A stretch of 64,000 nucleotides of DNA from Leisingera sp. ANG-M7 (lineage in GTDB: Bacteria > Pseudomonadota > Alphaproteobacteria > Rhodobacterales > Rhodobacteraceae), in NCBI RefSeq assembly GCF_000813965.1, contig NZ_JWLI01000002.1:1-64000 (forward strand), read 5' to 3'. The position numbers and the translations under genes are program-made. Numbering within the stretch: position 1 is the first letter of the stretch; each line of letters opens with the position of its first letter. A model generated the notes under the pieces. The model ran no database searches and had not been told where the DNA came from. It saw only the letters and a list, made by a program, of their open reading frames with translations. This document shows positions 1 through 64,000 of the stretch, piece after piece.

Positions 1-366
1 GACGAACAGGTAGCCGCCCGCCGCCAGGAGCACCGGCACCAGCCAGTCGAGCTTGAACGACAGGATCTGGATGATCAGCGCCGAGCCGAGATCGCCGCCC
101 AGCACGATCGCCAGCCCGGTGGGAAAGGCCAGATAACCGCTGGCGGCAAAGCCCGATGTGAGCAGCGCCACCGCCGCCGAGCTTTGCAGCACGATCGCCA
201 GGACCAGCCCCATCAGCCCCGCCTGCAAGTGGCTTTGGCGTGCGGTCAGCAGCCGCTGGAACGAGGCCCCGTAACTGCGCTCAATCCCGGTCCGCACCAT
301 CCGAACCGCATACAAAAGCAGCATCGTGGCTCCCGCAAGGCTGATCAGAAAGGTTAAAATGGCCAT
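1..366 (-). CDS. Na/Pi cotransporter family protein, N-terminal part (cut by window edge)
   Basis: Translation of the minus strand from an ATG at 366 gives about 122 residues, and the reading frame runs off the left edge of the window, so the C-terminal part is missing. The segment is strongly hydrophobic, with an N-terminal membrane helix, an amphipathic stretch and then further helices. It contains the QSSAA motif (within LAIVLQSSAAVALLTSGF), the hallmark repeat of the NptA/SLC34-type sodium-dependent phosphate symporters; a GGDLGSAL stretch follows. The expected role is sodium-coupled phosphate uptake or export at the inner membrane. The HisN-like phosphatase gene ends only 4 bp upstream of this start, so the two are probably cotranscribed. 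The family call is good; the exact substrate cannot be judged from a fragment. Confidence 0.75.
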   Translation of the reverse strand, partial: MAILTFLISLAGATMLLLYAVRMVRTGIERSYGASFQRLLTARQSHLQAGLMGLVLAIVLQSSAAVALLTSGFAASGYLAFPTGLAIVLGGDLGSALIIQILSFKLDWLVPVLLAAGGYLFV

Positions 367-370
367 AGGT

Positions 371-1144
371 TTATCCTTCGATCAGCGCTAGCATTTCCGC
401 GTGCAGCTGCGGTGTTGAAGCGGCAATTACCCGGCCATCCGAGCCCAGCCCCAGCGGGTTGCCCTGCCAATCGGTGATCACCCCTCCCGCGGCCTCGATC
501 ACTGCAGAAACCGGCAGGTAGTCATAAGGCTGCAGGTCATAGTCGATCACCGCATCGACGTGGCCCGCCGCCAGCAGCGCATGGGGGTAGCAATCATAAG
601 CGAAGCGGCGGGTCTGGCCTGCCTGCATCAGCCGGGCGAACAGCTCCGGATAGTCCCGGTGGATCTTGTCGCCCTCATTCACATAGAGAACCGCCTGATC
701 CAGCCGGGTCCGGTCCGAAACTTGGATGCGTTGCCCGTTCAATGTGGCCCCCTGTCCGCGCACCCCGAGAAAGGTCTCGTCCAGCGCGGGCATTCCGATT
801 ACACCCAGTTGCGGGATACCATCGCGCAGGTACCCCAGCAGGAAGCCGAAGAGCGGGTGCCCGGACAGGAAGGAGCGGGTTCCGTCAATCGGATCGATTA
901 TCCAGACCTCTGCACGGTCTGCCCCGGCAAAACCATGTTCCTCGCCAAAGATGCCGTGGTCCGGGAAGTGCTGCTCCAGATAGGCGCGCACCTCGCTCTC
1001 GACCGCTTTGTCGGCTTGGGTGACAGGACTTTCGTCTGCCTTGAACTCGATCCCCAGGCGGCCGCGGAAGTAGCCGCGCGCGGCCTTTGCGGCGATCCCG
1101 GCGATCTGCATGGCGTGGTCGGCTTGGGTTTTTGTTGTGGGCAT
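371..1144 (-). CDS. Inositol-monophosphatase family phosphatase, HisN-like histidinol-phosphatase
   Basis: A 257-residue protein of the metal-dependent IMPase fold. It shows the metal-binding signature GEEHG followed by WIIDPIDGTRSFLSGHP, and a C-terminal motif with YDYLPVSAVIEAAGG, where the Asp is the usual third metal ligand. The DPIDGTRSF version with a following FGFLLG is typical of the HisN-type histidinol-phosphate phosphatase branch rather than SuhB. The expected reaction is hydrolysis of L-histidinol phosphate or a related phosphate monoester. I chose the ATG at 1144 because AAGG lies about 9 bases upstream; an ATG at 1159 and a longer frame up to 1246 are also open. The neighbour downstream is the phosphate symporter, which could recycle the released phosphate, but that link is only inference. 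Confidence 0.72.
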   Translation of the reverse strand: MPTTKTQADHAMQIAGIAAKAARGYFRGRLGIEFKADESPVTQADKAVESEVRAYLEQHFPDHGIFGEEHGFAGADRAEVWIIDPIDGTRSFLSGHPLFGFLLGYLRDGIPQLGVIGMPALDETFLGVRGQGATLNGQRIQVSDRTRLDQAVLYVNEGDKIHRDYPELFARLMQAGQTRRFAYDCYPHALLAAGHVDAVIDYDLQPYDYLPVSAVIEAAGGVITDWQGNPLGLGSDGRVIAASTPQLHAEMLALIEG

Positions 1145-1288
1145 CGTTGTGGCCTTCATTCCAGAGGTCGGAGAGGGTGTCATCCGACCGGATTGGCTGG
1201 TAGAATTTGTAAAAATGTGGATTTCGTCAACAAAAAAGCCCGTCAAATGACCGGAAAACCAAAATTCCGCCCGAATAATTGCGTTTAT

Positions 1289-1313
1289 GGCGCAAATTTC
1301 GGGAATTTGCGCC
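1289..1313. terminator. Perfect 10-bp inverted repeat after the LuxR gene
   Basis: GGCGCAAATT (1289-1298) and AATTTGCGCC (1304-1313) form a perfect 10-bp stem with the 5-base loop TCGGG. It lies about 20 bp beyond the stop of the minus-strand LuxR-type gene and 145 bp upstream of the phosphatase start. There is no clear T-run on the minus strand, so it may be a terminator for the regulator gene or an operator for the phosphatase. Confidence 0.45.
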
Positions 1314-1333
1314 TTTGATGGGCCTGGGCCAGG

Positions 1334-2131
1334 CTATCCAGCGCCCGCCAGGTACCGGGTGGCCATTGAAAACAATTCCGCCTGCGAAGCGATGCCCAGC
1401 TTGGAATAGGCGTGGTGGCGATGGACCTTCACGGTGCCTTCGGCAATGCCGAGATAGGCGGCAGCGGAGGGGGTGGAATGGCCTTGCAGGATCAGCTGCA
1501 CCACCTCCCGTTCCCTCGGGCTGAGGACACCAGTGCCGAAGGTCTGCATGCGGTCCTCCCAGTCCGCAGGCTGGTGGGCCGCCGCGCTGTCTTCCGTCTG
1601 TCCCCATTGGCGCCGGACGGCTGCATCAATCAGTGTGAATACGGCATTCAGCCGTTCCGTGTCGGCCGCTTCAAACCGCTGCTGGCGGGCAAACCGGGCC
1701 AGCGACACGATAAACCAGCGTTCTGCCCCGTCCTGCACCAGGATGCCGATCTCGTCGCTGATGCTGATTTTGCGGTAAAAGGCGCGGTAGTATTCCGAGC
1801 GGTAGAATGCCTCCGGTGCTAGATCCATCAGCCGGTAGGCGCCGGGAGCGCAGCCGTTGCGGCAGGCCTGATACAGCGGGTCCAGAAGGTAGGGGCCGCT
1901 GGCGTAGAACTCCACTGTGATCGCCGCCTGCAGCTCATCCAGATCCTGATACAGCGGCACCGGCGGCTGCGCGCCCGCATAGTGCGAGACGACCATCGAA
2001 TCAAAGCTGCAGCATTGCGACAGGATCTGCCGCAGCGCGCCGGGAAAGCGCTCCGTTGCGATGAATCCCGCCATCGCCGTCATCGCCTTGGCCCAGCCAT
2101 CGGGCAGCAGCGGGAAGATTGGATCGTCCAT
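1334..2131 (-). CDS. LuxR-family transcriptional regulator
   Basis: A protein of about 265 residues with a C-terminal LuxR/GerE helix-turn-helix (about residues 200-260: LSPREREVVQLILQGHS, then LGIAEGTVKVHRHHAYSKLG). The N-terminal 190 residues do not look like a response-regulator receiver or a classical acyl-homoserine-lactone domain to me; they could be a divergent ligand-binding domain. The preferred start is the ATG at 2131, with AGG about 10 bases upstream; a GTG one codon earlier is also possible. It is divergent from the agmatinase-like gene at 2230, with about 100 bp between them, so it may regulate that polyamine-related operon. Such LuxR proteins with unassigned N-termini are common next to catabolic operons in Rhodobacteraceae. 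Confidence 0.78.
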   Translation of the reverse strand: MDDPIFPLLPDGWAKAMTAMAGFIATERFPGALRQILSQCCSFDSMVVSHYAGAQPPVPLYQDLDELQAAITVEFYASGPYLLDPLYQACRNGCAPGAYRLMDLAPEAFYRSEYYRAFYRKISISDEIGILVQDGAERWFIVSLARFARQQRFEAADTERLNAVFTLIDAAVRRQWGQTEDSAAAHQPADWEDRMQTFGTGVLSPREREVVQLILQGHSTPSAAAYLGIAEGTVKVHRHHAYSKLGIASQAELFSMATRYLAGAG

Positions 2132-2229
2132 CACTATACCTAAAGATATATGCCTTTGGCCAAGTTTGCCGGCATAAGCGCAAAAGTCAAACTGGGTCCA
2201 AGCGAATTTTCAACATGACGGAGACCCAA

Positions 2230-3201
2230 ATGACTGATTCCTCCAGCGTGAACCCCGTGCAGGGCGACTTGGCCTTTACCCGCGAAAGCGACCGCGGCGT
2301 GGTGGCGGAGGCCAGCTATGCCGGCGCGCTCAGCTTCATGCGGCGGCGTTACTCCCGCGATCTCAGCTGTGCGGATGTGGCAGTGATGGGGGTGCCGTTC
2401 GACCTGTCTGTGTCCAGCCGTTCCGGCACCCGGCTGGGGCCGCGGGCTGTGCGCTCAGGCTCCAGTCATATCGCCTGGTCGGCGCCCTGGCCGTGGAAGG
2501 TTGATCCCTACGAAGTGCTGCGGGTGGTCGACTTCGGCGATTGCGAGTTCGACTATGGCTATCCGCACAAGGTGCCGGGCGAAATCGCCCAGGCGGCGCG
2601 GGATATTCTGGCCTCAGACACGGCGCTGCTGTCGATCGGCGGTGACCATTTCATCACCTATCCGCTGCTGCACGCGCATGTGGAGAAACACGGGCCGCTG
2701 AGCCTGATCCAATTCGATGCCCATTCCGACACCTGGGCAGATGAGGAAGGCCGCATCGACCACGGGACTATGCTGTGGCACGCGATCCGCGAAGGGCTGG
2801 TGGACCCGGCCCGGTCAGTTCAGGTCGGCATCCGCACCCACAACCCCGACCCGCTGGGTATGAATATCATCGACGCCATCGAGGTGCAGAAGACCGGGCC
2901 CGAAGCGGTTGCGGAAAAGATCCGCGGCATCGTAGGCGATCATAAGACCTATGTGACTTTCGACATCGACGCGCTGGAACCAGCCTCTGCCCCCGGCACA
3001 GGCACGCCTGTGATTGGCGGCCTTTCGCCCTACCAGGCGCAGGAGATCATCCGCGGGCTGGCGGGCACCGATGTGGTGGGCATGGACGTGGTCGAGGTCG
3101 CCCCGGCCTATGACATCTCCGAAATCACTGCCATCGCGGCGGCCACCATCGCTAACGATCTGCTCTGCCTCTACGCTGCCGGACCTTCCGGTCAGCGCTG
3201 A
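2230..3201 (+). CDS. Agmatinase / ureohydrolase family protein
   Basis: A member of the arginase-agmatinase superfamily with all binuclear manganese motifs: GGDHF, then DAHSDT, then FDIDALEPASAPGTGTPVIGGLS. The agmatinase reaction is agmatine to putrescine plus urea, but guanidinobutyrase and related ureohydrolases have the same motifs, so the substrate is open. I chose the ATG at 2230 because GGAG lies 7 bases upstream; an in-frame ATG at 2215 has no good ribosome site. The protein is about 323 residues, the usual length. It heads a plus-strand series with a periplasmic binding protein 25 bp downstream and a polyamine-type transporter beyond the TetR gene. This fits import and cleavage of a guanidino compound, possibly one that is demethylated by the enzymes at 9208-14124. 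Confidence 0.88.
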   Translation: MTDSSSVNPVQGDLAFTRESDRGVVAEASYAGALSFMRRRYSRDLSCADVAVMGVPFDLSVSSRSGTRLGPRAVRSGSSHIAWSAPWPWKVDPYEVLRVVDFGDCEFDYGYPHKVPGEIAQAARDILASDTALLSIGGDHFITYPLLHAHVEKHGPLSLIQFDAHSDTWADEEGRIDHGTMLWHAIREGLVDPARSVQVGIRTHNPDPLGMNIIDAIEVQKTGPEAVAEKIRGIVGDHKTYVTFDIDALEPASAPGTGTPVIGGLSPYQAQEIIRGLAGTDVVGMDVVEVAPAYDISEITAIAAATIANDLLCLYAAGPSGQR

Positions 3202-3226
3202 GGCGGCGCAAAACAGGGAGGAAACA

Positions 3227-4312
3227 ATGATCAAAAACAATATCATGACTGCAATCTTGCTGGCCGCCGCCCTGGCGGCGCCAGCCTCTGCCGGTGATCT
3301 GGCGATCTACAACTGGGCGGACTATTTCGGCGAAACAACCATTTCCGGTTACGAGGAGGCAACCGGCACCAGGGTCACGCTGGATTACTTCGACAGCAAC
3401 GAGGTGCTGGAAACCAAGATGCTGGCGGGCGGCTCCGGCTATGACGTGGTGTTTCCCGCTGCCTCCAACGCCGAACGGCAACTGCAGGCGGGCGCGCTGC
3501 ATCCGGTCGATACCGCGCGGCTGAAAAACTACGGCAACCTGCGCCCTGAAATCCTGGCTTCGCTCGACCAAGTGCCGGGCGGGCGGCAGCTGGGCGTGCC
3601 CTATACCTGGGGCACCATTGGCATTGCCTACAACCCGGCACTGGTGGCTGAGCGGCTGGGGGACATCCCCGTTGACAGCTGGGACCTGCTGTTCGACCCG
3701 GCCAAAGCCGCCAAATTGAAGGACTGCGGCATCGGGGTGCTGGATTCGCCGGTGGAATTGCTGTCGGTGGCCCTGAATTACCTGGGCGCCGATCCCTATT
3801 CCGAAGACAAGGCGGAAGTCGCCAAGGCGCAGGATCTGCTGGCCGCGGCAGCGGAGAATGTCAGCTATTTCAACAATCAAAAATCTTCGACCGACCTGCC
3901 CGCGGGCAATGTCTGCCTGGCGGTGATGTATTCCGGTGATGCAGGCATCGCCCAGGCCCGGGCCATGGATGCGGATAACGGCGTCGAAATCCTCTATTCC
4001 ATTCCCAAGGAAGGCACCCTGATGTGGATCGACCTGATGGCGATCCCGGAAGACGCGCCCAATGTGGATGCGGCTTATGCCTTTATCGACTACATGCTGC
4101 GGCCGGAGGTGATTGCCGGGGTCTCCAATGCCGTGTTCTTTGCCAATGCAAATGCGGCGGCGGATGCCCATGTGCTGCCGGAGGTGCTGTCTGATCCGGG
4201 GATCTATCCGGATGCGGCCACCCTTGCGCGCCTGTTCCCGGACAAGAGCCTGGGCGCCAAAGCGCTGCGCCAGCGCACCCGGGCCTGGACCAAGGTGAAG
4301 TCAGGAATCTGA
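3227..4312 (+). CDS. Periplasmic polyamine-type substrate-binding protein (PotF/PotD family)
   Basis: A 361-residue exported protein. Residues 1-22 are a signal peptide (MIKNNIMTAILLAAALAAPASAG) and the mature part starts with the family-typical LAIYNWADYFGE, as in PotD and PotF. Later blocks such as YDVVFPAAS, GVPYTWGTIGIAYNPA and AVMYSGDAG fit the type 2 periplasmic fold. The start at 3227 has the strong site GGGAGGA 5 bases upstream. It follows the agmatinase by 25 bp, so both are probably one transcript. A second binding protein lies at 8074-9132 at the end of the permease operon. The system therefore has two receptors, which suggests two ligands or two affinities for one ABC transporter. 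The last 12 bp overlap the end of the opposing TetR gene. Confidence 0.85.
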   Translation: MIKNNIMTAILLAAALAAPASAGDLAIYNWADYFGETTISGYEEATGTRVTLDYFDSNEVLETKMLAGGSGYDVVFPAASNAERQLQAGALHPVDTARLKNYGNLRPEILASLDQVPGGRQLGVPYTWGTIGIAYNPALVAERLGDIPVDSWDLLFDPAKAAKLKDCGIGVLDSPVELLSVALNYLGADPYSEDKAEVAKAQDLLAAAAENVSYFNNQKSSTDLPAGNVCLAVMYSGDAGIAQARAMDADNGVEILYSIPKEGTLMWIDLMAIPEDAPNVDAAYAFIDYMLRPEVIAGVSNAVFFANANAAADAHVLPEVLSDPGIYPDAATLARLFPDKSLGAKALRQRTRAWTKVKSGI

Positions 4313-4987
4313 CGCCTCGGGGGCTGCGGGTGCGGCCCCCTTCTCCTGCTGGGGCCGGATCGCTCCCGAGAGCGCGAAATGCGCCGGGAACATTGCCGCA
4401 AGGAAGCGGAAGATGATCCGCGCCGCCTCCTCCCGGTCGAACCGGTCAGGGTGCAGCAGGAAGTCGGTCCACATGCCCTCAAGCAGCGCCAGGGTGCCAT
4501 GGGTGGCGTCGCGCGCCGCGCCGGAGGCATCCGGGGTTTCTGCCTCGCGCACGATCCGGGAAAAGGCATTGTGGATCATGCCGCGCAGGCGTCCGTCGCG
4601 GGTGTCTGAATGCTCGGCAATGGCGGTGCGGTTGCGGGACTCGCCGCGGAACGCGTACCAGATGTTGACATTGCGCCGGTTCAGCACCCGCTCACTGAGG
4701 TCGCCGCGCACGATCATCTCGATCCGCTCCTGCGGGCTGTCGCCAGCGGTCTGCAAAAGCGCTTCCAGCCCGTCGTAATACTCTTCCGAGGAATGGTGCG
4801 CCGCTGCCTGAACCAGGTTTTCCTTGCCGCCGAAATGCAGGTGGATCATGCCGCGTGACAGCCCTGCGCGCTGGATGATCTCGCTGACGGAGGTTTCGGA
4901 GATCCCCTTCTCTGCTACCGAATCCAGAACCGCTCCGATCAGGGCGAGGCGGTTCTGCTCGCGATTCTGTTCCCGTTTTCCGGCCAT
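4301..4987 (-). CDS. TetR-family transcriptional regulator (BetI-like)
   Basis: A 228-residue protein with an N-terminal TetR helix-turn-helix (about residues 12-58: LIGAVLDSVAEKG, then TSVSEIIQRAGLSRGMIHLHFGGKENLV), which resembles BetI, the choline/betaine repressor group. The C-terminal part is a helical ligand-binding domain ending in an Ala/Pro-rich tail. It is transcribed away from the permease operon starting at 5228. Two similar palindromes, ATGGAC-N4-GT(C/A)CAT, lie in the shared region at 5099-5114 and 5164-5179 and are good candidates for its operators. It probably represses itself and the transporter. The 3' end overlaps the end of the upstream binding-protein gene by 12 bp, tail to tail. 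The ligand is unknown; a polyamine, guanidino or betaine compound is the natural guess. Confidence 0.85.
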   Translation of the reverse strand: MAGKREQNREQNRLALIGAVLDSVAEKGISETSVSEIIQRAGLSRGMIHLHFGGKENLVQAAAHHSSEEYYDGLEALLQTAGDSPQERIEMIVRGDLSERVLNRRNVNIWYAFRGESRNRTAIAEHSDTRDGRLRGMIHNAFSRIVREAETPDASGAARDATHGTLALLEGMWTDFLLHPDRFDREEAARIIFRFLAAMFPAHFALSGAIRPQQEKGAAPAAPEASDS

Positions 4988-5098
4988 CTTTTCCTTGGGT
5001 CCTGGTCGTTTCCACTGCTGTTACGCGGATCAATCCTGTGCGGCAAGCAGTACCGCCTGTCCAGTTTAGACACAGGCCAAACGGTTTCTCCAGTAAAA

Positions 5099-5114
5099 AT
5101 GGACGTTTGTACAT
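5099..5114. promoter_or_regulatory. Candidate TetR operator 1
   Basis: The sequence ATGGACGTTTGTACAT is a near-perfect palindrome (ATGGAC-N4-GTACAT) between the divergent TetR and permease genes. It shares its left half and spacing with the second site 65 bp away. It lies 112 bp from the TetR start, so it could control the repressor's own promoter. Confidence 0.6.
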
Positions 5115-5130
5115 TTTTTACAGAATCCTG

Positions 5131-5136
5131 TTGACA
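5131..5136 (+). promoter_or_regulatory. Possible -35 box of the transporter operon
   Basis: TTGACA at 5131-5136 is a consensus -35 hexamer pointing toward the permease genes. No clear -10 box follows at 17 bp; the best candidates are AT-rich bases around 5159-5165, next to the second TetR palindrome. Occupation of that site would block the promoter. Confidence 0.35.
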
Positions 5137-5163
5137 GAACCCCCTGCCAGCCGTCAGGTTTTG

Positions 5164-5179
5164 ATGGACGATTGTCCAT
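5164..5179. promoter_or_regulatory. Candidate TetR operator 2
   Basis: The sequence ATGGACGATTGTCCAT is a perfect palindrome of two 6-bp arms with a 4-bp spacer, located 49 bp before the permease start and just downstream of a TTGACA box. Together with the similar site at 5099-5114 it forms an operator pair typical of TetR/BetI-controlled divergent promoters. Confidence 0.68.
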
Positions 5180-5227
5180 TTTTAATGGCAGCGCTCTGCC
5201 CGCACACCTTGCAAGCTACGGAGACAC

Positions 5228-6091
5228 ATGGCCGGATTTCTCAGAACCGAGGCTGGAAAAGGCCTGGCGCTTAGCGCTCCCGCCTCGCTTTATGTGGGGC
5301 TTCTGGTGGCCGCACCGCTGGGTATTCTGGTCGCCTACAGCTTCTGGACCCAGACCTATGTCGAGATCGACAAAACGCTGACCTGGGCCAATTACTTGGA
5401 AGCCGCCACCGATCCGCTGGTGCGGCATCTGTTGCTGCGTTCGATCCTGATTGCCGGGGCGGTGACCGCGGCAACCGTGGCGCTGGCCTATCCGATCGCC
5501 TATTTCATTGCTTTCCGCACACATAAGAAAACCCTGTGGCTGCTGCTGATCACCATCCCGTTCTGGTCCAGCTACCTGCTGCGGGTGTTCAGCTGGAAAC
5601 TGATCCTGGGCTTCAACGGGGTGATGAACTCGGCGCTGATCTCCTTGGGGATCATCACCGAGCCGTTGACCTTCCTGCTATATAACGAATTCGCCGTGGT
5701 GCTGACCTTGGCGCACGCCTGGGCGCCCTTTGCGATCCTGCCGATCTATGTATCGCTGCAGAAGATCGACCGCTCGCTGCTGGAGGCGGCCACCGACCTG
5801 GGCCTCACCAAGCTGGAACGCTTCATCCGCGTTACCCTGCCCCTGACTGTGCCCGGCATCATCGCCGCCAGCCTGATCATCTTCATCCCTACCGTCGGCG
5901 ATTATGTGACTCCGTCGCTGGTCGGCGGCTCGCAGGGCAAGATGGTGGCGAACCTCATTCAAGTGCAGTTCGGCCCGGCAAACAACTGGCCGCTGGGCGC
6001 AACTTTGTCGCTGGTGGCGATGGCCTCGGTCGGCTTTGTCGCCATCCTGTTCGTCATCCTGGCCACCGCTTTGGGGAGGAGGATCCGTTGA
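5228..6091 (+). CDS. ABC transporter permease, PotB type
   Basis: A 287-residue inner-membrane protein with about six hydrophobic helices. It has the binding-protein-dependent permease signature EAATDLGLTKLERFIRVTLPLTVPGI (EAA loop, about residues 185-210), which contacts the ATPase. The order permease-permease-ATPase-binding protein matches polyamine/2-aminoethylphosphonate-type importers. The start at 5228 has GGAG 4 bases upstream. Its stop overlaps the TTG start of the next permease (6088-6091), so translation is coupled. Expression is probably controlled by the TetR protein through the two palindromes upstream. The substrate is not provable from sequence; polyamine, guanidino or quaternary amine uptake is likely from the neighbours. 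Confidence 0.88.
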   Translation: MAGFLRTEAGKGLALSAPASLYVGLLVAAPLGILVAYSFWTQTYVEIDKTLTWANYLEAATDPLVRHLLLRSILIAGAVTAATVALAYPIAYFIAFRTHKKTLWLLLITIPFWSSYLLRVFSWKLILGFNGVMNSALISLGIITEPLTFLLYNEFAVVLTLAHAWAPFAILPIYVSLQKIDRSLLEAATDLGLTKLERFIRVTLPLTVPGIIAASLIIFIPTVGDYVTPSLVGGSQGKMVANLIQVQFGPANNWPLGATLSLVAMASVGFVAILFVILATALGRRIR

Positions 6092-6939
6092 GCACTCCGG
6101 TTAGCGAACCCCTGAACAAGCAGCTGAGCGCTGCTGTCAGCAAGCCGCGGCGCAGACCCATCCGTTTCCCCTGGCTGCTGGTTTATGCTATCGGATACCT
6201 GATCTTCCTGTATCTGCCGGTGCTGCTGCTGCCGCTGTTCTCCTTCAATGACGGCACCATCGTCGCCTTTCCGATGAAGGGGTTCACGCTGAAATGGTAC
6301 GCCCAGCTGGGCGAGCAGGACACACTCTTGCAGGCCATGGTGAACTCGCTGATCGTCGGCGCGGTCACTGCGCTAGTGGCCACCTCGCTGGGACTGTTCG
6401 CGGCCCGCGCCTATGTCCGCTACCGCTTCAAAGGGCGCGAACTGTCGGAGGGGCTGGTGATGCTGCCGCTGGTCATTCCGGGTATCATCGTGGCCTCCTC
6501 CATGCTGGTGCTGTTCATCTCGCTGGGGCTGAAGCCGTCGCTGACGACGGTGATCCTGGGCCATGTATTTGTAGCCCTGCCCTTTGCGGTCTCGATCATG
6601 AAATCCGCCTTTGACGACTTCGACCAGTCGCTGGAGGAAGCAGCCTTCGACCTGGGCGAAAGTGTCATCGGCACCTTCCGCCGGGTGACTCTGCCGATTG
6701 TGGCGCCGGGGATTGTTGCCAGCCTGCTGGTCACCTTCACCGTCTCGTTCGACGAATTCGTGCTGGCCTTCTTCCTGTCCGGCAACCAGCCCACCTTGCC
6801 GGTCTATATCTGGAGCCAGATTCGCTTCCCGGCCAAGCTGCCGAACACGCTCGCGCTTGGCTCGCTCCTGTTGCTCGCCTCGGTGCTGCTGTTGCTGACC
6901 GCCGAATACTTCCGCCGCCGCTCCGCCAAGTCCGCCTGA
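6088..6939 (+). CDS. ABC transporter permease, PotC type
   Basis: A 283-residue inner-membrane protein and the second permease of the importer. About six membrane helices are visible, along with the EAA signature EEAAFDLGESVIGTFRRVTLPIVAPGI (about residues 189-215). The start is a TTG at 6088 that overlaps the preceding stop in the pattern TTGA, with GGGGAGGA about 10 bases upstream; this rare start codon is well supported by the ribosome site and the coupling. The stop overlaps the first base of the ATPase start in the pattern TGATG at 6937-6941. With PotB-type, PotA-type and two binding proteins it forms a complete importer. Confidence 0.88.
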   Translation: MSTPVSEPLNKQLSAAVSKPRRRPIRFPWLLVYAIGYLIFLYLPVLLLPLFSFNDGTIVAFPMKGFTLKWYAQLGEQDTLLQAMVNSLIVGAVTALVATSLGLFAARAYVRYRFKGRELSEGLVMLPLVIPGIIVASSMLVLFISLGLKPSLTTVILGHVFVALPFAVSIMKSAFDDFDQSLEEAAFDLGESVIGTFRRVTLPIVAPGIVASLLVTFTVSFDEFVLAFFLSGNQPTLPVYIWSQIRFPAKLPNTLALGSLLLLASVLLLLTAEYFRRRSAKSA

Positions 6940-8054
6940 TGAAGGATAGCCAGATGACCACTCAGAACATCATCGAAATCTCCGGGGTTGAGAAACGGTT
7001 CGGCACCTTCACCGCGGTGCGCGACCTGAACCTGACGCTGAAGGAGGGCGAGTTCTTTTCCCTGCTCGGACCCTCCGGCTGCGGCAAGACCACCGCGCTC
7101 AGAATGATCGCGGGCTTCCAGGACCACGACGCCGGCAGCATCCGCATCGGCGGCCAGGACATGGAGCATATCCCCGCCAACAAGCGGCCGACCAATATGG
7201 TGTTCCAGTCCTATGCGATCTTCCCGCATCTGAACGTTGGCGACAATGTTGCTTTTGGCCTGCGTAAGCTGAAGCTGGGCAAGGCCGAGACCGAAGAGCG
7301 CGTCGCCGAGGCGCTGGAGATGGTGGAGCTGGGCGGGTTGCAGTCGCGCAAGGCAACAGAGCTGTCCGGCGGCCAGCGCCAGCGGGTGGCGCTGGCCCGG
7401 GCGCTGGTGATGCGCCCCAAGGTGCTGTTGCTGGATGAGCCGCTATCAGCGCTCGACAAGAACCTGCGCGAGGCGATGCAGTTCGAAATGCGCCGCCTGC
7501 AGCAGAAGCTGGGGATCACCTTTGTCATGGTCACCCACGACCAGTACGAGGCAATGACCATGTCCGACCGCATCGGCGTGATGTTCAAAGGCCAGCTCAA
7601 GCAGGTCGACAAGCCCGAAGTGCTCTATGCCCGCCCTTGCAGCCAGGAAGTCGCGGCCTTCATCGGCGGCATGAACTTCCTGGATGCGGCTGTCACCGGA
7701 GAAGTAAACGGCAAACTGCACGCTGACTTGCAGGGCTTCGGGCCGCTGTCCATCGACGTGAACCCGAATGTGGCGCGGCGCGGGCCGCAGCTGCTGGCAG
7801 GCATCCGTCCAGAACAGCTGGAAATATCGGCGCAGAAGCCCGACGGCTACGACGGCTATCTGCAGGGCACTGTCACCAATGCCGCCTTTTACGGCGAGAA
7901 CGTGCATTACCACGTTACCACCGACGGCCTGTCGCAGCCCATCGCGGTATCGGTGCCGAACTACTTCCACACGGTTGATCACAAGCAGGGCGATCCGGTC
8001 TGGCTGGGCGTGCAGAACGCCTCTGTAATCGACCTCGGCGCCCGCGAGGCATGA
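6939..8054 (+). CDS. ABC transporter ATP-binding protein, PotA type
   Basis: A 371-residue cytoplasmic ATPase. Walker A is GPSGCGKT (residues 44-51), the signature is LSGGQRQRVALARAL, Walker B is VLLLDEPLSALD, and the switch histidine is in VTHDQYEAM. The C-terminal 130 residues form a TOBE-type domain (FIGGMNFLDA, then LLAGIRPEQLEI), as in PotA, FbpC and MalK-type subunits. The first ATG at 6939 overlaps the preceding stop; an ATG at 6954 is an alternative start. It drives import through the two permeases at 5228-6939. The binding-protein gene follows 19 bp downstream with its own strong ribosome site. Confidence 0.92.
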   Translation: MKDSQMTTQNIIEISGVEKRFGTFTAVRDLNLTLKEGEFFSLLGPSGCGKTTALRMIAGFQDHDAGSIRIGGQDMEHIPANKRPTNMVFQSYAIFPHLNVGDNVAFGLRKLKLGKAETEERVAEALEMVELGGLQSRKATELSGGQRQRVALARALVMRPKVLLLDEPLSALDKNLREAMQFEMRRLQQKLGITFVMVTHDQYEAMTMSDRIGVMFKGQLKQVDKPEVLYARPCSQEVAAFIGGMNFLDAAVTGEVNGKLHADLQGFGPLSIDVNPNVARRGPQLLAGIRPEQLEISAQKPDGYDGYLQGTVTNAAFYGENVHYHVTTDGLSQPIAVSVPNYFHTVDHKQGDPVWLGVQNASVIDLGAREA

Positions 8055-8073
8055 GAATAAAGGGAGGAAGACA

Positions 8074-9132
8074 ATGAAACACTTCACAACGGTACTGGCC
8101 GCGGCTACGGCCTTAACCGCCTCGGCAGGCATCGCATCCGCCGACGCCGCCAGTCTGTCGGTCTTTGACTGGTCCGGCTACGAGGATCAGGGGTTCTACG
8201 GCGATTACGTTGCCAAATACGGCGGCGCGCCCAGCTACACCTATTTCGGCAGTGTCGAGGAGGCTTTCACCAAGCTGCAATCGGGTTTTGCCGCCGACCT
8301 CGCCCACCCCTGCACCGACGGCCTGCGCAAATGGGTGGCGGCGGGGCTCTTGAAGCCGATCGACACCTCGAAAATCAGCAACTGGGACAGCCTTCTGCCG
8401 CAGATCAAGGATGTGGACGGCGTCACCATTGACGGCCAGACCTATATGGTGCCGTTTGAGTGGGGCAACACCGGGCTGATCTATCGCACCGACCAGATTG
8501 ATGAGAGTGCTGTCTCTCTGCAGCTGATGGCCGACCCCGCCTATCAGGGCAAGATCGCCATTCCTGATGCAGCCTCCTCGGCCTATGCAATGGCGGCGCT
8601 GGCGACCGGCGCCTCCAGCTATACCGACATGTCGGACGAGGAATTCCAGAAAGCGTCTGATTTTCTGCGCCAGATCCACCCGAATGTGCGGTTCTACTGG
8701 TCCGATGCGGGCCAGCTGGATCAGGCCATCGCCAGCGGAGAGGTGCTGATGGGCTGGGGCTGGAACCAGTCGGAGCTGAACCTGATCTGGAACGAAACAC
8801 CGGCCAAGATGATGCGCGACGTAGACAAAGGTATTGCGACCTGGGTCTGCGGCTATGTGCATCTGAACTCCTCGACCCAGAGCGACGAGCAAGTTTATGA
8901 CATGCTGAATGCGCTGAGTTCTGAGCCCAGCGGCAAGTACATCATCGAAAACTGGGGCTATGCCCATGCCAATGCCGATGCCTTCAAATCCGCCGATCAG
9001 AGCCTGATCGAGACCTACGGTTTTGCCGATGTCGACAAGTTCTTCGAGGGCAGCCTGTTTTTCGATGCGGTCAACCCTGAGCTGGAGGGCCGGATGCTGA
9101 AGGAGTTCGAGCGCATCAAGGCCGGCTTCTGA
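8074..9132 (+). CDS. Periplasmic substrate-binding protein, PotD-like (second receptor)
   Basis: A 352-residue exported protein with a signal peptide (about residues 1-23, ending ASA-DAA). The mature region has SVFDWSGYEDQGFYGDYVAKYG and MVPFEWGNTGLIYRTDQ, both usual blocks of the spermidine/putrescine-binding family. It follows the ATPase by 19 bp and has AGGGAGGA upstream. This binding protein is distinct from that at 3227-4312 (different block sequences), so the operon carries two receptors. Downstream is a GC-rich hairpin (9143-9164) before the TMADH-like gene, which could protect the upstream message and raise receptor levels. The real ligand is unknown; polyamine-like family membership does not prove polyamine binding. 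Confidence 0.87.
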   Translation: MKHFTTVLAAATALTASAGIASADAASLSVFDWSGYEDQGFYGDYVAKYGGAPSYTYFGSVEEAFTKLQSGFAADLAHPCTDGLRKWVAAGLLKPIDTSKISNWDSLLPQIKDVDGVTIDGQTYMVPFEWGNTGLIYRTDQIDESAVSLQLMADPAYQGKIAIPDAASSAYAMAALATGASSYTDMSDEEFQKASDFLRQIHPNVRFYWSDAGQLDQAIASGEVLMGWGWNQSELNLIWNETPAKMMRDVDKGIATWVCGYVHLNSSTQSDEQVYDMLNALSSEPSGKYIIENWGYAHANADAFKSADQSLIETYGFADVDKFFEGSLFFDAVNPELEGRMLKEFERIKAGF

Positions 9133-9142
9133 TCCCCGCAAG

Positions 9143-9164
9143 CGGCGGGCCCTGACGCCCGCCG
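9143..9164 (+). other. Intercistronic hairpin
   Basis: CGGCGGGC (9143-9150) pairs perfectly with GCCCGCCG (9157-9164) around the 6-base loop CCTGAC. No T-run follows, so complete termination is unlikely; an mRNA-stabilising or attenuating role between the transporter and enzyme genes is plausible. A hairpin of the same size (8-bp stem, 6-base loop) recurs at 12507-12528. Confidence 0.5.
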
Positions 9165-9207
9165 TCCCGCCCAGACCAAAAACCAAAACGTAAAAGGATG
9201 TGCCAGC

Positions 9208-11283
9208 ATGCCAGGCGCAAATGGGTATTCCATTCTGTTCGAGCCGGTGAAGATCGGTCCCGTCACCACCCGCAACCGCTTTTTCCAGGTGCCGCATTGC
9301 ACCGGTCTGGGCCACGTCCGCCCGCAGGCCGAGGCCGCGGTGCGCGCGATGAAGGCGGAGGGTGGCTGGTCCGTGGTCTCAACCCAGGAGACGGAGATCC
9401 ATCCGACCTCTGATCTTGGCCCCTACGCCGAGCATCGGCTGTGGGACAAGCACGACATCCCGGCGCTGCGGCTGATGACGGACCAGGTCCACGCCAAGGG
9501 GTCGCTGGCGGCGATCCAGCTGGCCCATAACGGTCACCACGCCACCAACCACCTGACCCGCGCTCCGGCGCTGGGGGTCAGCGACCGCCCGATTGATGCG
9601 GTCTACCCGAAACAGGCCCGCGCCATGGACAAGCAGGACATCCGCGACCTGCGCCGCTGGCACCGCGACGCGGCACTGCGGGCAAAGGAGGCAGGCTTTG
9701 ACATCGTCTATGTCTACGCAGGCCACCAGATGACACTGCCGCATCATTTCCTGCTGCCGCAGTACAATACCCGCAGTGATGAATACGGCGGCTCGCTGGA
9801 AAACCGCGTCCGGCTGACCCGTGAACTGCTTGAAGACACCCGCGAGGTGCTGGACGGCCACTGCGCTGTCGCCTTCCGCTTTGCCGTTGACCAGATGATG
9901 GGCGCAGACGGAATGCAAGCCAGCGAAGAGGGCCGTGCGGTAGTCGAGATGCTGGCGGATCTGCCCGATCTCTGGGATGTGAATGTCGCCGACTGGAGCA
10001 ACGATAGCCAGACCACCCGGTTTCAGCCTGAAGATGGCTATCAGATCCCCTACACCGATTTCGTGAAGCAGGTGACGAACAAGCCGGTGGTAGGCGTCGG
10101 CCGTTTCACCTCGCCTGACCTGATGGCCTCGCTGGTCTCCAAGGGCGTGCTGGACCTCATTGGCGCCGCCCGCCCCTCTATCGCTGATCCGTTCCTTCCG
10201 AATAAGATTGAGGAAAGCCGGATCGAGGAAATCCGCGAATGCATCGGCTGCAACATCTGTGTTTCTGCCGACAATCTCGGCGTCCCGATCCGCTGCACCC
10301 AGAACCCCACGATGGGCGAGGAATGGCGGCGCAAGTGGCATCCTGAGCAGGTCGCTCCGAAACAGCAGGAAGAGGCCGCGCTGGTGGTCGGCTCAGGCCC
10401 TGCCGGTCTGGAATGCGCGATGCAACTGGCCAAGCGCGGCTATCAGGTGACGCTGGCCGAAGCGGCAGAGGAATTCGGCGGCCGGGTGCTGAAGGAAAGC
10501 AGGCTGAAGGGCCTGTCCGCCTGGAAACGGGTCGCCGACAACCGCCTGTGGGACCTGCAGCAGCGCGGAAATGTTCAGATGTTCACCGGCAGCAAACTTG
10601 GCGCCGCTGAGGTTGCAGAACTCGGCATCCCCAATGTCTTTCTGGCCACCGGCAGCACCTGGCACCGCGACGGGCGCGGCCGCACCTCTCCGCTGCCGTT
10701 GGAGATCAAGGACATACCCGTCTTCACTCCCGACGACGTGATGGAAGGCACCCTGCCGCCGGACAATGGTCCTGTGCTGCTTTATGACGACGATCAGGGC
10801 TACATCGGCGGCGTGCTGGCCAGCCATCTGGCCGCCGCAGGCCGCAAGGTGGTGCTGGTGACGCCGGGTGCCATTGCCTCGGCCTTCACGGATCTGACGC
10901 TTGAACAGCACCGGGTGCAGGCGGAACTGCTGGAGGCAGGTGTGGAAATCATCCCGCTGCATTCCCTCCAATCCGCGGATGGCGACGGCGCGGAACTGGC
11001 CTGCATATATACCAGCCGCACCCGCCGTGTGGACTGTGCGAGCCTGCTGCTGGTCACCTCCCGCCAGCGCGACACCGCGCTTTATGATGAGCTGAAAGCA
11101 GATCACGCGGACAGTTTCACCACGCTGGAGCTGATCGGCGACGCGGCCTCCCCCGGCCTGATTGCCGATGCGGTCTTTGCCGGCCATCTGGCGGCCCGCA
11201 ATTTCGAACGCGACCCGGCGGCGGCAGATGCCGATTGGTTCCGCCGCGAACTGATTTCCCTCGAAGACATGGGAGGCGCATGA
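9208..11283 (+). CDS. Trimethylamine-dehydrogenase-like FMN/4Fe-4S flavoprotein demethylase with altered substrate pocket
   Basis: A 691-residue protein with the full TMADH/DMADH layout: an OYE-like FMN barrel (residues 1-340), a 4Fe-4S site and a C-terminal FAD/NAD-like fold starting with VVGSGPAGLECA. From my memory of Methylophilus TMADH, Cys31 (NRFFQVPHC) matches the cysteine that binds 6-S-FMN. Tyr170, His173 and Asp266 match the catalytic triad, and Cys345, Cys348, Cys351 and Cys363 match the cluster ligands. The aromatic bowl is not kept: Glu61, Ala106 and Asp355 replace Tyr60, Trp105 and Trp355, while Trp263 remains. The expected reaction is oxidative N-demethylation with formaldehyde release and electrons passed to an ETF; no ETF gene is in the window. 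The stop overlaps the Rieske start by one base, so the two proteins are coupled. Confidence 0.85.
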   Translation: MPGANGYSILFEPVKIGPVTTRNRFFQVPHCTGLGHVRPQAEAAVRAMKAEGGWSVVSTQETEIHPTSDLGPYAEHRLWDKHDIPALRLMTDQVHAKGSLAAIQLAHNGHHATNHLTRAPALGVSDRPIDAVYPKQARAMDKQDIRDLRRWHRDAALRAKEAGFDIVYVYAGHQMTLPHHFLLPQYNTRSDEYGGSLENRVRLTRELLEDTREVLDGHCAVAFRFAVDQMMGADGMQASEEGRAVVEMLADLPDLWDVNVADWSNDSQTTRFQPEDGYQIPYTDFVKQVTNKPVVGVGRFTSPDLMASLVSKGVLDLIGAARPSIADPFLPNKIEESRIEEIRECIGCNICVSADNLGVPIRCTQNPTMGEEWRRKWHPEQVAPKQQEEAALVVGSGPAGLECAMQLAKRGYQVTLAEAAEEFGGRVLKESRLKGLSAWKRVADNRLWDLQQRGNVQMFTGSKLGAAEVAELGIPNVFLATGSTWHRDGRGRTSPLPLEIKDIPVFTPDDVMEGTLPPDNGPVLLYDDDQGYIGGVLASHLAAAGRKVVLVTPGAIASAFTDLTLEQHRVQAELLEAGVEIIPLHSLQSADGDGAELACIYTSRTRRVDCASLLLVTSRQRDTALYDELKADHADSFTTLELIGDAASPGLIADAVFAGHLAARNFERDPAAADADWFRRELISLEDMGGA

Positions 11284-12482
11284 TGCCCAAAGACGACTTG
11301 CAAGTGATGCGTGAGCTGATGGAGAGCCACCGCGAGGGATTTGCGCTGGAACGGCATTTCTACACCTCGGAAGCGGTCTATGACCACGACATCAAGATGT
11401 TTTGGAACCGCAACTGGATCTGGGTGGGCCACGTCAGCCAGATTGCGGAACCCGGCGACTATTTCCTGTTTGACTACGGCCCGGAGTCGGTGATCGTCGT
11501 GCGCGACCGCGAAGGCGAAGTGCGCGCCCATCTGAATGTCTGCCGCCACCGCGGCTCCCGCGTGTGTTTGGAAAAACAGGGCACGGCGCGGGTGTTCTCC
11601 TGCCCCTATCACGCCTGGACCTTCGGGCTGGATGGGAAACTGCGCGGCGGCCGCGCCATGGGGCCGGATTTCGACCCGTCCGACTACGGGCTTTTCCCGG
11701 TACAGGTGCAGATTTTCCAGGGGCTCATCTTCATCTGCGCCGATGAAAACCCGCCGCCGCTGGCGAAAAGCCTGGACCGCCTGGCACCGCTGTCAGCTCC
11801 GATGGAGCTGGAGAACCTGAAACTGGCGCATGAGGCCTCCTATCCGGTGCCTGCCAACTGGAAGCTGGCGCTGGAAAACTACCTGGAATGCTACCACTGC
11901 GCCCCATCGCATCAGGAGTATTCCCGCAGCCACTCGCTCAAGGATCCGGCGGATGTGGCGAAATACGGCGCGGACTTGCGCGAACGCTCCGCTTCCATCG
12001 GCCTGCCGGTAGAAGAGCTGGACCTGACCGGTCCCAACGCACAGGCGCCGGGCTCGGACGTCTACTGGCGCCGTTACCCTCTTTTCCCCGGCTACCAGAC
12101 CGGCAGCAGGGACGGCGAGCCGTTGGCGCCCCCGCTGGGCAGCCTCAGCGGCCACGACGGCGGGGCCACCGATCTGGCCATTGGCACGCTGAACTACTTC
12201 CTGATCTATGCCGACCATCTGGTGGGTTACCGGTTTGTGCCTCGCGGCCTGCAGGAAACCGACATCCAGATCGCTTGGTACGTACGCGGCGATGCCGAAG
12301 AGGGACGCGATTATACCAAGGAAGCCCTGACTTGGTTGTGGCATGTCACCTCACTCGATGATGAGCGCATCATCCGCCACAATCAGGAGGGCGTGAACTC
12401 GTACCGTTTTGCGCCCGGTCCGCTGTCAGAGATGGAATGGAGCCTGCCCGGCTTCTACCGCAGCTATTTCAGCATGATCTGA
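11283..12482 (+). CDS. Rieske non-heme iron oxygenase, alpha subunit (GbcA-like demethylase)
   Basis: A 399-residue protein with an N-terminal Rieske domain, Cys87-x-His89 and Cys107-x2-His110, and a catalytic domain with the bridging acid and iron ligands in ENYLECYHCAPSH (Glu202, His205, His210) and a later Asp around 359-360. The family includes glycine betaine demethylase GbcA, stachydrine demethylase and ring-hydroxylating dioxygenases. In this context an N-demethylase for a quaternary or methylated amine is most likely. The start at 11283 has GGGAGG 6 bases upstream and overlaps the preceding stop. No reductase partner (GbcB-type) lies next to it; the flavoprotein upstream could supply electrons, but that is inference. 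The MttB-like gene follows after a hairpin at 12507-12528. Confidence 0.87.
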   Translation: MPKDDLQVMRELMESHREGFALERHFYTSEAVYDHDIKMFWNRNWIWVGHVSQIAEPGDYFLFDYGPESVIVVRDREGEVRAHLNVCRHRGSRVCLEKQGTARVFSCPYHAWTFGLDGKLRGGRAMGPDFDPSDYGLFPVQVQIFQGLIFICADENPPPLAKSLDRLAPLSAPMELENLKLAHEASYPVPANWKLALENYLECYHCAPSHQEYSRSHSLKDPADVAKYGADLRERSASIGLPVEELDLTGPNAQAPGSDVYWRRYPLFPGYQTGSRDGEPLAPPLGSLSGHDGGATDLAIGTLNYFLIYADHLVGYRFVPRGLQETDIQIAWYVRGDAEEGRDYTKEALTWLWHVTSLDDERIIRHNQEGVNSYRFAPGPLSEMEWSLPGFYRSYFSMI

Positions 12483-12506
12483 ACAGCCATAGCCCTAAAC
12501 TCTACC

Positions 12507-12528
12507 GCAGGCCGCCCGCACGGCCTGC
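12507..12528 (+). other. Intercistronic hairpin
   Basis: GCAGGCCG (12507-12514) pairs with CGGCCTGC (12521-12528) around the 6-base loop CCCGCA. It lies between the Rieske gene and the MttB-like gene and lacks a T-run. It matches the hairpin at 9143-9164 in stem and loop length, so the two bracket the flavoprotein-Rieske gene pair. Confidence 0.5.
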
Positions 12529-12552
12529 CCAGACCTTTCCGGAGACCGATAT

Positions 12553-14124
12553 ATGGTTGACGTCACCAAGACCCGAACCCGGCGCCGCAGCGGCGGCCGC
12601 GATGCCCGCGCCGCGGCCCGCAGCCAGTCCACCGCCAGCCAGGCGATCTGGCCCGGCATCTCCGGCGGCCGCTATCGGCCCTTGTCGGATGCCGGCATGC
12701 AGAAGATCCACAACGCCGCGCTGACCATCCTTGAGCGCACCGGCATCGGGGATCCGACAGAGGAGCTGCTGGATCTGGTGCTGCCCAAGGGCGCCATCCT
12801 CAGCGAACACGGCCGCCTCTGCTTTCCACGGGCGCTGATGGAGGATCTTCTGGCCGGTGCGGCCAATGAGTTTTACGTCCACGCCCGCGGCAGCCGTGCA
12901 GGCAAGGACGACATGCACTGTACCAAGGACAAGGTCTATTACGCCAACTCCGGAACCGCGGTGACAACCTTTGACGCCGCCAGCCGCAGCTACCGCCCTT
13001 CCACTATCCGCGACGTCTATGACTTCACCCGGCTGGTGGACCGGCTCGACAACATCCACATGACCGGCGACACCGTGCTGGGAACCGATGTGCCGCAGGA
13101 TTTCGAGCATGACATGTCGATGCTCTATTCCATTCTGGCGGGCAGCGAGAAACCGTCCTGCCTCACCTTCCGCGACCGTTCCCACATCAAGCCGGCGATC
13201 GAAATGTTCGACATCGCCTCCGGCGGAGAGGGGAAATTCCTGCAAAAACCCTCGGTGATCTTCGGAGGCTGCCCGATCGTTTCGCCGCTGCGGCTGGGGC
13301 GCGAGAACCTGGAGATCATGATCGACACCGCCAAATTGGGCCTGACCTGCGATCTGGCAGTGCCGCCGCAGGCCGGGGCGACCTCCCCTGCCCCGCTGGC
13401 CGGCACCCTGGCGCAAGCGGTGGCCGAAACCCTGTCCTGCGTCGCCATCGTCAACCTGATCAACCCCGGCACGCCGGTCGTCTTTGCCGCCTGGCCCTTC
13501 ATCACCGATCTGCGCACAGGCTCGTTCACCGGCGGATCGGGCGAGCAGGCGCTGATCGGCGCTGCCGCGATCCAGATGGGCAATTTCTACAACCTGCCCA
13601 CCTCCGTCGGCTGCGGCATGACGGATTCCAAGATCCCGGACGCGCAATACGGTCTGGAAAAGGCGCTGACCTTCAGCCTAGCGGCCCACGCCGGCGCCAA
13701 CCGCCTGTGTGAATTCGGCGGCATGGTCGGCTCGCTGATGGGCTGTTCGTTCGAGTCGATGGTGATCGACGATGAGGCCGCCGGCATGATCTCCCGCACC
13801 CTGCGAGGGATCGAGGTCAGCGACGACACCCTCTCGGTTGATGTGATCCACGACTGCGCTACTGGACCGGGCCATTTCCTCGGCAACACCCAGACGCTGC
13901 AGTATATGGAGACGGAATACGTCTACCCCGACCTGATGGACCGGGAACTGACCGACACCTGGGAAAAGGCCGGCAAACAGACCATGTTCGACCGCGCCCG
14001 CGAGGTGTCGGACAGGATCCTGGGCGAGCATTATCCGAATTACCTCGGCAGCAAGCTCGACGCAGAGGTCCGCGCCAAGTTCCCGGTCAAACTGCCGCCG
14101 GAGGCGATGCGCCCCGGCAGATGA
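12553..14124 (+). CDS. MttB-family (non-pyrrolysine) trimethylamine methyltransferase homologue 1
   Basis: A 523-residue MttB superfamily protein with a typical length and an ungapped frame. There is no in-frame amber codon, so it is a non-pyrrolysine member like MtgB or MtpB, which act on glycine betaine or proline betaine. The core includes LSDAGMQKIHNAALTILERTGI near residue 45 and AQAVAETLSCVAIVNLINPGTPVVFAAWPF in the barrel. The first 25 residues are a basic Arg/Gly/Ala tail. In characterised systems a methyl group moves from the amine to a corrinoid protein; no corrinoid-binding gene or reactivase is visible here, so the acceptor is unclear. GGAG lies 9 bases before the start. It is the last gene of the plus-strand cluster and ends 15 bp from the opposing enolase-family gene. 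Confidence 0.87.
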   Translation: MVDVTKTRTRRRSGGRDARAAARSQSTASQAIWPGISGGRYRPLSDAGMQKIHNAALTILERTGIGDPTEELLDLVLPKGAILSEHGRLCFPRALMEDLLAGAANEFYVHARGSRAGKDDMHCTKDKVYYANSGTAVTTFDAASRSYRPSTIRDVYDFTRLVDRLDNIHMTGDTVLGTDVPQDFEHDMSMLYSILAGSEKPSCLTFRDRSHIKPAIEMFDIASGGEGKFLQKPSVIFGGCPIVSPLRLGRENLEIMIDTAKLGLTCDLAVPPQAGATSPAPLAGTLAQAVAETLSCVAIVNLINPGTPVVFAAWPFITDLRTGSFTGGSGEQALIGAAAIQMGNFYNLPTSVGCGMTDSKIPDAQYGLEKALTFSLAAHAGANRLCEFGGMVGSLMGCSFESMVIDDEAAGMISRTLRGIEVSDDTLSVDVIHDCATGPGHFLGNTQTLQYMETEYVYPDLMDRELTDTWEKAGKQTMFDRAREVSDRILGEHYPNYLGSKLDAEVRAKFPVKLPPEAMRPGR

Positions 14125-14139
14125 TGCCGGGGGCCGTGT

Positions 14140-15348
14140 TCACTGAACCACTGGCTCCTGCGCCAACTCCAGATGCAGTTTGCTGCCGGTATAGGGGCTG
14201 GCGGCGATGGCTGCATCGTCCAGCTCCACCCCCAGGCCCGGCTCCTTGGAGGGGATCACATAGCCGTCCTCCCAGGTGATCGCGGACTTGAGACAGGACA
14301 TATAGGGGCCTTCGAAAGTGCCGATGCTTTCCAAGATCAGAAAGTTCGGGCTGCACGTGGCAATCTGAATATTCGCTGCCGCCACCACCGGCCCGCAGTA
14401 AAGATGCGGCGCGATCAGGGCCTGCCGGGTTTCGGCCATGGAGGCGATCTTCTTGGCCTCCAAGAGGCCGCCAACCCGCCCCAAGTCCATTTGCAGGATC
14501 GAGGCCGCTCCCGCCTCCAGCACGCGGGCGAATTCATGTTTGGTGCAGAGCCGCTCACCGGTGGAGATTGGCACGGAGGTAAACCGCGCGACCTCTGCCA
14601 TATCGGCGGGATTTTCCGGCGGCACCGGTTCCTCGAACCACAAGGGCTCATAGGGTTCCAGCCGCCGCGCCATCCGTTTTGCGCCCGATACGGTGAACTG
14701 TCCGTGGGTGCCGAACAGCAGGTCCGCACGGGTGCCGACCGCCTCACGGATGCGCTTCACGAACATTTCGCTGCGCTCCAGGTCCTCCAGCCGCGGCTGA
14801 TGCCCGTCATAGATCGTATACGGCCCGGCCGGGTCGAATTTCACTGCGGTAAAGCCCTGCTCCACCCGCTGCAGTGCAACTTCCGCCGCCATATCCGGGT
14901 CGTTGTAGACATTGGGCGTGTCCGGGTCCGGGTAGACGTCGCCTTCCGGCGGGTACAGGTAGGTATAGCTGCGCAGCCGCTCATGCACCTGGCCGCCCAT
15001 CAGCTCATACACCGGCTTGCCCGCGGCCTTGCCGATGATGTCCCAGCAGGCCATTTCCAGACCGCTCAGCACTCCCATCACCGTCACATCCGGCCGCATC
15101 GAATAGCCCGCGCCATAGGATTTGCGCCAAAGCTTCTCGATATGGTGCGGGTCGCAGCCCACGAATTGGCGGGCAAACATCTCCTCTGCCATGGCACAGC
15201 ACAGATCCGGGCCGAAGGTGGCGTTATAAATCTCGCCCACCCCGGTGATACCGCAAGCGGTGGTCAGGCGCACAAAGATGAAATAGCGCCCGCCATGGCG
15301 CGGCGGCGGGTTGCCGAACACAAAGGTTTCGATCTTATCGAGCTTCAT
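14140..15348 (-). CDS. Enolase-superfamily (mandelate racemase/galactonate dehydratase-like) protein
   Basis: A 402-residue protein with the N-terminal capping and C-terminal barrel of the DgoD/RspA-like branch. Visible parts are GLEMACWDIIGKAAGKPVYELMGG, WFEEPVPPENPADM, STGERL and APHLYCGP. By comparison with DgoD from memory, His in FGTHGQF and His in APHL match the catalytic bases, and Glu in FEEP and GER match two metal ligands. The usual first ligand Asp (VDFHG) is Gly here (FGTHG). The start at 15348 has AGGGAA 6 bases upstream; the frame is open to 15390. The gene lies 13 bp after the GMC oxidoreductase stop, so they form an operon. Dehydration or isomerisation of a polyhydroxy acid or betaine derivative is likely; the substrate is unknown. 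Confidence 0.8.
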   Translation of the reverse strand: MKLDKIETFVFGNPPPRHGGRYFIFVRLTTACGITGVGEIYNATFGPDLCCAMAEEMFARQFVGCDPHHIEKLWRKSYGAGYSMRPDVTVMGVLSGLEMACWDIIGKAAGKPVYELMGGQVHERLRSYTYLYPPEGDVYPDPDTPNVYNDPDMAAEVALQRVEQGFTAVKFDPAGPYTIYDGHQPRLEDLERSEMFVKRIREAVGTRADLLFGTHGQFTVSGAKRMARRLEPYEPLWFEEPVPPENPADMAEVARFTSVPISTGERLCTKHEFARVLEAGAASILQMDLGRVGGLLEAKKIASMAETRQALIAPHLYCGPVVAAANIQIATCSPNFLILESIGTFEGPYMSCLKSAITWEDGYVIPSKEPGLGVELDDAAIAASPYTGSKLHLELAQEPVVQ

Positions 15349-15361
15349 CTGAAATTCCCTG

Positions 15362-17020
15362 TCATTCAGCCGCCAAGGGCCAGTTTTCATTATCTTCCAG
15401 AACCATTTCCGCCCCGCGGGCTGCCAGCATCATGGTGGGCGCATTGGTGTTGCCGGAGGTCACATTGGGAAACGATGAGGCGTCGATCACCCGCAAACCC
15501 GCCATCCCATGCACCCTGAGCCGCGCATCCAGCACCGAGTCGGTTGCAGTATGCCCCATCCGGCACGTGCAGCTTGCATGAAACACGCTGCCTGCGCGCT
15601 CGCGGAAGTTCTCCAGCAGCGCCGTGTCATCCATTCCGGCGATATCCGGCACCCGCCGCTCTCGCGTGACCCGTTTCATCGCCGGGGTGGCGGCCAGCGC
15701 CTGCAGCAGATGGCTGGCACGGATTGCGGTTGCCTTGTCTTCCGCCGCCGACAATGAGTTCGGCTCAATCATGGGTGCCTGCGCAGGATCCGCAGACTGG
15801 ATAGTGATCTGTCCGCGGCTGACCGGGCGGCTCGGCTGCACGCACAGCAGGAAGCCGTTGTCCCTGTCGATCTGCGGCTTGCCATTTGCCTGCGTCGAGT
15901 AAGACGCCGGGTTGCAATAAACCTGCACATCCGGCAGTGCTGCGCCCGCCGTGCGGACAAAGCCGCTGCACTGATTGACCGGCACGCTCAGCGGTCCCTT
16001 GCGGGTCAGCACATACTGCAGACCGGCCTTCACCTGCTTGGCAAAACTGCCCAGCCGGTCGTTCAGCGTCGCAGTATTGGCCCAGTAGAAATGCGAGACC
16101 GCCAGGTGGTCCTGCAGCCCCTGCCCCACCTGCGGCAGGTCATGCGCCACCTGGATACCATGGCGGTGCAGCAGCGCCGCAGGACCAATGCCAGAGAGTT
16201 GCAAAAGCTGCGGAGAGTTCACCGCGCCCGCGCTCAGGATCACTTCGCGCGCCGCCAGGGCGGTTTGCGGCTGGCCCTTCACCCGGAAGGCCACGCCGGT
16301 GGCGCGCCCGCCGCTGGTCAGCACCTTCTCCACCAGCGCACCGCTGATCACCGTCAGGTTGCCGCGCTTCATCGCGGGCCGCAGGAAGGCATCCGCCGAG
16401 GACCAGCGCCGCCCGTCCTTCACCGTGCTGCGGACATACCCCATGCCCTCGCCGGGCAGCGTATTGGCGCCATCCTCCGCCGCGGCGTTCATGTCCGGCA
16501 GAAACGGCCAGCCCATGTCCTGCCCAGCGGCCAGAAAGTTTCCGGCAAAGGGGTGCATCCGCTCGCTGAGGTCGGTAACGCGCACCGGCCCCGTCCCGCG
16601 CAAGCGGCGGCGGCCCTGGTGCCATTCATCGTTTGTTTCCAGCGCCTCATAGCTGCGGCGCACGTTGTCCCAGCCCCAGCCGGTGGCGCCTGCGGCCTCC
16701 CAGTCGTCGAAATCATGCGGCAGCCCGCGCACATGGGCCATCGCGTTGATGGAGCTGGAGCCGCCCAGCACCTTGCCTCGCGGCCAATAGGCGGCACGCC
16801 CGTTCAGCCCCGGGTCCGCCGCGGCGGAGTAGCGCCAGTTCACCTTCGGATCCGAGAAGGTGAAGCCATAGCCAACCGGGATCTTGATCCAGAACCGCCG
16901 GTCGCTGCCGCCAGCCTCGATCAGCAGCACCTTGTAGCGGCCATTGGCGGTCAGCCGGTCGGCCAGCACACAGCCGGCCGAACCGGCGCCCACGATGATG
17001 AAGTCGAATGTCTGCGCCAT
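15362..17020 (-). CDS. GMC-family FAD oxidoreductase (choline-dehydrogenase type)
   Basis: A 552-residue protein with the N-terminal ADP-binding motif FDFIIVGAGSAGCVLADRL and EAGGSD. The GMC signature PRGKVLGGSSSINAMAHVRG is at about residues 84-103, and the second signature GAVNSPQLLQLSGIGP follows in the middle. The C-terminus has VFHASCTCRMG and VIDASSFPNVTSGNTNAPTMMLA, which hold the catalytic His/Asn region. BetA, alcohol dehydrogenases and other polyol oxidases share this layout. It probably oxidises an alcohol group on an amino alcohol or sugar-like intermediate at the membrane. It is divergent from the LysR gene at 17126, which is its likely regulator, and is followed by the enolase-family gene. 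Confidence 0.88.
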   Translation of the reverse strand: MAQTFDFIIVGAGSAGCVLADRLTANGRYKVLLIEAGGSDRRFWIKIPVGYGFTFSDPKVNWRYSAAADPGLNGRAAYWPRGKVLGGSSSINAMAHVRGLPHDFDDWEAAGATGWGWDNVRRSYEALETNDEWHQGRRRLRGTGPVRVTDLSERMHPFAGNFLAAGQDMGWPFLPDMNAAAEDGANTLPGEGMGYVRSTVKDGRRWSSADAFLRPAMKRGNLTVISGALVEKVLTSGGRATGVAFRVKGQPQTALAAREVILSAGAVNSPQLLQLSGIGPAALLHRHGIQVAHDLPQVGQGLQDHLAVSHFYWANTATLNDRLGSFAKQVKAGLQYVLTRKGPLSVPVNQCSGFVRTAGAALPDVQVYCNPASYSTQANGKPQIDRDNGFLLCVQPSRPVSRGQITIQSADPAQAPMIEPNSLSAAEDKATAIRASHLLQALAATPAMKRVTRERRVPDIAGMDDTALLENFRERAGSVFHASCTCRMGHTATDSVLDARLRVHGMAGLRVIDASSFPNVTSGNTNAPTMMLAARGAEMVLEDNENWPLAAE

Positions 17021-17076
17021 GGCATGCCCGGTCCGTTTGTCTCCCTTCAGATTGCGCAGCGCCTTAGATATAAATC

Positions 17077-17089
17077 AAACAATGTGTTT
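17077..17089. promoter_or_regulatory. Possible LysR box between divergent GMC and LysR genes
   Basis: The 105-bp divergent region is AT-rich around 17065-17115 and contains the interrupted palindrome AAACA-ATG-TGTTT (17077-17089). LysR proteins often bind such dyads in shared promoters. The match is short, so support is limited. Confidence 0.35.
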
Positions 17090-17125
17090 TGCCCCTATGA
17101 CTTAACTGTGCTTAAAGCTTGTGCC

Positions 17126-18013
17126 ATGACCGACCTGCCCCACGTAACTTGGCTCAAGGCCTTCGAGGCCGCGGCACGGCTGAACAGTTTCTCCGCCGCG
17201 GCGGAGGAGCTGGGTCTTACGCCCGCTGCCATCAGCCAGCAGATCCGCCTGCTGGAGAAGCACCTGAACACCCAGCTGTTCAAACGGCTGCCGCGCGGGG
17301 TGGCGCTCACTGACACCGGCCAGGCCTATGCCCAGCCGATCCGTAAATCCTTCATCGACATGCAGCAGGCCACTGCCGGGTTGTTCGGCAAGAAACGCAA
17401 GCGGGTTGTCAGAGTGCGGGCCTCGATTTCCTGCGCGGCCCTTGTCATTGCGCCCCAGCTTGGCCGCTTTCAAGCGGCCCACCCGGATATTCTGGTGCAG
17501 CTGACCACATCGATCTGGGCCAACCGGTTCGATGAGGAAGGGCTGGACATCGACATCCGCTATGGCGGCGACTGGCAGGAGAGCGACGTTTTGCACCTGG
17601 GCCACGAGAACGCGGTACCGGTCTGCAGCCCCGCCTACCTGCACGATCTGGGCGGCAGCCCGTCCATCCATGATCTGGCCGGGTCCGATGTGGTGCAGAT
17701 CTTCGGCTCGGAAACCGACTGGGGCCGCCTGTCAGAGCTGCACGGGCTGAACCTGCAGACACCGTCGGACTGGCTCAAGGCGGATTCCTCCCTGCTGGCG
17801 CTGCAGACCATCGCGGCAGGCCACGGGGTGACGATGGTGCTGGAAAGCTTTGCCCGGCAGTACATTGAGCAGGGGCTGGTGGTGGTTCCGACGGCCTACA
17901 AACTGCCGAAACGGCGCTCGCATTACATCGTGATCAACGACAGGGCGGGCCAGCGGGAGGAGGTCAAATCCTTCTGCAATTGGCTCATGGCGTTGTATCA
18001 CGCGCTGGTCTGA
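17126..18013 (+). CDS. LysR-family transcriptional regulator (GcvA type)
   Basis: A 295-residue protein with an N-terminal winged helix (residues 4-62: HVTWLKAFEAAARLNSF, then TPAAISQQIRLLEKHLNTQLFKRLPRG) and a PBP2-type effector domain with the GcvA-type blocks DIDIRYGGDW and CSPAYLHDLGG. The start at 17126 follows an AT-rich stretch; the frame stays open far upstream across the GMC gene, but that part is its antisense shadow. Divergent transcription from the GMC/enolase pair suggests it controls them. The effector is unknown. No strong ribosome site is visible. Confidence 0.88.
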   Translation: MTDLPHVTWLKAFEAAARLNSFSAAAEELGLTPAAISQQIRLLEKHLNTQLFKRLPRGVALTDTGQAYAQPIRKSFIDMQQATAGLFGKKRKRVVRVRASISCAALVIAPQLGRFQAAHPDILVQLTTSIWANRFDEEGLDIDIRYGGDWQESDVLHLGHENAVPVCSPAYLHDLGGSPSIHDLAGSDVVQIFGSETDWGRLSELHGLNLQTPSDWLKADSSLLALQTIAAGHGVTMVLESFARQYIEQGLVVVPTAYKLPKRRSHYIVINDRAGQREEVKSFCNWLMALYHALV

Positions 18014-18055
18014 AGCGGTTTTCGACCCATTTTCGCTGCGGCGGTTGAGGCTTTG

Positions 18056-19171
18056 CTATTCCAGCAGAGCGTCCAGAGACGCGGCCATAGCGTTCCACAA
18101 TTCCTCTGCCGGTTCAGTGCCAACCGAAATGCGGATAAACCCCGGCGCCACCGCATCACCCCAGCGGGCGCGGCGCTCAGCCGAGGTATGCACCCCGCCA
18201 AACGACGTTGCGGAGCGGATCAGCGGGCAGGTGTTGATGAAGGCATCGGCCTGTTCGGCGCTGTCCAGGGTGATGGAAATCAGAAAGCCGAACCGCGCCA
18301 TCTGCTGTTTCGCCAGCTCATGCGAGGGATCGGATTTCAGCCCCGGAAAGCGGATCGCCTGCACCAGCGGATGCGCGGCCAGCCGTCCGGCCAGCACCTC
18401 AGCGGTGCTGCACATCCGGTCAAATCGGACGTCCAGTGTTTCCAGGCCCCGGTGCGCCAGCCAGGCCTCCTGCGGGCCGGGAATGCCGCCGCCGAACTGG
18501 CGCCATTCGCGCGCGGCCTGCAGCAGATCCGCGTTACGGGTGGCCAGATGCCCCATCAGCACATCCGAATGCCCGCCCGGTGCCTTAGTGTCGGATGCCA
18601 CAACCACATCCGCGCCCAGCTCCAGCGGGCGCTGGCCCAGCGGTGTCATGGTGGTGTTGTCGACGATCAGCAGCCCGCCCGCAGCGTGCACCGCTTCCGC
18701 AATCGCACGCAAGTCGCAGAGGTCCAGTCCAGGGTTCGAAGGTGTTTCCGCAAAAACAACGTCAAAGCCTTCAAAATCGCCCAGGGCAAATGCGGTGGTG
18801 GGGCGCTGGTGCACGTCAACACCGAGCTTCTGCAAAAACCTCTCACTGAGGCGCCGGGTGACGTAATATCCGTCCGACGGGATAAGAATGCGCGAGCCAG
18901 CCTTGACCGTCGCAAACAGCGAGGCCGAGATTGCGGCCATGCCCGACGGAAAGGCCAGCGTTGGCGCGTCCTCCAGGTAGCCCAGCACATGCTCCAGATG
19001 CTCCCAGGTCGCATTATCCACCCGGCCATAACTGGGGCCGCCGGCCCAGTCGCCCGGCAGGTGGTACATGGAGCTTTGCGTCAAAGGCAGCGCCACCGGA
19101 TCGCCCTCAGACAGCGTGTTGCCACGCAAATGCAGCATGGCGCCGGGTTTGGGAGCGGTGGGAGTGTCCAT
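18056..19171 (-). CDS. Cys/Met-metabolism PLP-dependent enzyme (cystathionine lyase-like)
   Basis: A 371-residue fold-type I PLP enzyme. It shows PLTQSSMYHLP, SYGRVDNATWEHLE (the Tyr/Arg phosphate-binding region), FPSGMAAISASL, VDNTTMTP with Asp171, and the lysine motif SDTKAPGGHSDVLMG with Lys196 as the internal aldimine. Canonical cystathionine lyases and methionine gamma-lyases have S-x-TKY-x-x-GHSD; here the Tyr is Ala followed by Pro, which departs from the classical consensus. Beta- or gamma-elimination on a sulfur or related amino acid is probable, but the exact reaction is not predictable. It converges on the LysR gene, with 42 bp between them. No clear operon partner is present. Confidence 0.82.
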   Translation of the reverse strand: MDTPTAPKPGAMLHLRGNTLSEGDPVALPLTQSSMYHLPGDWAGGPSYGRVDNATWEHLEHVLGYLEDAPTLAFPSGMAAISASLFATVKAGSRILIPSDGYYVTRRLSERFLQKLGVDVHQRPTTAFALGDFEGFDVVFAETPSNPGLDLCDLRAIAEAVHAAGGLLIVDNTTMTPLGQRPLELGADVVVASDTKAPGGHSDVLMGHLATRNADLLQAAREWRQFGGGIPGPQEAWLAHRGLETLDVRFDRMCSTAEVLAGRLAAHPLVQAIRFPGLKSDPSHELAKQQMARFGFLISITLDSAEQADAFINTCPLIRSATSFGGVHTSAERRARWGDAVAPGFIRISVGTEPAEELWNAMAASLDALLE

Positions 19172-19287
19172 GCGGCTGCGCCTTTCGTGACTGGTGGTTC
19201 CGCAAATTCATAGCGGGCACGCCGCAAAAGAGACAAGACCGGAAACGCACTGGTCCCGGCCTGTGATACTTTCCGTTTTGTTCGCCC

Positions 19288-20979
19288 TCACCCCATCCAG
19301 CGCCGGACCGGCGCGGCGGACTCTTCCAGCGCCTGGCAGACTACGTCGATCAGGGTCGGGCCATCATGGGCAAAGGCTTCCTTGATGGCGCTGTCCAGAT
19401 CTTCCGGTCGCTCTACCCACCAGGTCTTAACCCCGAACGCTTCAGCCACTGCCGCGTGGTTGGTGCGGTTGAAGTCCACATTGTAGTACCGCTTGCCGCA
19501 GTCGTCGCGCTGGCTGGCTTTGATCCAGCCAAAGTTGGCATTGGAGAACACCACATAGGTGATCGGCGCGTTGCAGCGCACCACGGTTTCCAGCTCGCCG
19601 CAGGTAAAGTTGAAGGAGCCGTCGCCCATCATCCCCACGACCTTGGCTCCGGGCCGCCCGAACCAGGCGCCCAGTGACGCCGACAGCGAATACCCCAGCG
19701 CGCCATGCGCGCGGTTGGTGATGTACTGGCGGCCCGGGTGCTTTTGCTGTGAATAGGCGTTGTAATAGGGGCAGCTGGTGCCAGGGTCGGACACCACGAT
19801 GGCATCCTCGGGCAGGTTCTGGTTCAGCGCATAAATGATCTGCTCCGGCAGCACCTGGTCGGTCTTGCTGTGTGCCAGCTCCTCGAACTTGGCAAACTTG
19901 CGCTGTTTGATGTCGGCGATTTTCGAAGCAGCACCGAAACCCGGCAGGTTGCCCTCGCGGCCATCCAGATAGGCGTTCACCGCCTGCAAGCTGAGCTTCA
20001 GGTCTGCCACCACACCGACCTCGGTCAGGTAGTTGGCACCTATCACCATCGGATCATTGTCGAAATGCACGATGCGCTGGCCGGGTTTTGGCGCTTCCCA
20101 GCGCGAAGTGGTGGTGGACCCGGCGCGGCAGCCCATAAAGACAACCAGATCGGCGCCCTCCATCATCTCCCAGGTTTCATCGGTGCCGCCGTTGGAGCCG
20201 ACAACCCCCAGCGATTGCGGATGGGTGTCGGCGAGCGAGCCTTTGCCGGAGATCGAGGTGCCCACGGCGATGTCGAGGCGGGAGGCAAGCCTGCCCAGCT
20301 CCTCCATCGCGCCAGAGATCACCACGCCGCCGCCGCAGACGATCAGCGGCGATTTTGCGGACAGTATGGCCTCCACCGCGGCCTCTGCCACGCCCGGTTC
20401 CGGTGCCGCGCGGTAGGACGGGTAACTCTGATGCTTGGGGTCGCCCCAGATATCATCCGCCGGAACATCGTCATACTGGATGTCATAAGGCAGCCCCAGA
20501 TGCGCTGAGCCGGAGCGGCCGGTGGTCATCGCCCGGAATGCCTGGCGCACCATGCGCGGGATATGGTCGGCGCGCTTGATCACCGTGTTGAACTTGGTCA
20601 ACGGCCCCATCAGGACCTCCTGGTTGACCTCGGTCAGCGGGTATTTTCCGTAGGAGCCCACGGAAATGTCGGTGGTGATCGCCAGCACCGCATAGGAGCT
20701 TTCGTTGGCCTCGATCAGCCCCGGCAGGATATATGTGGCACCGCCGCCGGACGGACCCTCGCAGACCCCCACCCGGCCGGTCACGCGGGAAAACCCGTCG
20801 GCCATGTAAGCCGCGCTGCGCTCATCGCGGGTCAGGACATGGGTGATCCCGTGCTCCAGCCGGTTCATGGCATCGTAGAAGGGCAGCGTGGTGTCGCCGC
20901 ACAGGCCGAAGATATGGGTAACCCCATGCGCCTCAAGCGCACGCACCATCGCCTCTGCGCCATTCATCGTGTTCTTCAT
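19288..20979 (-). CDS. Thiamine-pyrophosphate enzyme (acetolactate synthase-like)
   Basis: A 563-residue protein with the three-domain layout of the POX/ALS family. The activating glutamate is Glu53 in TRDERSAAYMADGFSRVTG, and the TPP/magnesium motif GDG (residues 452-454) is followed by SNAN about 30 residues later. The start at 20979 is preceded by GGGAGG with an 8-base gap; the frame is open to 21036. It is unlike Xsc, Gcl or IlvB in its N-terminus, so the substrate is unknown; a 2-oxo acid decarboxylation or carboligation is expected. A dyad ACAATA-N8-TATTGT (21049-21068) lies in its promoter region. The LysR gene directly upstream on the same strand and the TRAP operon beyond it suggest a joint pathway. 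Confidence 0.83.
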   Translation of the reverse strand: MKNTMNGAEAMVRALEAHGVTHIFGLCGDTTLPFYDAMNRLEHGITHVLTRDERSAAYMADGFSRVTGRVGVCEGPSGGGATYILPGLIEANESSYAVLAITTDISVGSYGKYPLTEVNQEVLMGPLTKFNTVIKRADHIPRMVRQAFRAMTTGRSGSAHLGLPYDIQYDDVPADDIWGDPKHQSYPSYRAAPEPGVAEAAVEAILSAKSPLIVCGGGVVISGAMEELGRLASRLDIAVGTSISGKGSLADTHPQSLGVVGSNGGTDETWEMMEGADLVVFMGCRAGSTTTSRWEAPKPGQRIVHFDNDPMVIGANYLTEVGVVADLKLSLQAVNAYLDGREGNLPGFGAASKIADIKQRKFAKFEELAHSKTDQVLPEQIIYALNQNLPEDAIVVSDPGTSCPYYNAYSQQKHPGRQYITNRAHGALGYSLSASLGAWFGRPGAKVVGMMGDGSFNFTCGELETVVRCNAPITYVVFSNANFGWIKASQRDDCGKRYYNVDFNRTNHAAVAEAFGVKTWWVERPEDLDSAIKEAFAHDGPTLIDVVCQALEESAAPVRRWMG

Positions 20980-21048
20980 CGGGACCTCCCAAAGCCTGCA
21001 AAGATGCTGCCCCGGGGGGAGCCCGGGCTTCTGCACTCCAAACTGTAT

Positions 21049-21068
21049 ACAATAATGTAGGCTATTGT
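21049..21068. promoter_or_regulatory. Dyad upstream of the TPP-enzyme gene
   Basis: ACAATA (21049-21054) and TATTGT (21063-21068) form an inverted repeat with an 8-bp spacer, in an AT-rich stretch about 70 bp before the TPP-enzyme start. A regulator-binding site is possible. Confidence 0.35.
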
Positions 21069-21156
21069 GAAGGCAAAATACTCGCAGGCCTTCGTTTCAC
21101 TCTGCGGTTCACAGAGCAGAATTCCTGGTGTGAAAATTTTCTTCTAAAAACAACAG

Positions 21157-22080
21157 CTAATCTGACGCTGGCTCCAGCATGTCTGCCACGTATCCCCGCC
21201 AGGCATCGGCAAAACTGGCGGCAAGCTGTGACAGGGGGCGCTCGCTGGGGGTCAGGATCGAATAGCCAAAGGGAATCGCAGGGTCGAACGGCAGAAACCG
21301 GATCCGCGGCTCTCCCGCATTGCTGCGCCGGTAGCTTTCGGCGCTTAGCACGTCGACAACGGCGCAGGCCTGCCCCGCGGCGATGAAGTGGAACAGCGGT
21401 AGGAAATACTGCGCGTCATAGCGCAAGTTGAACTCGGAGCCGGCAGCAAGAAAGGCCTGTGAGGTGGCTTGGTAAGTGTTGTGGTCCGGTTGCAGTGCCC
21501 CCATCGGCTGGCCGTTCAGATCGGTGGCGGTGATCACACGGCGGCCAGCCAGCGGATGGCTGGCGGGCACTGCGCAGAGACAGTTGCTGGGCAGCTCTTC
21601 CGCCGTATACAACTTGCGGTCGCCGCGGAACCGGGTCATGTCGCAAAAACCGATGTCAAAGCTCCCGGCCGCCACCAAACTGCGCACCTGCGGCGAAGAG
21701 CGCGTCGCCAGCGTCACCCGCACCTCGGGTTTGCCAGCAACAAAACGGCTGATGAAATCCGGCAGCAGAAAGGTCGACGGGCCTGGCATCGCCACGATCC
21801 GGATCGAACCCTGCACCCGGTCGCGCATGTTGGCCAGGTTCTGCTGCGCGGTTTCCATCCGCGCCAGAATCTCCGTTGCCTCTTCCATCAGGTACTGCGC
21901 TTCGGGCACCGGAACCAGACGGCGGCCTTCGCGCAAAAACAGGGTAAGGCGCAGTTCCTCTTCCAGAGTCTTGATGGCAGCGCTGATGGCCGGCTGAGTG
22001 CGGTGCAGGTTGCGGGCCGCCTGGCTGACAGAGCCGGTCTTCATGACTTCGCGGAAAACCGCAAGTTGGTGGGAGTTCAT
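21157..22080 (-). CDS. LysR-family transcriptional regulator
   Basis: A 307-residue LysR protein. The N-terminal helix-turn-helix is residues 3-62 (QLAVFREVMKTGSVSQAARNL, then TQPAISAAIKTLEEELRLTLFLREGRR), followed by the effector domain with GSIRIVAMPGPSTFLLPDFI and FDIGFCDMTRF. AGGGCA lies upstream of the ATG. It is divergent from the TAXI-TRAP operon at 22234 and upstream of the TPP-enzyme gene on the same strand. A 13-bp inverted repeat in the divergent region (22104-22155) is its likely operator. The pair of targets would therefore be the TRAP transporter and perhaps the TPP enzyme. Confidence 0.88.
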   Translation of the reverse strand: MNSHQLAVFREVMKTGSVSQAARNLHRTQPAISAAIKTLEEELRLTLFLREGRRLVPVPEAQYLMEEATEILARMETAQQNLANMRDRVQGSIRIVAMPGPSTFLLPDFISRFVAGKPEVRVTLATRSSPQVRSLVAAGSFDIGFCDMTRFRGDRKLYTAEELPSNCLCAVPASHPLAGRRVITATDLNGQPMGALQPDHNTYQATSQAFLAAGSEFNLRYDAQYFLPLFHFIAAGQACAVVDVLSAESYRRSNAGEPRIRFLPFDPAIPFGYSILTPSERPLSQLAASFADAWRGYVADMLEPASD

Positions 22081-22103
22081 GATCTGCCCTCAGGCGTGAA
22101 GCT

Positions 22104-22155
22104 AACATAAATTCAATCTATATATACAGTACAATTTTAAATTTGAACTTATGTT
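22104..22155. promoter_or_regulatory. Long inverted repeat in the LysR/TRAP divergent promoter
   Basis: AACATAAATTCAA (22104-22116) and TTGAACTTATGTT (22143-22155) match as inverted repeats in 12 of 13 positions, with a 26-bp AT-rich spacer that holds TATATATAC. It lies 24 bp from the LysR start and 79 bp from the TAXI start and is the best operator candidate for this LysR. Confidence 0.6.
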
Positions 22156-22233
22156 TTACCTTACTCATGATGCAAAGATCACAGGTGAGCGCTGCGCGCG
22201 AGGAGACGCAGCCAATACTCCAGGGAGGAAATT

Positions 22234-23244
22234 ATGGGGTTTTTCAAGAAACTGACCGGGGCGGCATTGGCCTGCACCATGCTGACCGGCGCCGCTGTGG
22301 CGCAGGACATGACCTTTTTCCGCATCGGTACCGGCGGTGCAGGCGGCACCTATTTCCCGATCGGCGGCATTATCGCCAACGCGATTTCCAACCCGCCGGG
22401 CTCGCGCGCCTGTGACGAGGGTGGCAACTGCGGCGTGCCAGGCCTTGTCGCGATGGCGCAGTCGACCAATGCCTCCGCGCACAACGTGAACGCCATCCAG
22501 GCGGGCCAGATGGAAGCAGGCCTGTCCGGTGCCGCAACCCTGCATTTCGCCTATCACGGCAAGGGCAAGTTCGAGGGCAACGCCAAGCCCGATCTGCGGG
22601 TGATCGCCAACCTGTTCCCGGAGGACCTGCATTTGGTGCTGCCTAAGGGCCATTCGCTGGGCGGGCTCGCCGATCTGAAGGGCAAGCGCGTCGGCATCGC
22701 CCAGGCCGGGTCCGGCACCCAGATCGCAGTGGAGCTGATCCTGAATGACCACGGCGTCAACCGCGACAACATCGACGAGGCGGAGCTGAACAACGCCCAG
22801 TCCGCCGAGCGTATCGCCGACGGCCAGCTGGACGCATATTTCTACGCCGCCGGCACGCCTGTCGCGGCGATGATCCAGCTCGACAACACCAAGGGCATGG
22901 AGCTGCACAACTGGTCCGAGGAAGAGATTAAGCAGGCCAATACCACCGTGCCTTACTATATCCCCTCAACCATTCCGGCAGGCACCTACCCGGGTGTGGG
23001 CTATGATGTAAACACCGTGGCGGTCTCCGGCATGCTGGTCACCAATGCCAACATGTCGGAAGATCTGATCTATGAGATCACCAAGGCGATGTGGTCCGAC
23101 ACCGCACGCAAATTGCTGGACAACGGCCACCCCAAGGGCAAAGCGATCACCCTGGAAACTGCGCTGGACGGCGTCGAGGGCATCGGTGTGCCGCTGCATC
23201 CGGGCGCTGAGCGTTTCTACCGCGAAATCGGCATGCTCAAGTAA
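22234..23244 (+). CDS. TAXI-family TRAP transporter substrate-binding protein
   Basis: A 336-residue exported protein with a signal peptide (about residues 1-23, ending AVA-QD). The mature start FFRIGTGGAGGTYFPIGGIIANAIS is the diagnostic TAXI motif. Other blocks are DLKGKRVGIAQAGSGTQIAVELIL and DAYFYAAGTP. It delivers an organic acid, typically an amino acid, to the fused TRAP permease at 23363. The start at 22234 has AGGGAGGAA directly upstream. A hairpin with a T-run at 23260-23294 separates it from the permease, so more binding protein than permease is probably made. The downstream amino-acid oxidase and racemase suggest an amino acid or betaine-derived acid as the ligand. Confidence 0.92.
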   Translation: MGFFKKLTGAALACTMLTGAAVAQDMTFFRIGTGGAGGTYFPIGGIIANAISNPPGSRACDEGGNCGVPGLVAMAQSTNASAHNVNAIQAGQMEAGLSGAATLHFAYHGKGKFEGNAKPDLRVIANLFPEDLHLVLPKGHSLGGLADLKGKRVGIAQAGSGTQIAVELILNDHGVNRDNIDEAELNNAQSAERIADGQLDAYFYAAGTPVAAMIQLDNTKGMELHNWSEEEIKQANTTVPYYIPSTIPAGTYPGVGYDVNTVAVSGMLVTNANMSEDLIYEITKAMWSDTARKLLDNGHPKGKAITLETALDGVEGIGVPLHPGAERFYREIGMLK

Positions 23245-23259
23245 ACCTCCCCTGAACTG

Positions 23260-23294
23260 CGGCAGCAGGGTGCGCCTTGCTGCCGTTTTTGTTT
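23260..23294 (+). terminator. Partial terminator/attenuator between binding protein and permease
   Basis: CGGCAGCAGGG (23260-23270) pairs with CCTTGCTGCCG (23275-23285), with one G-T pair and a TGCG loop, followed by TTTTTGTTT. It is a good intrinsic terminator shape inside the TRAP operon, so partial read-through would lower permease expression relative to the binding protein. Confidence 0.7.
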
Positions 23295-23362
23295 CCCGGC
23301 GCCCCTGTCCGCAATGCGGGTGAATGGCGCGCGCCGGCACGGCCCCCGGACTGGAGACCCCG

Positions 23363-25588
23363 ATGTCCATGGACACCCATCTCGACAACAAGGCGCTAGA
23401 GGAGCTGGAGAAGCAGTATGACTCTGCTCTGAACACGCGCGACAACGGACCCAGGCTGACTGGCGTCATCTATTGGGCTAGCATCGCCTTTGCCCTCTAC
23501 CATCTGTGGACGGCTGGTTTCGGCACCCCGGTGGACCATGTGCATATGGGTATTCACCTGGCGGGCCTGTTCCTGTTTATTTTTGTGGGCTTTCCGCTGA
23601 TCAAGTCAGCCCGCAGCCTGGAGTGGCGCGGCCCCAATCCGCTGCGCCCAGGTAATGTGCCGCTTTATGACTGGGCGCTGACCGGGCTCAGCATGGCGGC
23701 GGCGCTGTTCCTTTGGGTCAGCTGGCGCGGCTTTGACATGTTCGGTTTCGACATCGCCGAACAGGCGCTGCGGCAGGGCAACCCGTCCAGCCTGGACGTG
23801 TTCTTCGGCTCGGTGCTGATCCTGACGGTGCTGGAGATCGCGCGCCGCACCATCGGCTTTGTGCTGCCGCTGATCATCCTTGTGTTCATGATCTATGCGC
23901 TGTTCGGGCCTTACATGCCCGCGCAAATCCTCAAGCATCCGGGCGTCAATTGGCAGCAGTTCGTCAACAACATGTACTTCCCGTCCGAAGGCATTTTTGG
24001 CGTGACGCTCTGGGTGGTTTCCACCGTGGTGTTCCATTTTGTGCTGTTCGGCGTGGTGGCGCAGCGGATGGGGCTAGGGCAGTTCTTTGTCGATAACGCC
24101 ATGCTGCTCGCTGGCCGATACACCGGCGGGCCGGCCAAGGTTTCCGTGGTCTCATCCGCCTTCTTCGGCACCATTTCCGGCTCGTCGATTGCCAACACGG
24201 TTTCTACCGGCTCACTGACCATCCCCAACATGAAGAAACTGGGCTACCCCGGACATTTCGCAGGCGGGGTTGAGGCGGCGGCCTCGGCCGGCGGGCAGAT
24301 CACTCCGCCGATCATGGGGGCGGCATCCTTCCTGATGGCCGAGTATCTGGAAGTGCCTTACACCACCATCGTGATTGCCGCGATCGTGCCGGCACTGATG
24401 CATTATATCGGGGTGATCTCGATTGTGCATTTCACCGCCAAGAAACTGGGCCTGACCGCCTATCCCAAGGACCAGCTGCCCAAGTTCCTGCAGGTCTGGA
24501 AGGATGGCTGGTACACGATCATTCCGCTGATCGCGCTCCTCTTGGTGCTGTTCTCCGGGTACTCGCCCAACATGGCGGCCTTTATCGGTCTCAGCCTGTG
24601 TATCGTTGTCGGCTTCTGCGCCTTTGACAAACCGGCCACACTGCTGATCCCCTTTGCCCTGCTCGGCTTTATCTTGTGGAAGGCCTCGCCCTACTCCGGC
24701 GAAGGGTACACTCCGGTGATGGCGGGGATGCTGGCGGCGCTCACCATCATCGGCTGCCTGCACCGGAACGAGCGTCAGAACTTCCGCGACCTGTTCGACA
24801 GCTTCCACGTCGGTGTGCAATACGCGCTGGCCGTGGGCGCAGCTTCGGCCGCGGTGGGCATCGTGGTAGGTGTGATCAACACCACCGGCGTCGGCTTCCG
24901 TCTTGGCTTCATGGTCACCGGCGGTGCGGCGGATATGGCGGCAGCGATTGCGCCCTTCCTGGACTGGACCTCCATCGAGGCGTTCAGCCAGCCGTCGATC
25001 CAACAATTCCTGTCGCTAGTGCTGATCGCCATGGCCTGCATCCTGATGGGCGCCGGCCTGCCGACCACCGCGCTCTACATCATGCTGGTGGCGGTTGCGA
25101 CGCCTGCCCTCAGCCAGTTGGGCGTGCCGCCGCTCGCGACCCATATGTTCGTGCTCTACTACGGTGTGATTTCCGAGATCACTCCGCCGGTTTGCGCCTC
25201 GGCCTATGCCGCGGCAGGGATTGCGGGCTCCAACCCGTTTCGAACCGGGCTCAACGCCTTCACCCTGGGTCTGGGCAAGCTGATGGTGCCGATGGTGTTT
25301 GTCTATGCACCGGTAATGCTGATCGTCTTGCCGGAGTACTTTACCTGGACCGGGTTCATCCAAGTGACAGGCACCTGCGCGCTTGGGGTCTTTGCCATCG
25401 CCACCGCTGTCTCGGCCTATTTCCTGGCCCCGCTCAGCGGTGTCTGGCGGCTGCTGATGGCCATCGGCGGCCTGCTGCTGGTGGCGCCCTCCGGCGGCTC
25501 TGACATTGCGGCTCTTGTTGTGATGGCGCCGGTGCTGATCCAGCAGCTGGACCAGCAGCGCAAGCTGCAGGCAAAGGCGGTGCAATGA
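23363..25588 (+). CDS. TRAP transporter fused permease (4TM + 12TM)
   Basis: A 741-residue inner-membrane protein with many hydrophobic segments. The N-terminal part corresponds to the small DctQ-like subunit and the rest to the large DctM-like subunit, as usual for TAXI systems. Hallmarks are AFFGTISGSSIANTVSTGSLTIPNMKKLGY and GGQITPPIMGAASFLMAEYL in the first half, and MGAGLPTTALYIMLVAVATPAL and EITPPVCASAYAAAGIAG in the second. The start at 23363 has GGAG 9 bases upstream. The stop overlaps the next start as ATGA, so permease and oxidase translation are coupled. Sodium-coupled uptake of an organic acid is expected. Confidence 0.93.
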   Translation: MSMDTHLDNKALEELEKQYDSALNTRDNGPRLTGVIYWASIAFALYHLWTAGFGTPVDHVHMGIHLAGLFLFIFVGFPLIKSARSLEWRGPNPLRPGNVPLYDWALTGLSMAAALFLWVSWRGFDMFGFDIAEQALRQGNPSSLDVFFGSVLILTVLEIARRTIGFVLPLIILVFMIYALFGPYMPAQILKHPGVNWQQFVNNMYFPSEGIFGVTLWVVSTVVFHFVLFGVVAQRMGLGQFFVDNAMLLAGRYTGGPAKVSVVSSAFFGTISGSSIANTVSTGSLTIPNMKKLGYPGHFAGGVEAAASAGGQITPPIMGAASFLMAEYLEVPYTTIVIAAIVPALMHYIGVISIVHFTAKKLGLTAYPKDQLPKFLQVWKDGWYTIIPLIALLLVLFSGYSPNMAAFIGLSLCIVVGFCAFDKPATLLIPFALLGFILWKASPYSGEGYTPVMAGMLAALTIIGCLHRNERQNFRDLFDSFHVGVQYALAVGAASAAVGIVVGVINTTGVGFRLGFMVTGGAADMAAAIAPFLDWTSIEAFSQPSIQQFLSLVLIAMACILMGAGLPTTALYIMLVAVATPALSQLGVPPLATHMFVLYYGVISEITPPVCASAYAAAGIAGSNPFRTGLNAFTLGLGKLMVPMVFVYAPVMLIVLPEYFTWTGFIQVTGTCALGVFAIATAVSAYFLAPLSGVWRLLMAIGGLLLVAPSGGSDIAALVVMAPVLIQQLDQQRKLQAKAVQ

Positions 25589-26850
25589 GCGCATCCGCTA
25601 CCCCCGATGTGACGGTCCTGGGTGCCGGGATCGTCGGTATCTGCTCGGCCCTGTCCCTGGCCGAGCGGGGCCTCAAGGTCCGGCTCATCGACAGGGATGC
25701 ACCCGGCCAGGCGACGTCTTACGGCAATGCCGGCATTATCTCCCCCTGGTCAGTGGTGCCGCAGTCGATGCCGGGCCTGTGGAAGAAAGTGCCCGGCTGG
25801 CTGCTGGATCCGCTAGGGCCTGTCACGGTCAAGCCCGGATACCTGCCCAAGGTCGCCCCCTGGGGGATGCGGTTCCTGGCTGAAGGACGCGAGGGCCGGA
25901 TTCAACGGATTTCTGACGCCATGGGTTTTCTCTGCCGAAATTGCGTCGAAGGCTTCCGGCTGCATCTGGCCGGCACCGGGCACGAAGATCTCGTCAAGGA
26001 CAGCTATTACGTCCATGCCTCGCGCAACCCGGAGGAAGCTGACCTGAACAGTCTCGGCAACCGGCTGCGGGCCGCCCAGGGCGCGGAGATGGAGCGGATC
26101 GGTGCCGCTGACCTGCGGGATCTTGAGCCGGCGCTGACGCCGGAGTTTCAGGCTGCAATCCTGATTAAGGGCCAGGCACGGGCGCTCTCTCCCGGCAGGA
26201 TCGGAGCCGTTCTTGCAGAAAAATTTCAATTCATGGGCGGCGAGATCCAGGCCCGAACCGTGCGGGGTATCCTGCCGTCTGAAACCGGCGGCTGGACTTA
26301 CACCACCGATGCGGGCCAGGACTGGACCCCCAAGCTGGTGCTGGCGATGGGTGTCTGGTCCGGCGAATTGCTGAAGCCACTGGGGATCAAAATCCCGATG
26401 GAATCCGAACGCGGCTACCACGTTTCGTTCCAGAACCCCGGCGTCGCGTTGAACAACTCGATCATGGATATGGACATGAAATTCGTGGCCTCCTCAATGG
26501 AGGAAGGGCTGCGGGTGGCAGGCACCGCCGAGTTTGCGGGTCTTGATCAGCCGCTCAATCAGAAAAGGCTCGACGGGCTTGTGGAGCTTGCCAAAGCCCT
26601 GCTGCCTGACTTGCGCGCAGACGAGATGGAAACCTGGTCCGGCCAGCGCCCCAGCCTGCCCGACAGCCTGCCCTGCATTGGCGAGGTTGAAGGGTTCCCG
26701 GACCTGATCGCTGCTTTCGGCCACAGCCATTACGGCCTGATGATGGCCCCGAAAACCGGGCGGCTGGTGGCGGATATCGTCAGCGGAACACCCGTGAACG
26801 AAGACCTCTCGCCGTTCCGCACACGGCGCTACGAAAGGATCAAAGCATGA
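25585..26850 (+). CDS. FAD-dependent amino-acid oxidoreductase (DadA-like)
   Basis: A 421-residue flavoprotein of the DAO family. The dinucleotide motif is VLGAGIVGICSALSLAERGLKVRLIDRD (residues 12-39). The C-terminal FAD region has GQRPSLPDSLPCIGEVEG and AFGHSHYGLMMAPKTGRLVADI, typical of D-amino-acid dehydrogenase DadA. The expected role is oxidative deamination of a D-amino or N-substituted amino acid with electrons going to the membrane chain. It is translationally coupled to the TRAP permease before it and to the racemase after it (ATGA overlaps on both sides), a strong hint that all act on the imported compound. Confidence 0.88.
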   Translation: MSASATPDVTVLGAGIVGICSALSLAERGLKVRLIDRDAPGQATSYGNAGIISPWSVVPQSMPGLWKKVPGWLLDPLGPVTVKPGYLPKVAPWGMRFLAEGREGRIQRISDAMGFLCRNCVEGFRLHLAGTGHEDLVKDSYYVHASRNPEEADLNSLGNRLRAAQGAEMERIGAADLRDLEPALTPEFQAAILIKGQARALSPGRIGAVLAEKFQFMGGEIQARTVRGILPSETGGWTYTTDAGQDWTPKLVLAMGVWSGELLKPLGIKIPMESERGYHVSFQNPGVALNNSIMDMDMKFVASSMEEGLRVAGTAEFAGLDQPLNQKRLDGLVELAKALLPDLRADEMETWSGQRPSLPDSLPCIGEVEGFPDLIAAFGHSHYGLMMAPKTGRLVADIVSGTPVNEDLSPFRTRRYERIKA

Positions 26851-27575
26851 CCATCCATCCTGGCGGTCAAAACATCTGCGGCGTCTCCATCGGCGTGCTG
26901 GCTTTGGAAAGCTACTTCCCCAAGCCGCCCGGCCATATCAAGAACCCTTCCAGCCTGCCCTTCACGACGCTCTATGAAATGCTGGACGGGATCACTGTGC
27001 CGAAACTGCTGGCCAACCCGACAGGTGAAATGAAGGGCCGGCTGATCGAGGCCGCCCGGCGGCTGGAAGCCAAGGGCGTGCGGGCCATTACCGGCTCCTG
27101 CGGCTTCCTCGCCATCTTTCAGAAGGAGATCGCAACCGCGGTGAATGTGCCGGTGTTCGTCTCCTCGCTGATCCAGGTGCCGCTGGCGCATCAGATGACA
27201 GGCCGCACCGTTGGGGTGATCACTGCCTCTGCCGCCAGCCTGACCGAGGCGCATTTGCGCGGCGTCGGTGCAGAAAACACGCCCGTGGTTGTCCAGGGGC
27301 TGGATGACGCGGAAGAGTTCTCCACCGTGATCCTGCGCAATGAACGCACTGCAATGGATCTGGCGAAGGTTGAGGCCGAACTGCTGGCCGCCGCCATGGG
27401 CATGATCGCGCGCAATCCGGAAATAGGCCCGATCGTGCTGGAATGCACCGATCTGCCACCCTATGCCCACGCCCTGCAAGCGGCGCTGAACCGGCCCGTC
27501 TTCGACATCATCACGCTGTCTGAGATGGTACACAGGGCTGCGCTGCGCGCCCCTTTCCACGGTTTCATCACCTGA
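26847..27575 (+). CDS. Aspartate/glutamate/hydantoin racemase family protein
   Basis: A 242-residue protein of the cofactor-independent racemase fold. The two expected catalytic cysteines are visible in TGSCGF (about residue 81) and LECTDL (about residue 201). The family interconverts amino-acid enantiomers or hydantoins, or isomerises related acids. The gene overlaps the oxidase by 4 bp and is followed by a strong terminator at 27583-27630, so it ends the TRAP operon. A natural role is to convert an L-amino acid to the D-form used by the DadA-like enzyme. Another Asp/Glu-type racemase-like gene is at 36361-37101, of a different subfamily. Confidence 0.82.
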   Translation: MTIHPGGQNICGVSIGVLALESYFPKPPGHIKNPSSLPFTTLYEMLDGITVPKLLANPTGEMKGRLIEAARRLEAKGVRAITGSCGFLAIFQKEIATAVNVPVFVSSLIQVPLAHQMTGRTVGVITASAASLTEAHLRGVGAENTPVVVQGLDDAEEFSTVILRNERTAMDLAKVEAELLAAAMGMIARNPEIGPIVLECTDLPPYAHALQAALNRPVFDIITLSEMVHRAALRAPFHGFIT

Positions 27576-27582
27576 AAAATGC

Positions 27583-27630
27583 GCTGAGGGCTGGCACAGA
27601 GAATTCCAGCCCTCAGCCCCGGATTTTTTT
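27583..27630 (+). terminator. Intrinsic terminator of the TRAP operon
   Basis: GCTGAGGGCTGG (27583-27594) pairs perfectly with CCAGCCCTCAGC (27606-27617) over 12 bp with an 11-base loop, followed after CCCGGA by seven T at 27624-27630. It sits 8 bp after the racemase stop. Confidence 0.82.
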
Positions 27631-27694
27631 GTATCTCCGGCCGGGGCAATCCCCCTACTGTGGCGCAGAACAAACCTTTGCTGCTGGATTTGCC

Positions 27695-28948
27695 ATGCCC
27701 CATATTTCCGACGCCCTGCTGGACCAGATCCGCGCCCGTTTTGCCCAGGTGGACAACTGCCCCGAACAGGGCAGCCGTATCTTCTTTGAAAACGCAGGCG
27801 GCGCACTGACGCTCAATTCGGTGGTGGAAACATCCGCACGCTATGCTGCGATCCCCGACAACCAGGGCCGCGACAACCCCGGCAGCCACGAGCTGGTGCG
27901 GGTGATCAACAAGGCCAAGGACGATATGCGCGTCTTCATGAACGCACCCGGCGGCCAGTTTTTTGCGGGCGAAAGCGGCACAGAGCTCTTGTTCCGCCTG
28001 ATCATGAACGCCTGCCTCGGCACCGCGGAGGGCGGTACCGTGCTGGGCTCGACGCTGGAGCATCCCGCCACCCGCTCCGCCAGCGCCCGCTGGGCCGGGG
28101 TTGCACGTCAGAAACACGTGCTGATCCCGCATAATGACACCACCGGGACGATCATGGCCGATGCCTATGCCAGGGCGGTTTCGCCGGACACCGTCGTGGC
28201 CACAATCGTCCACACGTCTCCTGTCACAGGCATGGGCGTGGATGTCGCCGCCTGCGCTGCCGCCATCCGTGAAGTGGCACCGGAGTGTTTCATTATTGTG
28301 GACGGTATCCAGCACGCAGCCCATGGGCGCATCGACCTGACGGCATACAGCGTCGATGGCTATGTGATCTCACCTTACAAGATGTTCTCGCGCCACGGCT
28401 ACGGCCTTGCCTGGATCTCGGACCGGCTGACGAAACTGCCGCACAACAGCCTGATTGACGGGCCTGCGGACAACTGGGAAATGGGCACCCGCGATACCGG
28501 CAGCTATGCGACGCTGTCCGACGTGGTAAATTACCTCGAATGGCTCGGCGGCGAAGTCAGCGATGCAACGGACCGCCGCGCAAAATTCGTGGCCGCGGGC
28601 GAAGCAATCCATGCCCACGAAAAAGCCCTGACCGACGCGATGATATTTGGCACCGGCAACCTGCCCGGATTGGCAGAGATGGAAGGCGTCACCATCCTGG
28701 GCGGCCCGGACAACCCGGCCCGCGAGGGGCTGGTTTCGCTGACCGTGGACGGCGTGCCGTCCGTTGAAGTGGTCAAACGGCTGAACGAACAGGGCATCCG
28801 CACCCATCTGCGCAAAGCGGATCATTATTCCGGCAATATCCTGACTCCCTTGGACATGGACAGCTGCGTGCGCGTCTCGATGTGCCACTACAACAGCATC
28901 GGCGAAGTGGCGAAGTTCCTGGGCGTGATGAAAGAGATTACCGGGTGA
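27695..28948 (+). CDS. Class V aminotransferase / cysteine-desulfurase-like PLP enzyme
   Basis: A 417-residue fold-type I PLP protein. It has FFENAGGALTLNSVVE near the N-terminus, ESGTELLFRLIMNACLG, the His/Asp region FIIVDGIQHAAHGRIDL (Asp contacts the PLP ring) and the lysine motif VISPYKMFSRHGYGLAWI. These match the CsdA/kynureninase-like class V group rather than class I/II. The active-site cysteine loop of true desulfurases is not obvious, so I favour an aminotransferase or lyase role in amino-acid catabolism. The start is an ATG at 27695; the upstream site is weak. A terminator separates it from the TRAP operon, so it has its own promoter. Confidence 0.82.
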   Translation: MPHISDALLDQIRARFAQVDNCPEQGSRIFFENAGGALTLNSVVETSARYAAIPDNQGRDNPGSHELVRVINKAKDDMRVFMNAPGGQFFAGESGTELLFRLIMNACLGTAEGGTVLGSTLEHPATRSASARWAGVARQKHVLIPHNDTTGTIMADAYARAVSPDTVVATIVHTSPVTGMGVDVAACAAAIREVAPECFIIVDGIQHAAHGRIDLTAYSVDGYVISPYKMFSRHGYGLAWISDRLTKLPHNSLIDGPADNWEMGTRDTGSYATLSDVVNYLEWLGGEVSDATDRRAKFVAAGEAIHAHEKALTDAMIFGTGNLPGLAEMEGVTILGGPDNPAREGLVSLTVDGVPSVEVVKRLNEQGIRTHLRKADHYSGNILTPLDMDSCVRVSMCHYNSIGEVAKFLGVMKEITG

Positions 28949-28953
28949 TTGCC

Positions 28954-29006
28954 GGATGACCCATCGAATCCGGGGCCATTGGGTCTGAATTCTTCACGGG
29001 TCATCC
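28954..29006. promoter_or_regulatory. Inverted repeat GGATGACCC/GGGTCATCC before the DMGDH-like gene
   Basis: GGATGACCC (28954-28962) and GGGTCATCC (28998-29006) are perfect 9-bp inverted repeats 35 bp apart, in the 155-bp gap before the dehydrogenase gene. The core TGACCC/GGGTCA also occurs as a dyad at 33291-33314 before the MmgE/PrpD gene, which suggests a shared regulator, perhaps the LysR at 32271. Confidence 0.5.
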
Positions 29007-29103
29007 AGCCCCGCCGCCGCTAGGTTCACCCGGAAGGAATTGGCGGCCCGCCCCGGCCTGCAGGGCGCGCTGTTTCAGGCACGCAGGCAAGGGAACATGA
29101 CGC

Positions 29104-31521
29104 ATGAAAACCCATGCACAGGCAGTTGTCATCGGCGGCGGGCTGGTCGGCTGCTCTATCCTCTACCACCTGGCGAAACTCGGCTGGACCGACGTTGTTC
29201 TGCTGGAACGCGATGAACTGACCGCAGGCTCCACCTGGCATGCGGCGGCCAACATCCACGGGCTGCACGACAATAACAACGTGACCCGCATCCAGCACTA
29301 CACCATGAACCTCTACAAGGAGCTGGAGAAGGAAACCGGCCAGGGTTGCGGCGTGTTCCAGCCGGGCTCCCTGTATCTGGCCAAGACCGAAGAGCGCGAG
29401 CACCAGCTGCGTCTGCAGGAGGCCAAGGCGAAATACTACGGCCTGAACTTCCATGAGGTCAGCCGCGAGCAGGCCAAGGAACTGCACCCGCTGGCTCAGT
29501 TCGACGACATCCGCTGCATCATGTTCGAACCTGATGGCGGCAACGTTGACCCTTCGGGCGTGACCATGGCCTACGCCGCCGGCGCCCGCGCCATGGGCGC
29601 GCAGATCGAACGCTTCTGCCCGGTGATCGGCACCGAGCAGCAGCCCGACGGCAGCTGGATCGTGAAGACCGAAAAGGGCGACATCCATACCCAGTGGGTG
29701 GTGAACGCTGGCGGCCTCTGGGGCCGCGAAGTGGCCGCGATGGCGGGCCTCACCCTGCCCTTGCAGCCGACCGAGCATCAGTATTTCGTGACGGAGTCTA
29801 TAGACGAGGTCGCCAATCTCGGCCGCCGCCTGCCCTCGATCGCCGACCGCGACGGCGAATACTACTTCCGGCAGGAGGGCAACGGCTTCCTGATCGGCGC
29901 CTATGAAAAGGACATGCGCTTCTGGGCCGAGGACGGCACCCCGCTTGACTTTGCCCATGAACTGTTCCCCGACGATCTGGACCGGATCATGGAAAACGTG
30001 ATCCGCGCCACCGAGCGTGTCCCCTGCGCCGAAACCGCAGGCGTCAAACGCGTCATCAACGGCCCGATGATCTGGTCGCCGGATTCCAATGCAATCTGGG
30101 GCCCGGTTCCGGAGCTGAAAAACTATTTCTGCTGCACCGGCATCATCCCCGGCTTCTCCCAGTCTGGCGGTCTTGGTCTGCTGGCAGCCCAATGGATGAT
30201 CGAGGGCGAGCCGCAATACGACATGTTCGCCTGGGATCTCGCGCGCTTTGGCGACTGGGCCGACAAGGCATTCACCAAGGCCCGCGTCGAAGACCAGTAC
30301 GCGCACCGCTTCGCCATCCATTTCCCGAACGAGGAACGCAGCGCCGGCCGCCCGGCCCGCGTGCGCCCCGCGTATGAGATGCAAAAGGAAATGGGCTGCG
30401 TATTCGGCCTCAACTGCGGCTGGGAGCACCCGTTGTGGTTCTCGGGTGTGCCCGGCACCACCGACACAAACAGCTTCACCCGCCAGAACTGGTGGGAGCC
30501 GGTTGGCCGCGAAGTGAACATGCTGCGTGAGAACGTCGGCGTGATCGATATTTCGAACTTCGCCAACTACGTAATCAAAGGCCCCGGCGCGTTTGAGTGG
30601 CTGGATAAGCTGATCGCCAACAAGGTGCCAACCGAAGTTGGCCGCTCCTGCCTGACTCCGCTGATCTCGGTCCGCGGCGGCGTGGCTGGCGATTTCACCA
30701 TCACCAAGGTGGCGGATGACGAATACATGATGGTCGGCTCCGGCATGGCGGAACGCTATCACCAGCGCTTCTTCAACATGGTGGAGCTGCCGGAAGGCAC
30801 CACCTTCGAGGTCGCCACCAACCGCATTGCGGGCTTCAACGTCGCAGGCCCGAAATCACGCGATATGCTGCAGCGCCTGACCAATGCGGATTTGTCGAAC
30901 GAGGCCTTCCGCTTCATGCGTTCCCGCACCATCGACGTGGCAGGTGTGGAATGCCTGGCAATCCGCGTCTCCTTCACCGGCGATCTGGGCTGGGAACTGC
31001 ATTGTGCCGAAAGCGATCAGGTCAAACTGTACTCGGCCCTGCTGGCAGCTGCCGCAGAGTTCGACGGCGGTCCGGTCGGCGGCCGTGCGCTTGGTTCCTT
31101 GCGGATCGAGAAGGGCTACGGCTCCTGGGGCCGCGAGTACAGCCAGGAATACTGGCCGCAGGAGGTTGGCCTGGCCGGTCTCATCAAGCTGGACAAGGAG
31201 TTCCTCAACAAGGACGCCTATCTCAAGATCAAGGACAACGCCCCGCGCGAAATGCTCTCGGCCTTTGAGATCGACGCGGTGAACGATGCCGACGCCTCCG
31301 GCGGGGAGCCGATTTTCACACCCGACAGCACACCGGTGGGCCGCGTCACCTCGGGCGCTTACGGCTACTCGGTCGGTAAATCGCTGGCGCTGGGATATGC
31401 CAACCCCGAAGTTGCCAAGCCGGGGGATGAGGTCGAGGTCTATATTCTCGGCAAACCGCACAAGGCGCGCATTCTGGAAGCCGCAGCCTTCGACCCCTCA
31501 GGCGCACGGCTGCGGGCCTGA
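29104..31521 (+). CDS. Dimethylglycine/sarcosine dehydrogenase-like FAD + GcvT fusion protein
   Basis: An 805-residue protein. The N-terminal half is a DAO-type FAD domain (VVIGGGLVGCSILYHLAKLG, residues 8-27) with STWHAAANIHG, where His46 is the expected site of covalent FAD. The C-terminal half is a GcvT-like tetrahydrofolate-binding domain (about residues 430-800; FNVAGPKSRDMLQRLT, SFTGDLGWELHCAES, LRIEKGYGSWGREYS). The length fits dimethylglycine/sarcosine dehydrogenases. The reaction is oxidative N-demethylation, with the one-carbon unit captured on folate. The start at 29104 has AGGGAA about 10 bases upstream. It ends at a strong terminator and so is monocistronic. It could take N-methylated acids made by the Rieske and MttB proteins in this window. 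Confidence 0.9.
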   Translation: MKTHAQAVVIGGGLVGCSILYHLAKLGWTDVVLLERDELTAGSTWHAAANIHGLHDNNNVTRIQHYTMNLYKELEKETGQGCGVFQPGSLYLAKTEEREHQLRLQEAKAKYYGLNFHEVSREQAKELHPLAQFDDIRCIMFEPDGGNVDPSGVTMAYAAGARAMGAQIERFCPVIGTEQQPDGSWIVKTEKGDIHTQWVVNAGGLWGREVAAMAGLTLPLQPTEHQYFVTESIDEVANLGRRLPSIADRDGEYYFRQEGNGFLIGAYEKDMRFWAEDGTPLDFAHELFPDDLDRIMENVIRATERVPCAETAGVKRVINGPMIWSPDSNAIWGPVPELKNYFCCTGIIPGFSQSGGLGLLAAQWMIEGEPQYDMFAWDLARFGDWADKAFTKARVEDQYAHRFAIHFPNEERSAGRPARVRPAYEMQKEMGCVFGLNCGWEHPLWFSGVPGTTDTNSFTRQNWWEPVGREVNMLRENVGVIDISNFANYVIKGPGAFEWLDKLIANKVPTEVGRSCLTPLISVRGGVAGDFTITKVADDEYMMVGSGMAERYHQRFFNMVELPEGTTFEVATNRIAGFNVAGPKSRDMLQRLTNADLSNEAFRFMRSRTIDVAGVECLAIRVSFTGDLGWELHCAESDQVKLYSALLAAAAEFDGGPVGGRALGSLRIEKGYGSWGREYSQEYWPQEVGLAGLIKLDKEFLNKDAYLKIKDNAPREMLSAFEIDAVNDADASGGEPIFTPDSTPVGRVTSGAYGYSVGKSLALGYANPEVAKPGDEVEVYILGKPHKARILEAAAFDPSGARLRA

Positions 31522-31531
31522 CCGGAAACAG

Positions 31532-31560
31532 AAAAGCCGCCCCGAAGGGCGGCTTTTCTT
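31532..31560. terminator. Strong terminator after the DMGDH-like gene
   Basis: AAAAGCCGCCC (31532-31542), loop CGAA, GGGCGGCTTTT (31547-31557) form an 11-bp perfect stem with flanking A and T runs, then CTT. The symmetry lets it serve both the dehydrogenase and the convergent toxin gene ending at 31580. Confidence 0.88.
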
Positions 31561-31579
31561 TGGCAGCAGGGGCTGAGGG

Positions 31580-31966
31580 TCAGACAGGCAGCATCCCAGC
31601 CTTCAGCCATTCCGCAAAGGCAGCCTCATCCACATCGCCGGTGGCCAGATCCTCCATCATCCGCACACCCTCCACCGGGTCCGGGCGGAACTGGTAGCCG
31701 TTGAGGCGCAGAAAGGTCACAGCCGTCACAAAGGCCGTCCGCTTATTGCCGTCAACAAAAGCATGCGCCTTGGCGATGCCAAATGCGTAAGCCGCGGCAA
31801 CCTCCGCCACGCCTGCATCGGAATAGGCAGCCAGATTCATTGCCCGCGCGCATCCCATTTCCAGAAGCGCCTTGTCACGCATCCCCGCCGCGCCGCCATG
31901 GCGCGAAATCTGCCGGTCATGGAAAATGGTCACCGCCGCCAGCGGCACCCATGTGTATTTGCTCAC
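31580..31966 (-). CDS. doc: Death-on-curing (Doc) family toxin
   Basis: A 128-residue Fic-fold protein. The core motif is HAFVDGNKRTA (His68, Asp72, Asn74, Lys75, Arg76), the Doc variant of the Fic motif, in which the enzyme phosphorylates EF-Tu rather than transferring AMP. The N-terminal IFHDRQISRHGG is also typical of Doc. The gene overlaps the upstream antitoxin by 4 bp (ATGA), the usual coupling. The toxin would stop translation when the antitoxin decays. It has no apparent link with the surrounding catabolic genes and probably entered as a module between the dehydrogenase and LysR genes. Confidence 0.9.
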   Translation of the reverse strand: MSKYTWVPLAAVTIFHDRQISRHGGAAGMRDKALLEMGCARAMNLAAYSDAGVAEVAAAYAFGIAKAHAFVDGNKRTAFVTAVTFLRLNGYQFRPDPVEGVRMMEDLATGDVDEAAFAEWLKAGMLPV

Positions 31967-32187
31967 GCCAGCGCCTGAAGCAGGTCGCGGTTCTCGTCCA
32001 TCACGATTTCAGCCGCAGCCAGCGCCTCAGCCACCGTGGGATCATGCGCCATCACCCGCAGGCTGCCGTCATCGCCGCGCACCACGAACAACGTGTCGCC
32101 TTCCTTGGCGTCCAGCATCGTCAGCATCTCCGTCGTCAGGGTGATGACGGCAGAGTTTCCAACTTTTCTGATCTTGGTCTCAATCAT
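31963..32187 (-). CDS. AbrB/MazE-type antitoxin paired with Doc
   Basis: A 74-residue protein. The N-terminal half is a swapped-hairpin AbrB domain (TKIRKVGNSAVITLTTEML, then LDAKEGDTLFVVRGDDGSLRV); the C-terminal tail ending MDENRDLLQALA probably blocks the toxin. It is translated before the toxin and overlaps its start by 4 bp. GAGG lies upstream of the ATG. A palindromic TATA-rich stretch at 32201-32220 overlaps the likely promoter and is the probable autoregulatory operator. Doc is more often described with Phd; AbrB partners are also annotated in proteobacteria, so the pairing is less common but not new. Confidence 0.86.
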   Translation of the reverse strand: MIETKIRKVGNSAVITLTTEMLTMLDAKEGDTLFVVRGDDGSLRVMAHDPTVAEALAAAEIVMDENRDLLQALA

Positions 32188-32200
32188 CGGCAGGCCTCAT

Positions 32201-32220
32201 GTATATATACTCGTATATAC
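32201..32220. promoter_or_regulatory. Palindromic operator of the toxin-antitoxin pair
   Basis: GTATATATAC (32201-32210) and GTATATAC (32213-32220) are each self-complementary and sit 13 bp upstream of the antitoxin start. The AT-rich palindrome contrasts with the GC-rich surroundings and fits an AbrB-type autoregulatory site overlapping the promoter. Confidence 0.6.
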
Positions 32221-32270
32221 GCGAAGCGCTGCCAGAATTCAATGCTGCCTGCGGCCCGCCCTGATGGCCT

Positions 32271-33158
32271 CTACAGCTCCATCTCCGCTGCCGCCTTCAG
32301 CAGCCAGCTCTTGAAATGCTTGACCGAGGGCGTTGCCGCCTTGTCCTTGAAAGTGGCGAAATAGGTCCAGGGACAATCGAGGTCGAAATCAAACGGCTCC
32401 ACCAGCCGCCCGTCTGCCACATGGGACCGGACCAGTGTTTTGGGCAGAACCGCACAGCCCATTCCATTGGCGGCAAACTCCAATCCCATGTTGGAGGAAT
32501 TGGTCTGCAAGCCGCCCTTCAGCTCGATCCCGGTAAGCCCGTAATGTTTGGCGATCTTCTCCCAGTAGATCGGCCGACCCAGGATGTGGATCAGTTTCGC
32601 CTGCACCAGCTGTTCCGGCCGGGTCAGCGCCTCGCCCGCAACCTTGAAACCGGGCGCACAGACCAGCGCCAGCTTTTCATCCCAAAGCTTGACCGCCGGC
32701 CCCATCACATCATCCACGTGGTTGATGGTGATCGAAATGTCCGAGACATTTGTCTCCACATCCACCCAGATCGTGCTGTGAATCGTCAGGTCGATATCCG
32801 GATGCGCTGCTGAGAACTCCTCGATGACTCCCAGCAGCCAGCGCTCCGCTAGGCTAACCGGGCAGGAAATCACGACCTCCCGCTTGTGGCTTTGCGAGAT
32901 TAAGAGCTGCGTCGCTGAATCAATCTCCTGCAGCGCATGGCGGACCGAGGGCAAATAGGCCTCGCCCACGTCGGTCAGCGACAGGGACCTCGGATGGCGC
33001 ACGAACAGCGGGCGGCCGATGAACTCCTCCAGGCTGCGCACATGGTTAGACACCGCCGACTGGGTGCAGTTCAGCTCATCCGCCGCCGAAGTGAAGCTGA
33101 GATAGCGCGCCGCGGCCTCAAAAGAGCGCAGGAATGTCAGGTGGGGCAGGTTCTTCAT
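32271..33158 (-). CDS. LysR-family transcriptional regulator (GcvA type)
   Basis: A 295-residue LysR protein. The helix-turn-helix is residues 3-62 (HLTFLRSFEAAARYLSF, then TQSAVSNHVRSLEEFIGRPLFVRHPRS), followed by a PBP2 domain with CPVSLAERWLLGV and ALVCAPGFKVAG. The start at 33158 gives the canonical MKNLPHLTFLRSFEAAAR beginning; the frame is open to 33197. It is divergent from the MmgE/PrpD-MttB operon at 33369. The region between holds a TGACCC-N12-GGGTCA dyad (33291-33314) and a further GGGTCA at 33241. The same half-sites occur before the DMGDH-like gene, so this protein may control both. Confidence 0.88.
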   Translation of the reverse strand: MKNLPHLTFLRSFEAAARYLSFTSAADELNCTQSAVSNHVRSLEEFIGRPLFVRHPRSLSLTDVGEAYLPSVRHALQEIDSATQLLISQSHKREVVISCPVSLAERWLLGVIEEFSAAHPDIDLTIHSTIWVDVETNVSDISITINHVDDVMGPAVKLWDEKLALVCAPGFKVAGEALTRPEQLVQAKLIHILGRPIYWEKIAKHYGLTGIELKGGLQTNSSNMGLEFAANGMGCAVLPKTLVRSHVADGRLVEPFDFDLDCPWTYFATFKDKAATPSVKHFKSWLLKAAAEMEL

Positions 33159-33290
33159 CAAACGGGTCCGCTGGCGGTTTCGGGGCCATGTTCCCATGCA
33201 ATGGATTGGGCTGCAATTCCAAAGGGATCACGCCCCGAACGGGTCAGAAAACGACGTCTAGCGCACCCTTCGCGAAATAATGCAGCCCTA

Positions 33291-33314
33291 TGACCCCGGT
33301 TTATTTGCGGGTCA
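33291..33314. promoter_or_regulatory. TGACCC-N12-GGGTCA dyad before MmgE/PrpD
   Basis: TGACCC (33291-33296) and GGGTCA (33309-33314) form an inverted repeat with a 12-bp spacer, 55 bp before the MmgE/PrpD start; a further GGGTCA is at 33241-33246. The same half-sites occur at 28957-28962 and 28998-29003 before the DMGDH-like gene. LysR control is the natural inference. Confidence 0.5.
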
Positions 33315-33368
33315 CCTGCGGCGGCGGCCCCTAGGCTTTGGCCAACGCACCTATATGGACCGCCTGAC

Positions 33369-34721
33369 ATGACAGCCACATTTGACCGCGCCGCCGATTT
33401 CACCTTTGGCCTGACCCCCGGCGATCTGCCTGAAACCACCCGCAAAGCTGCGGCGCTGATGTTCCTGGACACGCTGGGCATCACCATCGGCGCCACCCCG
33501 ATGGAGGCGGGCCGCATCGCCCGCGACACCGCCGCAGCGCTTTATGGCTCCTGTGAAGAAGGTTACGGCGCCCGGATGATGTTCGACGGCCGCCGGGTCA
33601 GCGTCGCGGGTGCCGCCTATGCCGCCGCCACCGCCACCGACAATCTGGATGGCCACGACGGCTACTACCCGACCAAGGGCCACATCGGCGTGGTGGTGAT
33701 CCCTGCAATCGCGGCTTTGGCGGAAACGGTGCCGGATTTCTCCGGGCCAGAGGCGCTGGCGATCACCACGCTGGGCTATGAGCTGGCGGGCCGCGCGGCG
33801 CTGTCGCTGCATGCAACAGTCAGCGACTACCACACCTCCGGTGCCTGGAACGCGCTGGGGGTGGCGGCGATTGCAGCCCGGATGCGCGGTCTCAGCCGGG
33901 ATCAGCTGCGCCAGGCGCTGGGGATCGCCGAATTCCACGGCCCCCGCAGCCAGATGATGCGCGAGATCGCCAACCCCACGATGCTGCACGACGGATCCGG
34001 CTGGGGCGCAATGGCAGGCATGTCAGCAGCTGTTCTGGCAGAAAAGGGCTTCACCGGCGCGCCCGCAATCACCATCGAGGAAGACAGGGTGGCGGAACAC
34101 TGGGACGACCTCGGCAGCTTTTGGCAGATGGAGCATCAGTATGTGAAGCCCTACCCGATCTGCCGCTGGGCCCATGCGCCGATCGACGCCGTGCGGCAGG
34201 TGATGCTGGAACACGGGCTGAGCCACGAACAGATCGCCCAGATCCACATCAACACTTTCCACGAAAGCGCCTGCCTCTATCCGGGCATCCCCTCTACCAC
34301 CAGCCAAGCACAGTATTCGCTGGGCTTTGCCGTTGCCATCCAGGCCGCATACGGGCGGATAGGGGTGGAGCATATCTCCGGCCCCGCCCTTGCCGATCCG
34401 CTGGTGGCCTCGATCCATGACCGCATCACCGTGGCAGAGGCCGCGCGCCATTCAGCCCGCTTCCCGGCCTGCCGGGTCGCCGATGTGGTGGTGACGCTGA
34501 CCGACGGGCGGGTGTTCGAGACCGGCGACGTCCACGCCCGCGGCGGCCCCGAAGCGCCGTTTTCGCAAGAGGACATCGAGCGGAAATTCATGGAATTTGC
34601 CGCGCCTTCGCTGGGCGAGGCCCGCGCCAGCGCCATCCGCGATGCAGTGCTGGGCTTCACCACTGAAGGCAGCAAATTCTCCGATCTTGGCCGTCTCATC
34701 TATGACGCGCCCGAAAACTAA
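33369..34721 (+). CDS. MmgE/PrpD family protein
   Basis: A 450-residue protein of the MmgE/PrpD superfamily, which includes 2-methylcitrate dehydratase, cis-aconitate decarboxylase and iminodisuccinate epimerase. Visible blocks are AALMFLDTLGITIGA, TATDNLDGHDGYYPTKGHIGVVVIPAIAALAE, AFHGPRSQMMRE-like text (EFHGPRSQMMREIANP) and YPICRWAHAPIDAV. It acts as a dehydratase, decarboxylase or epimerase on a polycarboxylic or amino acid. It is the first gene of the operon with the second MttB (29 bp apart) and is divergent from the LysR. The combination with a methyltransferase is not standard for propionate metabolism, so a betaine-derived acid is more likely as the substrate. Confidence 0.87.
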   Translation: MTATFDRAADFTFGLTPGDLPETTRKAAALMFLDTLGITIGATPMEAGRIARDTAAALYGSCEEGYGARMMFDGRRVSVAGAAYAAATATDNLDGHDGYYPTKGHIGVVVIPAIAALAETVPDFSGPEALAITTLGYELAGRAALSLHATVSDYHTSGAWNALGVAAIAARMRGLSRDQLRQALGIAEFHGPRSQMMREIANPTMLHDGSGWGAMAGMSAAVLAEKGFTGAPAITIEEDRVAEHWDDLGSFWQMEHQYVKPYPICRWAHAPIDAVRQVMLEHGLSHEQIAQIHINTFHESACLYPGIPSTTSQAQYSLGFAVAIQAAYGRIGVEHISGPALADPLVASIHDRITVAEAARHSARFPACRVADVVVTLTDGRVFETGDVHARGGPEAPFSQEDIERKFMEFAAPSLGEARASAIRDAVLGFTTEGSKFSDLGRLIYDAPEN

Positions 34722-34750
34722 GCCACCAACCTGACCAGAAAGACAGACAC

Positions 34751-36289
34751 ATGGCACGCGACAGACGCGGCGGCGGGCGCCGCGGAAAATCCTCCCGCTC
34801 CGGCGGCAGTATCGACCAGCTCCCCTGGAGCCAGGTAAAAAACACTTACCCGGCGTTTGAGCTCCTGAACCCGGAGCAGATGGACCAGCTGCACGCCACC
34901 TCAATGCGGATCCTGTCAGAGGCCGGCATCCGGGTGATGGGCGAGAACGTGATGGGCATTTTCGAGGCCGCGGGCGCCATCGTCGACCGCGACACCAAAA
35001 CCATCCGCATCGACGAAAGCATCGTCACTGAAGCGTTGAAGACAGTCCCGGCGGAGTTCACCCTGACCGGCCGAAACCGGGACAAGCGGATCACGCTCGG
35101 CGGCAACAACGTGACCTTCAGCCTGGTGGCAGGCCCGCCCAACGTGCATGATTGCATCAACGGGCGGCGGTCCGGCAACCTCACCGACTATCAGAACTTC
35201 ATCAGGCTGGCACATCACTTCAACGCCATCCACCTGATCGGCAACCAAGTGACCGCGCCGCTGGAGCTGCCCGCCAACAACAGGCATCTGGATACCTATC
35301 TAGCCAATATCACCTATGCAGATCTCTCGTTCCATTGCTCCGCCATCGGCCGCGGCCGGGCGCTGGACGGGATAAACATGATGGCGATCTCCCGCGGTCA
35401 GACGCCTGAGGAGATGAAGGATGATCCCGGTGTGATCACCATCATCTCGGTCAACTCGCCGCGGCTGTTTGACGACGCGATGGGCGACGGGCTGATCGCG
35501 ATGGCCGAATACGGCCAGCCGGTAACGGTGACGCCCTTTACCCTGATGGGCGCAATGACCCCGGTGACCCTGCCCGCAGCCCTTGCCCAGCAGAACGCTG
35601 AGGCGCTGTTCGGTGTGGTGCTGACACAGCTGGTCAACCCCGGCACACCCGTCATGTACGGCTCCTTCACCTCCAATGTCGACATGCGCAGCGGCGCGCC
35701 TGCCTTTGGCACGCCGGAAAACGCCAAGGCCAACATCGTGGGCGGCCAGCTGGCGCGGCGCTATGGCATCCCCTACCGGACCTCCAACGCCAATGCCTCC
35801 AACACGGTGGACCTGCAGGCGGCTTATGAGACCATGATGTCCACCTGGGGTGCAGTACTGGGCGGCGCCAATATCATCTACCACGCGGCCGGCTGGCTGG
35901 AGGGCGGCCTGACCGCGTCTTATGAGAAGTTCATCCTGGATGTGGAGATCATCCAGAACATGATCGAGTTCCTGAAGCCGATGAAATTCGACACCGATGA
36001 GCTGGGCTTTGACGCCATCCAGTCGGTCCCGACCGGCGGCCATTTCTTCGGCGCCGAACACACGATGGCACGGTACGAGACCGCGTTTTACCACCCGATG
36101 CTGTCGGATTGGCAGAACTACGAGAACTGGGAAGCGGCTGGTGCCAAGGACGCGCTGCAACGTGCCACCGGCCTCTGGCAGCAGGCGCTGCGGGACTATG
36201 AGGAACCGGTGATGGACCCAGCCATCCGCGAGGAATTGGACGCCTATGTCGCCAGGCGGAAGCAAGAAATCGGGTCCGGTGAGCCGTGA
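34751..36289 (+). CDS. MttB-family (non-pyrrolysine) methyltransferase homologue 2
   Basis: A 512-residue MttB superfamily protein with no in-frame stop, hence non-pyrrolysine. The N-terminus is an Arg/Gly/Ser-rich tail (about residues 1-20), followed by LLNPEQMDQLHATSMRILSEAGIRVMGENV and barrel blocks such as FSLVAGPPNVHDCINGRRSG and LTQLVNPGTPVMYGSFTSNVDMRSGAPAFGTPE. It resembles the protein at 12553 in layout but with different inner sequences, so the two probably have different substrates. No corrinoid protein gene adjoins it. It is cotranscribed with the MmgE/PrpD gene, and a GC hairpin at 36298-36321 follows. Methyl removal from a betaine is the likely role. Confidence 0.87.
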   Translation: MARDRRGGGRRGKSSRSGGSIDQLPWSQVKNTYPAFELLNPEQMDQLHATSMRILSEAGIRVMGENVMGIFEAAGAIVDRDTKTIRIDESIVTEALKTVPAEFTLTGRNRDKRITLGGNNVTFSLVAGPPNVHDCINGRRSGNLTDYQNFIRLAHHFNAIHLIGNQVTAPLELPANNRHLDTYLANITYADLSFHCSAIGRGRALDGINMMAISRGQTPEEMKDDPGVITIISVNSPRLFDDAMGDGLIAMAEYGQPVTVTPFTLMGAMTPVTLPAALAQQNAEALFGVVLTQLVNPGTPVMYGSFTSNVDMRSGAPAFGTPENAKANIVGGQLARRYGIPYRTSNANASNTVDLQAAYETMMSTWGAVLGGANIIYHAAGWLEGGLTASYEKFILDVEIIQNMIEFLKPMKFDTDELGFDAIQSVPTGGHFFGAEHTMARYETAFYHPMLSDWQNYENWEAAGAKDALQRATGLWQQALRDYEEPVMDPAIREELDAYVARRKQEIGSGEP

Positions 36290-36297
36290 TGGGACGG

Positions 36298-36352
36298 GCG
36301 CGAGGGGCCAGCCCCTCGCGCTCCCCGGAGTATTTTTGCAAAGATGAAACAG
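36298..36352 (+). terminator. GC-rich hairpin plus CCCCGGAGTATTTTTGC element
   Basis: GCGCGAGGGGC (36298-36308) pairs with GCCCCTCGCGC (36311-36321), leaving a tight CA loop (in practice CCAG), followed by TCCCCGGAGTATTTTTGCAAAGATGAAA. It ends the MmgE/MttB transcript. I recall similar GGAGTATTT-x-AAAGATGAA strings after genes in other Rhodobacteraceae, but I cannot check this here. Confidence 0.65.
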
Positions 36353-36360
36353 ACGCCTGT

Positions 36361-37101
36361 TTAGAGCTGATCAAACAGCCGCCCCGGCAGCCCGCCATGC
36401 CGCGGCAGGCCAAGCGCCCGCATCAGGCAGAACATCATCGCCTGGTTGGAGGTGACAACCGGCTTGCCCAAGCGTGCCTCGATCCGCTCCACAGCCTCAA
36501 CCGCGCGCATGTCGGTGCAGCTGAGCACAATGGCCTGCGCCGCCGGGTGATCGGCCTGACAGGCCAGATCAAACACCTCATCTGGGGTCAGCTCGCCCTG
36601 CCCGTAGTTGCCCAGCTCGCGCCCGATGTCCGCGCATTTGACCGTCTCGATCCCGTTTGCCGCCAGGAACGCCATCGCCTGAGAATTGATCTCACCCAGA
36701 TAGGGTGAAGAAAAACCGATCTTCACCGCCCCCAGCGCTTGAATCCCTGCCACCAGCGACCCCGCCGCGGTCAGCGAGACGGCACCCGACCCCGCCTTGA
36801 TCCGCGCCGCCAGATCCGCGTCGAACCCCGGCCCGTGGGTCAGCGTCGCCGAGGTGCAGCCATAAAGCACAACATCAGGCCGAACGCCTGCAATCATCCG
36901 AAGGTCATGGCTGATATCAGACGCCCCCAGTCCCGCCATTTGATCGGCGCCGGGGATCTCCTCCACATCATAGCCGCCCATGCGCTGGAAATGCACAGTG
37001 GTGTCCGGACAGCGCATCAGCATCATGTCGGCTTCCAGGTTGGTGTTGGTAAAGGGCACCAGCACGCCGATTTTCGCGCGGGTGCGGGTTTCATAGGTCA
37101 T
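36361..37101 (-). CDS. Asp/Glu racemase-like / maleate isomerase-type protein
   Basis: A 246-residue protein with the maleate cis-trans isomerase/arylmalonate decarboxylase layout. It has IGVLVPFTNTNLEADM at the N-terminus, LYGCTSATLTHG with the first cysteine (about residue 79), and VLSCTDMRAVEAVERIEARLGKPVVTSNQAMMFCLMR with the second. Cofactor-independent racemisation, isomerisation or decarboxylation is expected. The ATG at 37101 overlaps the preceding aminotransferase stop as ATGA. It is the last gene of the hydantoinase operon. A hydantoin or N-carbamoyl amino acid racemase role would fit, but the sequence group is nearer to maleate isomerase. Confidence 0.8.
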   Translation of the reverse strand: MTYETRTRAKIGVLVPFTNTNLEADMMLMRCPDTTVHFQRMGGYDVEEIPGADQMAGLGASDISHDLRMIAGVRPDVVLYGCTSATLTHGPGFDADLAARIKAGSGAVSLTAAGSLVAGIQALGAVKIGFSSPYLGEINSQAMAFLAANGIETVKCADIGRELGNYGQGELTPDEVFDLACQADHPAAQAIVLSCTDMRAVEAVERIEARLGKPVVTSNQAMMFCLMRALGLPRHGGLPGRLFDQL

Positions 37102-38165
37102 GTGAGCACTCCCTTCAGCACGTCCAGCGCGCGGTCCATCACGTCTTGCCCGCAGATGGTGGCGCGCAGGCAATCGCCCAGCCCGTACCCGCCCATTCCA
37201 CGCATCAGCAGGTTCTGCCCCCGCAGCGCCCTGTCTGCCGCTTGGGCCTGCTCCACCGAGGCAAAGCGGATCAGCACGAAATTGGTATGGCTCTGCGGCA
37301 CCTCCAGCCCCAGCGCGCGGCAGTCTTTGGCAAAGCGGTCCCGGATGGCAACGGTTTGGGACACCACATCCCGCATATGCGCCTGATCGCGCATGGCCGC
37401 CGCCGCCATTGCCTGGGACGGGATGGAGATATTGTTTGGATTAAGCAGCTTGCGCACTTCCCCGGCAATCTCCGGCGGGAAGTACCCCCAGCCGGCCCGC
37501 GCCCCTGCCAGCCCATAGGCCTTGGAGAGCGTCCGCAGCACCACGGTATCGCCGCGCTCTGCCAGCACGAAGATTTCGCCGGGATCGTTTTCCGCATCGG
37601 CAAACTCCGCATAGGCCTGATCGGCCACCAGCAGCACATCCGCAGGCAGCCCCGCGCGCAGGCGCAGGAGGTCCGCGTTCGGGATCAGCGTACCGGTCGG
37701 ATTGCCCGGATTGCAGACAAACACAATCCGCACCTCAGGCGTCACGGCGGCCAGAATATCCTCGACCGATACCGTCAGGTCCCGCTCCTGCGCCTTGACG
37801 TAGTCCGCCTGCACCTGCGCCGCAGCGGTGGCCACAAAGGCATAACCATAATCCGTCCCCAGCACCCTGTCCCCCGGCCCGGCGAAGGCGCGGATCAGGC
37901 AGCCCATCAGCTCCATCGAACCAGCGCCGCACAGCACCTTGGCCGGGTCCAGCCCATGCACCTCCGCCACCGCGGCGCGCAAGTCCGGCCACTCCGGGTC
38001 TGGATAGAGCGGCATCTGATCCAGCACCGCCCGGCCCGCCGCAAGTGCCGCCGGGCTAGCCGGGAACGCACTTTCATTCTGCGCCAGCGAGACCGTCCCG
38101 GCCTCGCCCAGATCCGCCAACGCATAAGGCGCCATCGCCGCCACATGCGGCACCGCGCGGATCAT
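37098..38165 (-). CDS. Class I/II aminotransferase, HisC-like
   Basis: A 355-residue PLP enzyme of the histidinol-phosphate aminotransferase group. It shows LAQNESAFPASP, YPDPEWPDLRAAVAEVHG, the PLP blocks CNPGNPTGTLI and VADQAYAEFAD, and the lysine/arginine motif TLSKAYGLAGARAGWG. The genuine histidine pathway gene is usually elsewhere, and this copy is embedded in the hydantoinase operon with 4-bp overlaps on both sides, so a catabolic transamination of an amino acid is more likely. It sits between the HyuB and racemase genes. Confidence 0.86.
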   Translation of the reverse strand: MIRAVPHVAAMAPYALADLGEAGTVSLAQNESAFPASPAALAAGRAVLDQMPLYPDPEWPDLRAAVAEVHGLDPAKVLCGAGSMELMGCLIRAFAGPGDRVLGTDYGYAFVATAAAQVQADYVKAQERDLTVSVEDILAAVTPEVRIVFVCNPGNPTGTLIPNADLLRLRAGLPADVLLVADQAYAEFADAENDPGEIFVLAERGDTVVLRTLSKAYGLAGARAGWGYFPPEIAGEVRKLLNPNNISIPSQAMAAAAMRDQAHMRDVVSQTVAIRDRFAKDCRALGLEVPQSHTNFVLIRFASVEQAQAADRALRGQNLLMRGMGGYGLGDCLRATICGQDVMDRALDVLKGVLT

Positions 38166-39823
38166 TTGCCGCCCCCGTAGGCGCCCGCGCCTTCTTCCGT
38201 CACCAGACCGCGCCGAAGATCCAGCGCCAGCGCCTCGGGGTCGCGCTCCGCCGGATCGCCAAAACCGCCGCCACCGGGGGTTTCAAAGATCAGATAATCC
38301 CCTGCCTCCACCCGCAGCTCGCCCTTGCCCGGAATGTCCTGCGCCCCGTCGCGGAACCGGATACGCCCCGGCGCGCCGGGCAAGCCGCCCATGCGCCCCA
38401 AGGCCGGAAACTTCAGCCGCTCCACTGACAGGAACACGATAAAGGGCGCGCCGTTGACGGAGGTCATCTCGATCCTCTGCCCCAGCCCGCCGCGGTATTT
38501 GCCCGCCCCTCCGCTGTCGGGCCGCAGCTCGCGCCGCCACATAACGACAGGTGCCACCGCCTCGGTGATCTCCACCTGGCTGCCATAAACACCCGAGGGA
38601 TAGGCCGTCGCCGACAAGCCATCCGCATGGGGCCGCGCCCCGGTGCCGCCGTTGTGGACCGGCTCGATGGCAAACTCCCGCCCGCCGTCGCGTGCCACCT
38701 CCGGCGCGTGCCGCATCGGCAGGTCGAACATGCAGGACGCGCCCTCGGCGGGCACCCGGTCCGGCAGCGCCTGATGCAGGCAGCCCAGCACCAGATCCGG
38801 CGTCACCTGCCCCAGCGTATGCCGCATCGCCACCGGCACCGGGCGCTGCGCATTCAGGATGCAGCCCTTGGGGCCATCCACGGTAAAGGGCGCCAAACTC
38901 CCCGCATTGTTCGGAATGTCCGGCCCGACAATGCAGCGCAGGGCAAACACCGTATAAGCCGTGGCATAGTTCAGCGGCACGTTGATGCCCTTGCTGGAGC
39001 AGCCCGAAGTGCCGGTGAAATCCACATGCATGCCCCCTTTCGAGACTGTCAGCGTCGCATGCAGCTCCAGTTCACTCTCGTAGCCGTCCATTCTCAGAAC
39101 ATTGCGGTAGACGCCCTCCGGCACTTCCGCGATGGCCTGCAAAGTGCCGCGGCGGGACGTCTCGATGATATAGGCCCCCAGCGCATCCAGGTCGCTCAGG
39201 CCAAACTCCTCCATCATCCCCGCCAGCCGTGCCGCCCCGGCCTCGCAGCAGGCAATCAGCGCATAAATGTCACCCTCATTGGCAACCGGCTCGCGGCTGT
39301 TGGCGCGGACAATGTCCAGCAGCAGCGCGTTCGGCGCGCCTTCCTCCACTAGTTTGCAAGGCGGGATCAGCAGCCCTTCGTCATAGATGTCAGAGCCCTC
39401 CGGCCCCATGCCCAGCCCGCCCAGATCGACCAGATGCGAGGTGCAGGAGGTGAAGCCGACCACCCTGCCTCCTTTGAACACCGGCATCATCAACAGGAAA
39501 TCGTTCAGATGCCCCGAGGCCAGCCAGGGGTCGTTGGTCATGTAGATATCGCCGGGCTTCATCGTGTCAGCCGGGAAGCGTTCGCGCAGATGCATGACCG
39601 CCGCGGCCATGGTGTTGATATGGCCCGGCGTGCCGGTCACCGCCTGCGCCAGCATCTGCCCCTGTGCGTCGAAAATCCCGGCAGATATGTCGCCGCATTC
39701 GCGCACAATCGGGCTGAAGGCCGCGCGGATCAGGGTCTGCCCCTGTTCCTCCACCACCGCCAGCAACCGGTTCCACATCACTTGCAGGCGAGCCGGTGAC
39801 AGGTCCTGTGACAAGGCGGTCAT
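38162..39823 (-). CDS. Hydantoinase B/oxoprolinase family protein
   Basis: A 553-residue HyuB-type subunit. Hallmarks are AAFSPIVRECGDISAGIFDAQGQMLAQAVTGTPGH near the N-terminus, GDIYMTNDPWLASGHLND, DFTGTSGCSSKGINVPLNY, and the glycine-rich end FETPGGGGFGDPAERDPEAL. It acts with HyuA to open a lactam or hydantoin ring in an ATP-dependent way, or to carboxylate in the acetone-carboxylase relatives. Translation is coupled to HyuA upstream and the aminotransferase downstream by 4-bp overlaps. The substrate is unknown; 5-oxoproline-like or hydantoin-like compounds, or a betaine lactam, are possible. Confidence 0.91.
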   Translation of the reverse strand: MTALSQDLSPARLQVMWNRLLAVVEEQGQTLIRAAFSPIVRECGDISAGIFDAQGQMLAQAVTGTPGHINTMAAAVMHLRERFPADTMKPGDIYMTNDPWLASGHLNDFLLMMPVFKGGRVVGFTSCTSHLVDLGGLGMGPEGSDIYDEGLLIPPCKLVEEGAPNALLLDIVRANSREPVANEGDIYALIACCEAGAARLAGMMEEFGLSDLDALGAYIIETSRRGTLQAIAEVPEGVYRNVLRMDGYESELELHATLTVSKGGMHVDFTGTSGCSSKGINVPLNYATAYTVFALRCIVGPDIPNNAGSLAPFTVDGPKGCILNAQRPVPVAMRHTLGQVTPDLVLGCLHQALPDRVPAEGASCMFDLPMRHAPEVARDGGREFAIEPVHNGGTGARPHADGLSATAYPSGVYGSQVEITEAVAPVVMWRRELRPDSGGAGKYRGGLGQRIEMTSVNGAPFIVFLSVERLKFPALGRMGGLPGAPGRIRFRDGAQDIPGKGELRVEAGDYLIFETPGGGGFGDPAERDPEALALDLRRGLVTEEGAGAYGGGK

Positions 39824-41922
39824 TGCTTTTCTCCTTTCTGATCCTGGATCAGGACAAGATTGCCGATGGCATCCGCATGGGCGGAGAAATCCACCGAGAC
39901 CAGCGTGGAGGTCTGCGGCTCTGTGATCAGCGCCGGGCCTAGGATGCGGTCGCCGGGTTTCAGACTGGCCCGCGGCACAAATGCCGCCTGCTTTTCGCGG
40001 CCATCCACATCGCAGATGATGGGCCGGTGCGCCGCCGGGGCAATGGTCCGCAGCTCCGGCACCTCCGGCACTGGCGGCACCTTTGCATCCGGGGTCGCGA
40101 CCCGCACCGCCCAGTTCAGGATCTCGATCTTCATCCCAGGCACGGGGCGCGAAAACTGCTTGGCGTATTCCGCCTCAAACGCCGCCGTCAGCGGGCCAAG
40201 ATCCTCTCCCGTCAGGTTCCGGTCCGGCAGGGCAATCTCGATCTCATGCCCCTGCCCGCTGTAGCGCATGAATGCGGTGCGCTGGACCAGCGTTTCAGCA
40301 TCGCTCGCCCCCTGCGCCACCACCGATCGCGCCTCATCAATCATCTGGACAAACAAAGCGTTGATACCGTCCAGATCCATGTCCTCCAGCAGCGCATAGC
40401 GCGAACGCACGATTTCAAAGCTGACCGGCGCAAACAGGAACCCCACAGCAGATCCAACGCCCGGATTGGGCGGGATCACGATGCGCGCCACCCCGGCGGA
40501 ACGCGCGACCCGGGTTGCATGCAGCGGCCCATTGCCGCCAAAAGCAATCATCGTGCGCGCACCCAGGTCCTTGCCGGACTCCACCGCGTGCATGCGGGCG
40601 GCGCTGGCCATGCTCTCGTCCACGATCCGGCTGACGCCGTCCGCGGCGCCAATCCCGTCCATATCCAGCCGCGAACCAATCACACGGCTCAGCGCTTCCT
40701 TAGAAGCCTCCGGGTCAATCCGGATATGCCCCTCCGCAAAGGTCTCCGGCACGATATAGCCCAGCGTGATGTCGCTGTCGGTCACGGTCGGCTCCGTACC
40801 GCCACGCCCGAAGGCCACCGGGCCGGGCTCCGACCCCGCCGATTTCGGCCCCACGGTCAGCCGCCCCAGCCGGTCCACACCGGCAATGGAGCCGCCGCCG
40901 GCGCCGATCTCGATCATCTCGATCACCGGGATCCGCACCGGCATCCCCGACCCCTTGATGAACCGCGCCGCGCGGGCAATCTCAAACTGGCGCGAGGTCT
41001 GCGGGCGGGCATTGTCAATAAGGCACAGCTTGGCCGTGGTGCCGCCCACATCAAAGGACAGCACCTGCTCCAGCCCCGCCTGCGCCGCAATCCGCGCCGC
41101 CAGGATGGCGCCGCCGGCAGGCCCCGACTCCACCAGCCGGATGGGAAACCGCGCCGCGGTCTGGATGGTGCACATGCCGCCGCCTGCGGTCATCATCAGG
41201 ATCGGGCAGGTTACGCTTTCCGCAGCAAAGCGCTCGGCAAACCGCGCCAGATAAGTCTCCATCAGCGGCTGGATATAGGCGTTTGCCACCGTGGTGCAGA
41301 GCCTGTCAAACTCCCGCGCCTCGGGGCTGACCTCCGAGGAGATCGAGACCGTCAGCCGGGGCCGCCGTTTCACCAGAATGTCCCGCAGCCGCCGCTCATG
41401 GTCCGGGTTGGCATAGGCGTGCATCAGGCAGACCGCCACCGCCTCTGCACCGCTGGCATCCAGCTCCGCAATCAGCGCCTCAATCGCGCTGTCCTCCATG
41501 GGGATCAGCACTTCTCCTGTCGCCGACATCCGCTCCCGGATGGTCAGCGACCGCTCCCGCGGCACCAGCAGATCGGGCTTCTCAAGATTGATGTCATACT
41601 GGGAGTAGCGCCGCTCATAGGCAATCTCCAGAATGTCCCGGAACCCCTCGGTCGTGACCGTCGCCACCCGCGCCCCGCGCCGCTCAATCAGCGCGTTGGT
41701 CGCCAGCGTTGTGCCGTGAATGAAGCCGGTGACTTCACCCAAAGACCGCCCCGCCTGCGTCATCACTCGCGCGGCGCCCTCCATCGCGCCAATACCCGGG
41801 TCCTGATGGGTAGTCAGTGTCTTGGTTGAGGCCAGAATAGTATCTTCGCCCGCCACCAGCACGGTGTCGGTGAAGGTACCGCCAATATCAATGGCAAGGC
41901 GCAGCGCCTGTGATGCTGTCAT
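39820..41922 (-). CDS. Hydantoinase A/oxoprolinase family protein
   Basis: A 700-residue HyuA-type ATPase subunit. It starts with LRLAIDIGGTFTDTVLV, the actin-like phosphate-binding motif. Further blocks are FIHGTTLATNALIERRGARVATVTTEGFRDILEIAYERR, LSFDVGGTTAKLCLIDN, GAGGGSIAGVDRLGRLTVGPKSAGSEPGPVAFGRGG and MIAFGGNGPLHATRVARSAG. All are characteristic of the HyuA/OplA group. It is the first of four genes (HyuA, HyuB, HisC-like, racemase) joined by ATGA overlaps, a tight operon. Upstream are a short reading frame (41981-42049) and an aldehyde dehydrogenase on the same strand. Confidence 0.92.
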   Translation of the reverse strand: MTASQALRLAIDIGGTFTDTVLVAGEDTILASTKTLTTHQDPGIGAMEGAARVMTQAGRSLGEVTGFIHGTTLATNALIERRGARVATVTTEGFRDILEIAYERRYSQYDINLEKPDLLVPRERSLTIRERMSATGEVLIPMEDSAIEALIAELDASGAEAVAVCLMHAYANPDHERRLRDILVKRRPRLTVSISSEVSPEAREFDRLCTTVANAYIQPLMETYLARFAERFAAESVTCPILMMTAGGGMCTIQTAARFPIRLVESGPAGGAILAARIAAQAGLEQVLSFDVGGTTAKLCLIDNARPQTSRQFEIARAARFIKGSGMPVRIPVIEMIEIGAGGGSIAGVDRLGRLTVGPKSAGSEPGPVAFGRGGTEPTVTDSDITLGYIVPETFAEGHIRIDPEASKEALSRVIGSRLDMDGIGAADGVSRIVDESMASAARMHAVESGKDLGARTMIAFGGNGPLHATRVARSAGVARIVIPPNPGVGSAVGFLFAPVSFEIVRSRYALLEDMDLDGINALFVQMIDEARSVVAQGASDAETLVQRTAFMRYSGQGHEIEIALPDRNLTGEDLGPLTAAFEAEYAKQFSRPVPGMKIEILNWAVRVATPDAKVPPVPEVPELRTIAPAAHRPIICDVDGREKQAAFVPRASLKPGDRILGPALITEPQTSTLVSVDFSAHADAIGNLVLIQDQKGEKQ

Positions 41923-41980
41923 GTGTCATTCCAATGTCCGCCGTTGAGAAACCGTGAGAACCCGCAAAGGGCAACGGAAT

Positions 41981-42049
41981 TCAGGCAGCGACCAGGTTGC
42001 ACCCGGTTGCGCGGCGGTCCATGCGTTTTGGAATGAAGTTCTGTGTCAT
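41981..42049 (-). CDS. Possible 22-residue leader peptide upstream of the hydantoinase operon
   Basis: The minus strand encodes MTQNFIPKRMDRRATGCNL plus VAA and a TGA stop. Upstream there is GGATGGAGAC directly before the ATG, a better ribosome site than that of many neighbours. It ends 58 bp before the HyuA start. I recognise no family. It could be a leader peptide acting on hyuA expression, a small protein, or chance. The codon use is only moderately GC-rich at third positions, so coding support is weak. Confidence 0.3.
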   Translation of the reverse strand: MTQNFIPKRMDRRATGCNLVAA

Positions 42050-42139
42050 GTCTCCATCCTGAGCCGCCGCCGGGCGGCACGCTTGGCGGATTACGACACG
42101 TATTAGGTCAGAAAGCGGCACCTGGCAGGCCGCAAACGG

Positions 42140-42173
42140 CATCCCTCCCGGCATCCTCCTGCCAGGAGGGATG
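42140..42173 (-). terminator. Hairpin after the aldehyde dehydrogenase
   Basis: CATCCCTCC (42140-42148) and GGAGGGATG (42165-42173) form a 9-bp stem with a 16-base loop; an alternative inner pairing CCTCCT/AGGAGG also exists. It lies 6 bp past the dehydrogenase stop (minus strand). No T-run follows, so it may be an inefficient terminator. Confidence 0.5.
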
Positions 42174-42178
42174 GGAAC

Positions 42179-43600
42179 TCAGCCGAAATGCAGGGTTTTG
42201 ACTTCCTGATAATCCTCCAGCCCCAGCATGCCGCCTTCGCGGCCGTTGCCGGATTGCTTGTAGCCGCCAAAGGGCGAGCCGTAGTTGAAACCGCCGCCGT
42301 TGATATGCACCGCGCCCGCCCGCAGCCGGGCGGCAACCCGCTCGGCCCGCTCCGGATCGCCAGTCTGCAGATAGGCCGCCAGGCCGTACGGCGTGTCATT
42401 GGCCATGCGGATGGCGTCCTCCTCATCCTCGAAGGGGATGATCACCAGCACCGGGCCAAAGATTTCCTGCTGCGCAATGGCCATATCATTGGTCACATCG
42501 GCAAAGACGGTGGGACGCACGTACCAGCCCTTGTCCAGCCCTTCTGGCCGGCCCGGCCCGCCTGCCAGCAGGGTCGCCCCCTCACCGATGCCCTTCTGGA
42601 TCATCTCCTGCACCCGGTCGTACTGGATGCGGTCGAACATCGGGCCGATGTGATCGCCCTCCTGGCTCGGGTCGCCAACGGCCTGGCCCTCGGCGGCTGC
42701 CTTGGCAATCTCCAGCACCCGGTCGTAACAGCTCCGCTCCACCAGCATCCGGGTCGGCGCGTCGCAGCTCTGGCCGGTGTTATACATGCACTCCAGCACC
42801 GAAGCGGTGACCTTCTCCTCAAGGTCAGCATCCGCAAACACCAGGTTCGGAGACTTGCCGCCCAGTTCCAGCGTCACCCGCTTGACGGTGTCGGCCGCGT
42901 CCTTGGACACCGCAATGCCGGCCCTCGTCGAACCGGTGAAGGACATCATATCCACATCAGGATGGCGCGACAGACCCGCACCCACCGTCGGCCCGTCGCC
43001 ATGAACCAGATTGAACACCCCCGCCGGATAGCCCGCGTCATGAATCATCTGCGCATAAACTGCGGCGGACATGGGAGTATGCTCCGACGGTTTCAGCACG
43101 CAGGTGCAGCCCGTCGCCAGCGCAGGCAGCACCTTGAGCGCGATCTGGTTCACCGGCCAGTTCCATGGGGTGATCAGCCCGCAAACCCCGATCGGCTCGC
43201 GCACCAGAATGTCGCCGCTGGGCAGGGTTTCACGCAGTTCCTGGGATTTCAGCGCGTCCAGAACGCCCTCCAGATGCCCGATCCCCGAATCAGCCTGGGC
43301 GTCCCGCGCCATCGAAACCGGCGCCCCCATCTCGGCAGACATCGCCTGCGCCAGCTCCTCGCGCCGTTCCCTGCTGATCTCCAGCAACCGCTCCAAAAGC
43401 GTAATCCGCTCAGCGCGGGAGGTCTGGGAAAAACTCTCAAATGCCCTCTTGGCCGCCGCAACTGCGGCGTTCACATCCGTCTCATCGCCGAGGATGATGG
43501 TGCCGATCTGCTCTTCCGTGGCCGGGTTCAGAACAGGAAATTCCCGGCTGGAATGCGGCGTCACCCAGGCACCGCCGATATAGAATTTTTGCAGGTCCAT
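42179..43600 (-). CDS. NAD(P)-dependent aldehyde dehydrogenase
   Basis: A 473-residue aldehyde dehydrogenase. It shows GLITPWNWPVNQIALKVLPALATGCT, the glutamate motif VTLELGGKSPNLVFADADLEE and the cysteine motif YNTGQSCDAPTRMLV. The cofactor region has SFTGSTRAG and the C-terminus has FNYGSPFGGYKQSGNGREGG. The start at 43600 gives MDLQKFYIGGAWV, the family's usual beginning; the frame is open to 43627. The likely substrate is an amino aldehyde or other aldehyde from the nearby demethylation or hydantoinase pathways. It is upstream of the hydantoinase operon on the same strand, with a hairpin between. A second, different aldehyde dehydrogenase is at 58728-60179. Confidence 0.9.
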   Translation of the reverse strand: MDLQKFYIGGAWVTPHSSREFPVLNPATEEQIGTIILGDETDVNAAVAAAKRAFESFSQTSRAERITLLERLLEISRERREELAQAMSAEMGAPVSMARDAQADSGIGHLEGVLDALKSQELRETLPSGDILVREPIGVCGLITPWNWPVNQIALKVLPALATGCTCVLKPSEHTPMSAAVYAQMIHDAGYPAGVFNLVHGDGPTVGAGLSRHPDVDMMSFTGSTRAGIAVSKDAADTVKRVTLELGGKSPNLVFADADLEEKVTASVLECMYNTGQSCDAPTRMLVERSCYDRVLEIAKAAAEGQAVGDPSQEGDHIGPMFDRIQYDRVQEMIQKGIGEGATLLAGGPGRPEGLDKGWYVRPTVFADVTNDMAIAQQEIFGPVLVIIPFEDEEDAIRMANDTPYGLAAYLQTGDPERAERVAARLRAGAVHINGGGFNYGSPFGGYKQSGNGREGGMLGLEDYQEVKTLHFG

Positions 43601-43909
43601 CAGACTGTTCTCACTTTTGCACCGCAAGTGCGGCTAGGGTTGGACGGAGGCGCATCACACAAGCATGCCGTAGCAACTGCCAGAGGATCACGACGGCGCA
43701 TTTGATCCGGCAGCCTGCCCGCCTTTTCGGCTGCAGAATAGGCCAAAACCGTCACTTCGCGGGTCCGTTTTCGACAAATCCATGCTGTGGGTTGGGCGCA
43801 TCAGTGGCAAGTAAACCCTCTCTGCAGCACCTGAACCGCTTCGCGGACGGCCGCTGCCGTGCCTATCCTGCGTGAAAGCCCATGAAAAAAGGGCGTCTTG
43901 AGGCAAGTT
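43601..43909. other. Gene-free 309-bp region between divergent ALDH and NodT genes
   Basis: This divergent intergenic region should hold the promoters of both genes. I see no strong dyad, terminator, repeat or RNA gene in it, only short open frames that look like chance. Confidence 0.4.
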
Positions 43910-45319
43910 ATGAGTAAACCCCGTTGGACAGCCCGTTCCGTGCTGCTCGCAGGCACAGTCCTGTGCGGCTGCACCATTGTCGGCATTGACTACCATCGCC
44001 CCGATTTCGCGGTGCCTGCCAGCTATTACCAGTCCCGCAGCTATGCCACCGCCAAAGGCGCCTCTGAAGCCTGGTGGCAGGGGCTGAACGATGCCACCCT
44101 GAACCGGCTGGTTGCCGCAGGGCTGCAACAGAACCTGGAGCTCAAGGCCGCGAAGGAGCGCCTGATCTCGGCAGAGGTTCTGCGCCGCGGGACAGGCCGG
44201 CCGCAGCAGGTCAACGGCGACCTGGAAGGCAGTTCCATCTTTTCGCGCCGCGAATCCCAGAACGGCTCTACCAGCACCGACACCGCCGAGGTCGGCGCCA
44301 CCTATGTCTTTGACCTGTTCGGCGAATTCCAGCGCCGCTCCGAACGGGCGGTGGCCGACCGCGACGCCGCGTTTTACCAGATGGCCACCGCGCGGCTGGC
44401 GCTGATTGACGCCATCACCCGCACCTATATCCAGGCGCGGTTCTTCCAGCGCGGCGCCGCCGTGACCCGCAAGACGATCCAGCTGCGACAGCAGATCCTG
44501 GCAACGGTGGAAGAACTGCAGGCGGCCCGCACCCTTCTGGCCCTGGACGTGGAACGCACCAAGCTGCAGGTCGCCAGCGCCAAGGCAGATCTGCCTGGCT
44601 TCATCGCCAGTTACGAATCCTCTGTCTTTGCCCTGGCGACGCTTCTCGACCGCGACGCGGCAGAGATTTTTGCGATGATGCAGGGCAGCTATGCGCAGCC
44701 TTACCCCGCCAGCCAGCCGGAACAGGGCGTGCCCGCAACCCTGCTGCGCAACCGCCCTGATGTGCTGTTGGCCGAAGCCCAGCTGCGCGGCGCCGCCGCC
44801 GATATAGGCATCACCGAGGCGGAGCTTTATCCGTCGCTGGAAGTCTCCGGCTCGGTGCGCGCCACCCGCGGCGCCGGCGCGCTCTACCAGATCGGGCCGG
44901 GTCTGAATCTGCCGCTTTTCAACCGTCCGGTGCTGCGTGCCTTCCACAAAAGCGCCATCGCCGAGGCCAAGGCGACCGAATACGACTACCGCGCGGCAGT
45001 CAGGTCCGCGGTTGAGGAGGTCCAGTCGCAGCAAAGCAGCCTGCGCGCCGCCCGCGAGCGCACCGCCGCCCAGACCCGTGCGGTCAATCTGGGAGCCAAG
45101 GTTGCCGATCTTGCGCGTGAAACCTTCCGGGCCAGCGAAATCACCCTGTTCGACCTTCTGAACACCGAAGAAGCGCTGCGCGACAACGAACTGGCCCTGA
45201 TCACCGCGCGGCGCGACCTGGCGCTAGCCTGGTCCAGCCTGCAGATATCCCTGGGCAAGGGATGGGTCCCGCACCAGGATCCGGGCAGCGCCGTTGTGGC
45301 GGTGAAACCTTCAGAATAG
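43910..45319 (+). CDS. NodT-family RND efflux outer-membrane lipoprotein
   Basis: A 469-residue outer-membrane factor of the TolC/NodT group. The signal peptide ends with the lipobox LCGC (Cys21). Two OEP repeats follow, with WWQGLNDATLNRLVAAGLQQNLELKAAKERL in the first and LLRNRPDVLLAEAQLRGAAADIGITEAELYPSLEVSGS in the second. The start at 43910 has TGAGG 6 bases upstream; a TTG at 43898 is in frame but less likely. The expected role is the exit duct for a tripartite efflux pump. No membrane-fusion or RND pump gene lies nearby, so it is an orphan here and may serve pumps encoded elsewhere. It converges on nqrM with 25 bp between. Confidence 0.88.
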   Translation: MSKPRWTARSVLLAGTVLCGCTIVGIDYHRPDFAVPASYYQSRSYATAKGASEAWWQGLNDATLNRLVAAGLQQNLELKAAKERLISAEVLRRGTGRPQQVNGDLEGSSIFSRRESQNGSTSTDTAEVGATYVFDLFGEFQRRSERAVADRDAAFYQMATARLALIDAITRTYIQARFFQRGAAVTRKTIQLRQQILATVEELQAARTLLALDVERTKLQVASAKADLPGFIASYESSVFALATLLDRDAAEIFAMMQGSYAQPYPASQPEQGVPATLLRNRPDVLLAEAQLRGAAADIGITEAELYPSLEVSGSVRATRGAGALYQIGPGLNLPLFNRPVLRAFHKSAIAEAKATEYDYRAAVRSAVEEVQSQQSSLRAARERTAAQTRAVNLGAKVADLARETFRASEITLFDLLNTEEALRDNELALITARRDLALAWSSLQISLGKGWVPHQDPGSAVVAVKPSE

Positions 45320-45344
45320 GCTGAAACGGGACGCCGCAGCCGGC

Positions 45345-45590
45345 TCAGGCCTGCTGCGCCTCGCGTTCCATCTGCTCGACCATCTTGCGCGCGCGCTTGC
45401 ACTGCAGCTTGTCCCGCAGCGGGCTGTCGGGGTCGACATCCTTGGAGCAGACCACGCATTTGTCGGCACCCGAGATCGCATTCAGGCCGCCGCAGCTGCC
45501 CTTGATCTTCTTGCCCATCAGAATGACCCCCAGCGACATGCCCAGGGTGACGATCAGCAGCAGGATGAAGGCCAGAAGAAAGGTGCTCAT
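45345..45590 (-). CDS. nqrM: Na+-NQR maturation protein NqrM
   Basis: An 81-residue protein with one N-terminal membrane helix (residues 3-25) and four cysteines (Cys33 in GSCGGL, Cys45 and Cys48 in CVVC, Cys64 in LQCKRA), the conserved set of the former DUF539 family. NqrM is needed to place an iron centre in the NqrD/NqrE subunits. AGGGAC lies 8 bases upstream of the start. It follows apbE on the same strand (35 bp), the usual apbE-nqrM order, but both are separated from nqrF by about 3.3 kb of unrelated genes. Confidence 0.92.
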   Translation of the reverse strand: MSTFLLAFILLLIVTLGMSLGVILMGKKIKGSCGGLNAISGADKCVVCSKDVDPDSPLRDKLQCKRARKMVEQMEREAQQA

Positions 45591-45624
45591 ATGGTGTCCC
45601 TCGCAGGATGCTTGGTGCGCGGCG

Positions 45625-46671
45625 TTAGTTTGCGGTCAGCGCCTCGAACGCGCTGCTTGCCGCTGTCATATAGGCATCCGGCCCGGCTTGCACGTCCCGA
45701 TCAATGAAAAACACGGCAAGTTTATGCTCCTCAGCAAGCTTCAGCCCGTTTTCGCGGCCCAGAACCAGCATTGCAGTGGCCCAGGCATCCGCCAGCATGG
45801 CGTTTTCTGCGATCACCGTGACAGAGGTGGTCGCATGGGTGACCGGCCGCCCGGCCACCGGATCGAGGATATGGGAATAGCGTTTGCCCTCATGCTCGAA
45901 GTAATTGCGGTAATCACCCGAGGTCGCCAGCCCGTGATTGCTGACCGGCACGATCAGCTGCACCGTCTGCGCCGCCGCATCCGGTTTCTCGATGCCGATG
46001 CGCCAGGCCTCGCCCTTGGCGTTTTCGCCCCTGGTCACCAGATCGCCGCCGATCTCGACCATGTAGTGCTCAACGCCAAACCCCTGCAGCGCCTCTGCCA
46101 CCGCATCCACGCCATAGCCCTTGGCAATGGCCGACAGGTTGATACCGGTTTCCGGCGCGGATTTCCTGAGCGTGCCGGCCTCTGCATCCAGCACCAGCAG
46201 CCGCGCCTGGCCGACGCCCTCCAGCGCCTTGGCAATGGCCGCATCCGACGGCACCGGATCTTCGGGCTTGCGCGGCCCAAAGCCCCACAGCTCAATCAGC
46301 GGGCCCAGGGTCACATCGAACTTGCCGCCGGTCTTTGCGTGCACGTCCCCCGCCGCCGCCAGCACATGGGCAAATTCCGGCGACACCCGCACCGGCGCGG
46401 TGCTGCGCGCGGCAGAGAAGGTGGAAACCTCGGAGGCCGGATCCCAGTTCGACATCCTGGCATTGACCGCCGCCAGGGTGCCCTCCACCGCGGATCCCAG
46501 CGCCCTGGCGTCCAGATCCTCGCCAATCGCAATCACGCTGTAGGTGGTGCCCATGGTTTCACCCGTCAGCCGCACCTCTTCCGGGTCGCTGCCGAACCAG
46601 CAGCCGGACATGGCCAGCACCGCAGGCAGGGTCAGGGCGGTCAGGAGTTTTCTGGGCAACGGGCAGGGCAT
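45625..46671 (-). CDS. apbE: FAD:protein FMN transferase ApbE
   Basis: A 348-residue lipoprotein of the ApbE family. The signal peptide ends in the lipobox AMSGC (Cys24). Characteristic blocks are TGETMGTTYSV, FDVTLGPLIELWGFGP, INLSAIAKGYGVDAVAEAL, YMVEIGGDL, HILDPVAGRPV and AMLADAWATAMLVLG. ApbE moves FMN from FAD onto a threonine of NqrB and NqrC in the periplasm, so it serves the nqr operon at 49962-55816. GGAGG lies 7 bases upstream of the ATG. nqrM follows 35 bp downstream. Confidence 0.94.
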   Translation of the reverse strand: MPCPLPRKLLTALTLPAVLAMSGCWFGSDPEEVRLTGETMGTTYSVIAIGEDLDARALGSAVEGTLAAVNARMSNWDPASEVSTFSAARSTAPVRVSPEFAHVLAAAGDVHAKTGGKFDVTLGPLIELWGFGPRKPEDPVPSDAAIAKALEGVGQARLLVLDAEAGTLRKSAPETGINLSAIAKGYGVDAVAEALQGFGVEHYMVEIGGDLVTRGENAKGEAWRIGIEKPDAAAQTVQLIVPVSNHGLATSGDYRNYFEHEGKRYSHILDPVAGRPVTHATTSVTVIAENAMLADAWATAMLVLGRENGLKLAEEHKLAVFFIDRDVQAGPDAYMTAASSAFEALTAN

Positions 46672-46750
46672 TCGGCAACCTCCGGCGGAAAAACTGGCGC
46701 AGCTATGCCCCTGCCCCGCGGCAGAGTCAAACGGAGCGCCGGGGCAGGCC

Positions 46751-46939
46751 TCAGAACTTCAACGGCAGAAAGGCCAGCGCCAGCAAGCCCACCGCAGCCG
46801 GCAGCCCGTACAGCCAGGCCCGGAACCGCGCATTTGGCGCCTCGGACTTCCAGTTCTGCCGGTACAGGTGGCCGCAGACCACCACCAGGAACACGGTCAG
46901 CGCACCGGTCACGGGGGTCAGGTAGAGGCTTTCGAACAT
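46751..46939 (-). CDS. Small two-helix membrane protein
   Basis: A 62-residue hydrophobic protein. One helix is at about residues 4-23 (LTPVTGALTVFLVVVCGHLY) and the second at about 42-60, with a charged stretch between (RQNWKSEAPNARFRAW). I do not recognise a family. It lies 79 bp upstream of apbE on the same strand, so it may be cotranscribed with apbE and nqrM, though its role is unknown. GGAAAA is the only ribosome-site-like sequence before its ATG. Confidence 0.5.
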   Translation of the reverse strand: MFESLYLTPVTGALTVFLVVVCGHLYRQNWKSEAPNARFRAWLYGLPAAVGLLALAFLPLKF

Positions 46940-47051
46940 GTTGTTTTTCCGCTGTTGTTAGCGCTCGCGTCATTTCGCCCCTTCCCGGATCATAATCCGC
47001 CGCTAAGATGGGGGTATGACCTGATGCAGGATACAGGAGGAGACCCCGCGC

Positions 47052-47576
47052 ATGGCACCGTTCTCATACCAGCCTCCCACCCGGGGCGACAAGGCCGGGC
47101 AGGAAAGCCACAGCCAGTCGGCCGAGTCGAATTTGTCGCACGGCCAATCGACAGTTGCCAGTCTGCTGGAAGCAAAGGGCGACGCAATCTTTGCAATCCG
47201 CCCCAATGACACGGTCGGCCATGCGGTCGAGGCCCTGAAAGAAAAACGCATCGGCGCGCTGGTCGTCACCGACCAGAACGGCTCGCTGCAGGGCATCCTG
47301 TCGGAACGCGACATCGTGCGCCGTCTGGCGGACACGCCGGGCCACACCCTGCCGCAGCTGGTTGAGGAGATCATGACCCGCGAGGTCAAAACCTGCGCGC
47401 CCGACGACCTGCTGATTGATGTGGCCAAGGTGATGAACGAGGGCCGCTTCCGCCACCTGCCGGTCCTGAAAGACGGCAAGCTTGCAGGCATGATCACCGT
47501 CGGCGACGTGGTGAATTTCCGCCTGAAAGAGCTGGAATACGAAGCCCTCCGCATGAAGCAGATGATCGTCGGCTGA
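47052..47576 (+). CDS. CBS-domain protein
   Basis: A 174-residue protein with a tandem CBS pair: repeat one about residues 45-100 (DAIFAIRPNDTVGHAVEALKEKRIGALVV) and repeat two about 108-165 (CAPDDLLIDVAKVMNEGRFRHLPVLKDGKLAGMITVGDVV). Such proteins bind adenosine ligands and act as cytoplasmic sensors or regulators. There is no enzymatic partner domain. The N-terminal 30 residues are polar and probably disordered. GGAGGAG lies 11 bases before the start. A hairpin at 47591-47610 follows. Confidence 0.88.
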   Translation: MAPFSYQPPTRGDKAGQESHSQSAESNLSHGQSTVASLLEAKGDAIFAIRPNDTVGHAVEALKEKRIGALVVTDQNGSLQGILSERDIVRRLADTPGHTLPQLVEEIMTREVKTCAPDDLLIDVAKVMNEGRFRHLPVLKDGKLAGMITVGDVVNFRLKELEYEALRMKQMIVG

Positions 47577-47590
47577 GGCTCATAACAGAT

Positions 47591-47610
47591 GGTCCGCCTT
47601 CGGGCGGATC
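47591..47610 (+). terminator. Hairpin with TTCG loop after the CBS gene
   Basis: TCCGCC (47593-47598), tetraloop TTCG, GGCGGA (47603-47608) form a stable stem, extended by a G-T and a G-C pair. It starts 14 bp after the CBS-protein stop. The T-run is poor (TCAATTCT). Confidence 0.6.
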
Positions 47611-47838
47611 AATTCTGGCAGCAGTCATTGCTGTATCTTGCAGCCATTCACGATTGAGACAGCAGAGCACCGGTTGAGCCCTTTGCGGTCATTTGCGCTC
47701 GCCTGTTTAGTGGCCAGGCTTTCCCTGGATGCACATCAAAGATGAGTGTCCGTTTGGGTGGGCTCAAACCCCGAGCAGCCAAATAGGTTACCGTAGCTCT
47801 CTTGACCGTCCTGCTCAGGCTTCAGCTTGATGAATAAT

Positions 47839-48375
47839 TCAGCCTGCTGCCTTGATCGCCTCGGCCAGACCGGACAAGGGAAGCCGAAACACTTCCGTTC
47901 TTTCTTCCGAACCTGAGTACACAAGCGTAAGTTTGGCAGTTTTACCTGTTTCAAGAGCACGCAGGAACCCACGCTTCACTCCCACCTTCACCACGCAATA
48001 ATCGGGTTCGCAGTTCTCAATGGAAAATCGCCGCGCGACCCGGTGATCGACGGACATCACGAGCCCGGCTGTCTTGTTTACGTTCAGATCCGGGCGCCCT
48101 GGCGCAATCATTCTGGCGGGGACCACGATAGTGAATCCCGCAACAGCAGCCTTTTCGGTTTCAGGAAAAAGGAACCCACTAATAGAGGCGATCTGCTTTC
48201 CGCGCATGTCTTCGACAGGAAGGTAAGCGATGCAATTCGCATGAACGTCACTGCACAAGACCGACCACGCGCCATGGCGCGACCGAACGGCAGAGTTACT
48301 GTCTTCAGTCTCAGGTTTCACGCAAGCCGCCATCAGAGAAACCAGTGCCATCGCCCAGATCCAATTCCTTTGCAT
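47839..48375 (-). CDS. IalB-like (invasion-associated locus B family) lipoprotein
   Basis: A 178-residue exported protein. The signal peptide ends in the lipobox LMAAC (Cys18). The mature part has the IalB pattern: WSVLC, a second cysteine 7 residues later, and later FSIENCEPDYC with GLVMSVDHRVARRF before it. Pairing of these cysteines is expected. Family members are periplasmic or outer-membrane proteins of unclear function in alphaproteobacteria. The codons look less GC-rich than in neighbouring genes, and both flanks are long, AT-richer intergenic stretches, suggesting a later acquisition. GAGGCAGGA precedes the ATG. Confidence 0.7.
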   Translation of the reverse strand: MQRNWIWAMALVSLMAACVKPETEDSNSAVRSRHGAWSVLCSDVHANCIAYLPVEDMRGKQIASISGFLFPETEKAAVAGFTIVVPARMIAPGRPDLNVNKTAGLVMSVDHRVARRFSIENCEPDYCVVKVGVKRGFLRALETGKTAKLTLVYSGSEERTEVFRLPLSGLAEAIKAAG

Positions 48376-48539
48376 TCCTGCCTCTTCAATCGTTCTTTGA
48401 CAGAACCAGTATCGGTTGCTTCCTAACAGTTCAACTTCAGCTTTACGGGTGCCAACAGCGGATGCTTAGACGAGGTGGATAGGTTTACTGCTTGCGGCAA
48501 ATTGCTATTTTGTCCGCATCCAAATTTTCGCCTGTCCCG

Positions 48540-48565
48540 TTCTGAAGGCGTGTTTCGCCTCAGAA
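48540..48565. other. Imperfect hairpin in the IalB-MarR gap
   Basis: TTCTGA (48540-48545) pairs with TCAGAA (48560-48565) and GGCG (48547-48550) with CGCC (48556-48559), leaving one bulged A and a TGTTT loop. It lies in the 273-bp gap between the IalB-like and MarR genes and could be the end of the MarR transcript, which reads leftwards. Confidence 0.4.
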
Positions 48566-48648
48566 TTGACTGGCGACCAGCGTTCTAGAGTTCTGACAGA
48601 TCTTCCTTGGCCGACAGCGCATAGCCTTTTCCACCCGGCGGCGGATGG

Positions 48649-49092
48649 TCACGGAAACGGCCCGCCGCCCGTCTTTTGCAGACGCTCCAGAAACACCTCC
48701 AGATCCTCCGCGCAGTCCAACGGTTCCATCGCCTGTTTGATCGCCGCACCGTAGATCTGCCACATCTGCAGCCGCAGCGCCGCGCCGGCCTCTGTCAGGT
48801 GCAGCAGCTTGCCGCGGCGGTCCTGTTCGAACACGGTTTCGCGCACCAGACCCTGTTTCACCATCTGCGCCAGAATGCGCGACAGGTTGGACTGCTCAAA
48901 CAGCAGGTTGCGGGTCAGCTCATAGGCCCGCACCCCGTCCGCCCCGGCCATCTCGATCCCCCACAGCACGTCGTACCATCTGAGCGGTGGCAGCCCCGCT
49001 GCCCGCAGCTTGGCCTCCATGTCGCGGTGGGTCTGCCGGTGGGCGCGGTTCAGCAGGATCCAGATTGCAGTTTCGCGTGTGCTGGGTGTCAT
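48649..49092 (-). CDS. MarR-family transcriptional regulator
   Basis: A 147-residue protein with the MarR winged helix: GVRAYELTRNLLFEQSNLSRILAQMVKQGLVRETVFEQDRRGKLLHLTEAG (about residues 53-103), where DRR is the wing. N- and C-terminal helices form the dimer. The start at 49092 was chosen because it begins with MTPSTRETAIWILLNRAHR, as in relatives; the frame is open to 49173. It is divergent from the YceI gene at 49244 and probably regulates it. The shared region has GGATGC (49142-49147) and GCATCC (49166-49171) as a possible operator. Confidence 0.86.
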   Translation of the reverse strand: MTPSTRETAIWILLNRAHRQTHRDMEAKLRAAGLPPLRWYDVLWGIEMAGADGVRAYELTRNLLFEQSNLSRILAQMVKQGLVRETVFEQDRRGKLLHLTEAGAALRLQMWQIYGAAIKQAMEPLDCAEDLEVFLERLQKTGGGPFP

Positions 49093-49243
49093 GCGGTCTT
49101 CACGAGTTGGTGAACAAGAGAGAGGTTCCGCCGTTGCCGGTGGATGCAGGCAGATAGATGTCATAGCATCCATCCTGGATCAATCGCATCCTCACGTAAC
49201 AAGAGCCGTTCCCGGCCCAACCCCATCCGACAGGAAGACTGCC

Positions 49244-49825
49244 ATGATGATCAGGATTGCCTCCCTCGCCGCCGCCGCGCTGCTGGCCGCCCCCGCTGCC
49301 TTTGCCGCCACCACCTACAAGACCGACCAGGGCCATACCGAGGTCAAATTCAGCTGGAGCCACGCCGGCGTCTCGATGCAGAGCGGCGAGTTTACCGACG
49401 CCCAGGGCACTCTGGTGCTGGACCCGGAAAACCCCGAAGCGTCCACTCTGAATGTGACCATCAAGGCGGACAGCGTCGCCACCGGGTTCGGGCCGCTGGA
49501 CGACCACCTGTCCAGCGCCGACTTCCTGGAGGTCGCAACCTACCCTGAGATCACCTTTGTCAGCACCGGGATTGAGAAGACCGGCGACAAGACCGCCAAG
49601 GTGACCGGCGATCTGACCATTCACGGCACCACCCAGCCCGTGGTGCTGGACACCACTATGACCCACCTCGGCCCGCACCCGCTGGGCGGTGCGATCGAAT
49701 ACTACCAGGGCGACTGGGCGGCGTTTGAGGCCACCACCACCATCGACCACCAGGCGTTCGGCGTCGGCGGATTCTCCACCGGACCGATCACCATCCATAT
49801 CGTCAGCGAGCTGAAGGCCGAGTGA
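49244..49825 (+). CDS. YceI-family periplasmic lipid-binding-like protein
   Basis: A 193-residue exported protein with an Ala-rich signal peptide (about residues 1-22). The YceI lipocalin-like barrel is seen as YKTDQGHTEVKFSWSHAGVS, TLNVTIKADSVATGFGPLDDHL, SADFLEVATYPEITFVST, VTGDLTIHGTTQPVVLDTTM and QAFGVGGFS. These proteins bind polyprenyl or other isoprenoid chains, and are sometimes induced by stress or base. AGGAAG lies 8 bases upstream. It is divergent from a MarR gene and ends at a bidirectional terminator shared with nqrF. Confidence 0.9.
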   Translation: MMIRIASLAAAALLAAPAAFAATTYKTDQGHTEVKFSWSHAGVSMQSGEFTDAQGTLVLDPENPEASTLNVTIKADSVATGFGPLDDHLSSADFLEVATYPEITFVSTGIEKTGDKTAKVTGDLTIHGTTQPVVLDTTMTHLGPHPLGGAIEYYQGDWAAFEATTTIDHQAFGVGGFSTGPITIHIVSELKAE

Positions 49826-49908
49826 TTTCTGCCGAGCCGGTGCACGGGGGGTGTACAGGGGGTGCACGCATGTCACCCCCCTCCCCGGCCCGCTCATGAG
49901 AACAGAAA

Positions 49909-49946
49909 AAGCCCCGGATGTTCCCATCCGGGGCTTCTTTAGATTT
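49909..49946. terminator. Bidirectional terminator between yceI and nqrF
   Basis: AAGCCCCGGATG (49909-49920), loop TTCC, CATCCGGGGCTT (49925-49936) form a perfect 12-bp stem. T-rich sequence follows on the plus strand (CTTTAGATTTT), and AAAAA precedes it, giving a T-run on the minus strand. It ends both the YceI gene and the nqr operon. Confidence 0.88.
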
Positions 49947-49961
49947 TGGGGTCTCTCCGGC

Positions 49962-51185
49962 TCAGCCGCCGAAGTCGTCCAGCATGATGTCCTCGCGGTC
50001 CACGCCCAGATCCAGGAGCATGTTGATCACCGACTGGTTCATGATCGGCGGTCCACACATGTAGAACTCGCAGTCTTCCGGCGCAGGGTGGTTCTTGAGG
50101 TATTCCTCGAACAGAACGTTGTGGATGAAGCCGGTGTAGCCTTTCCAGTCGTCCTCCGGCTGCGCGTCGGACAGCGCGACGTGCCAGTCGAAGTTGTCGA
50201 ACTCTTCGGCCAGCTGGTCGAAGTCCTCGACAAAGAACATCTCCTTCTTCGAGCGCGCACCGTACCAGAAGCTGATCTTGCGATCGCGGTTCTCCAGCCG
50301 CTTCAGCTGGTCGAAGATGTGGCTGCGCATCGGCGCCATGCCGGCACCGCCGCCGATGAACACCATTTCCTTCTGAGTGTCGCGGGCAAAGAACTCGCCG
50401 AACGGACCGGAGATGGTGACTTCATCGCCCGGCTTCAGGTTGAAGATGTAGGACGACATCTTGCCTGCCGGAATGTCGCTGCTGCCCGGCGGCGGCGAGG
50501 CAACGCGGACGTTAAGCATGATGATGCCCTTCTCGTCCGGGTAGTTCGCCATCGAATAGGCGCGCTCGACCGGCTCATCCACGACAGACTTGTACTGCCA
50601 CAGATTGAAGCGGTCCCAATCCTCGCGGTACTCCTCCTGGATGTCGAAGTCGGTGTAGGCCAGCTGGTGGGCGGGCGCCTCAATCTGGATGTAGCCGCCG
50701 GCGCGGAAGTTCACATCCTCTCCTTCGGGCAGTTCCAGCACCAGCGCCTTGATGAAGGTCGCCACGTTGTCGTTCGACCGCACCTTGCAGCGCCATTTCT
50801 TGACGCCGAAGACCTCTTCGGGAACCTCGACCTCCATGTCCTGCTTGACCGCAACCTGACAGGACAGGCGGTCGCCGCAAGACGCCTCGCGCTTGGTGAT
50901 GTGGCTTTCCTCGGTCGGCAGGATGGAGCCGCCGCCGGAATGCACACGCACCCGGCACTGGGCGCAGGTGCCGCCGCCGCCGCAGGCGGAGGGGACGAAG
51001 AGTTTCTCGGCCGCCAGCGTTTGCAGCAGTTTGCCGCCCGCAGGCACCGAGATGGTTTTCTCACCGTTGATGGTGATGTTGACGTTGCCGGACGCGACCA
51101 GGCGGGAACGGGCAGCCAGGATGATGGCCACCAGCGCCAGCACGATCAACGTGAACAGGACAACGCCGAGCGAGAAAGTTTCCAT
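49962..51185 (-). CDS. nqrF: Na+-translocating NADH:quinone reductase subunit F
   Basis: A 407-residue subunit with an N-terminal membrane helix (residues 5-25), a ferredoxin-like 2Fe-2S domain with Cys68, Cys74, Cys77 and Cys109, then an FAD domain ([11 protein letters not shown], about residue 210) and an NADH domain ([13 protein letters not shown]). It is the electron entry point, taking hydride from NADH. The length and cysteine spacing match Vibrio NqrF. It is the last gene of the nqrABCDEF operon, 16 bp after nqrE, and is followed by the bidirectional terminator. Confidence 0.96.
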
Positions 51186-51201
51186 AACTTCAGACGCTCC
51201 C

Positions 51202-51810
51202 TTACAGTTTGACGCCGCTGAAGGACATGAAGGCCATCGCCATCAGACCCGCGGTGATAAAGGTGATGCCCAGGCCCTGCAGGCCGTCCGGCACGTCGGA
51301 ATACTTCAGCTTCTCGCGCACGCCCGCCATCGCGGTGATCGCCAGCGCCCAGCCAAAGCCGGAGGAGAGGCCGTAAGTGGTTGCTTCCGCGAAATTGTAG
51401 TCGCGTTCCACCATGAACAGCGAACCACCGAGGATCGCACAGTTCACCGTGATCAGCGGCAGGAAGACCCCCAGCGCGTTGTAGAGCGGCGGGAAATACT
51501 TATCGAGGATCATCTCCAGAATTTGCACCATCGCCGCGATCACCCCGATATAGGAGATCAGGCCGAGGAAGGTCAGATCCACATCCGGGAAACCCGCCCA
51601 GGCCAGCGCGCCCGGCTTCAAGAGGTAGGTCAGCAGCAGGTTGTTGGTCGGCACGGTGATGGCCTGCACCAGCATCACCGAAATCCCCAGACCCAGCGCG
51701 GTGGAGATTTTCTTGGACACCGCGATAAAGGTGCACATGCCCAGGAAGAAGGAGAGCGCGAGGTTCTCGACAAAGATGGCCTTAACGGCGAGTGAAATCA
51801 GCCCTTCCAT
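51202..51810 (-). CDS. nqrE: Na+-translocating NADH:quinone reductase subunit E
   Basis: A 202-residue protein with about six membrane helices. It carries Cys26 ([14 protein letters not shown]) and Cys123 ([11 protein letters not shown]), which together with the NqrD pair hold the intramembrane iron-sulfur centre. The family-typical end [17 protein letters not shown] is present. The start shares its first base with the last base of the nqrD stop, so synthesis is coupled. It transfers electrons across the membrane from NqrF to NqrC. Confidence 0.95.
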
Positions 51811-52463
51811 CAGTGCGCCTCCACGTTCTGGATTTTATATTCACGCTCTTCGACCTGGTTCGGCTTCCAGGTGCGGAACGCCCAGATCAGAAGGCCGATC
51901 ACGAAGAACGCCGACGGCGGCAGCAGCAGCATGCCGTTTGGCACATACCAGCCGCCGTTGTTCACGGTCTCCAGGATGGTGATGCCGAACAGGGAGCCGG
52001 AGCCGAACAGCTCGCGGATGATACCCACCAGCATCAGGATCAGGCCATAGCCCATGCCGTTGCCCAGACCGTCGATGAAGGAGGCCACCGGAGGGTTGCT
52101 CATGGCGAACGCCTCGGCGCGGCCCATCACGATACAGTTGGTGATGATCAGGCCGACGAAGACTGACAGGGTCTTGGAGATCTCAAAGGCGTAGGCCTTG
52201 AGCACCTGATCCACCAGGATCACCAGCGAGGCGATGATCACCATCTGCACGATAATCCGGATCGAGCTGGGGATCTGGTTTCTGAGGATCGAGATGAACA
52301 TCGAAGAGAACGCGGTCACGAAGGTCACCGCCAGGGTCATCACAAAGGCCACCTGCAGAGAGGAGGTCACCGCCAGCGCCGAGCAGATGCCCAGAACCTG
52401 CAGCGTGATCGGGTTGTTGTCGACCAATGGGTCGACCAGCATGTCTTTCTTGGTCTGCGCCAT
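51810..52463 (-). CDS. nqrD: Na+-translocating NADH:quinone reductase subunit D
   Basis: A 217-residue membrane subunit with about six helices. Cys27 (VLGICSAL) and Cys110 ([17 protein letters not shown]) form the pair matching those of Nqr[34 protein letters not shown] is the usual central block of the NqrD/RnfE family. It overlaps nqrC and nqrE by one base each. With NqrE it binds the iron centre that NqrM helps to insert. Confidence 0.95.
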
Positions 52464-53266
52464 CAGAGCTCTCCCGCTTTAAGGGCGGCCAGGAAGGGTG
52501 CGTAGCCCTCTTCGCCCATCCAGAATTTCACCAGGTTGTCCACGCCGACAGAGGTCAGCGTCGCACCGGCCAGTGCATCAATGTGATGCTCCGGCCCGGC
52601 CGGGCCTTGCGCCTTGGCAACGCTGATCTGCAGTTCACCGCTTTCGTCATGCAGCTTCTTGCCGCTCCACAGGGACTTCCAGCGCGGGTTGTCCACCTCG
52701 GCGCCGAGGCCCGGGGTTTCGCCGTGCTGATAGAACTGCAGGCCGAAAATGTCGTTGCCGTTTTCCTCAACTGCGATGAAGCCATAGAGGGTCGACCACA
52801 GGCCGTAGCCGTGAACCGGCAGGATCACCTTGTCCAGATCGCCGTTTTCCTCGCGCAGCAGGTACACGGTCTTGTAGCGCGACTGTCGGCCAATGCCCGC
52901 CGGATCATTGTCCAGCGCGCGGCTCAGCTCAGGATCCTGCGCGGCAGCCAGATCGTCGAAATTGGCAGCGTCGAATTGGTCGGTGAATTCACCGGTTTCC
53001 AGATCCAGCACCTGCGGTTCAAAGGCGGCGAAGGCCTCAGCCACTTTGATGCCCGGCTCATAAAGGCCGGCCACCTGCAGAACGTTCAGCTGCTTGTCGC
53101 GTTTGCGGTTCACTTCCTGCACCGGGCGCAGAGACACCGCGGCGGTGGACACGATCATCGAGGCCACCAGGCAGACGGCAACAGCGATGAACAAGGTCTT
53201 GCCGACGGAATCCGGCGATGCGGCCAGGAAGCGGCCAATCAGGCCCTTGCTTTGGGTATCAGCCAT
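52463..53266 (-). CDS. nqrC: Na+-translocating NADH:quinone reductase subunit C
   Basis: A 267-residue subunit with one N-terminal membrane helix (about residues 20-40) and a periplasmic FMN domain. The flavinylation motif is [10 protein letters not shown] (about residues 232-241), with a threonine esterified to FMN by ApbE. Note that AGAT replaces the more common [24 protein letters not shown] and [13 protein letters not shown] are other family blocks. The start overlaps the end of nqrB by 8 bp. Confidence 0.94.
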
Positions 53267-54467
53267 GGCGGCGCGCCCTCCGTTTGATGTTGGCCTGCAC
53301 GACGAAGTAGTCGATCAGCGGTGCAAAAACGTTGCCGAACAGGATCGCCAGCATCATGCCTTCGGGGAAGGCCGGGTTCAGCACCCGGATCAGCACCACC
53401 ATCACGCCGATGAGGGCACCGTAGATGTAGCGGCCCGCGTTGGTATGGGATGCGGACACGGGTTCGGTCACCATGAACACCAGACCGAATGCATAACCGC
53501 CCAGCACCAGGTGCCAGTACCACGGCATCGCAAACATCGGGTTGCTGTCGGAGCCAATGAGGTTCAGCAGCATCGAGAAGGCGATCATGCCCGCAAGGCA
53601 GCCCACGATCAGGCGCCAGTTGGCGATCTTGGTGAACAGCAGGAAGCAAAGCCCGATTGCGCAGGCCAGCGTCGATGTTTCACCAAAGCTGCCTTGGATG
53701 GTGCCAAAGAACGCATCCGACCATTCGATACCCTTGGCGGCCAGCGCCTGCACGCCGTCAGCAGCGGTCACACCCAGCGCGGTCGCGCCGGAGAAGCCGT
53801 CAACCGGGGTCCAGACAGCGTCGCCCGACATGTTCGCCGGATAGGCAAAGTACAGGAACGCACGGCCCACCAGCGCCGGGTTCAGGAAGTTCTTGCCAGT
53901 GCCGCCAAAGACTTCCTTGCCGATCACCACGCCGAAGATGATGCCAAGCGCCACCTGCCACAGCGGCGCGGAGGCCGGCATGATCAGAGTGTAAAGCATC
54001 GAGGTCACAAGGAAGCCCTCGTTCACCTCATGGCCGCGCACGGTGGCAAAGATGACTTCGAAGATGCCGCCTGCAACCAGTGTCACGATGTAGATCGGCA
54101 GGAAATACAGGAACCCGTGCGCGATGTTGGCCATCGGGCTCACCGCATCCAGCGAGATGCCGAACATCTGCAGGATGGCGATCCGCCAGCCGGTGGCCGC
54201 ATCAGCCCCCAGCGCGGCAATCGCCGAGTTGGCCTGATAGCCGGTGTTCCACATGCCCCACAGGATGCAGGGGATGGTGGCGATCACCACATAGGTCATG
54301 ATCCGCTTCATATCGACGTATGAGCGGGCATGCGGCGCCACCGAGGTGACGGTTTTCGGGGTATAAAGGAAGGACTCCACCATCTCGTAGACGGGGAAGA
54401 GCTTTTCGTACTTGCCCCCCTTCTCGAAATGGGGCTCGATCCTGTCAAAGAAGCTGCGCAATCCCAT
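53259..54467 (-). CDS. nqrB: Na+-translocating NADH:quinone reductase subunit B
   Basis: A 402-residue membrane protein with about ten helices. The flavinylation motif GFSGATALG (about residue 218) carries the covalent FMN threonine, and riboflavin and quinone sites lie elsewhere in this subunit. MVTEPVSASHTNAGRYIYG and GLVFMVTE-type text near the C-terminus match the family, as does YVDMKRIMTYVVIATIPCILWGMWNTGY. NqrB is the main sodium-channel subunit. It follows nqrA by 5 bp. Confidence 0.95.
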   Translation of the reverse strand: MGLRSFFDRIEPHFEKGGKYEKLFPVYEMVESFLYTPKTVTSVAPHARSYVDMKRIMTYVVIATIPCILWGMWNTGYQANSAIAALGADAATGWRIAILQMFGISLDAVSPMANIAHGFLYFLPIYIVTLVAGGIFEVIFATVRGHEVNEGFLVTSMLYTLIMPASAPLWQVALGIIFGVVIGKEVFGGTGKNFLNPALVGRAFLYFAYPANMSGDAVWTPVDGFSGATALGVTAADGVQALAAKGIEWSDAFFGTIQGSFGETSTLACAIGLCFLLFTKIANWRLIVGCLAGMIAFSMLLNLIGSDSNPMFAMPWYWHLVLGGYAFGLVFMVTEPVSASHTNAGRYIYGALIGVMVVLIRVLNPAFPEGMMLAILFGNVFAPLIDYFVVQANIKRRARRHG

Positions 54468-54472
54468 CCGGC

Positions 54473-55816
54473 TCAGCCCTCCTTTTCAATCTTGGTCAGG
54501 CAGTCGCGCAGCGCCAGCCCGTATTCGTACTTGGCCGGGCAGGCAAAGCCGACGAGGCCCATGTCCTCTTCGTCCAGCTCCAGCGCACCCAGCGCCTGTG
54601 CGGTGTCGGTGTCCATCACCAGCAGCGCGCGCAGCAATTGCGTCGGCAGGTAGTCCTGCGGCATCAGCTGTTCAAAAGTGCCGGTGGGCACCATCGCCCG
54701 GCGGCCGCCGTTCAAATTGCTGGTGAGGGCAAACAGCTTGCGGCTGAGGGCAGAGCCCAGCACCGGCTGAACCGCGTATTTGCCGCCCATCGGACGGATC
54801 CAGCCCAGCGGGATCTGCTTGCGGTCTTCTTCGATAATGGCAACCTGGCGGGCAAAACGGCCGAGGAAGGCCAGCGGGCCAGCTGCCTGGCGGCCCGACA
54901 GGATCGACCCGGAGATCACCCGCACCGGACCGTCCGAGGCAATCTCGCCGCGGGTCAGCTCATCGGTGGAGGCGCCCGCAACGGTGCGGACCAGACGGGG
55001 GCTGCGCGCAGCGGGACCGGAGATGGCAACCACGGTGGAGGGGTCCAGGTGGCCGGTCAGCAGCAAGCGGCCGATGGCAATCACGTCCTGATAGGATACG
55101 GTCCAGACCTGATCGTTCGCGCGGACGGGATGCAGGAAGTGGATGTGGGTGCCTGCAAGGCCCGAGGGATGCGGGCCGGAGAAACCCGCAACCTCAACCC
55201 CGGCGAGGTTTGCACCCGGAATGCTGTCGCCCGTCTTCTGGCACAGATAGGTGGTGCCGTCGGTCAGCAGGGTCACGGCCTTCAGGCCGGCCTCAAACGC
55301 CTCAGCCGCATCATTGATGATCACGGCGGCGTCGCCAGCCAGCGGTTCGCTGTCCATCGCGGTGACAAAGATCGCGGCGGGCTTGGACCCCGGCTGCGGC
55401 ATCTTGGAATAGGGACGGGTGCGGAAGGCGGTCCAGAGACCGGCGGCGCACAGCTTCTCGGTCAGGCCCTCGGCAGTGTCAGCATTGCCGGTGGCCGAGA
55501 AATCAATGCCGGTATCCTCGGCATCGGAAATCGCAATCACCACGCTTTCCAAGACCCGGCGCGCGCCGCGGTTGATCGCCACGACCTTGCCGGTCATCGG
55601 GGCCACCATCATCGCGGCCTCGGCATCCTTGTGGCAGAACAGCGGGGTGCCGCGGCGGACCTCCTCGCCTTCCTGCACCAGCATGCGGGGTTTCAGGCCC
55701 ATGTAGTCGGGGCCAAGCACGGCCACCGAGGTGATGGAGGGGCCGTCGTGGATCACTTGCTCCGGTGCGCCTGTCACCGGCAGATCCAGCCCCTTTCTCA
55801 AGTTAAATGTCTTCAT
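54473..55816 (-). CDS. nqrA: Na+-translocating NADH:quinone reductase subunit A
   Basis: A 447-residue soluble subunit without membrane helices. It begins MKTFNLRKGLDLPVTGAPEQ, the standard NqrA start; the frame is open to 55837. Blocks such as LKPRMLVQEGEEVRRGTPLFCHK (biotinyl/lipoyl-like), GTHIHFLHPV and LPTQLLRALLVMDTDTAQALGALELDEEDMGLVGFACPAKYEYG fit the family. NqrA contributes to quinone binding. It is the first gene of the operon. GGAGGGAC lies about 12 bases upstream, a little far. The promoter must be in the 356-bp gap 55817-56172. Confidence 0.95.
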   Translation of the reverse strand: MKTFNLRKGLDLPVTGAPEQVIHDGPSITSVAVLGPDYMGLKPRMLVQEGEEVRRGTPLFCHKDAEAAMMVAPMTGKVVAINRGARRVLESVVIAISDAEDTGIDFSATGNADTAEGLTEKLCAAGLWTAFRTRPYSKMPQPGSKPAAIFVTAMDSEPLAGDAAVIINDAAEAFEAGLKAVTLLTDGTTYLCQKTGDSIPGANLAGVEVAGFSGPHPSGLAGTHIHFLHPVRANDQVWTVSYQDVIAIGRLLLTGHLDPSTVVAISGPAARSPRLVRTVAGASTDELTRGEIASDGPVRVISGSILSGRQAAGPLAFLGRFARQVAIIEEDRKQIPLGWIRPMGGKYAVQPVLGSALSRKLFALTSNLNGGRRAMVPTGTFEQLMPQDYLPTQLLRALLVMDTDTAQALGALELDEEDMGLVGFACPAKYEYGLALRDCLTKIEKEG

Positions 55817-56172
55817 ATTTGCGCTACGTCCCTCCAAGGCCGAATCCCGTGGCGGTTCTTACCCCGTTCCGGCAGCGGCGGCAAAGAAAACGCACAAAAC
55901 GCCGTTTTCCGCACATCCGCACAGCCTGTCCTGATTTCCGGCGCACTCGAATCAAATTCGGCACCGAATGGCAAGGCTGTGCCCCTGCCTGTTTCCCGAT
56001 TTCCTGTGTACTGCGCGCTTTTATCAAACTGTTGGCGCTCACGGGTCTTGAGAAACCGTCAAAGCGGACAGGCGGAAACGGCAACCCATTCCCGCGGGCG
56101 CTGCCACGGCGGGCCAGTCTGCCTTTCAGTCTCAACACGCGGTTGAAACTGATTCTACCAAATACTGCGTAT
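55817..56172. other. Upstream region of the nqr operon (no gene seen)
   Basis: This 356-bp gap separates nqrA from the enolase-family gene upstream on the same strand. It should hold the nqr promoter, but I cannot assign -35/-10 boxes with confidence. It contains the odd palindrome AAAACG-C-CGTTTT (55896-55908) and AATAC-TGC-GTATT (56161-56173) at the end of the upstream gene. Open frames on the plus strand look like chance. Confidence 0.45.
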
Positions 56173-57297
56173 TCAGGCTTCCCAAACGGCCAGCGGCGCG
56201 CCCATCAGGTCCCGGTCGACAGTGATCCCCAGCCCCGGTGCATCCGGAACCAGCACGCCGCCGTCCTGCACCGGTGCGTCGAACTCTGCCGTTTTCAGCG
56301 TCACCATATCGCGGCAGTCCAGAATGCAACGCAGGGACCTCTCCGGCACCGTGGCGCCCAGATGGGCGATGGCAGAGAACGCCACGACGGATCCAACAGT
56401 ATCCTGCACGCTGACCGTGGCACCCGACGCCAGGCACATGTCCCGGTGCCGCCGCCCATGGGTCAGCCCGCCCGCCTTGGAGATCTTGAGGCCGATGCCG
56501 TCCGCCACGTCCTCTGCCAGCATCAGGGCGATGTCCTCATCCTGCTGGACCAGCTCATCCAGGATGATCGGTACTGTACAGCGCTTGCGCAGCGACATGG
56601 TCTCGCGCCAGGTCTTGCATGGTGCCTCCAGCACAAAATCCAGCCCCTCGGGCAGCATCCGCAGCATCCGCAGCGCGGTTTCCGGCGTCAGCCCGCCGTT
56701 GGCATCAACCAGAAAGAACTCTCCCGGCTGGCGGTCGGCCAAGGACGCGCGGATGCGCTCGGCATCCAGGGCCGGGCCGCCCTCGCCGTCCAGCGCACCG
56801 ATCTTCACCGAATGACCCAGATAGCCCATCGCGCGGTGCTGCGCGACGCGGGCGCGCATGTCCTCGGGACTGCCTGCGTAGATCGAGGAGATTACCGGCA
56901 GGCGTTTGCCGGTGGAGCCGCCCAGCAGCTCGCAGACCGGCAGGTTCACCGATTTGCCGAACAGGTCCCAGCAGGCCAGATCAATTGCCGACTTGGCGTG
57001 GTTGTGGCCCAGCAGCGCCTCATCCATCGCCTCGTTAATCCGATCCATCTGCCGCGGGTCGCGGCCCAACAGATACGGCGCAATCTCGGCAATCCCGGCC
57101 CGCACACCCAGGGCATGCGCTGCGATATAGGTGGAACCGAAGGGCGTGCTTTCGCCCCAGCCCTCCAGCCCGGTATCTGTGGTGATGCGCACAAAGGACG
57201 CATCAAAGCTGCGGTATTCCCGCCCGCCCGACAGGGTGTAGACGCCGCCGGAATAAGGCAGGTCCAGCTGATAAAGCTCGATCTTCCTGATCTTCAT
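56173..57297 (-). CDS. Enolase-superfamily racemase/epimerase, 4-hydroxyproline-betaine epimerase (HpbD)-like
   Basis: A 374-residue protein of the MLE/MR group. The N-terminal cap has IRKIELYQLDLPYSGGVYTLSGG and HALGVRAGIAEIAPYLLGRDP, which look like HpbD of Pelagibaca as I recall it. The barrel has HSVKIGALD (first lysine), LVDANGG, VLEAPC and LDELVQQDED (metal ligands) and GLKISKAGGLTHG (second lysine), so the two-lysine 1,1-proton-transfer machinery is complete. The start overlaps the oxidoreductase stop by 4 bp. It ends the minus-strand betaine operon. Epimerisation of a proline- or hydroxyproline-betaine is the likely role. Confidence 0.82.
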   Translation of the reverse strand: MKIRKIELYQLDLPYSGGVYTLSGGREYRSFDASFVRITTDTGLEGWGESTPFGSTYIAAHALGVRAGIAEIAPYLLGRDPRQMDRINEAMDEALLGHNHAKSAIDLACWDLFGKSVNLPVCELLGGSTGKRLPVISSIYAGSPEDMRARVAQHRAMGYLGHSVKIGALDGEGGPALDAERIRASLADRQPGEFFLVDANGGLTPETALRMLRMLPEGLDFVLEAPCKTWRETMSLRKRCTVPIILDELVQQDEDIALMLAEDVADGIGLKISKAGGLTHGRRHRDMCLASGATVSVQDTVGSVVAFSAIAHLGATVPERSLRCILDCRDMVTLKTAEFDAPVQDGGVLVPDAPGLGITVDRDLMGAPLAVWEA

Positions 57298-58388
57298 GGC
57301 TGGACCTCGGGGATCATCAGAACCAGCTTGCCGGTGTGCTTCTTGCTCAGGAAGTCCTCCTGCGCGGCGGCGATCTCAGCCAGCGGATAGGTCTTGGCGA
57401 CCAGCGGGCGGATTTCGCCTGCCTCGATGTAGGAAATCAGATTGGCGAACACCTCATCCTCCTGAAAGGTGCAGCCCATCAGGGTCAGATCCTTGAGGTA
57501 GAGCGTGCGCACGTCGATCTCTGAAATCGGCCCGGCGATGGCGCCGGCGGTGGTGTAACGCCCGCCCCGGCGCAGCACGTCCAGGAACGATGGCCACTGC
57601 GGACCCGCGACCAGATCGACCACCACGTCGATGGAACCTTCGCCCAGTTCCTTGACCAGATTGGCGTTGCGGTCGACCACGCGGTCGGCACCAAGCGCCA
57701 GCACTTCATCTGTCTTGGCGGCGGAAGAAAGCGCAATCACGGTTGCGCCGCGGCGTTTCGCCAGCTGCACGGCGGCGGAGCCCACGCCGCCGGATGCGCC
57801 GGAGATCAGCACGGTTTCCGCGCCCAGCCCCACCCGATGCAGCATGTTTTCAGCCGTGGAATAGGCGCAGGGGATCGAGGCCAGCTCTGCATCGGACCAA
57901 TCGCAGGTCACCGCATGGGTTTCGCGCGCAGGCGCCACCGCAAACTGGGCAAAGCCGCCGTCGCATTCGCTGCCGAAGGTCCAGCATTCATAGGGGCGGT
58001 AGTCCACATAGGTCCGCAGCATATTGCGCACCAGAACCCGCTCGCCGATGCGGGATGAGTCGACGCCCTCCCCCACCGCTGCGATGCGGCCGCAGGCATC
58101 CGCACCTTGGATGCGCGGAAACTCCAGCGGCTTGCCGGACCAGCTGGCGTCATCGTCGTTGACACTGTCGAACCCCGAGGCACCGCCCGCATTGGTGTCC
58201 GCGTTCACCGCCTTGGAATACCAGCCGATTCGGGTGTTGATATCGGTGTTGTTGATGCCCGCTGCCGCCACGCGGATCAGCACTTCACCCGGTCCGGGCT
58301 GCGGTACCGGCACGTCGGTGCGGTAGTCCAGTTTGTCGATGCCGCCGTGGCCGGTCAGCAGAACCGCTGCCATTTTAGTTGGAATCAT
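57294..58388 (-). CDS. MDR-family zinc-independent oxidoreductase (quinone-oxidoreductase-like)
   Basis: A 364-residue medium-chain dehydrogenase/reductase. It has the GroES-like N-terminal part (PGPGEVLIRVAAAGINNTDINTRIGWYS) and the nucleotide motif ISGASGGVGSAAVQLAKRRGATVIAL (about residues 193-218). The catalytic and structural zinc cysteines of alcohol dehydrogenases are not evident, so it belongs to the quinone-oxidoreductase/enoyl-reductase side. The insert around residues 58-90 is Asn/Asp/Gly-rich. It could reduce or oxidise an unsaturated or carbonyl intermediate. It overlaps the HpbD-like gene by 4 bp, while 96 bp separate it from the small gene upstream. Confidence 0.85.
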   Translation of the reverse strand: MIPTKMAAVLLTGHGGIDKLDYRTDVPVPQPGPGEVLIRVAAAGINNTDINTRIGWYSKAVNADTNAGGASGFDSVNDDDASWSGKPLEFPRIQGADACGRIAAVGEGVDSSRIGERVLVRNMLRTYVDYRPYECWTFGSECDGGFAQFAVAPARETHAVTCDWSDAELASIPCAYSTAENMLHRVGLGAETVLISGASGGVGSAAVQLAKRRGATVIALSSAAKTDEVLALGADRVVDRNANLVKELGEGSIDVVVDLVAGPQWPSFLDVLRRGGRYTTAGAIAGPISEIDVRTLYLKDLTLMGCTFQEDEVFANLISYIEAGEIRPLVAKTYPLAEIAAAQEDFLSKKHTGKLVLMIPEVQP

Positions 58389-58484
58389 GCCCGCACCTCC
58401 CCTTCTGGAATTAGATTGGCCGGCCCTCCCCTGCCGGCCAAAACAGGCTGATGCCCCATCGGGGCCACCGGCCTGAATCTTGCA

Positions 58485-58724
58485 TCACAGCTCCAGCGGA
58501 TGCGCGCGGCCGCGCTCCGCCAGGCGGCGGTTCAGCTCTTTCGCCTCCGGCAGCCCGGCCTCCAGCGCAAAGACAAAGGCGTGGGTCAGGTAGAAACAGG
58601 CCGCATCAATATTGCCCGCCTCCTCCGCCTGATCACCGGCCAGCGTGTAGAGCCGGACCAGCTCCGCGCTGTCCTTGTCCTCATGCGCTTTCAGCAGCGC
58701 GTGGTCGAGCTCTGCGCGCTCCAT
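58485..58724 (-). CDS. Small helical (TPR-like) protein in the betaine operon
   Basis: A 79-residue protein. The sequence has repeating helices with Ala/Leu/Glu spacing: LDHALLKAHEDKDSAELVRLYTLAGDQAEEAGNIDAACFYLTHAFVFALEAG. The second part looks like a tetratricopeptide-type helix-turn-helix. I do not recognise a named family. It begins 3 bp after the aldehyde dehydrogenase stop and is 96 bp upstream of the oxidoreductase, so it is a real operon member by position. A scaffold or subunit role is possible; no function is assigned. Confidence 0.6.
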   Translation of the reverse strand: MERAELDHALLKAHEDKDSAELVRLYTLAGDQAEEAGNIDAACFYLTHAFVFALEAGLPEAKELNRRLAERGRAHPLEL

Positions 58725-58727
58725 GCC

Positions 58728-60179
58728 TCAGCCCTTCAGCGAAATCGCGATGTTCTTGGTGCGCACGTAGTTATAGAGCGCCTCCAAGCCTTTCTCGCGC
58801 CCGAAACCGGACTTGCCGACACCGCCGAAGGGGGTGGAAATGCCGCCCGCGAACCATTCATTTACAAACACCTGCCCCGCCCGCAGACGGTTCGCCACCC
58901 GGTGCGCCCGCGCCAGATCGCGGGTGAAGACACCGGCCACCAGCCCGAACTCGGTGCCGTTCGCCATGGCGATTGCCTCAGCTTCGGTGTCGAAGGGGGT
59001 AAAGCAGGTGACGGGTCCAAAGATCTCCTCCTGCGCGACGCGGGACGCGGGGTCCACATCCGCCAGAATGGTCGGCGCCATGAAATAGCCCTCGCGCTCC
59101 AGCCGGGCACCGCCCGAGGCCGCCCGCGCGCCGCTTTGGCGGGCGGTGGCGGTCAGGGTTTCGATCCCGTCCAGCTGGCGGGCAGAGATCACCGGCGTGA
59201 GGCCAGGGTTTTCCAGCCCGTGTCCGACGCTGAGGCCGTTTGCCAGCGCTGCGGCGCGCTCCACCGCTTCGTCGTAGATCGAGCGGTGCACCAGCACCCG
59301 CGACATGGCGGAGCAGACCTGACCCGCGTTGTAGAAAATGCCGCTTTGCAGGGAGGACATAAGCGTGTCCAGATTGGCGTCCTCAAACGCGACCGCGGCG
59401 GATTTGCCGCCCAGTTCCATCAGCGCAGGCGTCACCGGATTGGCGGCAGCACGCAGGATGGCCTGGCCGGTCGGGACCGAGCCGGTGAAGACGATCTGGT
59501 CGACGGCGGAGCTTTCCACCAGCCGCGCGCCGAGTTCCGAGCCGATGCCGTTCAGGATCGACACCGTCCCCGCGGGGACCTCCGCGCGTTCCAGCGCCAC
59601 GCCCAGCATTGCCAGCGCCATCGGGTCCAGTTCCGGCGATTTGATGATCACCGAATTTCCCGCGGCCATCGCGGGCGCCAGCGAGCGCGCCGCAATCGAC
59701 ACCGGGAAGTTCCACGGCACGATCTGGGCAGAAACGCCATAGGGCTCATAGACCGTATAGTCGGCATAATCCGGGCCAAGCGGGATCGACTTGCCTTCGA
59801 TCTTGTCGGCCATGCCGCCGTAATATTCGAAATACTGCGCGGCCTCTTCAAACTCGTCATGCGCCGCGCTGAGGCTCTTGCCGCTTTCCCGGCACAGCAG
59901 ATCCGCGCCCTCATCGGCAATACCGCGGATCTCCGCCGCGATGCGCTGCATCAGCTGGCCGCGCTTGGCGGGCTTCATCGCGGCCAGATCGCCGCGTTCG
60001 AAACTGGCCCGCGCCGCTTCCAGCGCTTTCGCCAGGGTTTCCTCACCCGCCAGCGCGCAGTCGCCCGCGTGGCTGCCGTTGCCCGGATCCTCGACGGCCA
60101 TGCGCGCACCGCCGTCGCCTTCGACCCATTCGCCGGCCAGGAAATTCCTGGCCAGCCCGTCTTTCAGGAAAGAACTCAT
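58728..60179 (-). CDS. Betaine-aldehyde-type aldehyde dehydrogenase
   Basis: A 483-residue aldehyde dehydrogenase. The N-terminus has FLAGEWVEGDGGARMAVEDPGNG. IVPWNFPVSIAARSLAPAMAAGN gives the cofactor region, MELGGKSAAVAFEDANLD the glutamate and YNAGQVCSAMSRVLVHRS the catalytic cysteine. STPFGGVGKSGFGREKGLEALYNYVRTKNI is the C-terminus. The family oxidises betaine aldehyde, aminobutyraldehyde and similar compounds. The start overlaps the Rieske stop by 4 bp. It could oxidise formaldehyde-derived or amino-aldehyde products of the demethylase. Confidence 0.9.
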   Translation of the reverse strand: MSSFLKDGLARNFLAGEWVEGDGGARMAVEDPGNGSHAGDCALAGEETLAKALEAARASFERGDLAAMKPAKRGQLMQRIAAEIRGIADEGADLLCRESGKSLSAAHDEFEEAAQYFEYYGGMADKIEGKSIPLGPDYADYTVYEPYGVSAQIVPWNFPVSIAARSLAPAMAAGNSVIIKSPELDPMALAMLGVALERAEVPAGTVSILNGIGSELGARLVESSAVDQIVFTGSVPTGQAILRAAANPVTPALMELGGKSAAVAFEDANLDTLMSSLQSGIFYNAGQVCSAMSRVLVHRSIYDEAVERAAALANGLSVGHGLENPGLTPVISARQLDGIETLTATARQSGARAASGGARLEREGYFMAPTILADVDPASRVAQEEIFGPVTCFTPFDTEAEAIAMANGTEFGLVAGVFTRDLARAHRVANRLRAGQVFVNEWFAGGISTPFGGVGKSGFGREKGLEALYNYVRTKNIAISLKG

Positions 60180-61330
60180 GCCTCGCGGCCCTTGGTCACC
60201 TGATCGGCCACCCAGGCGTGGAAATTATGGGTCGGTCCGTCCATCGCCGGGGAGAAGCGCCCGCCGTCGAACAGCTCGCCATGGCGGCCCTTCTGCATGC
60301 CCTCGACAACAAAGACGTCTTCCTCGAACACAGTCTTCCACAGTTTCGCGTTCTCGGTGCGCAGGGCTTCCAGCTCCGGGGTCTCGTCCGGGGTCTTGGC
60401 GTAGTAGAGCTCGATATGCTCGACGGTGTTCTCAGTGTCGACCGGCTCCAGGATGATCGCAAACGCATGGTCACGCTGCACGCCCAAGAGAACGTTTGGA
60501 TAAACGGCAGTGTATTCGCCGCCCTCATCCCACTTGCTGCTGAGGCCCTCGAAATCCGGGAACACCTCGCCGTTCTCGCCCTTCAACTGGCGGTAAACCA
60601 GGGTGCCCTGGCCGGAGTACTTGCCCGGCACCTCGATGTTGTAATGGTCCTCCAGCCGGGAATAGCTGTTGAGACCCGGATGCACCCAAGGCAGGTGGTA
60701 GCTCTCGCAGTAGTTCTCAACCGCCAGTTTCCAGTTGGTTTTGACTTCCAGTTTGAAACCGGAGTCCTCGCCGCCGTGATGAACCGGCGTTTCGAATTCC
60801 TTCCAGCGCTCCAGCAGGTCGGCGTGGGCCTCTTCAAACTCCGGCGCGGTGCCGTCAACGTTGACGAACACCACGTCGCGCCAGACGTAGGAGCGGATGC
60901 GCACCAGGCCCAGCTCGTCCAGCTTGATGTCTTCATGCTTGTTGTTGCCGGGGCCGCCCACATGCGGGGTGGAGACCAGACGGCCATCGAGACCATAGCA
61001 CCAGCTGTGATAGGCACAGCGGATGGCGCCGCGGATCTTGCCCGCCTTCTCAACCAGGATCATGCCGCGGTGGCGGCAGGTGTTCTGGAACACACCGACT
61101 TCACCGTCCTTGTCGCGAACGATCAGCAGCGGCATGCCCAGGAAATTCACCGGCTTCGCATAACCCGGCTCCGGCACGTCCTTGCCAAAGCCGATGCCCG
61201 ACCAGTTCGCAAACAGCACCGAGCGTTTTTCTTCGGCAAAAACAGCAGGGTCGATGTAATGGGCGTTCGGCAGGCCGTTGGCAACGTTGACCGGAGCCAT
61301 CACCGGGGCAAGCGAGTCATGCTTGTTCAT
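60176..61330 (-). CDS. Rieske non-heme iron oxygenase, betaine-demethylase type
   Basis: A 384-residue oxygenase. The Rieske cluster ligands are Cys85-x-His87 and Cys105-x2-His108. Mononuclear iron ligands lie in ENYCESYHLPWVHPGLNSYS (Glu209, His212, His217) plus a later Asp. Relatives include stachydrine demethylase and hydroxyproline-betaine demethylase, which fits the HpbD-like gene in the same operon. GGAGAG lies upstream of the ATG at 61330; an in-frame start at 61345 exists. It is the first gene of the operon that ends with the HpbD-like gene. No reductase gene is visible within it. A LysR gene is directly upstream on the same strand. Confidence 0.88.
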   Translation of the reverse strand: MNKHDSLAPVMAPVNVANGLPNAHYIDPAVFAEEKRSVLFANWSGIGFGKDVPEPGYAKPVNFLGMPLLIVRDKDGEVGVFQNTCRHRGMILVEKAGKIRGAIRCAYHSWCYGLDGRLVSTPHVGGPGNNKHEDIKLDELGLVRIRSYVWRDVVFVNVDGTAPEFEEAHADLLERWKEFETPVHHGGEDSGFKLEVKTNWKLAVENYCESYHLPWVHPGLNSYSRLEDHYNIEVPGKYSGQGTLVYRQLKGENGEVFPDFEGLSSKWDEGGEYTAVYPNVLLGVQRDHAFAIILEPVDTENTVEHIELYYAKTPDETPELEALRTENAKLWKTVFEEDVFVVEGMQKGRHGELFDGGRFSPAMDGPTHNFHAWVADQVTKGREA

Positions 61331-61426
61331 CTGGGGTCTCTCCATGGCAGGAAAAAGATGTGCGCGTTTTGCGCCATTGAAGGGAGAGAGCAGATTAACT
61401 CAATATCAGGAATTTTCGCCCTGAGG

Positions 61427-62341
61427 TTAGCTGAACTCATCCGAGCTTCGATTGACCTCGTCAATGACCCAATTACGAAGCAAACGGGCGGATTCCGACA
61501 GTTCCGCATCCGGCCGGCCTACCAGATGGAACCCGTGCGGCGCCGCCAGAACATGCGGGCCGATCGGCACCAGTTGGCGGCTGGTCAGCAGGGGGTGCAG
61601 CAGCCGCTGCCAGCCCAGCACCAGCCCCACTCCGTCCTGTGCAGCCTGCAAAGCCACCGCGTAGTTGTTGACCCGCACGCCCGGCGCGATGGGGCCGTCA
61701 TAGCCTAGCTGCTGAAACCAGTCGGCCCAGGTGGTCCAGCTTTTGTCATCCGAGTCCAGATGCAACAGCCGCTCCTGCGCCAGAACCTCCAGCGGACGGC
61801 CGGTGAGCTTGTCCGCCAGCTCTGCATTGCCGACCGGCACCAGGTGGTCGCGGTACAGTTCTGTCTGTTCCAGCTGGGTATCCCGTTCACGCCCGTAGCG
61901 AATATAAAAATCCACGTCCGGCATGCTGCGCAGGGGCCGGTCGTTGACGATCTGGTTGACGTTCACATCCGGGTGCCTGCCCCAGAACCGCACCACCGAG
62001 GGCGACAGCCACAGCGACGCAACGGCGGAAGTGGAGCCGATGGTAACAGTATCCCCGGTCTGCCGGTCGCGGATGGTCTTGAGGCTGAGCGAGATTTTTG
62101 AAAACGACGAGGCCAGGGATTCAAAAAGCGCCTCACCTTCTTCGGTCAGCTCAACGCCCCGGTGCTTGCGCTGGAACAGCGGCGCCTGCAGCTCTGCCTC
62201 CAGCGCCTTGACCTGGTGGCTGACCGCGCCGGGGGTCACCGACAGTTCCTGCGCGGCATTCTTGAAGCTCAGATGCCGGGCCGCGGCCTCAAAAGCCACA
62301 AGGGTGGTGAGCGGCGGCAGGTTATAGTGGCGGCGGGACAT
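61427..62341 (-). CDS. LysR-family transcriptional regulator (GcvA type)
   Basis: A 304-residue LysR protein. The winged helix is about residues 9-68 (PLTTLVAFEAAARHLSF, then TPGAVSHQVKALEAELQAPLFQRKHRG). The effector domain shows VTIGSTSAVASLWLSPSVV, VDFYIRYGRERD and APHGFHLVGRPDAEL. It is upstream of the Rieske operon on the same strand (96 bp), and is the likely activator of it. Its own transcript may extend into that operon. The compact hairpin group at 62435-62506 isolates it from the GlxA-type gene upstream. Confidence 0.88.
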   Translation of the reverse strand: MSRRHYNLPPLTTLVAFEAAARHLSFKNAAQELSVTPGAVSHQVKALEAELQAPLFQRKHRGVELTEEGEALFESLASSFSKISLSLKTIRDRQTGDTVTIGSTSAVASLWLSPSVVRFWGRHPDVNVNQIVNDRPLRSMPDVDFYIRYGRERDTQLEQTELYRDHLVPVGNAELADKLTGRPLEVLAQERLLHLDSDDKSWTTWADWFQQLGYDGPIAPGVRVNNYAVALQAAQDGVGLVLGWQRLLHPLLTSRQLVPIGPHVLAAPHGFHLVGRPDAELSESARLLRNWVIDEVNRSSDEFS

Positions 62342-62434
62342 ACTGCGGCTCCTGGCAAGCGGCTCGGATGAGCGGTCTTCATTTCAATATGAGGAAAACA
62401 TCTTTGAAGGCCAGACCGGAAATTTCAGGCGCCC

Positions 62435-62506
62435 GCCGTTTTTCCACGGGAAAAACGGCCATGAAAAATCGATTTTTCATGGCCGGAAACTGCGCCGGTT
62501 TCCGGC
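62435..62506. repeat. Three consecutive inverted repeats (triple hairpin)
   Basis: Three adjoining dyads. First, an 11-bp stem 62435-62445/62449-62459 (GCCGTTTTTCC and GGAAAAACGGC) with an ACG loop. Second, a perfect 30-bp palindrome 62456-62485, centred on ATCGAT and flanked by GGCCATG/CATGGCC. Third, a 9-bp stem GCCGGAAAC (62482-62490) with GTTTCCGGC (62498-62506) and a 7-base loop. Neighbouring arms overlap by 4 bases, so the second structure competes with the first and third. The block lies just after the GlxA/GbdR-type gene and upstream of the LysR start. It probably terminates transcription. Confidence 0.8.
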
Positions 62507-62510
62507 AGCC

Positions 62511-63461
62511 TCACCCAATCCGCCCGCGCTGCAGCATCGGCGTCACGTTAAAGGCCGCCTTGTATACTCTTGAGAAATGCCCCGGGCTGTCGAACCCGCA
62601 GCTGAGCGCCACATCCGTGACTGACGCCTCAGTCTGAATCAGCAGGTTGCGGGCCCGCTCCAGCCGCATTTCCATCGAATACTTCTTGGGTGAGGTGTTG
62701 AGGTACTTTCCGAACAGCCGCTCCAACTGGCGTGTCGAGATACCGATCTCATCTGCAATGCGGGCAGGGGAGATGGGATCGCTGATGTGGTCGTGCATCA
62801 TCTGGATGGCGCGGGCCAGGTGCGCGTTGCGCATGCCGTTGCGCGATTGCAGAGAGACCTTCTGTTCAGCCGTGGCATTGCGCACTGCGTTATAGACCAT
62901 CTGATCCGCCACCGCGACCGCCAGGTCATAGCCGTGCGCACGCTCGATCAGGTGCAGCATCAGATCCGCCGTGGCGGTGCCGCCGGAGGCGGTGACGTGC
63001 TTTTCGTCGGCCACAAACACACTGCGCACCAGGTTCACCTCCGGGAACGCCTCCATGAAACTGTCGTGGTACTCCCAGTGGATCGCCGCCTGCATCCCGT
63101 TCAGGAACCCGGCCTCTGCCAGCACCCAAGCACCGGAGCACAGCGCTCCCACCGCAACACCGCGCGCCTTTTCCCGCCTCAATGCGGCCAGCAGCGGTTT
63201 GGTCACATGGTTGCGCATATGGATGCCTGACAGGGCAAACAGCCGGTCGCTTTTCGGAGTCGCATCAAACCCGTAATGCACCAGCGTCACCGAACCATTA
63301 GAGCAAGTCGCAGTCTCGCCGTTTTCCGATCCGAACGACCATTCGTACAAGGCCTCGCCGCTGACAAGGTTGGCGATCCGCAGCGGCTCGACCGCGCAGG
63401 AAAACGCCAGATGCGAGAACTCCTCCACCAGGAGAAAGGCAAAATGCTGTGTCTTGGTCAT
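62511..63461 (-). CDS. GlxA/GbdR-type AraC regulator with DJ-1/PfpI domain
   Basis: A 316-residue regulator. The N-terminal part is a class I glutamine-amidotransferase-like sensor domain (FAFLLVEEFSHLAFSCAVEPLRIANL, AVGALCSGAWVLAEAG around residue 107), and the C-terminal 100 residues are an AraC pair of helix-turn-helices (ISPARIADEIGISTRQLERLFGKYLNTSPKKY, SVTDVALSCGFDSPGHFSRVYKAAFNVTP). GbdR, CdhR and related proteins control glycine betaine, choline and carnitine catabolism in other bacteria. Its place between a ProX gene and a Rieske demethylase operon supports the same role here. Confidence 0.88.
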   Translation of the reverse strand: MTKTQHFAFLLVEEFSHLAFSCAVEPLRIANLVSGEALYEWSFGSENGETATCSNGSVTLVHYGFDATPKSDRLFALSGIHMRNHVTKPLLAALRREKARGVAVGALCSGAWVLAEAGFLNGMQAAIHWEYHDSFMEAFPEVNLVRSVFVADEKHVTASGGTATADLMLHLIERAHGYDLAVAVADQMVYNAVRNATAEQKVSLQSRNGMRNAHLARAIQMMHDHISDPISPARIADEIGISTRQLERLFGKYLNTSPKKYSMEMRLERARNLLIQTEASVTDVALSCGFDSPGHFSRVYKAAFNVTPMLQRGRIG

Positions 63462-63534
63462 GGCTTGCCTCAGATAAGACGGGCTGCGCGAGGGGGTTGC
63501 CCCGCGCAGCCCGGTGGCATGGGTTTAGCTGTTA

Positions 63535-64000
63535 TTATTCCGCTGCAGCACGGGCCGCGTCCAGCCAGCTGTCGTAAGTTTCGCGATTGGCATCGATCCA
63601 TGCGTCCACGTGGCGGTCGATGTCGTCCGAGCCGTCCTCGCCATCGGCGATCAGCTTGTTCTGGGCCGAGATGTCGTTGATGTCGATCTTGGCCAGCTCG
63701 AACAGCTTAGCCGCGGCTGGGTTGGCGGCCAGAAACTCGTCCGTTGCAACGATGCGGATGCTGTCCACGGCAAAACCCAGGTCCTTTCCGTTGAAGGTGG
63801 TTTCCGCAGCGGCGCCATCGGGCAGCGAGGAGTAAGGCACGGCGAGGAATTCGACATTTTCACCTGGAACCAGCACGCCGGATACCCAGTACGGGGTCCA
63901 AGTGTAGTAGAGCACGTTCTCGCCGCCCTCGTTGCGGGCGATGGTGTCAGCGATGATGGCGTTGTACTCACCCTGGTTGTGGTTGACGGTCTCGCGAAGA
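63535..64000 (-). CDS. proX: Glycine-betaine/proline-type ABC substrate-binding protein, C-terminal part (cut by window edge)
   Basis: The minus strand frame enters at the right edge and runs to a stop at 63535, giving about 155 residues of the C-terminal part. NVLYYTWTPYWVSGVLVPGENVEFLAVPYSSL is a block of the ProX/OpuAC family; the Trp residues near TWTPYW belong to the ligand pocket of quaternary-ammonium receptors. The start lies outside the window. The gene is upstream of the GbdR-like gene and on the same strand, so ligand uptake and regulation are linked. Choline, glycine betaine or proline betaine are likely ligands. Confidence 0.83.
   Translation of the reverse strand, partial: LRETVNHNQGEYNAIIADTIARNEGGENVLYYTWTPYWVSGVLVPGENVEFLAVPYSSLPDGAAAETTFNGKDLGFAVDSIRIVATDEFLAANPAAAKLFELAKIDINDISAQNKLIADGEDGSDDIDRHVDAWIDANRETYDSWLDAARAAAE

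What the first reader, a model, noticed from the sequence alone, without database searches (positions are those of the whole stretch)
9208..11283. TMADH-like flavoprotein with the aromatic cation bowl replaced by acidic residues
Cofactor and catalytic residues (Cys31, Tyr170, His173, Asp266, and Cys345/348/351/363) match trimethylamine dehydrogenase, but the aromatic residues that hold the trimethylammonium group (Tyr60, Trp105 and Trp355 by TMADH numbering) become Glu61, Ala106 and Asp355. Trp263 is retained. Two new acids would favour a substrate with extra positive charge, such as an N-methylated guanidino compound or polyamine. The agmatinase and polyamine-type transporter genes beside it fit this.
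Basis: partly seen in the sequence, partly recalled or inferred. Interest (0 to 1): 0.75.

Follow-up and report, generated by a model that had tools for sequence, protein, structure and literature searches.

The report
Flavin demethylase in a quaternary-amine operon
This marine bacterial gene makes a flavin amine dehydrogenase related to histamine dehydrogenase; its acid-lined pocket is ordinary for its family, but it sits in an operon that probably strips methyl groups one by one from a still unidentified quaternary ammonium compound.

Summary
But TMADH is the wrong yardstick. The nearest solved relatives are histamine dehydrogenases (50% and 48% identity) and 6-hydroxypseudooxynicotine oxidase (47%); TMADH is 40%. 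Among 126 relatives Glu61 occurs in 100 and Asp355 in 118, so the acids are the family's usual state. The inference of an extra positive charge is weak: the operon's PotD-like binding protein has lost three of four polyamine-binding acids in all 28 rows aligned (the fourth in 23), and within the clade the agmatinase was found only in Leisingera-type loci. What the context does support is an N-methylated substrate. The gene overlaps a Rieske oxygenase of the quaternary-ammonium type, an MttB-type methyltransferase follows, and 35 of 40 close relatives with enough sequence have one or both just downstream. Best reading: Rieske enzyme or MttB removes the first methyl from a quaternary ammonium compound and this flavoprotein the next. 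Substrate unknown; no activity shown. A new variant of a known kind.

The parts
9208..11283 (+). TMADH/histamine-dehydrogenase-type flavoprotein (FMN on Cys31 and [4Fe-4S] on Cys345/348/351/363 by homology; pocket Glu61, Glu75, Ala106, His111, Tyr170, His173, Met175, Trp263, Asp266, Asp355)
   Evidence: predicted fold matches 3K30 (TM 0.91) and 2TMD (TM 0.88)
11280..12482 (+). Rieske oxygenase alpha subunit of the quaternary-ammonium group (Stc2/GbcA-like); two consecutive ATGs, so its start overlaps the flavoprotein stop by 4 bases (ATGA) or by 1
   Evidence: C-X-H...C-X2-H and E-C-Y-H-C motifs and start context; the L086 annotation uses the second ATG
12553..14124 (+). MttB-superfamily corrinoid methyltransferase without an in-frame stop
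8074..9132 (+). PotD-like periplasmic binding protein with the four polyamine-binding acids replaced and the aromatic residues kept
6939..8054 (+). PotA-like ABC ATPase
6088..6939 (+). PotC-like ABC permease (ORF with TTG start; true start may lie inside)
5228..6091 (+). PotB-like ABC permease
4301..4987 (-). BetI-like TetR regulator, divergent from the operon
   Evidence: same place in many relatives
3014..4312 (+). PotF-like binding protein (true start probably near 3239); not part of the conserved unit
2119..3201 (+). agmatinase-family hydrolase (true start probably near 2230); within the clade found beside the operon only in Leisingera-type loci

Best explanation
The gene encodes a flavin/iron-sulfur amine dehydrogenase of the TMADH/histamine dehydrogenase family. 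It works as the second-step N-demethylase in a catabolic operon for a quaternary ammonium compound that probably carries one positive charge. Proposed order: (1) a Pot-type ABC transporter with a remodelled, aromatic, acid-poor binding protein imports the compound; (2) the Rieske oxygenase (using O2) or the MttB-type methyltransferase (passing the methyl to a cobalamin protein) removes the first methyl and leaves a tertiary amine; (3) the flavoprotein oxidises an N-methyl group at FMN, water releases formaldehyde and a secondary amine, and electrons leave through the [4Fe-4S] cluster, probably to electron-transfer flavoprotein; (4) after full demethylation a class III aminotransferase, beside the operon in many relatives and elsewhere in this genome, takes the primary amine. 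Shown here: protein family, residues, operon make-up and its conservation, loss of acids in the binding protein. Inferred: every reaction, the order, the charge and the electron acceptor. The substrate is unknown; an omega-trimethylammonium acid such as beta-alanine betaine or gamma-butyrobetaine would fit (inference).
For: Family and fold. Overlap with the Rieske gene. Rieske nearest solved relatives are 3VCA and 4QUP (stachydrine demethylase Stc2; that name for the entry is recalled), 3N0Q and carnitine monooxygenase CntA; the Cys-X-X-Cys pair described for some Group V enzymes (PMC10952381, passages) is in the window protein and in 25 of 25 Rieske neighbours of its cluster. Within 3.5 kb downstream of the gene, in the 33 of 38 clade loci with at least 3.3 kb there: Rieske and MttB 13, Rieske only 10, MttB only 5, neither 5; in seven further loci: 1, 4, 2, 0. 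All four transporter genes at 60% identity or more in 23 of 32 clade loci with at least 5 kb upstream. Binding protein: 28 of 28 rows have Gly36, Cys83 and Cys257, no acid at 168, and keep Trp34, Tyr37, Trp229, Trp255, Tyr293. Aminotransferase on the fetched stretch in 21 loci by cluster and in 23 loci at 50% identity or more; a 69% relative in this genome. The genome holds one PF02607 corrinoid-binding protein that could serve this MttB.
Against: No activity is known. Five of the 33 relatives have neither demethylase just downstream, and in the neighbouring group of loci 10 of 14 have neither. Presence of Rieske and MttB is statistically independent, so the counts do not show that one replaces the other. 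Neither neighbour meets its NCBIfam equivalog cut-off (GbcA 276.7 of 670 bits; MttB 353.4 of 525). None of the seven operon genes is a Rieske reductase or a corrinoid protein. The aminotransferase is not on the fetched stretch of any of the five Leisingera-type loci. Known relatives deaminate (histamine dehydrogenase) or release methylamine (6-hydroxypseudooxynicotine oxidase) rather than remove a methyl group. The ATPase passes a polyamine PotA model. The roles and numbers of the PotD residues are recalled. The acids Glu61, Glu75 and Asp355 must bind something, and a cation is the natural guess.
Confidence: 0.55

Rival explanations
1. One reading: the flavoprotein oxidises a dicationic N-methylated guanidino compound or methylated polyamine, whose second charge is held by Glu61 and Asp355; agmatinase and the Pot transporter belong to the same pathway.
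For: Histamine dehydrogenases with Asp358/Glu79 accept agmatine, putrescine and 1,3-diaminopropane (PMC10180351). Agmatinase lies beside the gene in Leisingera-type loci and agmatinase-like genes beside distant relatives L060 and L080. The aminotransferase resembles polyamine and putrescine transaminases. The ATPase passes the polyamine PotA subfamily cut-off. L060 also holds a glutamine-synthetase-like gene with matches below cut-off to type III glutamate-ammonia ligase and gamma-glutamylputrescine synthetase.
Against: The operon binding protein lacks acids at PotD positions 36, 168 and 257 in 28 of 28 rows, whereas six of six Pot proteins of ordinary type in the same alignment keep acids at 36, 171 and 257. 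No agmatinase in 23 of 23 non-Leisingera loci of the clade with 7 kb upstream. The acids are not special to this gene.
Confidence: 0.18
2. The enzyme deaminates (cuts the bond between nitrogen and the larger carbon chain) a primary or secondary amine, as histamine dehydrogenase and 6-hydroxypseudooxynicotine oxidase do, after other enzymes have removed methyl groups.
For: Closest solved relatives do this. Glu61 is shared with 6-hydroxypseudooxynicotine oxidase 6L6J; such an enzyme releases methylamine from its substrate (PMC5500553, passages). The Leisingera-type loci have no aminotransferase at hand.
Against: An aminotransferase for a final primary amine lies near many relatives, which would make a deaminating dehydrogenase redundant there. 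The histamine-stacking aromatic residue is Met175 here. Histamine dehydrogenase activity is better assigned to the paralogue L002 in the same genome (79% to 6DE6).
Confidence: 0.2
3. It is the dimethylglycine demethylase of glycine betaine breakdown in these bacteria.
For: GbcA-type Rieske enzymes and MtgB of the MttB superfamily both demethylate glycine betaine (PMC12478193, passages), and the neighbours belong to these groups.
Against: The Rieske protein scores 276.7 bits against a GbcA cut-off of 670. The window MttB is the lowest-scoring of ten MttB matches in the genome (337 against up to 775 bits). Only 13 of 295 sampled genomes of the family carry the gene at E below 1e-270, too few for a general glycine betaine pathway (inference).
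Confidence: 0.05
4. It is a trimethylamine or dimethylamine dehydrogenase in the strict sense.
For: Same cofactor sites, catalytic residues and fold.
Against: Tyr60 and Trp105 of the cation bowl are absent; 40% identity only.
Confidence: 0.02

Closest known systems
Histamine dehydrogenase (Nocardioides simplex 3K30; Rhizobium sp. 4-9 6DE6)
   Same: 50% and 48% identity over the full length; Cys for FMN, four cluster cysteines, Tyr/His, Trp263, Glu75, Ala106 and Asp355 shared
   Different: Glu61 instead of Gln; Met175 instead of Tyr181/Phe176; His111 instead of Asn; Gly172 instead of Ala; Ser264 instead of Glu. Different operon; a 79% relative of 6DE6 exists separately in the same genome (L002)
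6-hydroxypseudooxynicotine oxidase (HisD 6L6J; NdpC; Pno)
   Same: 47% identity to 6L6J, Glu at the Tyr60 position, Ala at the Trp105 position
   Different: 6L6J has Ala where Cys31 stands here and Val at 355; NdpC lies with nicotine-pathway genes
Trimethylamine dehydrogenase (Methylophilus, 1DJN/2TMD)
   Same: Fold, cofactor sites, catalytic residues, Trp263
   Different: 40% identity; bowl residues Tyr60 and Trp105 replaced, Trp355 replaced or facing a gap
N-methylproline demethylase HpbA (StcD-type)
   Same: Same broad flavoenzyme superfamily; partner of a Rieske demethylase in betaine breakdown (recalled)
   Different: 29.6% identity over 79% of the length to an annotated HpbA; on the remote side of the tree, with other letters at the cofactor and pocket positions
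Group V Rieske demethylases (Stc2, CntA, GbcA) and MttB-superfamily methyltransferases (MtgB)
   Same: The two partner genes belong to these groups
   Different: Below the NCBIfam cut-offs for GbcA and for MttB

Membership tests
   Glu61, Ala106, Asp355 (or gap); only Trp263 kept
Trimethylamine dehydrogenase | Cys30 for 6-S-cysteinyl FMN, Cys345/348/351/364, Tyr169/His172/Asp267 | tested here: met
   Cys31, Cys345/348/351/363, Tyr170/His173/Asp266
Histamine dehydrogenase | Gln at the Gln65 (N. simplex)/Gln60 (Rhizobium) position | tested here: not met
   Glu61; Gln60 variants of the Rhizobium enzyme were active but much weaker on histamine (PMC10180351)
Histamine dehydrogenase | Aromatic residue at Phe176/Tyr181 | tested here: not met
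   Met175; Met in 38 of 39 rows of the clade; Phe176 highly sensitive to change in the Rhizobium enzyme
Histamine dehydrogenase | Trp267, Asp358 and Glu79 equivalents | tested here: met
   Trp263, Asp355, Glu75
Histamine dehydrogenase | Oxidation of histamine | not testable with these tools
   needs purified protein
6-hydroxypseudooxynicotine oxidase | Branch with 6L6J/NdpC | tested here: not met
   6L6J and NdpC form their own branch, 100 support, without the window protein
HpbA/StcD N-methylproline demethylase | Close sequence relationship | tested here: not met
   29.6% identity to annotated HpbA; on the remote side of the tree. StcD itself was not fetched
Group V Rieske oxygenase (neighbour gene) | Rieske motif, bridging Glu with adjacent Cys-X-X-Cys, nearest relatives act on quaternary ammonium | tested here: met
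   the cysteine pair is described for some Group V members in PMC10952381
Glycine betaine monooxygenase GbcA (neighbour gene) | NCBIfam NF058607 cut-off | tested here: not met
   276.7 bits against 670
MttB superfamily (neighbour gene) | Pfam MTTB domain over its cut-off | tested here: met
   337.6 bits against 25
Trimethylamine methyltransferase MttB proper (neighbour gene) | TIGR02369 cut-off and in-frame amber (pyrrolysine) codon | tested here: not met
   353.4 bits against 525; ORF without in-frame stop
Polyamine-binding protein PotD/PotF (operon binding protein) | Acids at Glu36, Asp168, Glu171, Asp257 (numbering and roles recalled) and NCBIfam cut-offs | tested here: not met
   Gly, Ala, Ser, Cys; PotD model 85.1 of 582 bits, PotF model 61.5 of 636
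Polyamine transporter ATPase PotA (operon ATPase) | TIGR01187 subfamily cut-off | tested here: met
   358.7 bits against 355.6; the PotA equivalog NF006987 is not met (371.2 of 482)

The most novel reading that the evidence does not exclude
A so far undescribed marine catabolic pathway for a quaternary ammonium compound of unknown identity, in which the first methyl can be removed either by an oxygen-dependent Rieske oxygenase or by a cobalamin-dependent MttB-type methyltransferase encoded in the same operon, the next by an acid-pocket member of the TMADH/histamine dehydrogenase family, and the import protein is a PotD-type receptor converted from binding polyamines to binding a betaine. I saw no description of such an operon in the listings of my ten searches of the open-access library (most to the point 20, 66 and 67), which lacks most subscription journals.
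Probability: 0.35. Interest if true: 0.6.

Novelty: new variant of a known kind. Interest (0 to 1): 0.4.

Why it matters
Roseobacters break down methylated nitrogen compounds from algae, and their genomes carry many MttB-type genes without a known substrate (up to seven noted in PMC12478193, passages; ten matches here). This operon ties one of them to a Rieske oxygenase, a flavoprotein and a binding protein that can be purified and screened, so the substrate can be sought directly. It also warns against reading TMADH-like pockets against TMADH alone: in this family the acid pocket is the rule and the aromatic bowl the exception.

Tried and rejected
Considered and dropped. (1) Proline or hydroxyproline betaine, because a mandelate-racemase-type gene (14140-15390) lies next door and HpbD is of that superfamily (recalled): its nearest structure is 4E5T and its best NCBIfam matches are galactonate dehydratases below cut-off, and annotated HpbA is only a remote relative of the flavoprotein. 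(2) Taurine betaine, because a thiamine-diphosphate enzyme lies at 19288-21036: sulfoacetaldehyde acetyltransferase TIGR03457 scores 253.8 against a cut-off of 676.4. (3) Mutual replacement of Rieske and MttB: Fisher tests gave p = 0.74 (40 loci) and 0.59 (54 loci), so presence is independent. (4) Docking or pocket geometry on a model: the AlphaFold model has pLDDT under 50 at 263-276 and 346-379, which hold active-site and cluster residues, so only the overall fold was used. (5) Ten ORFs around four of the five clade loci with neither demethylase (L015, L021, L025, L026) and around L028 gave no common partner; L027 was not looked at. Rows dropped before counts: one search leaves out six remote or misaligned rows (L025_1, L005_0, L084_3, L004_0, L109_0, L003_0), one duplicate of the window (L101_0) and the four PDB rows; three rows that are kept have gaps at the N-terminal sites. 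In one search two rows (cluster c70) are antisense ORFs and were ignored. Of 12 genome stretches, five have the contig lengths of loci already held (L149, L151, L152, L153, L155) and were not counted again; that the other seven are new rests on contig length alone.

Papers: PMC10180351, PMC12478193, PMC10952381, PMC12239276, PMC5500553 and PMC8437039 were seen as found passages only; PMC8744998 held none of the terms sought; the N. simplex crystal-structure paper PMC2919140 is not held, so its content is known here only through PMC10180351 and from recall. Other papers were seen in search listings only.
Full report
What is there. Identities over aligned residues are 50, 48, 47 and 40%. 6L6J is listed as 6-hydroxypseudooxynicotine amine oxidase HisD and is 87% identical to an annotated 6-hydroxypseudooxynicotine oxidase NdpC. 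An AlphaFold model (mean pLDDT 78) matches the same four enzymes first (TM by query length 0.91, 0.89, 0.88, 0.88), but loops with active-site and cluster residues are poorly predicted, so I draw no geometry from it. The organism is probably a Leisingera relative: the nearest named loci are Leisingera (96, 95 and 92%) and a Bugula-associated Rhodobacteraceae bacterium (93%).

The pocket. Against TMADH, Tyr60 becomes Glu61 and Trp105 becomes Ala106; Trp355 becomes Asp355 in HMMER's alignment but faces a gap in MAFFT's. Against histamine dehydrogenase only Glu61 differs at these places (Gln there); Ala106 and Asp355 are shared, and so is a third acid, Glu75. PMC10180351 (passages) lists Gln65, Glu79, Trp267 and Asp358 among proposed histamine-binding residues of the N. 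simplex enzyme and reports that most clones of the Rhizobium enzyme changed at Tyr171, Phe176, Trp263, Asp265 or Asp354 had no activity. So the partial loss of the aromatic bowl was known before for this family. Among 126 relatives (window included, remote and PDB rows left out), position 61 is Glu in 100, Gln in 15, Tyr in 4, other in 4 and gapped in 3; 75 is Glu in 110; 355 is Asp in 118; 99 have both Glu61 and Asp355. In the window's own clade of 39 rows all three acids are invariant. In the large tree, with remote superfamily rows outside, TMADH and two related rows split off before the other 128 rows (the join of the remote rows is a long-branch one). In the smaller tree, rooted by me on TMADH, the 6-hydroxypseudooxynicotine oxidases branch next and histamine dehydrogenases and the window's clade lie in the remainder. 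Four rows with Tyr at 61, Trp at 106 and Tyr at 263 (L042_1, L060_1, L083_1, L084_2) are nested inside the acid-bearing part, with modest supports (81 to 94), and hang from an unresolved fork at its base; an aromatic pocket may thus have arisen there a second time. What sets the window's clade apart from histamine dehydrogenase is Glu61, His111 (37 of 39), Gly172 (38 of 39) and Met175 (38 of 39). A separate gene in the same genome, L002 on contig C57, is 79% identical to Rhizobium histamine dehydrogenase with the same letters at all 24 sites tabulated.

The operon. Upstream on the same strand are two ABC permeases, a PotA-like ATPase and a PotD-like binding protein; a BetI-like TetR gene is divergent. 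The flavoprotein stop overlaps the first ATG of a Rieske oxygenase as ATGA (positions 11280-11283; a second ATG follows at once). The Rieske protein's nearest solved relatives are 3VCA/4QUP (Stc2, name recalled) and 3N0Q, then carnitine monooxygenase CntA, and it has the bridging Glu followed by Cys-X-X-Cys, which PMC10952381 describes for some Group V enzymes that act on quaternary ammonium compounds (motif). An MttB-superfamily gene follows; its nearest solved relatives are 2QNE and glycine betaine methyltransferase 9YCE.

Conservation of the operon. I mapped the window's neighbours onto the fetched loci by tblastn. Of 38 loci in the window's clade, 33 hold at least 3.3 kb downstream: within 3.5 kb, 13 have Rieske and MttB, 10 Rieske only, 5 MttB only, 5 neither. 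Seven further loci from a family-wide genome sample give 1, 4, 2 and 0 (five of the 12 stretches fetched repeat held contigs). Together 35 of 40 have at least one. All four transporter genes are there in 23 of 32 clade loci with at least 5 kb upstream. In the neighbouring group of 17 loci, 14 have enough downstream sequence: 3 MttB only, 1 Rieske only, 10 neither, and none has the transporter. Presence of Rieske and MttB is statistically independent, so I claim linkage to the operon, not mutual replacement. A class III aminotransferase lies on the fetched stretch in 21 loci, also in distant lineages (L042, L060, L072, L080, L084), but in none of the five Leisingera-type loci. Four members tested exceed the cut-off of NCBIfam NF005447 (aminotransferase); PDB matches of one include putrescine and polyamine:pyruvate transaminases. 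In the window's genome its 69% relative is on contig C1. Within the family the gene is patchy: 13 of 295 genomes sampled, own included, at E below 1e-270; relatives at E below 1e-150 occur in 45 of 385 genomes of the class sample.

The transporter and the agmatinase. Aligned to E. coli PotD, the operon's binding protein has Gly, Ala, Ser, Cys at 36, 168, 171, 257, where PotD has Glu, Asp, Glu, Asp. All 28 rows (27 relatives, five of them from other or separate contexts, and the window) have Gly36, Cys83 and Cys257, no acid at 168, and keep Trp34, Tyr37, Trp229, Trp255 and Tyr293; five rows have Asp at 171. The PotF-like protein beside the agmatinase and five other Pot proteins of ordinary type keep acids at 36, 171 and 257. 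The role of these residues in polyamine binding is recalled. This speaks against a polycation and for a ligand held by aromatic residues. On the other side, the ATPase just passes the polyamine PotA subfamily cut-off. Agmatinase is beside the gene in 5 of 5 Leisingera-type loci (and in L146) and in 0 of 23 other loci of the clade with at least 7 kb upstream. It therefore looks like a separate agmatine or putrescine cassette of Leisingera. The counter-evidence is that agmatinase-like genes lie directly beside the distant relatives L060 and, split over frames, L080.

How it most likely works. The Rieske and MttB groups act on quaternary ammonium compounds. TMADH-type enzymes oxidise amines at FMN. 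An aminotransferase would finish a fully demethylated primary amine. The simplest chain is quaternary to tertiary (Rieske or MttB), then to secondary or primary (this flavoprotein), then transamination. The genome has ten MttB-family matches and one PF02607 corrinoid-binding protein, which fits the sharing of one corrinoid protein among several MttB proteins discussed in PMC12478193. Only assays can decide.

Verdict. It is a new variant of a known kind, in an operon whose substrate is worth finding.

Noticed in passing
window 13618-13717: Rfam PYLIS_3 (pyrrolysine insertion element of mttB) matches at 48.4 bits inside an MttB-family gene without an in-frame stop, so it probably reflects coding homology rather than a working element.
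   Followed up: partly
G000 contigs C1, C8, C12, C18, C34, C55; window 34751-36289: Ten MttB-family matches but only one PF02607 corrinoid-binding match in the genome; four of the ten are on the window's contig, two of them inside the window.
   Followed up: partly
L042, L060, L083, L084: These loci hold an acid-pocket flavoprotein together with an aromatic-pocket (Tyr61, Trp106) one, adjacent in L060, L083 and L084, as if the two served successive steps.
   Followed up: partly
window 8074-9132: The operon's PotD-like protein and its 27 aligned relatives have cysteines at PotD positions 83 and 257, both near the ligand site in PotD (recalled); they could form a disulfide or line the site.
   Followed up: no
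window 14140-17020: A galactonate-dehydratase-like enzyme close to structure 4E5T and a GMC oxidoreductase run convergent to the operon; relatives of the first also lie on the stretches around the flavoprotein in three Kiloniella loci and L040.
   Followed up: partly
L002 / L159 (contig C57): A likely true histamine dehydrogenase of the same genome lies with an aldehyde dehydrogenase, a DUF1028 gene and its own Pot-type transporter, an arrangement similar to that in Paracoccus seriniphilus L111.
   Followed up: partly
window 29104-31521: A protein with an FAD oxidoreductase domain and a glycine-cleavage T domain (dimethylglycine or sarcosine dehydrogenase type), with matches far below cut-off to named families; further methyl-group chemistry in the same window.
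   Followed up: no
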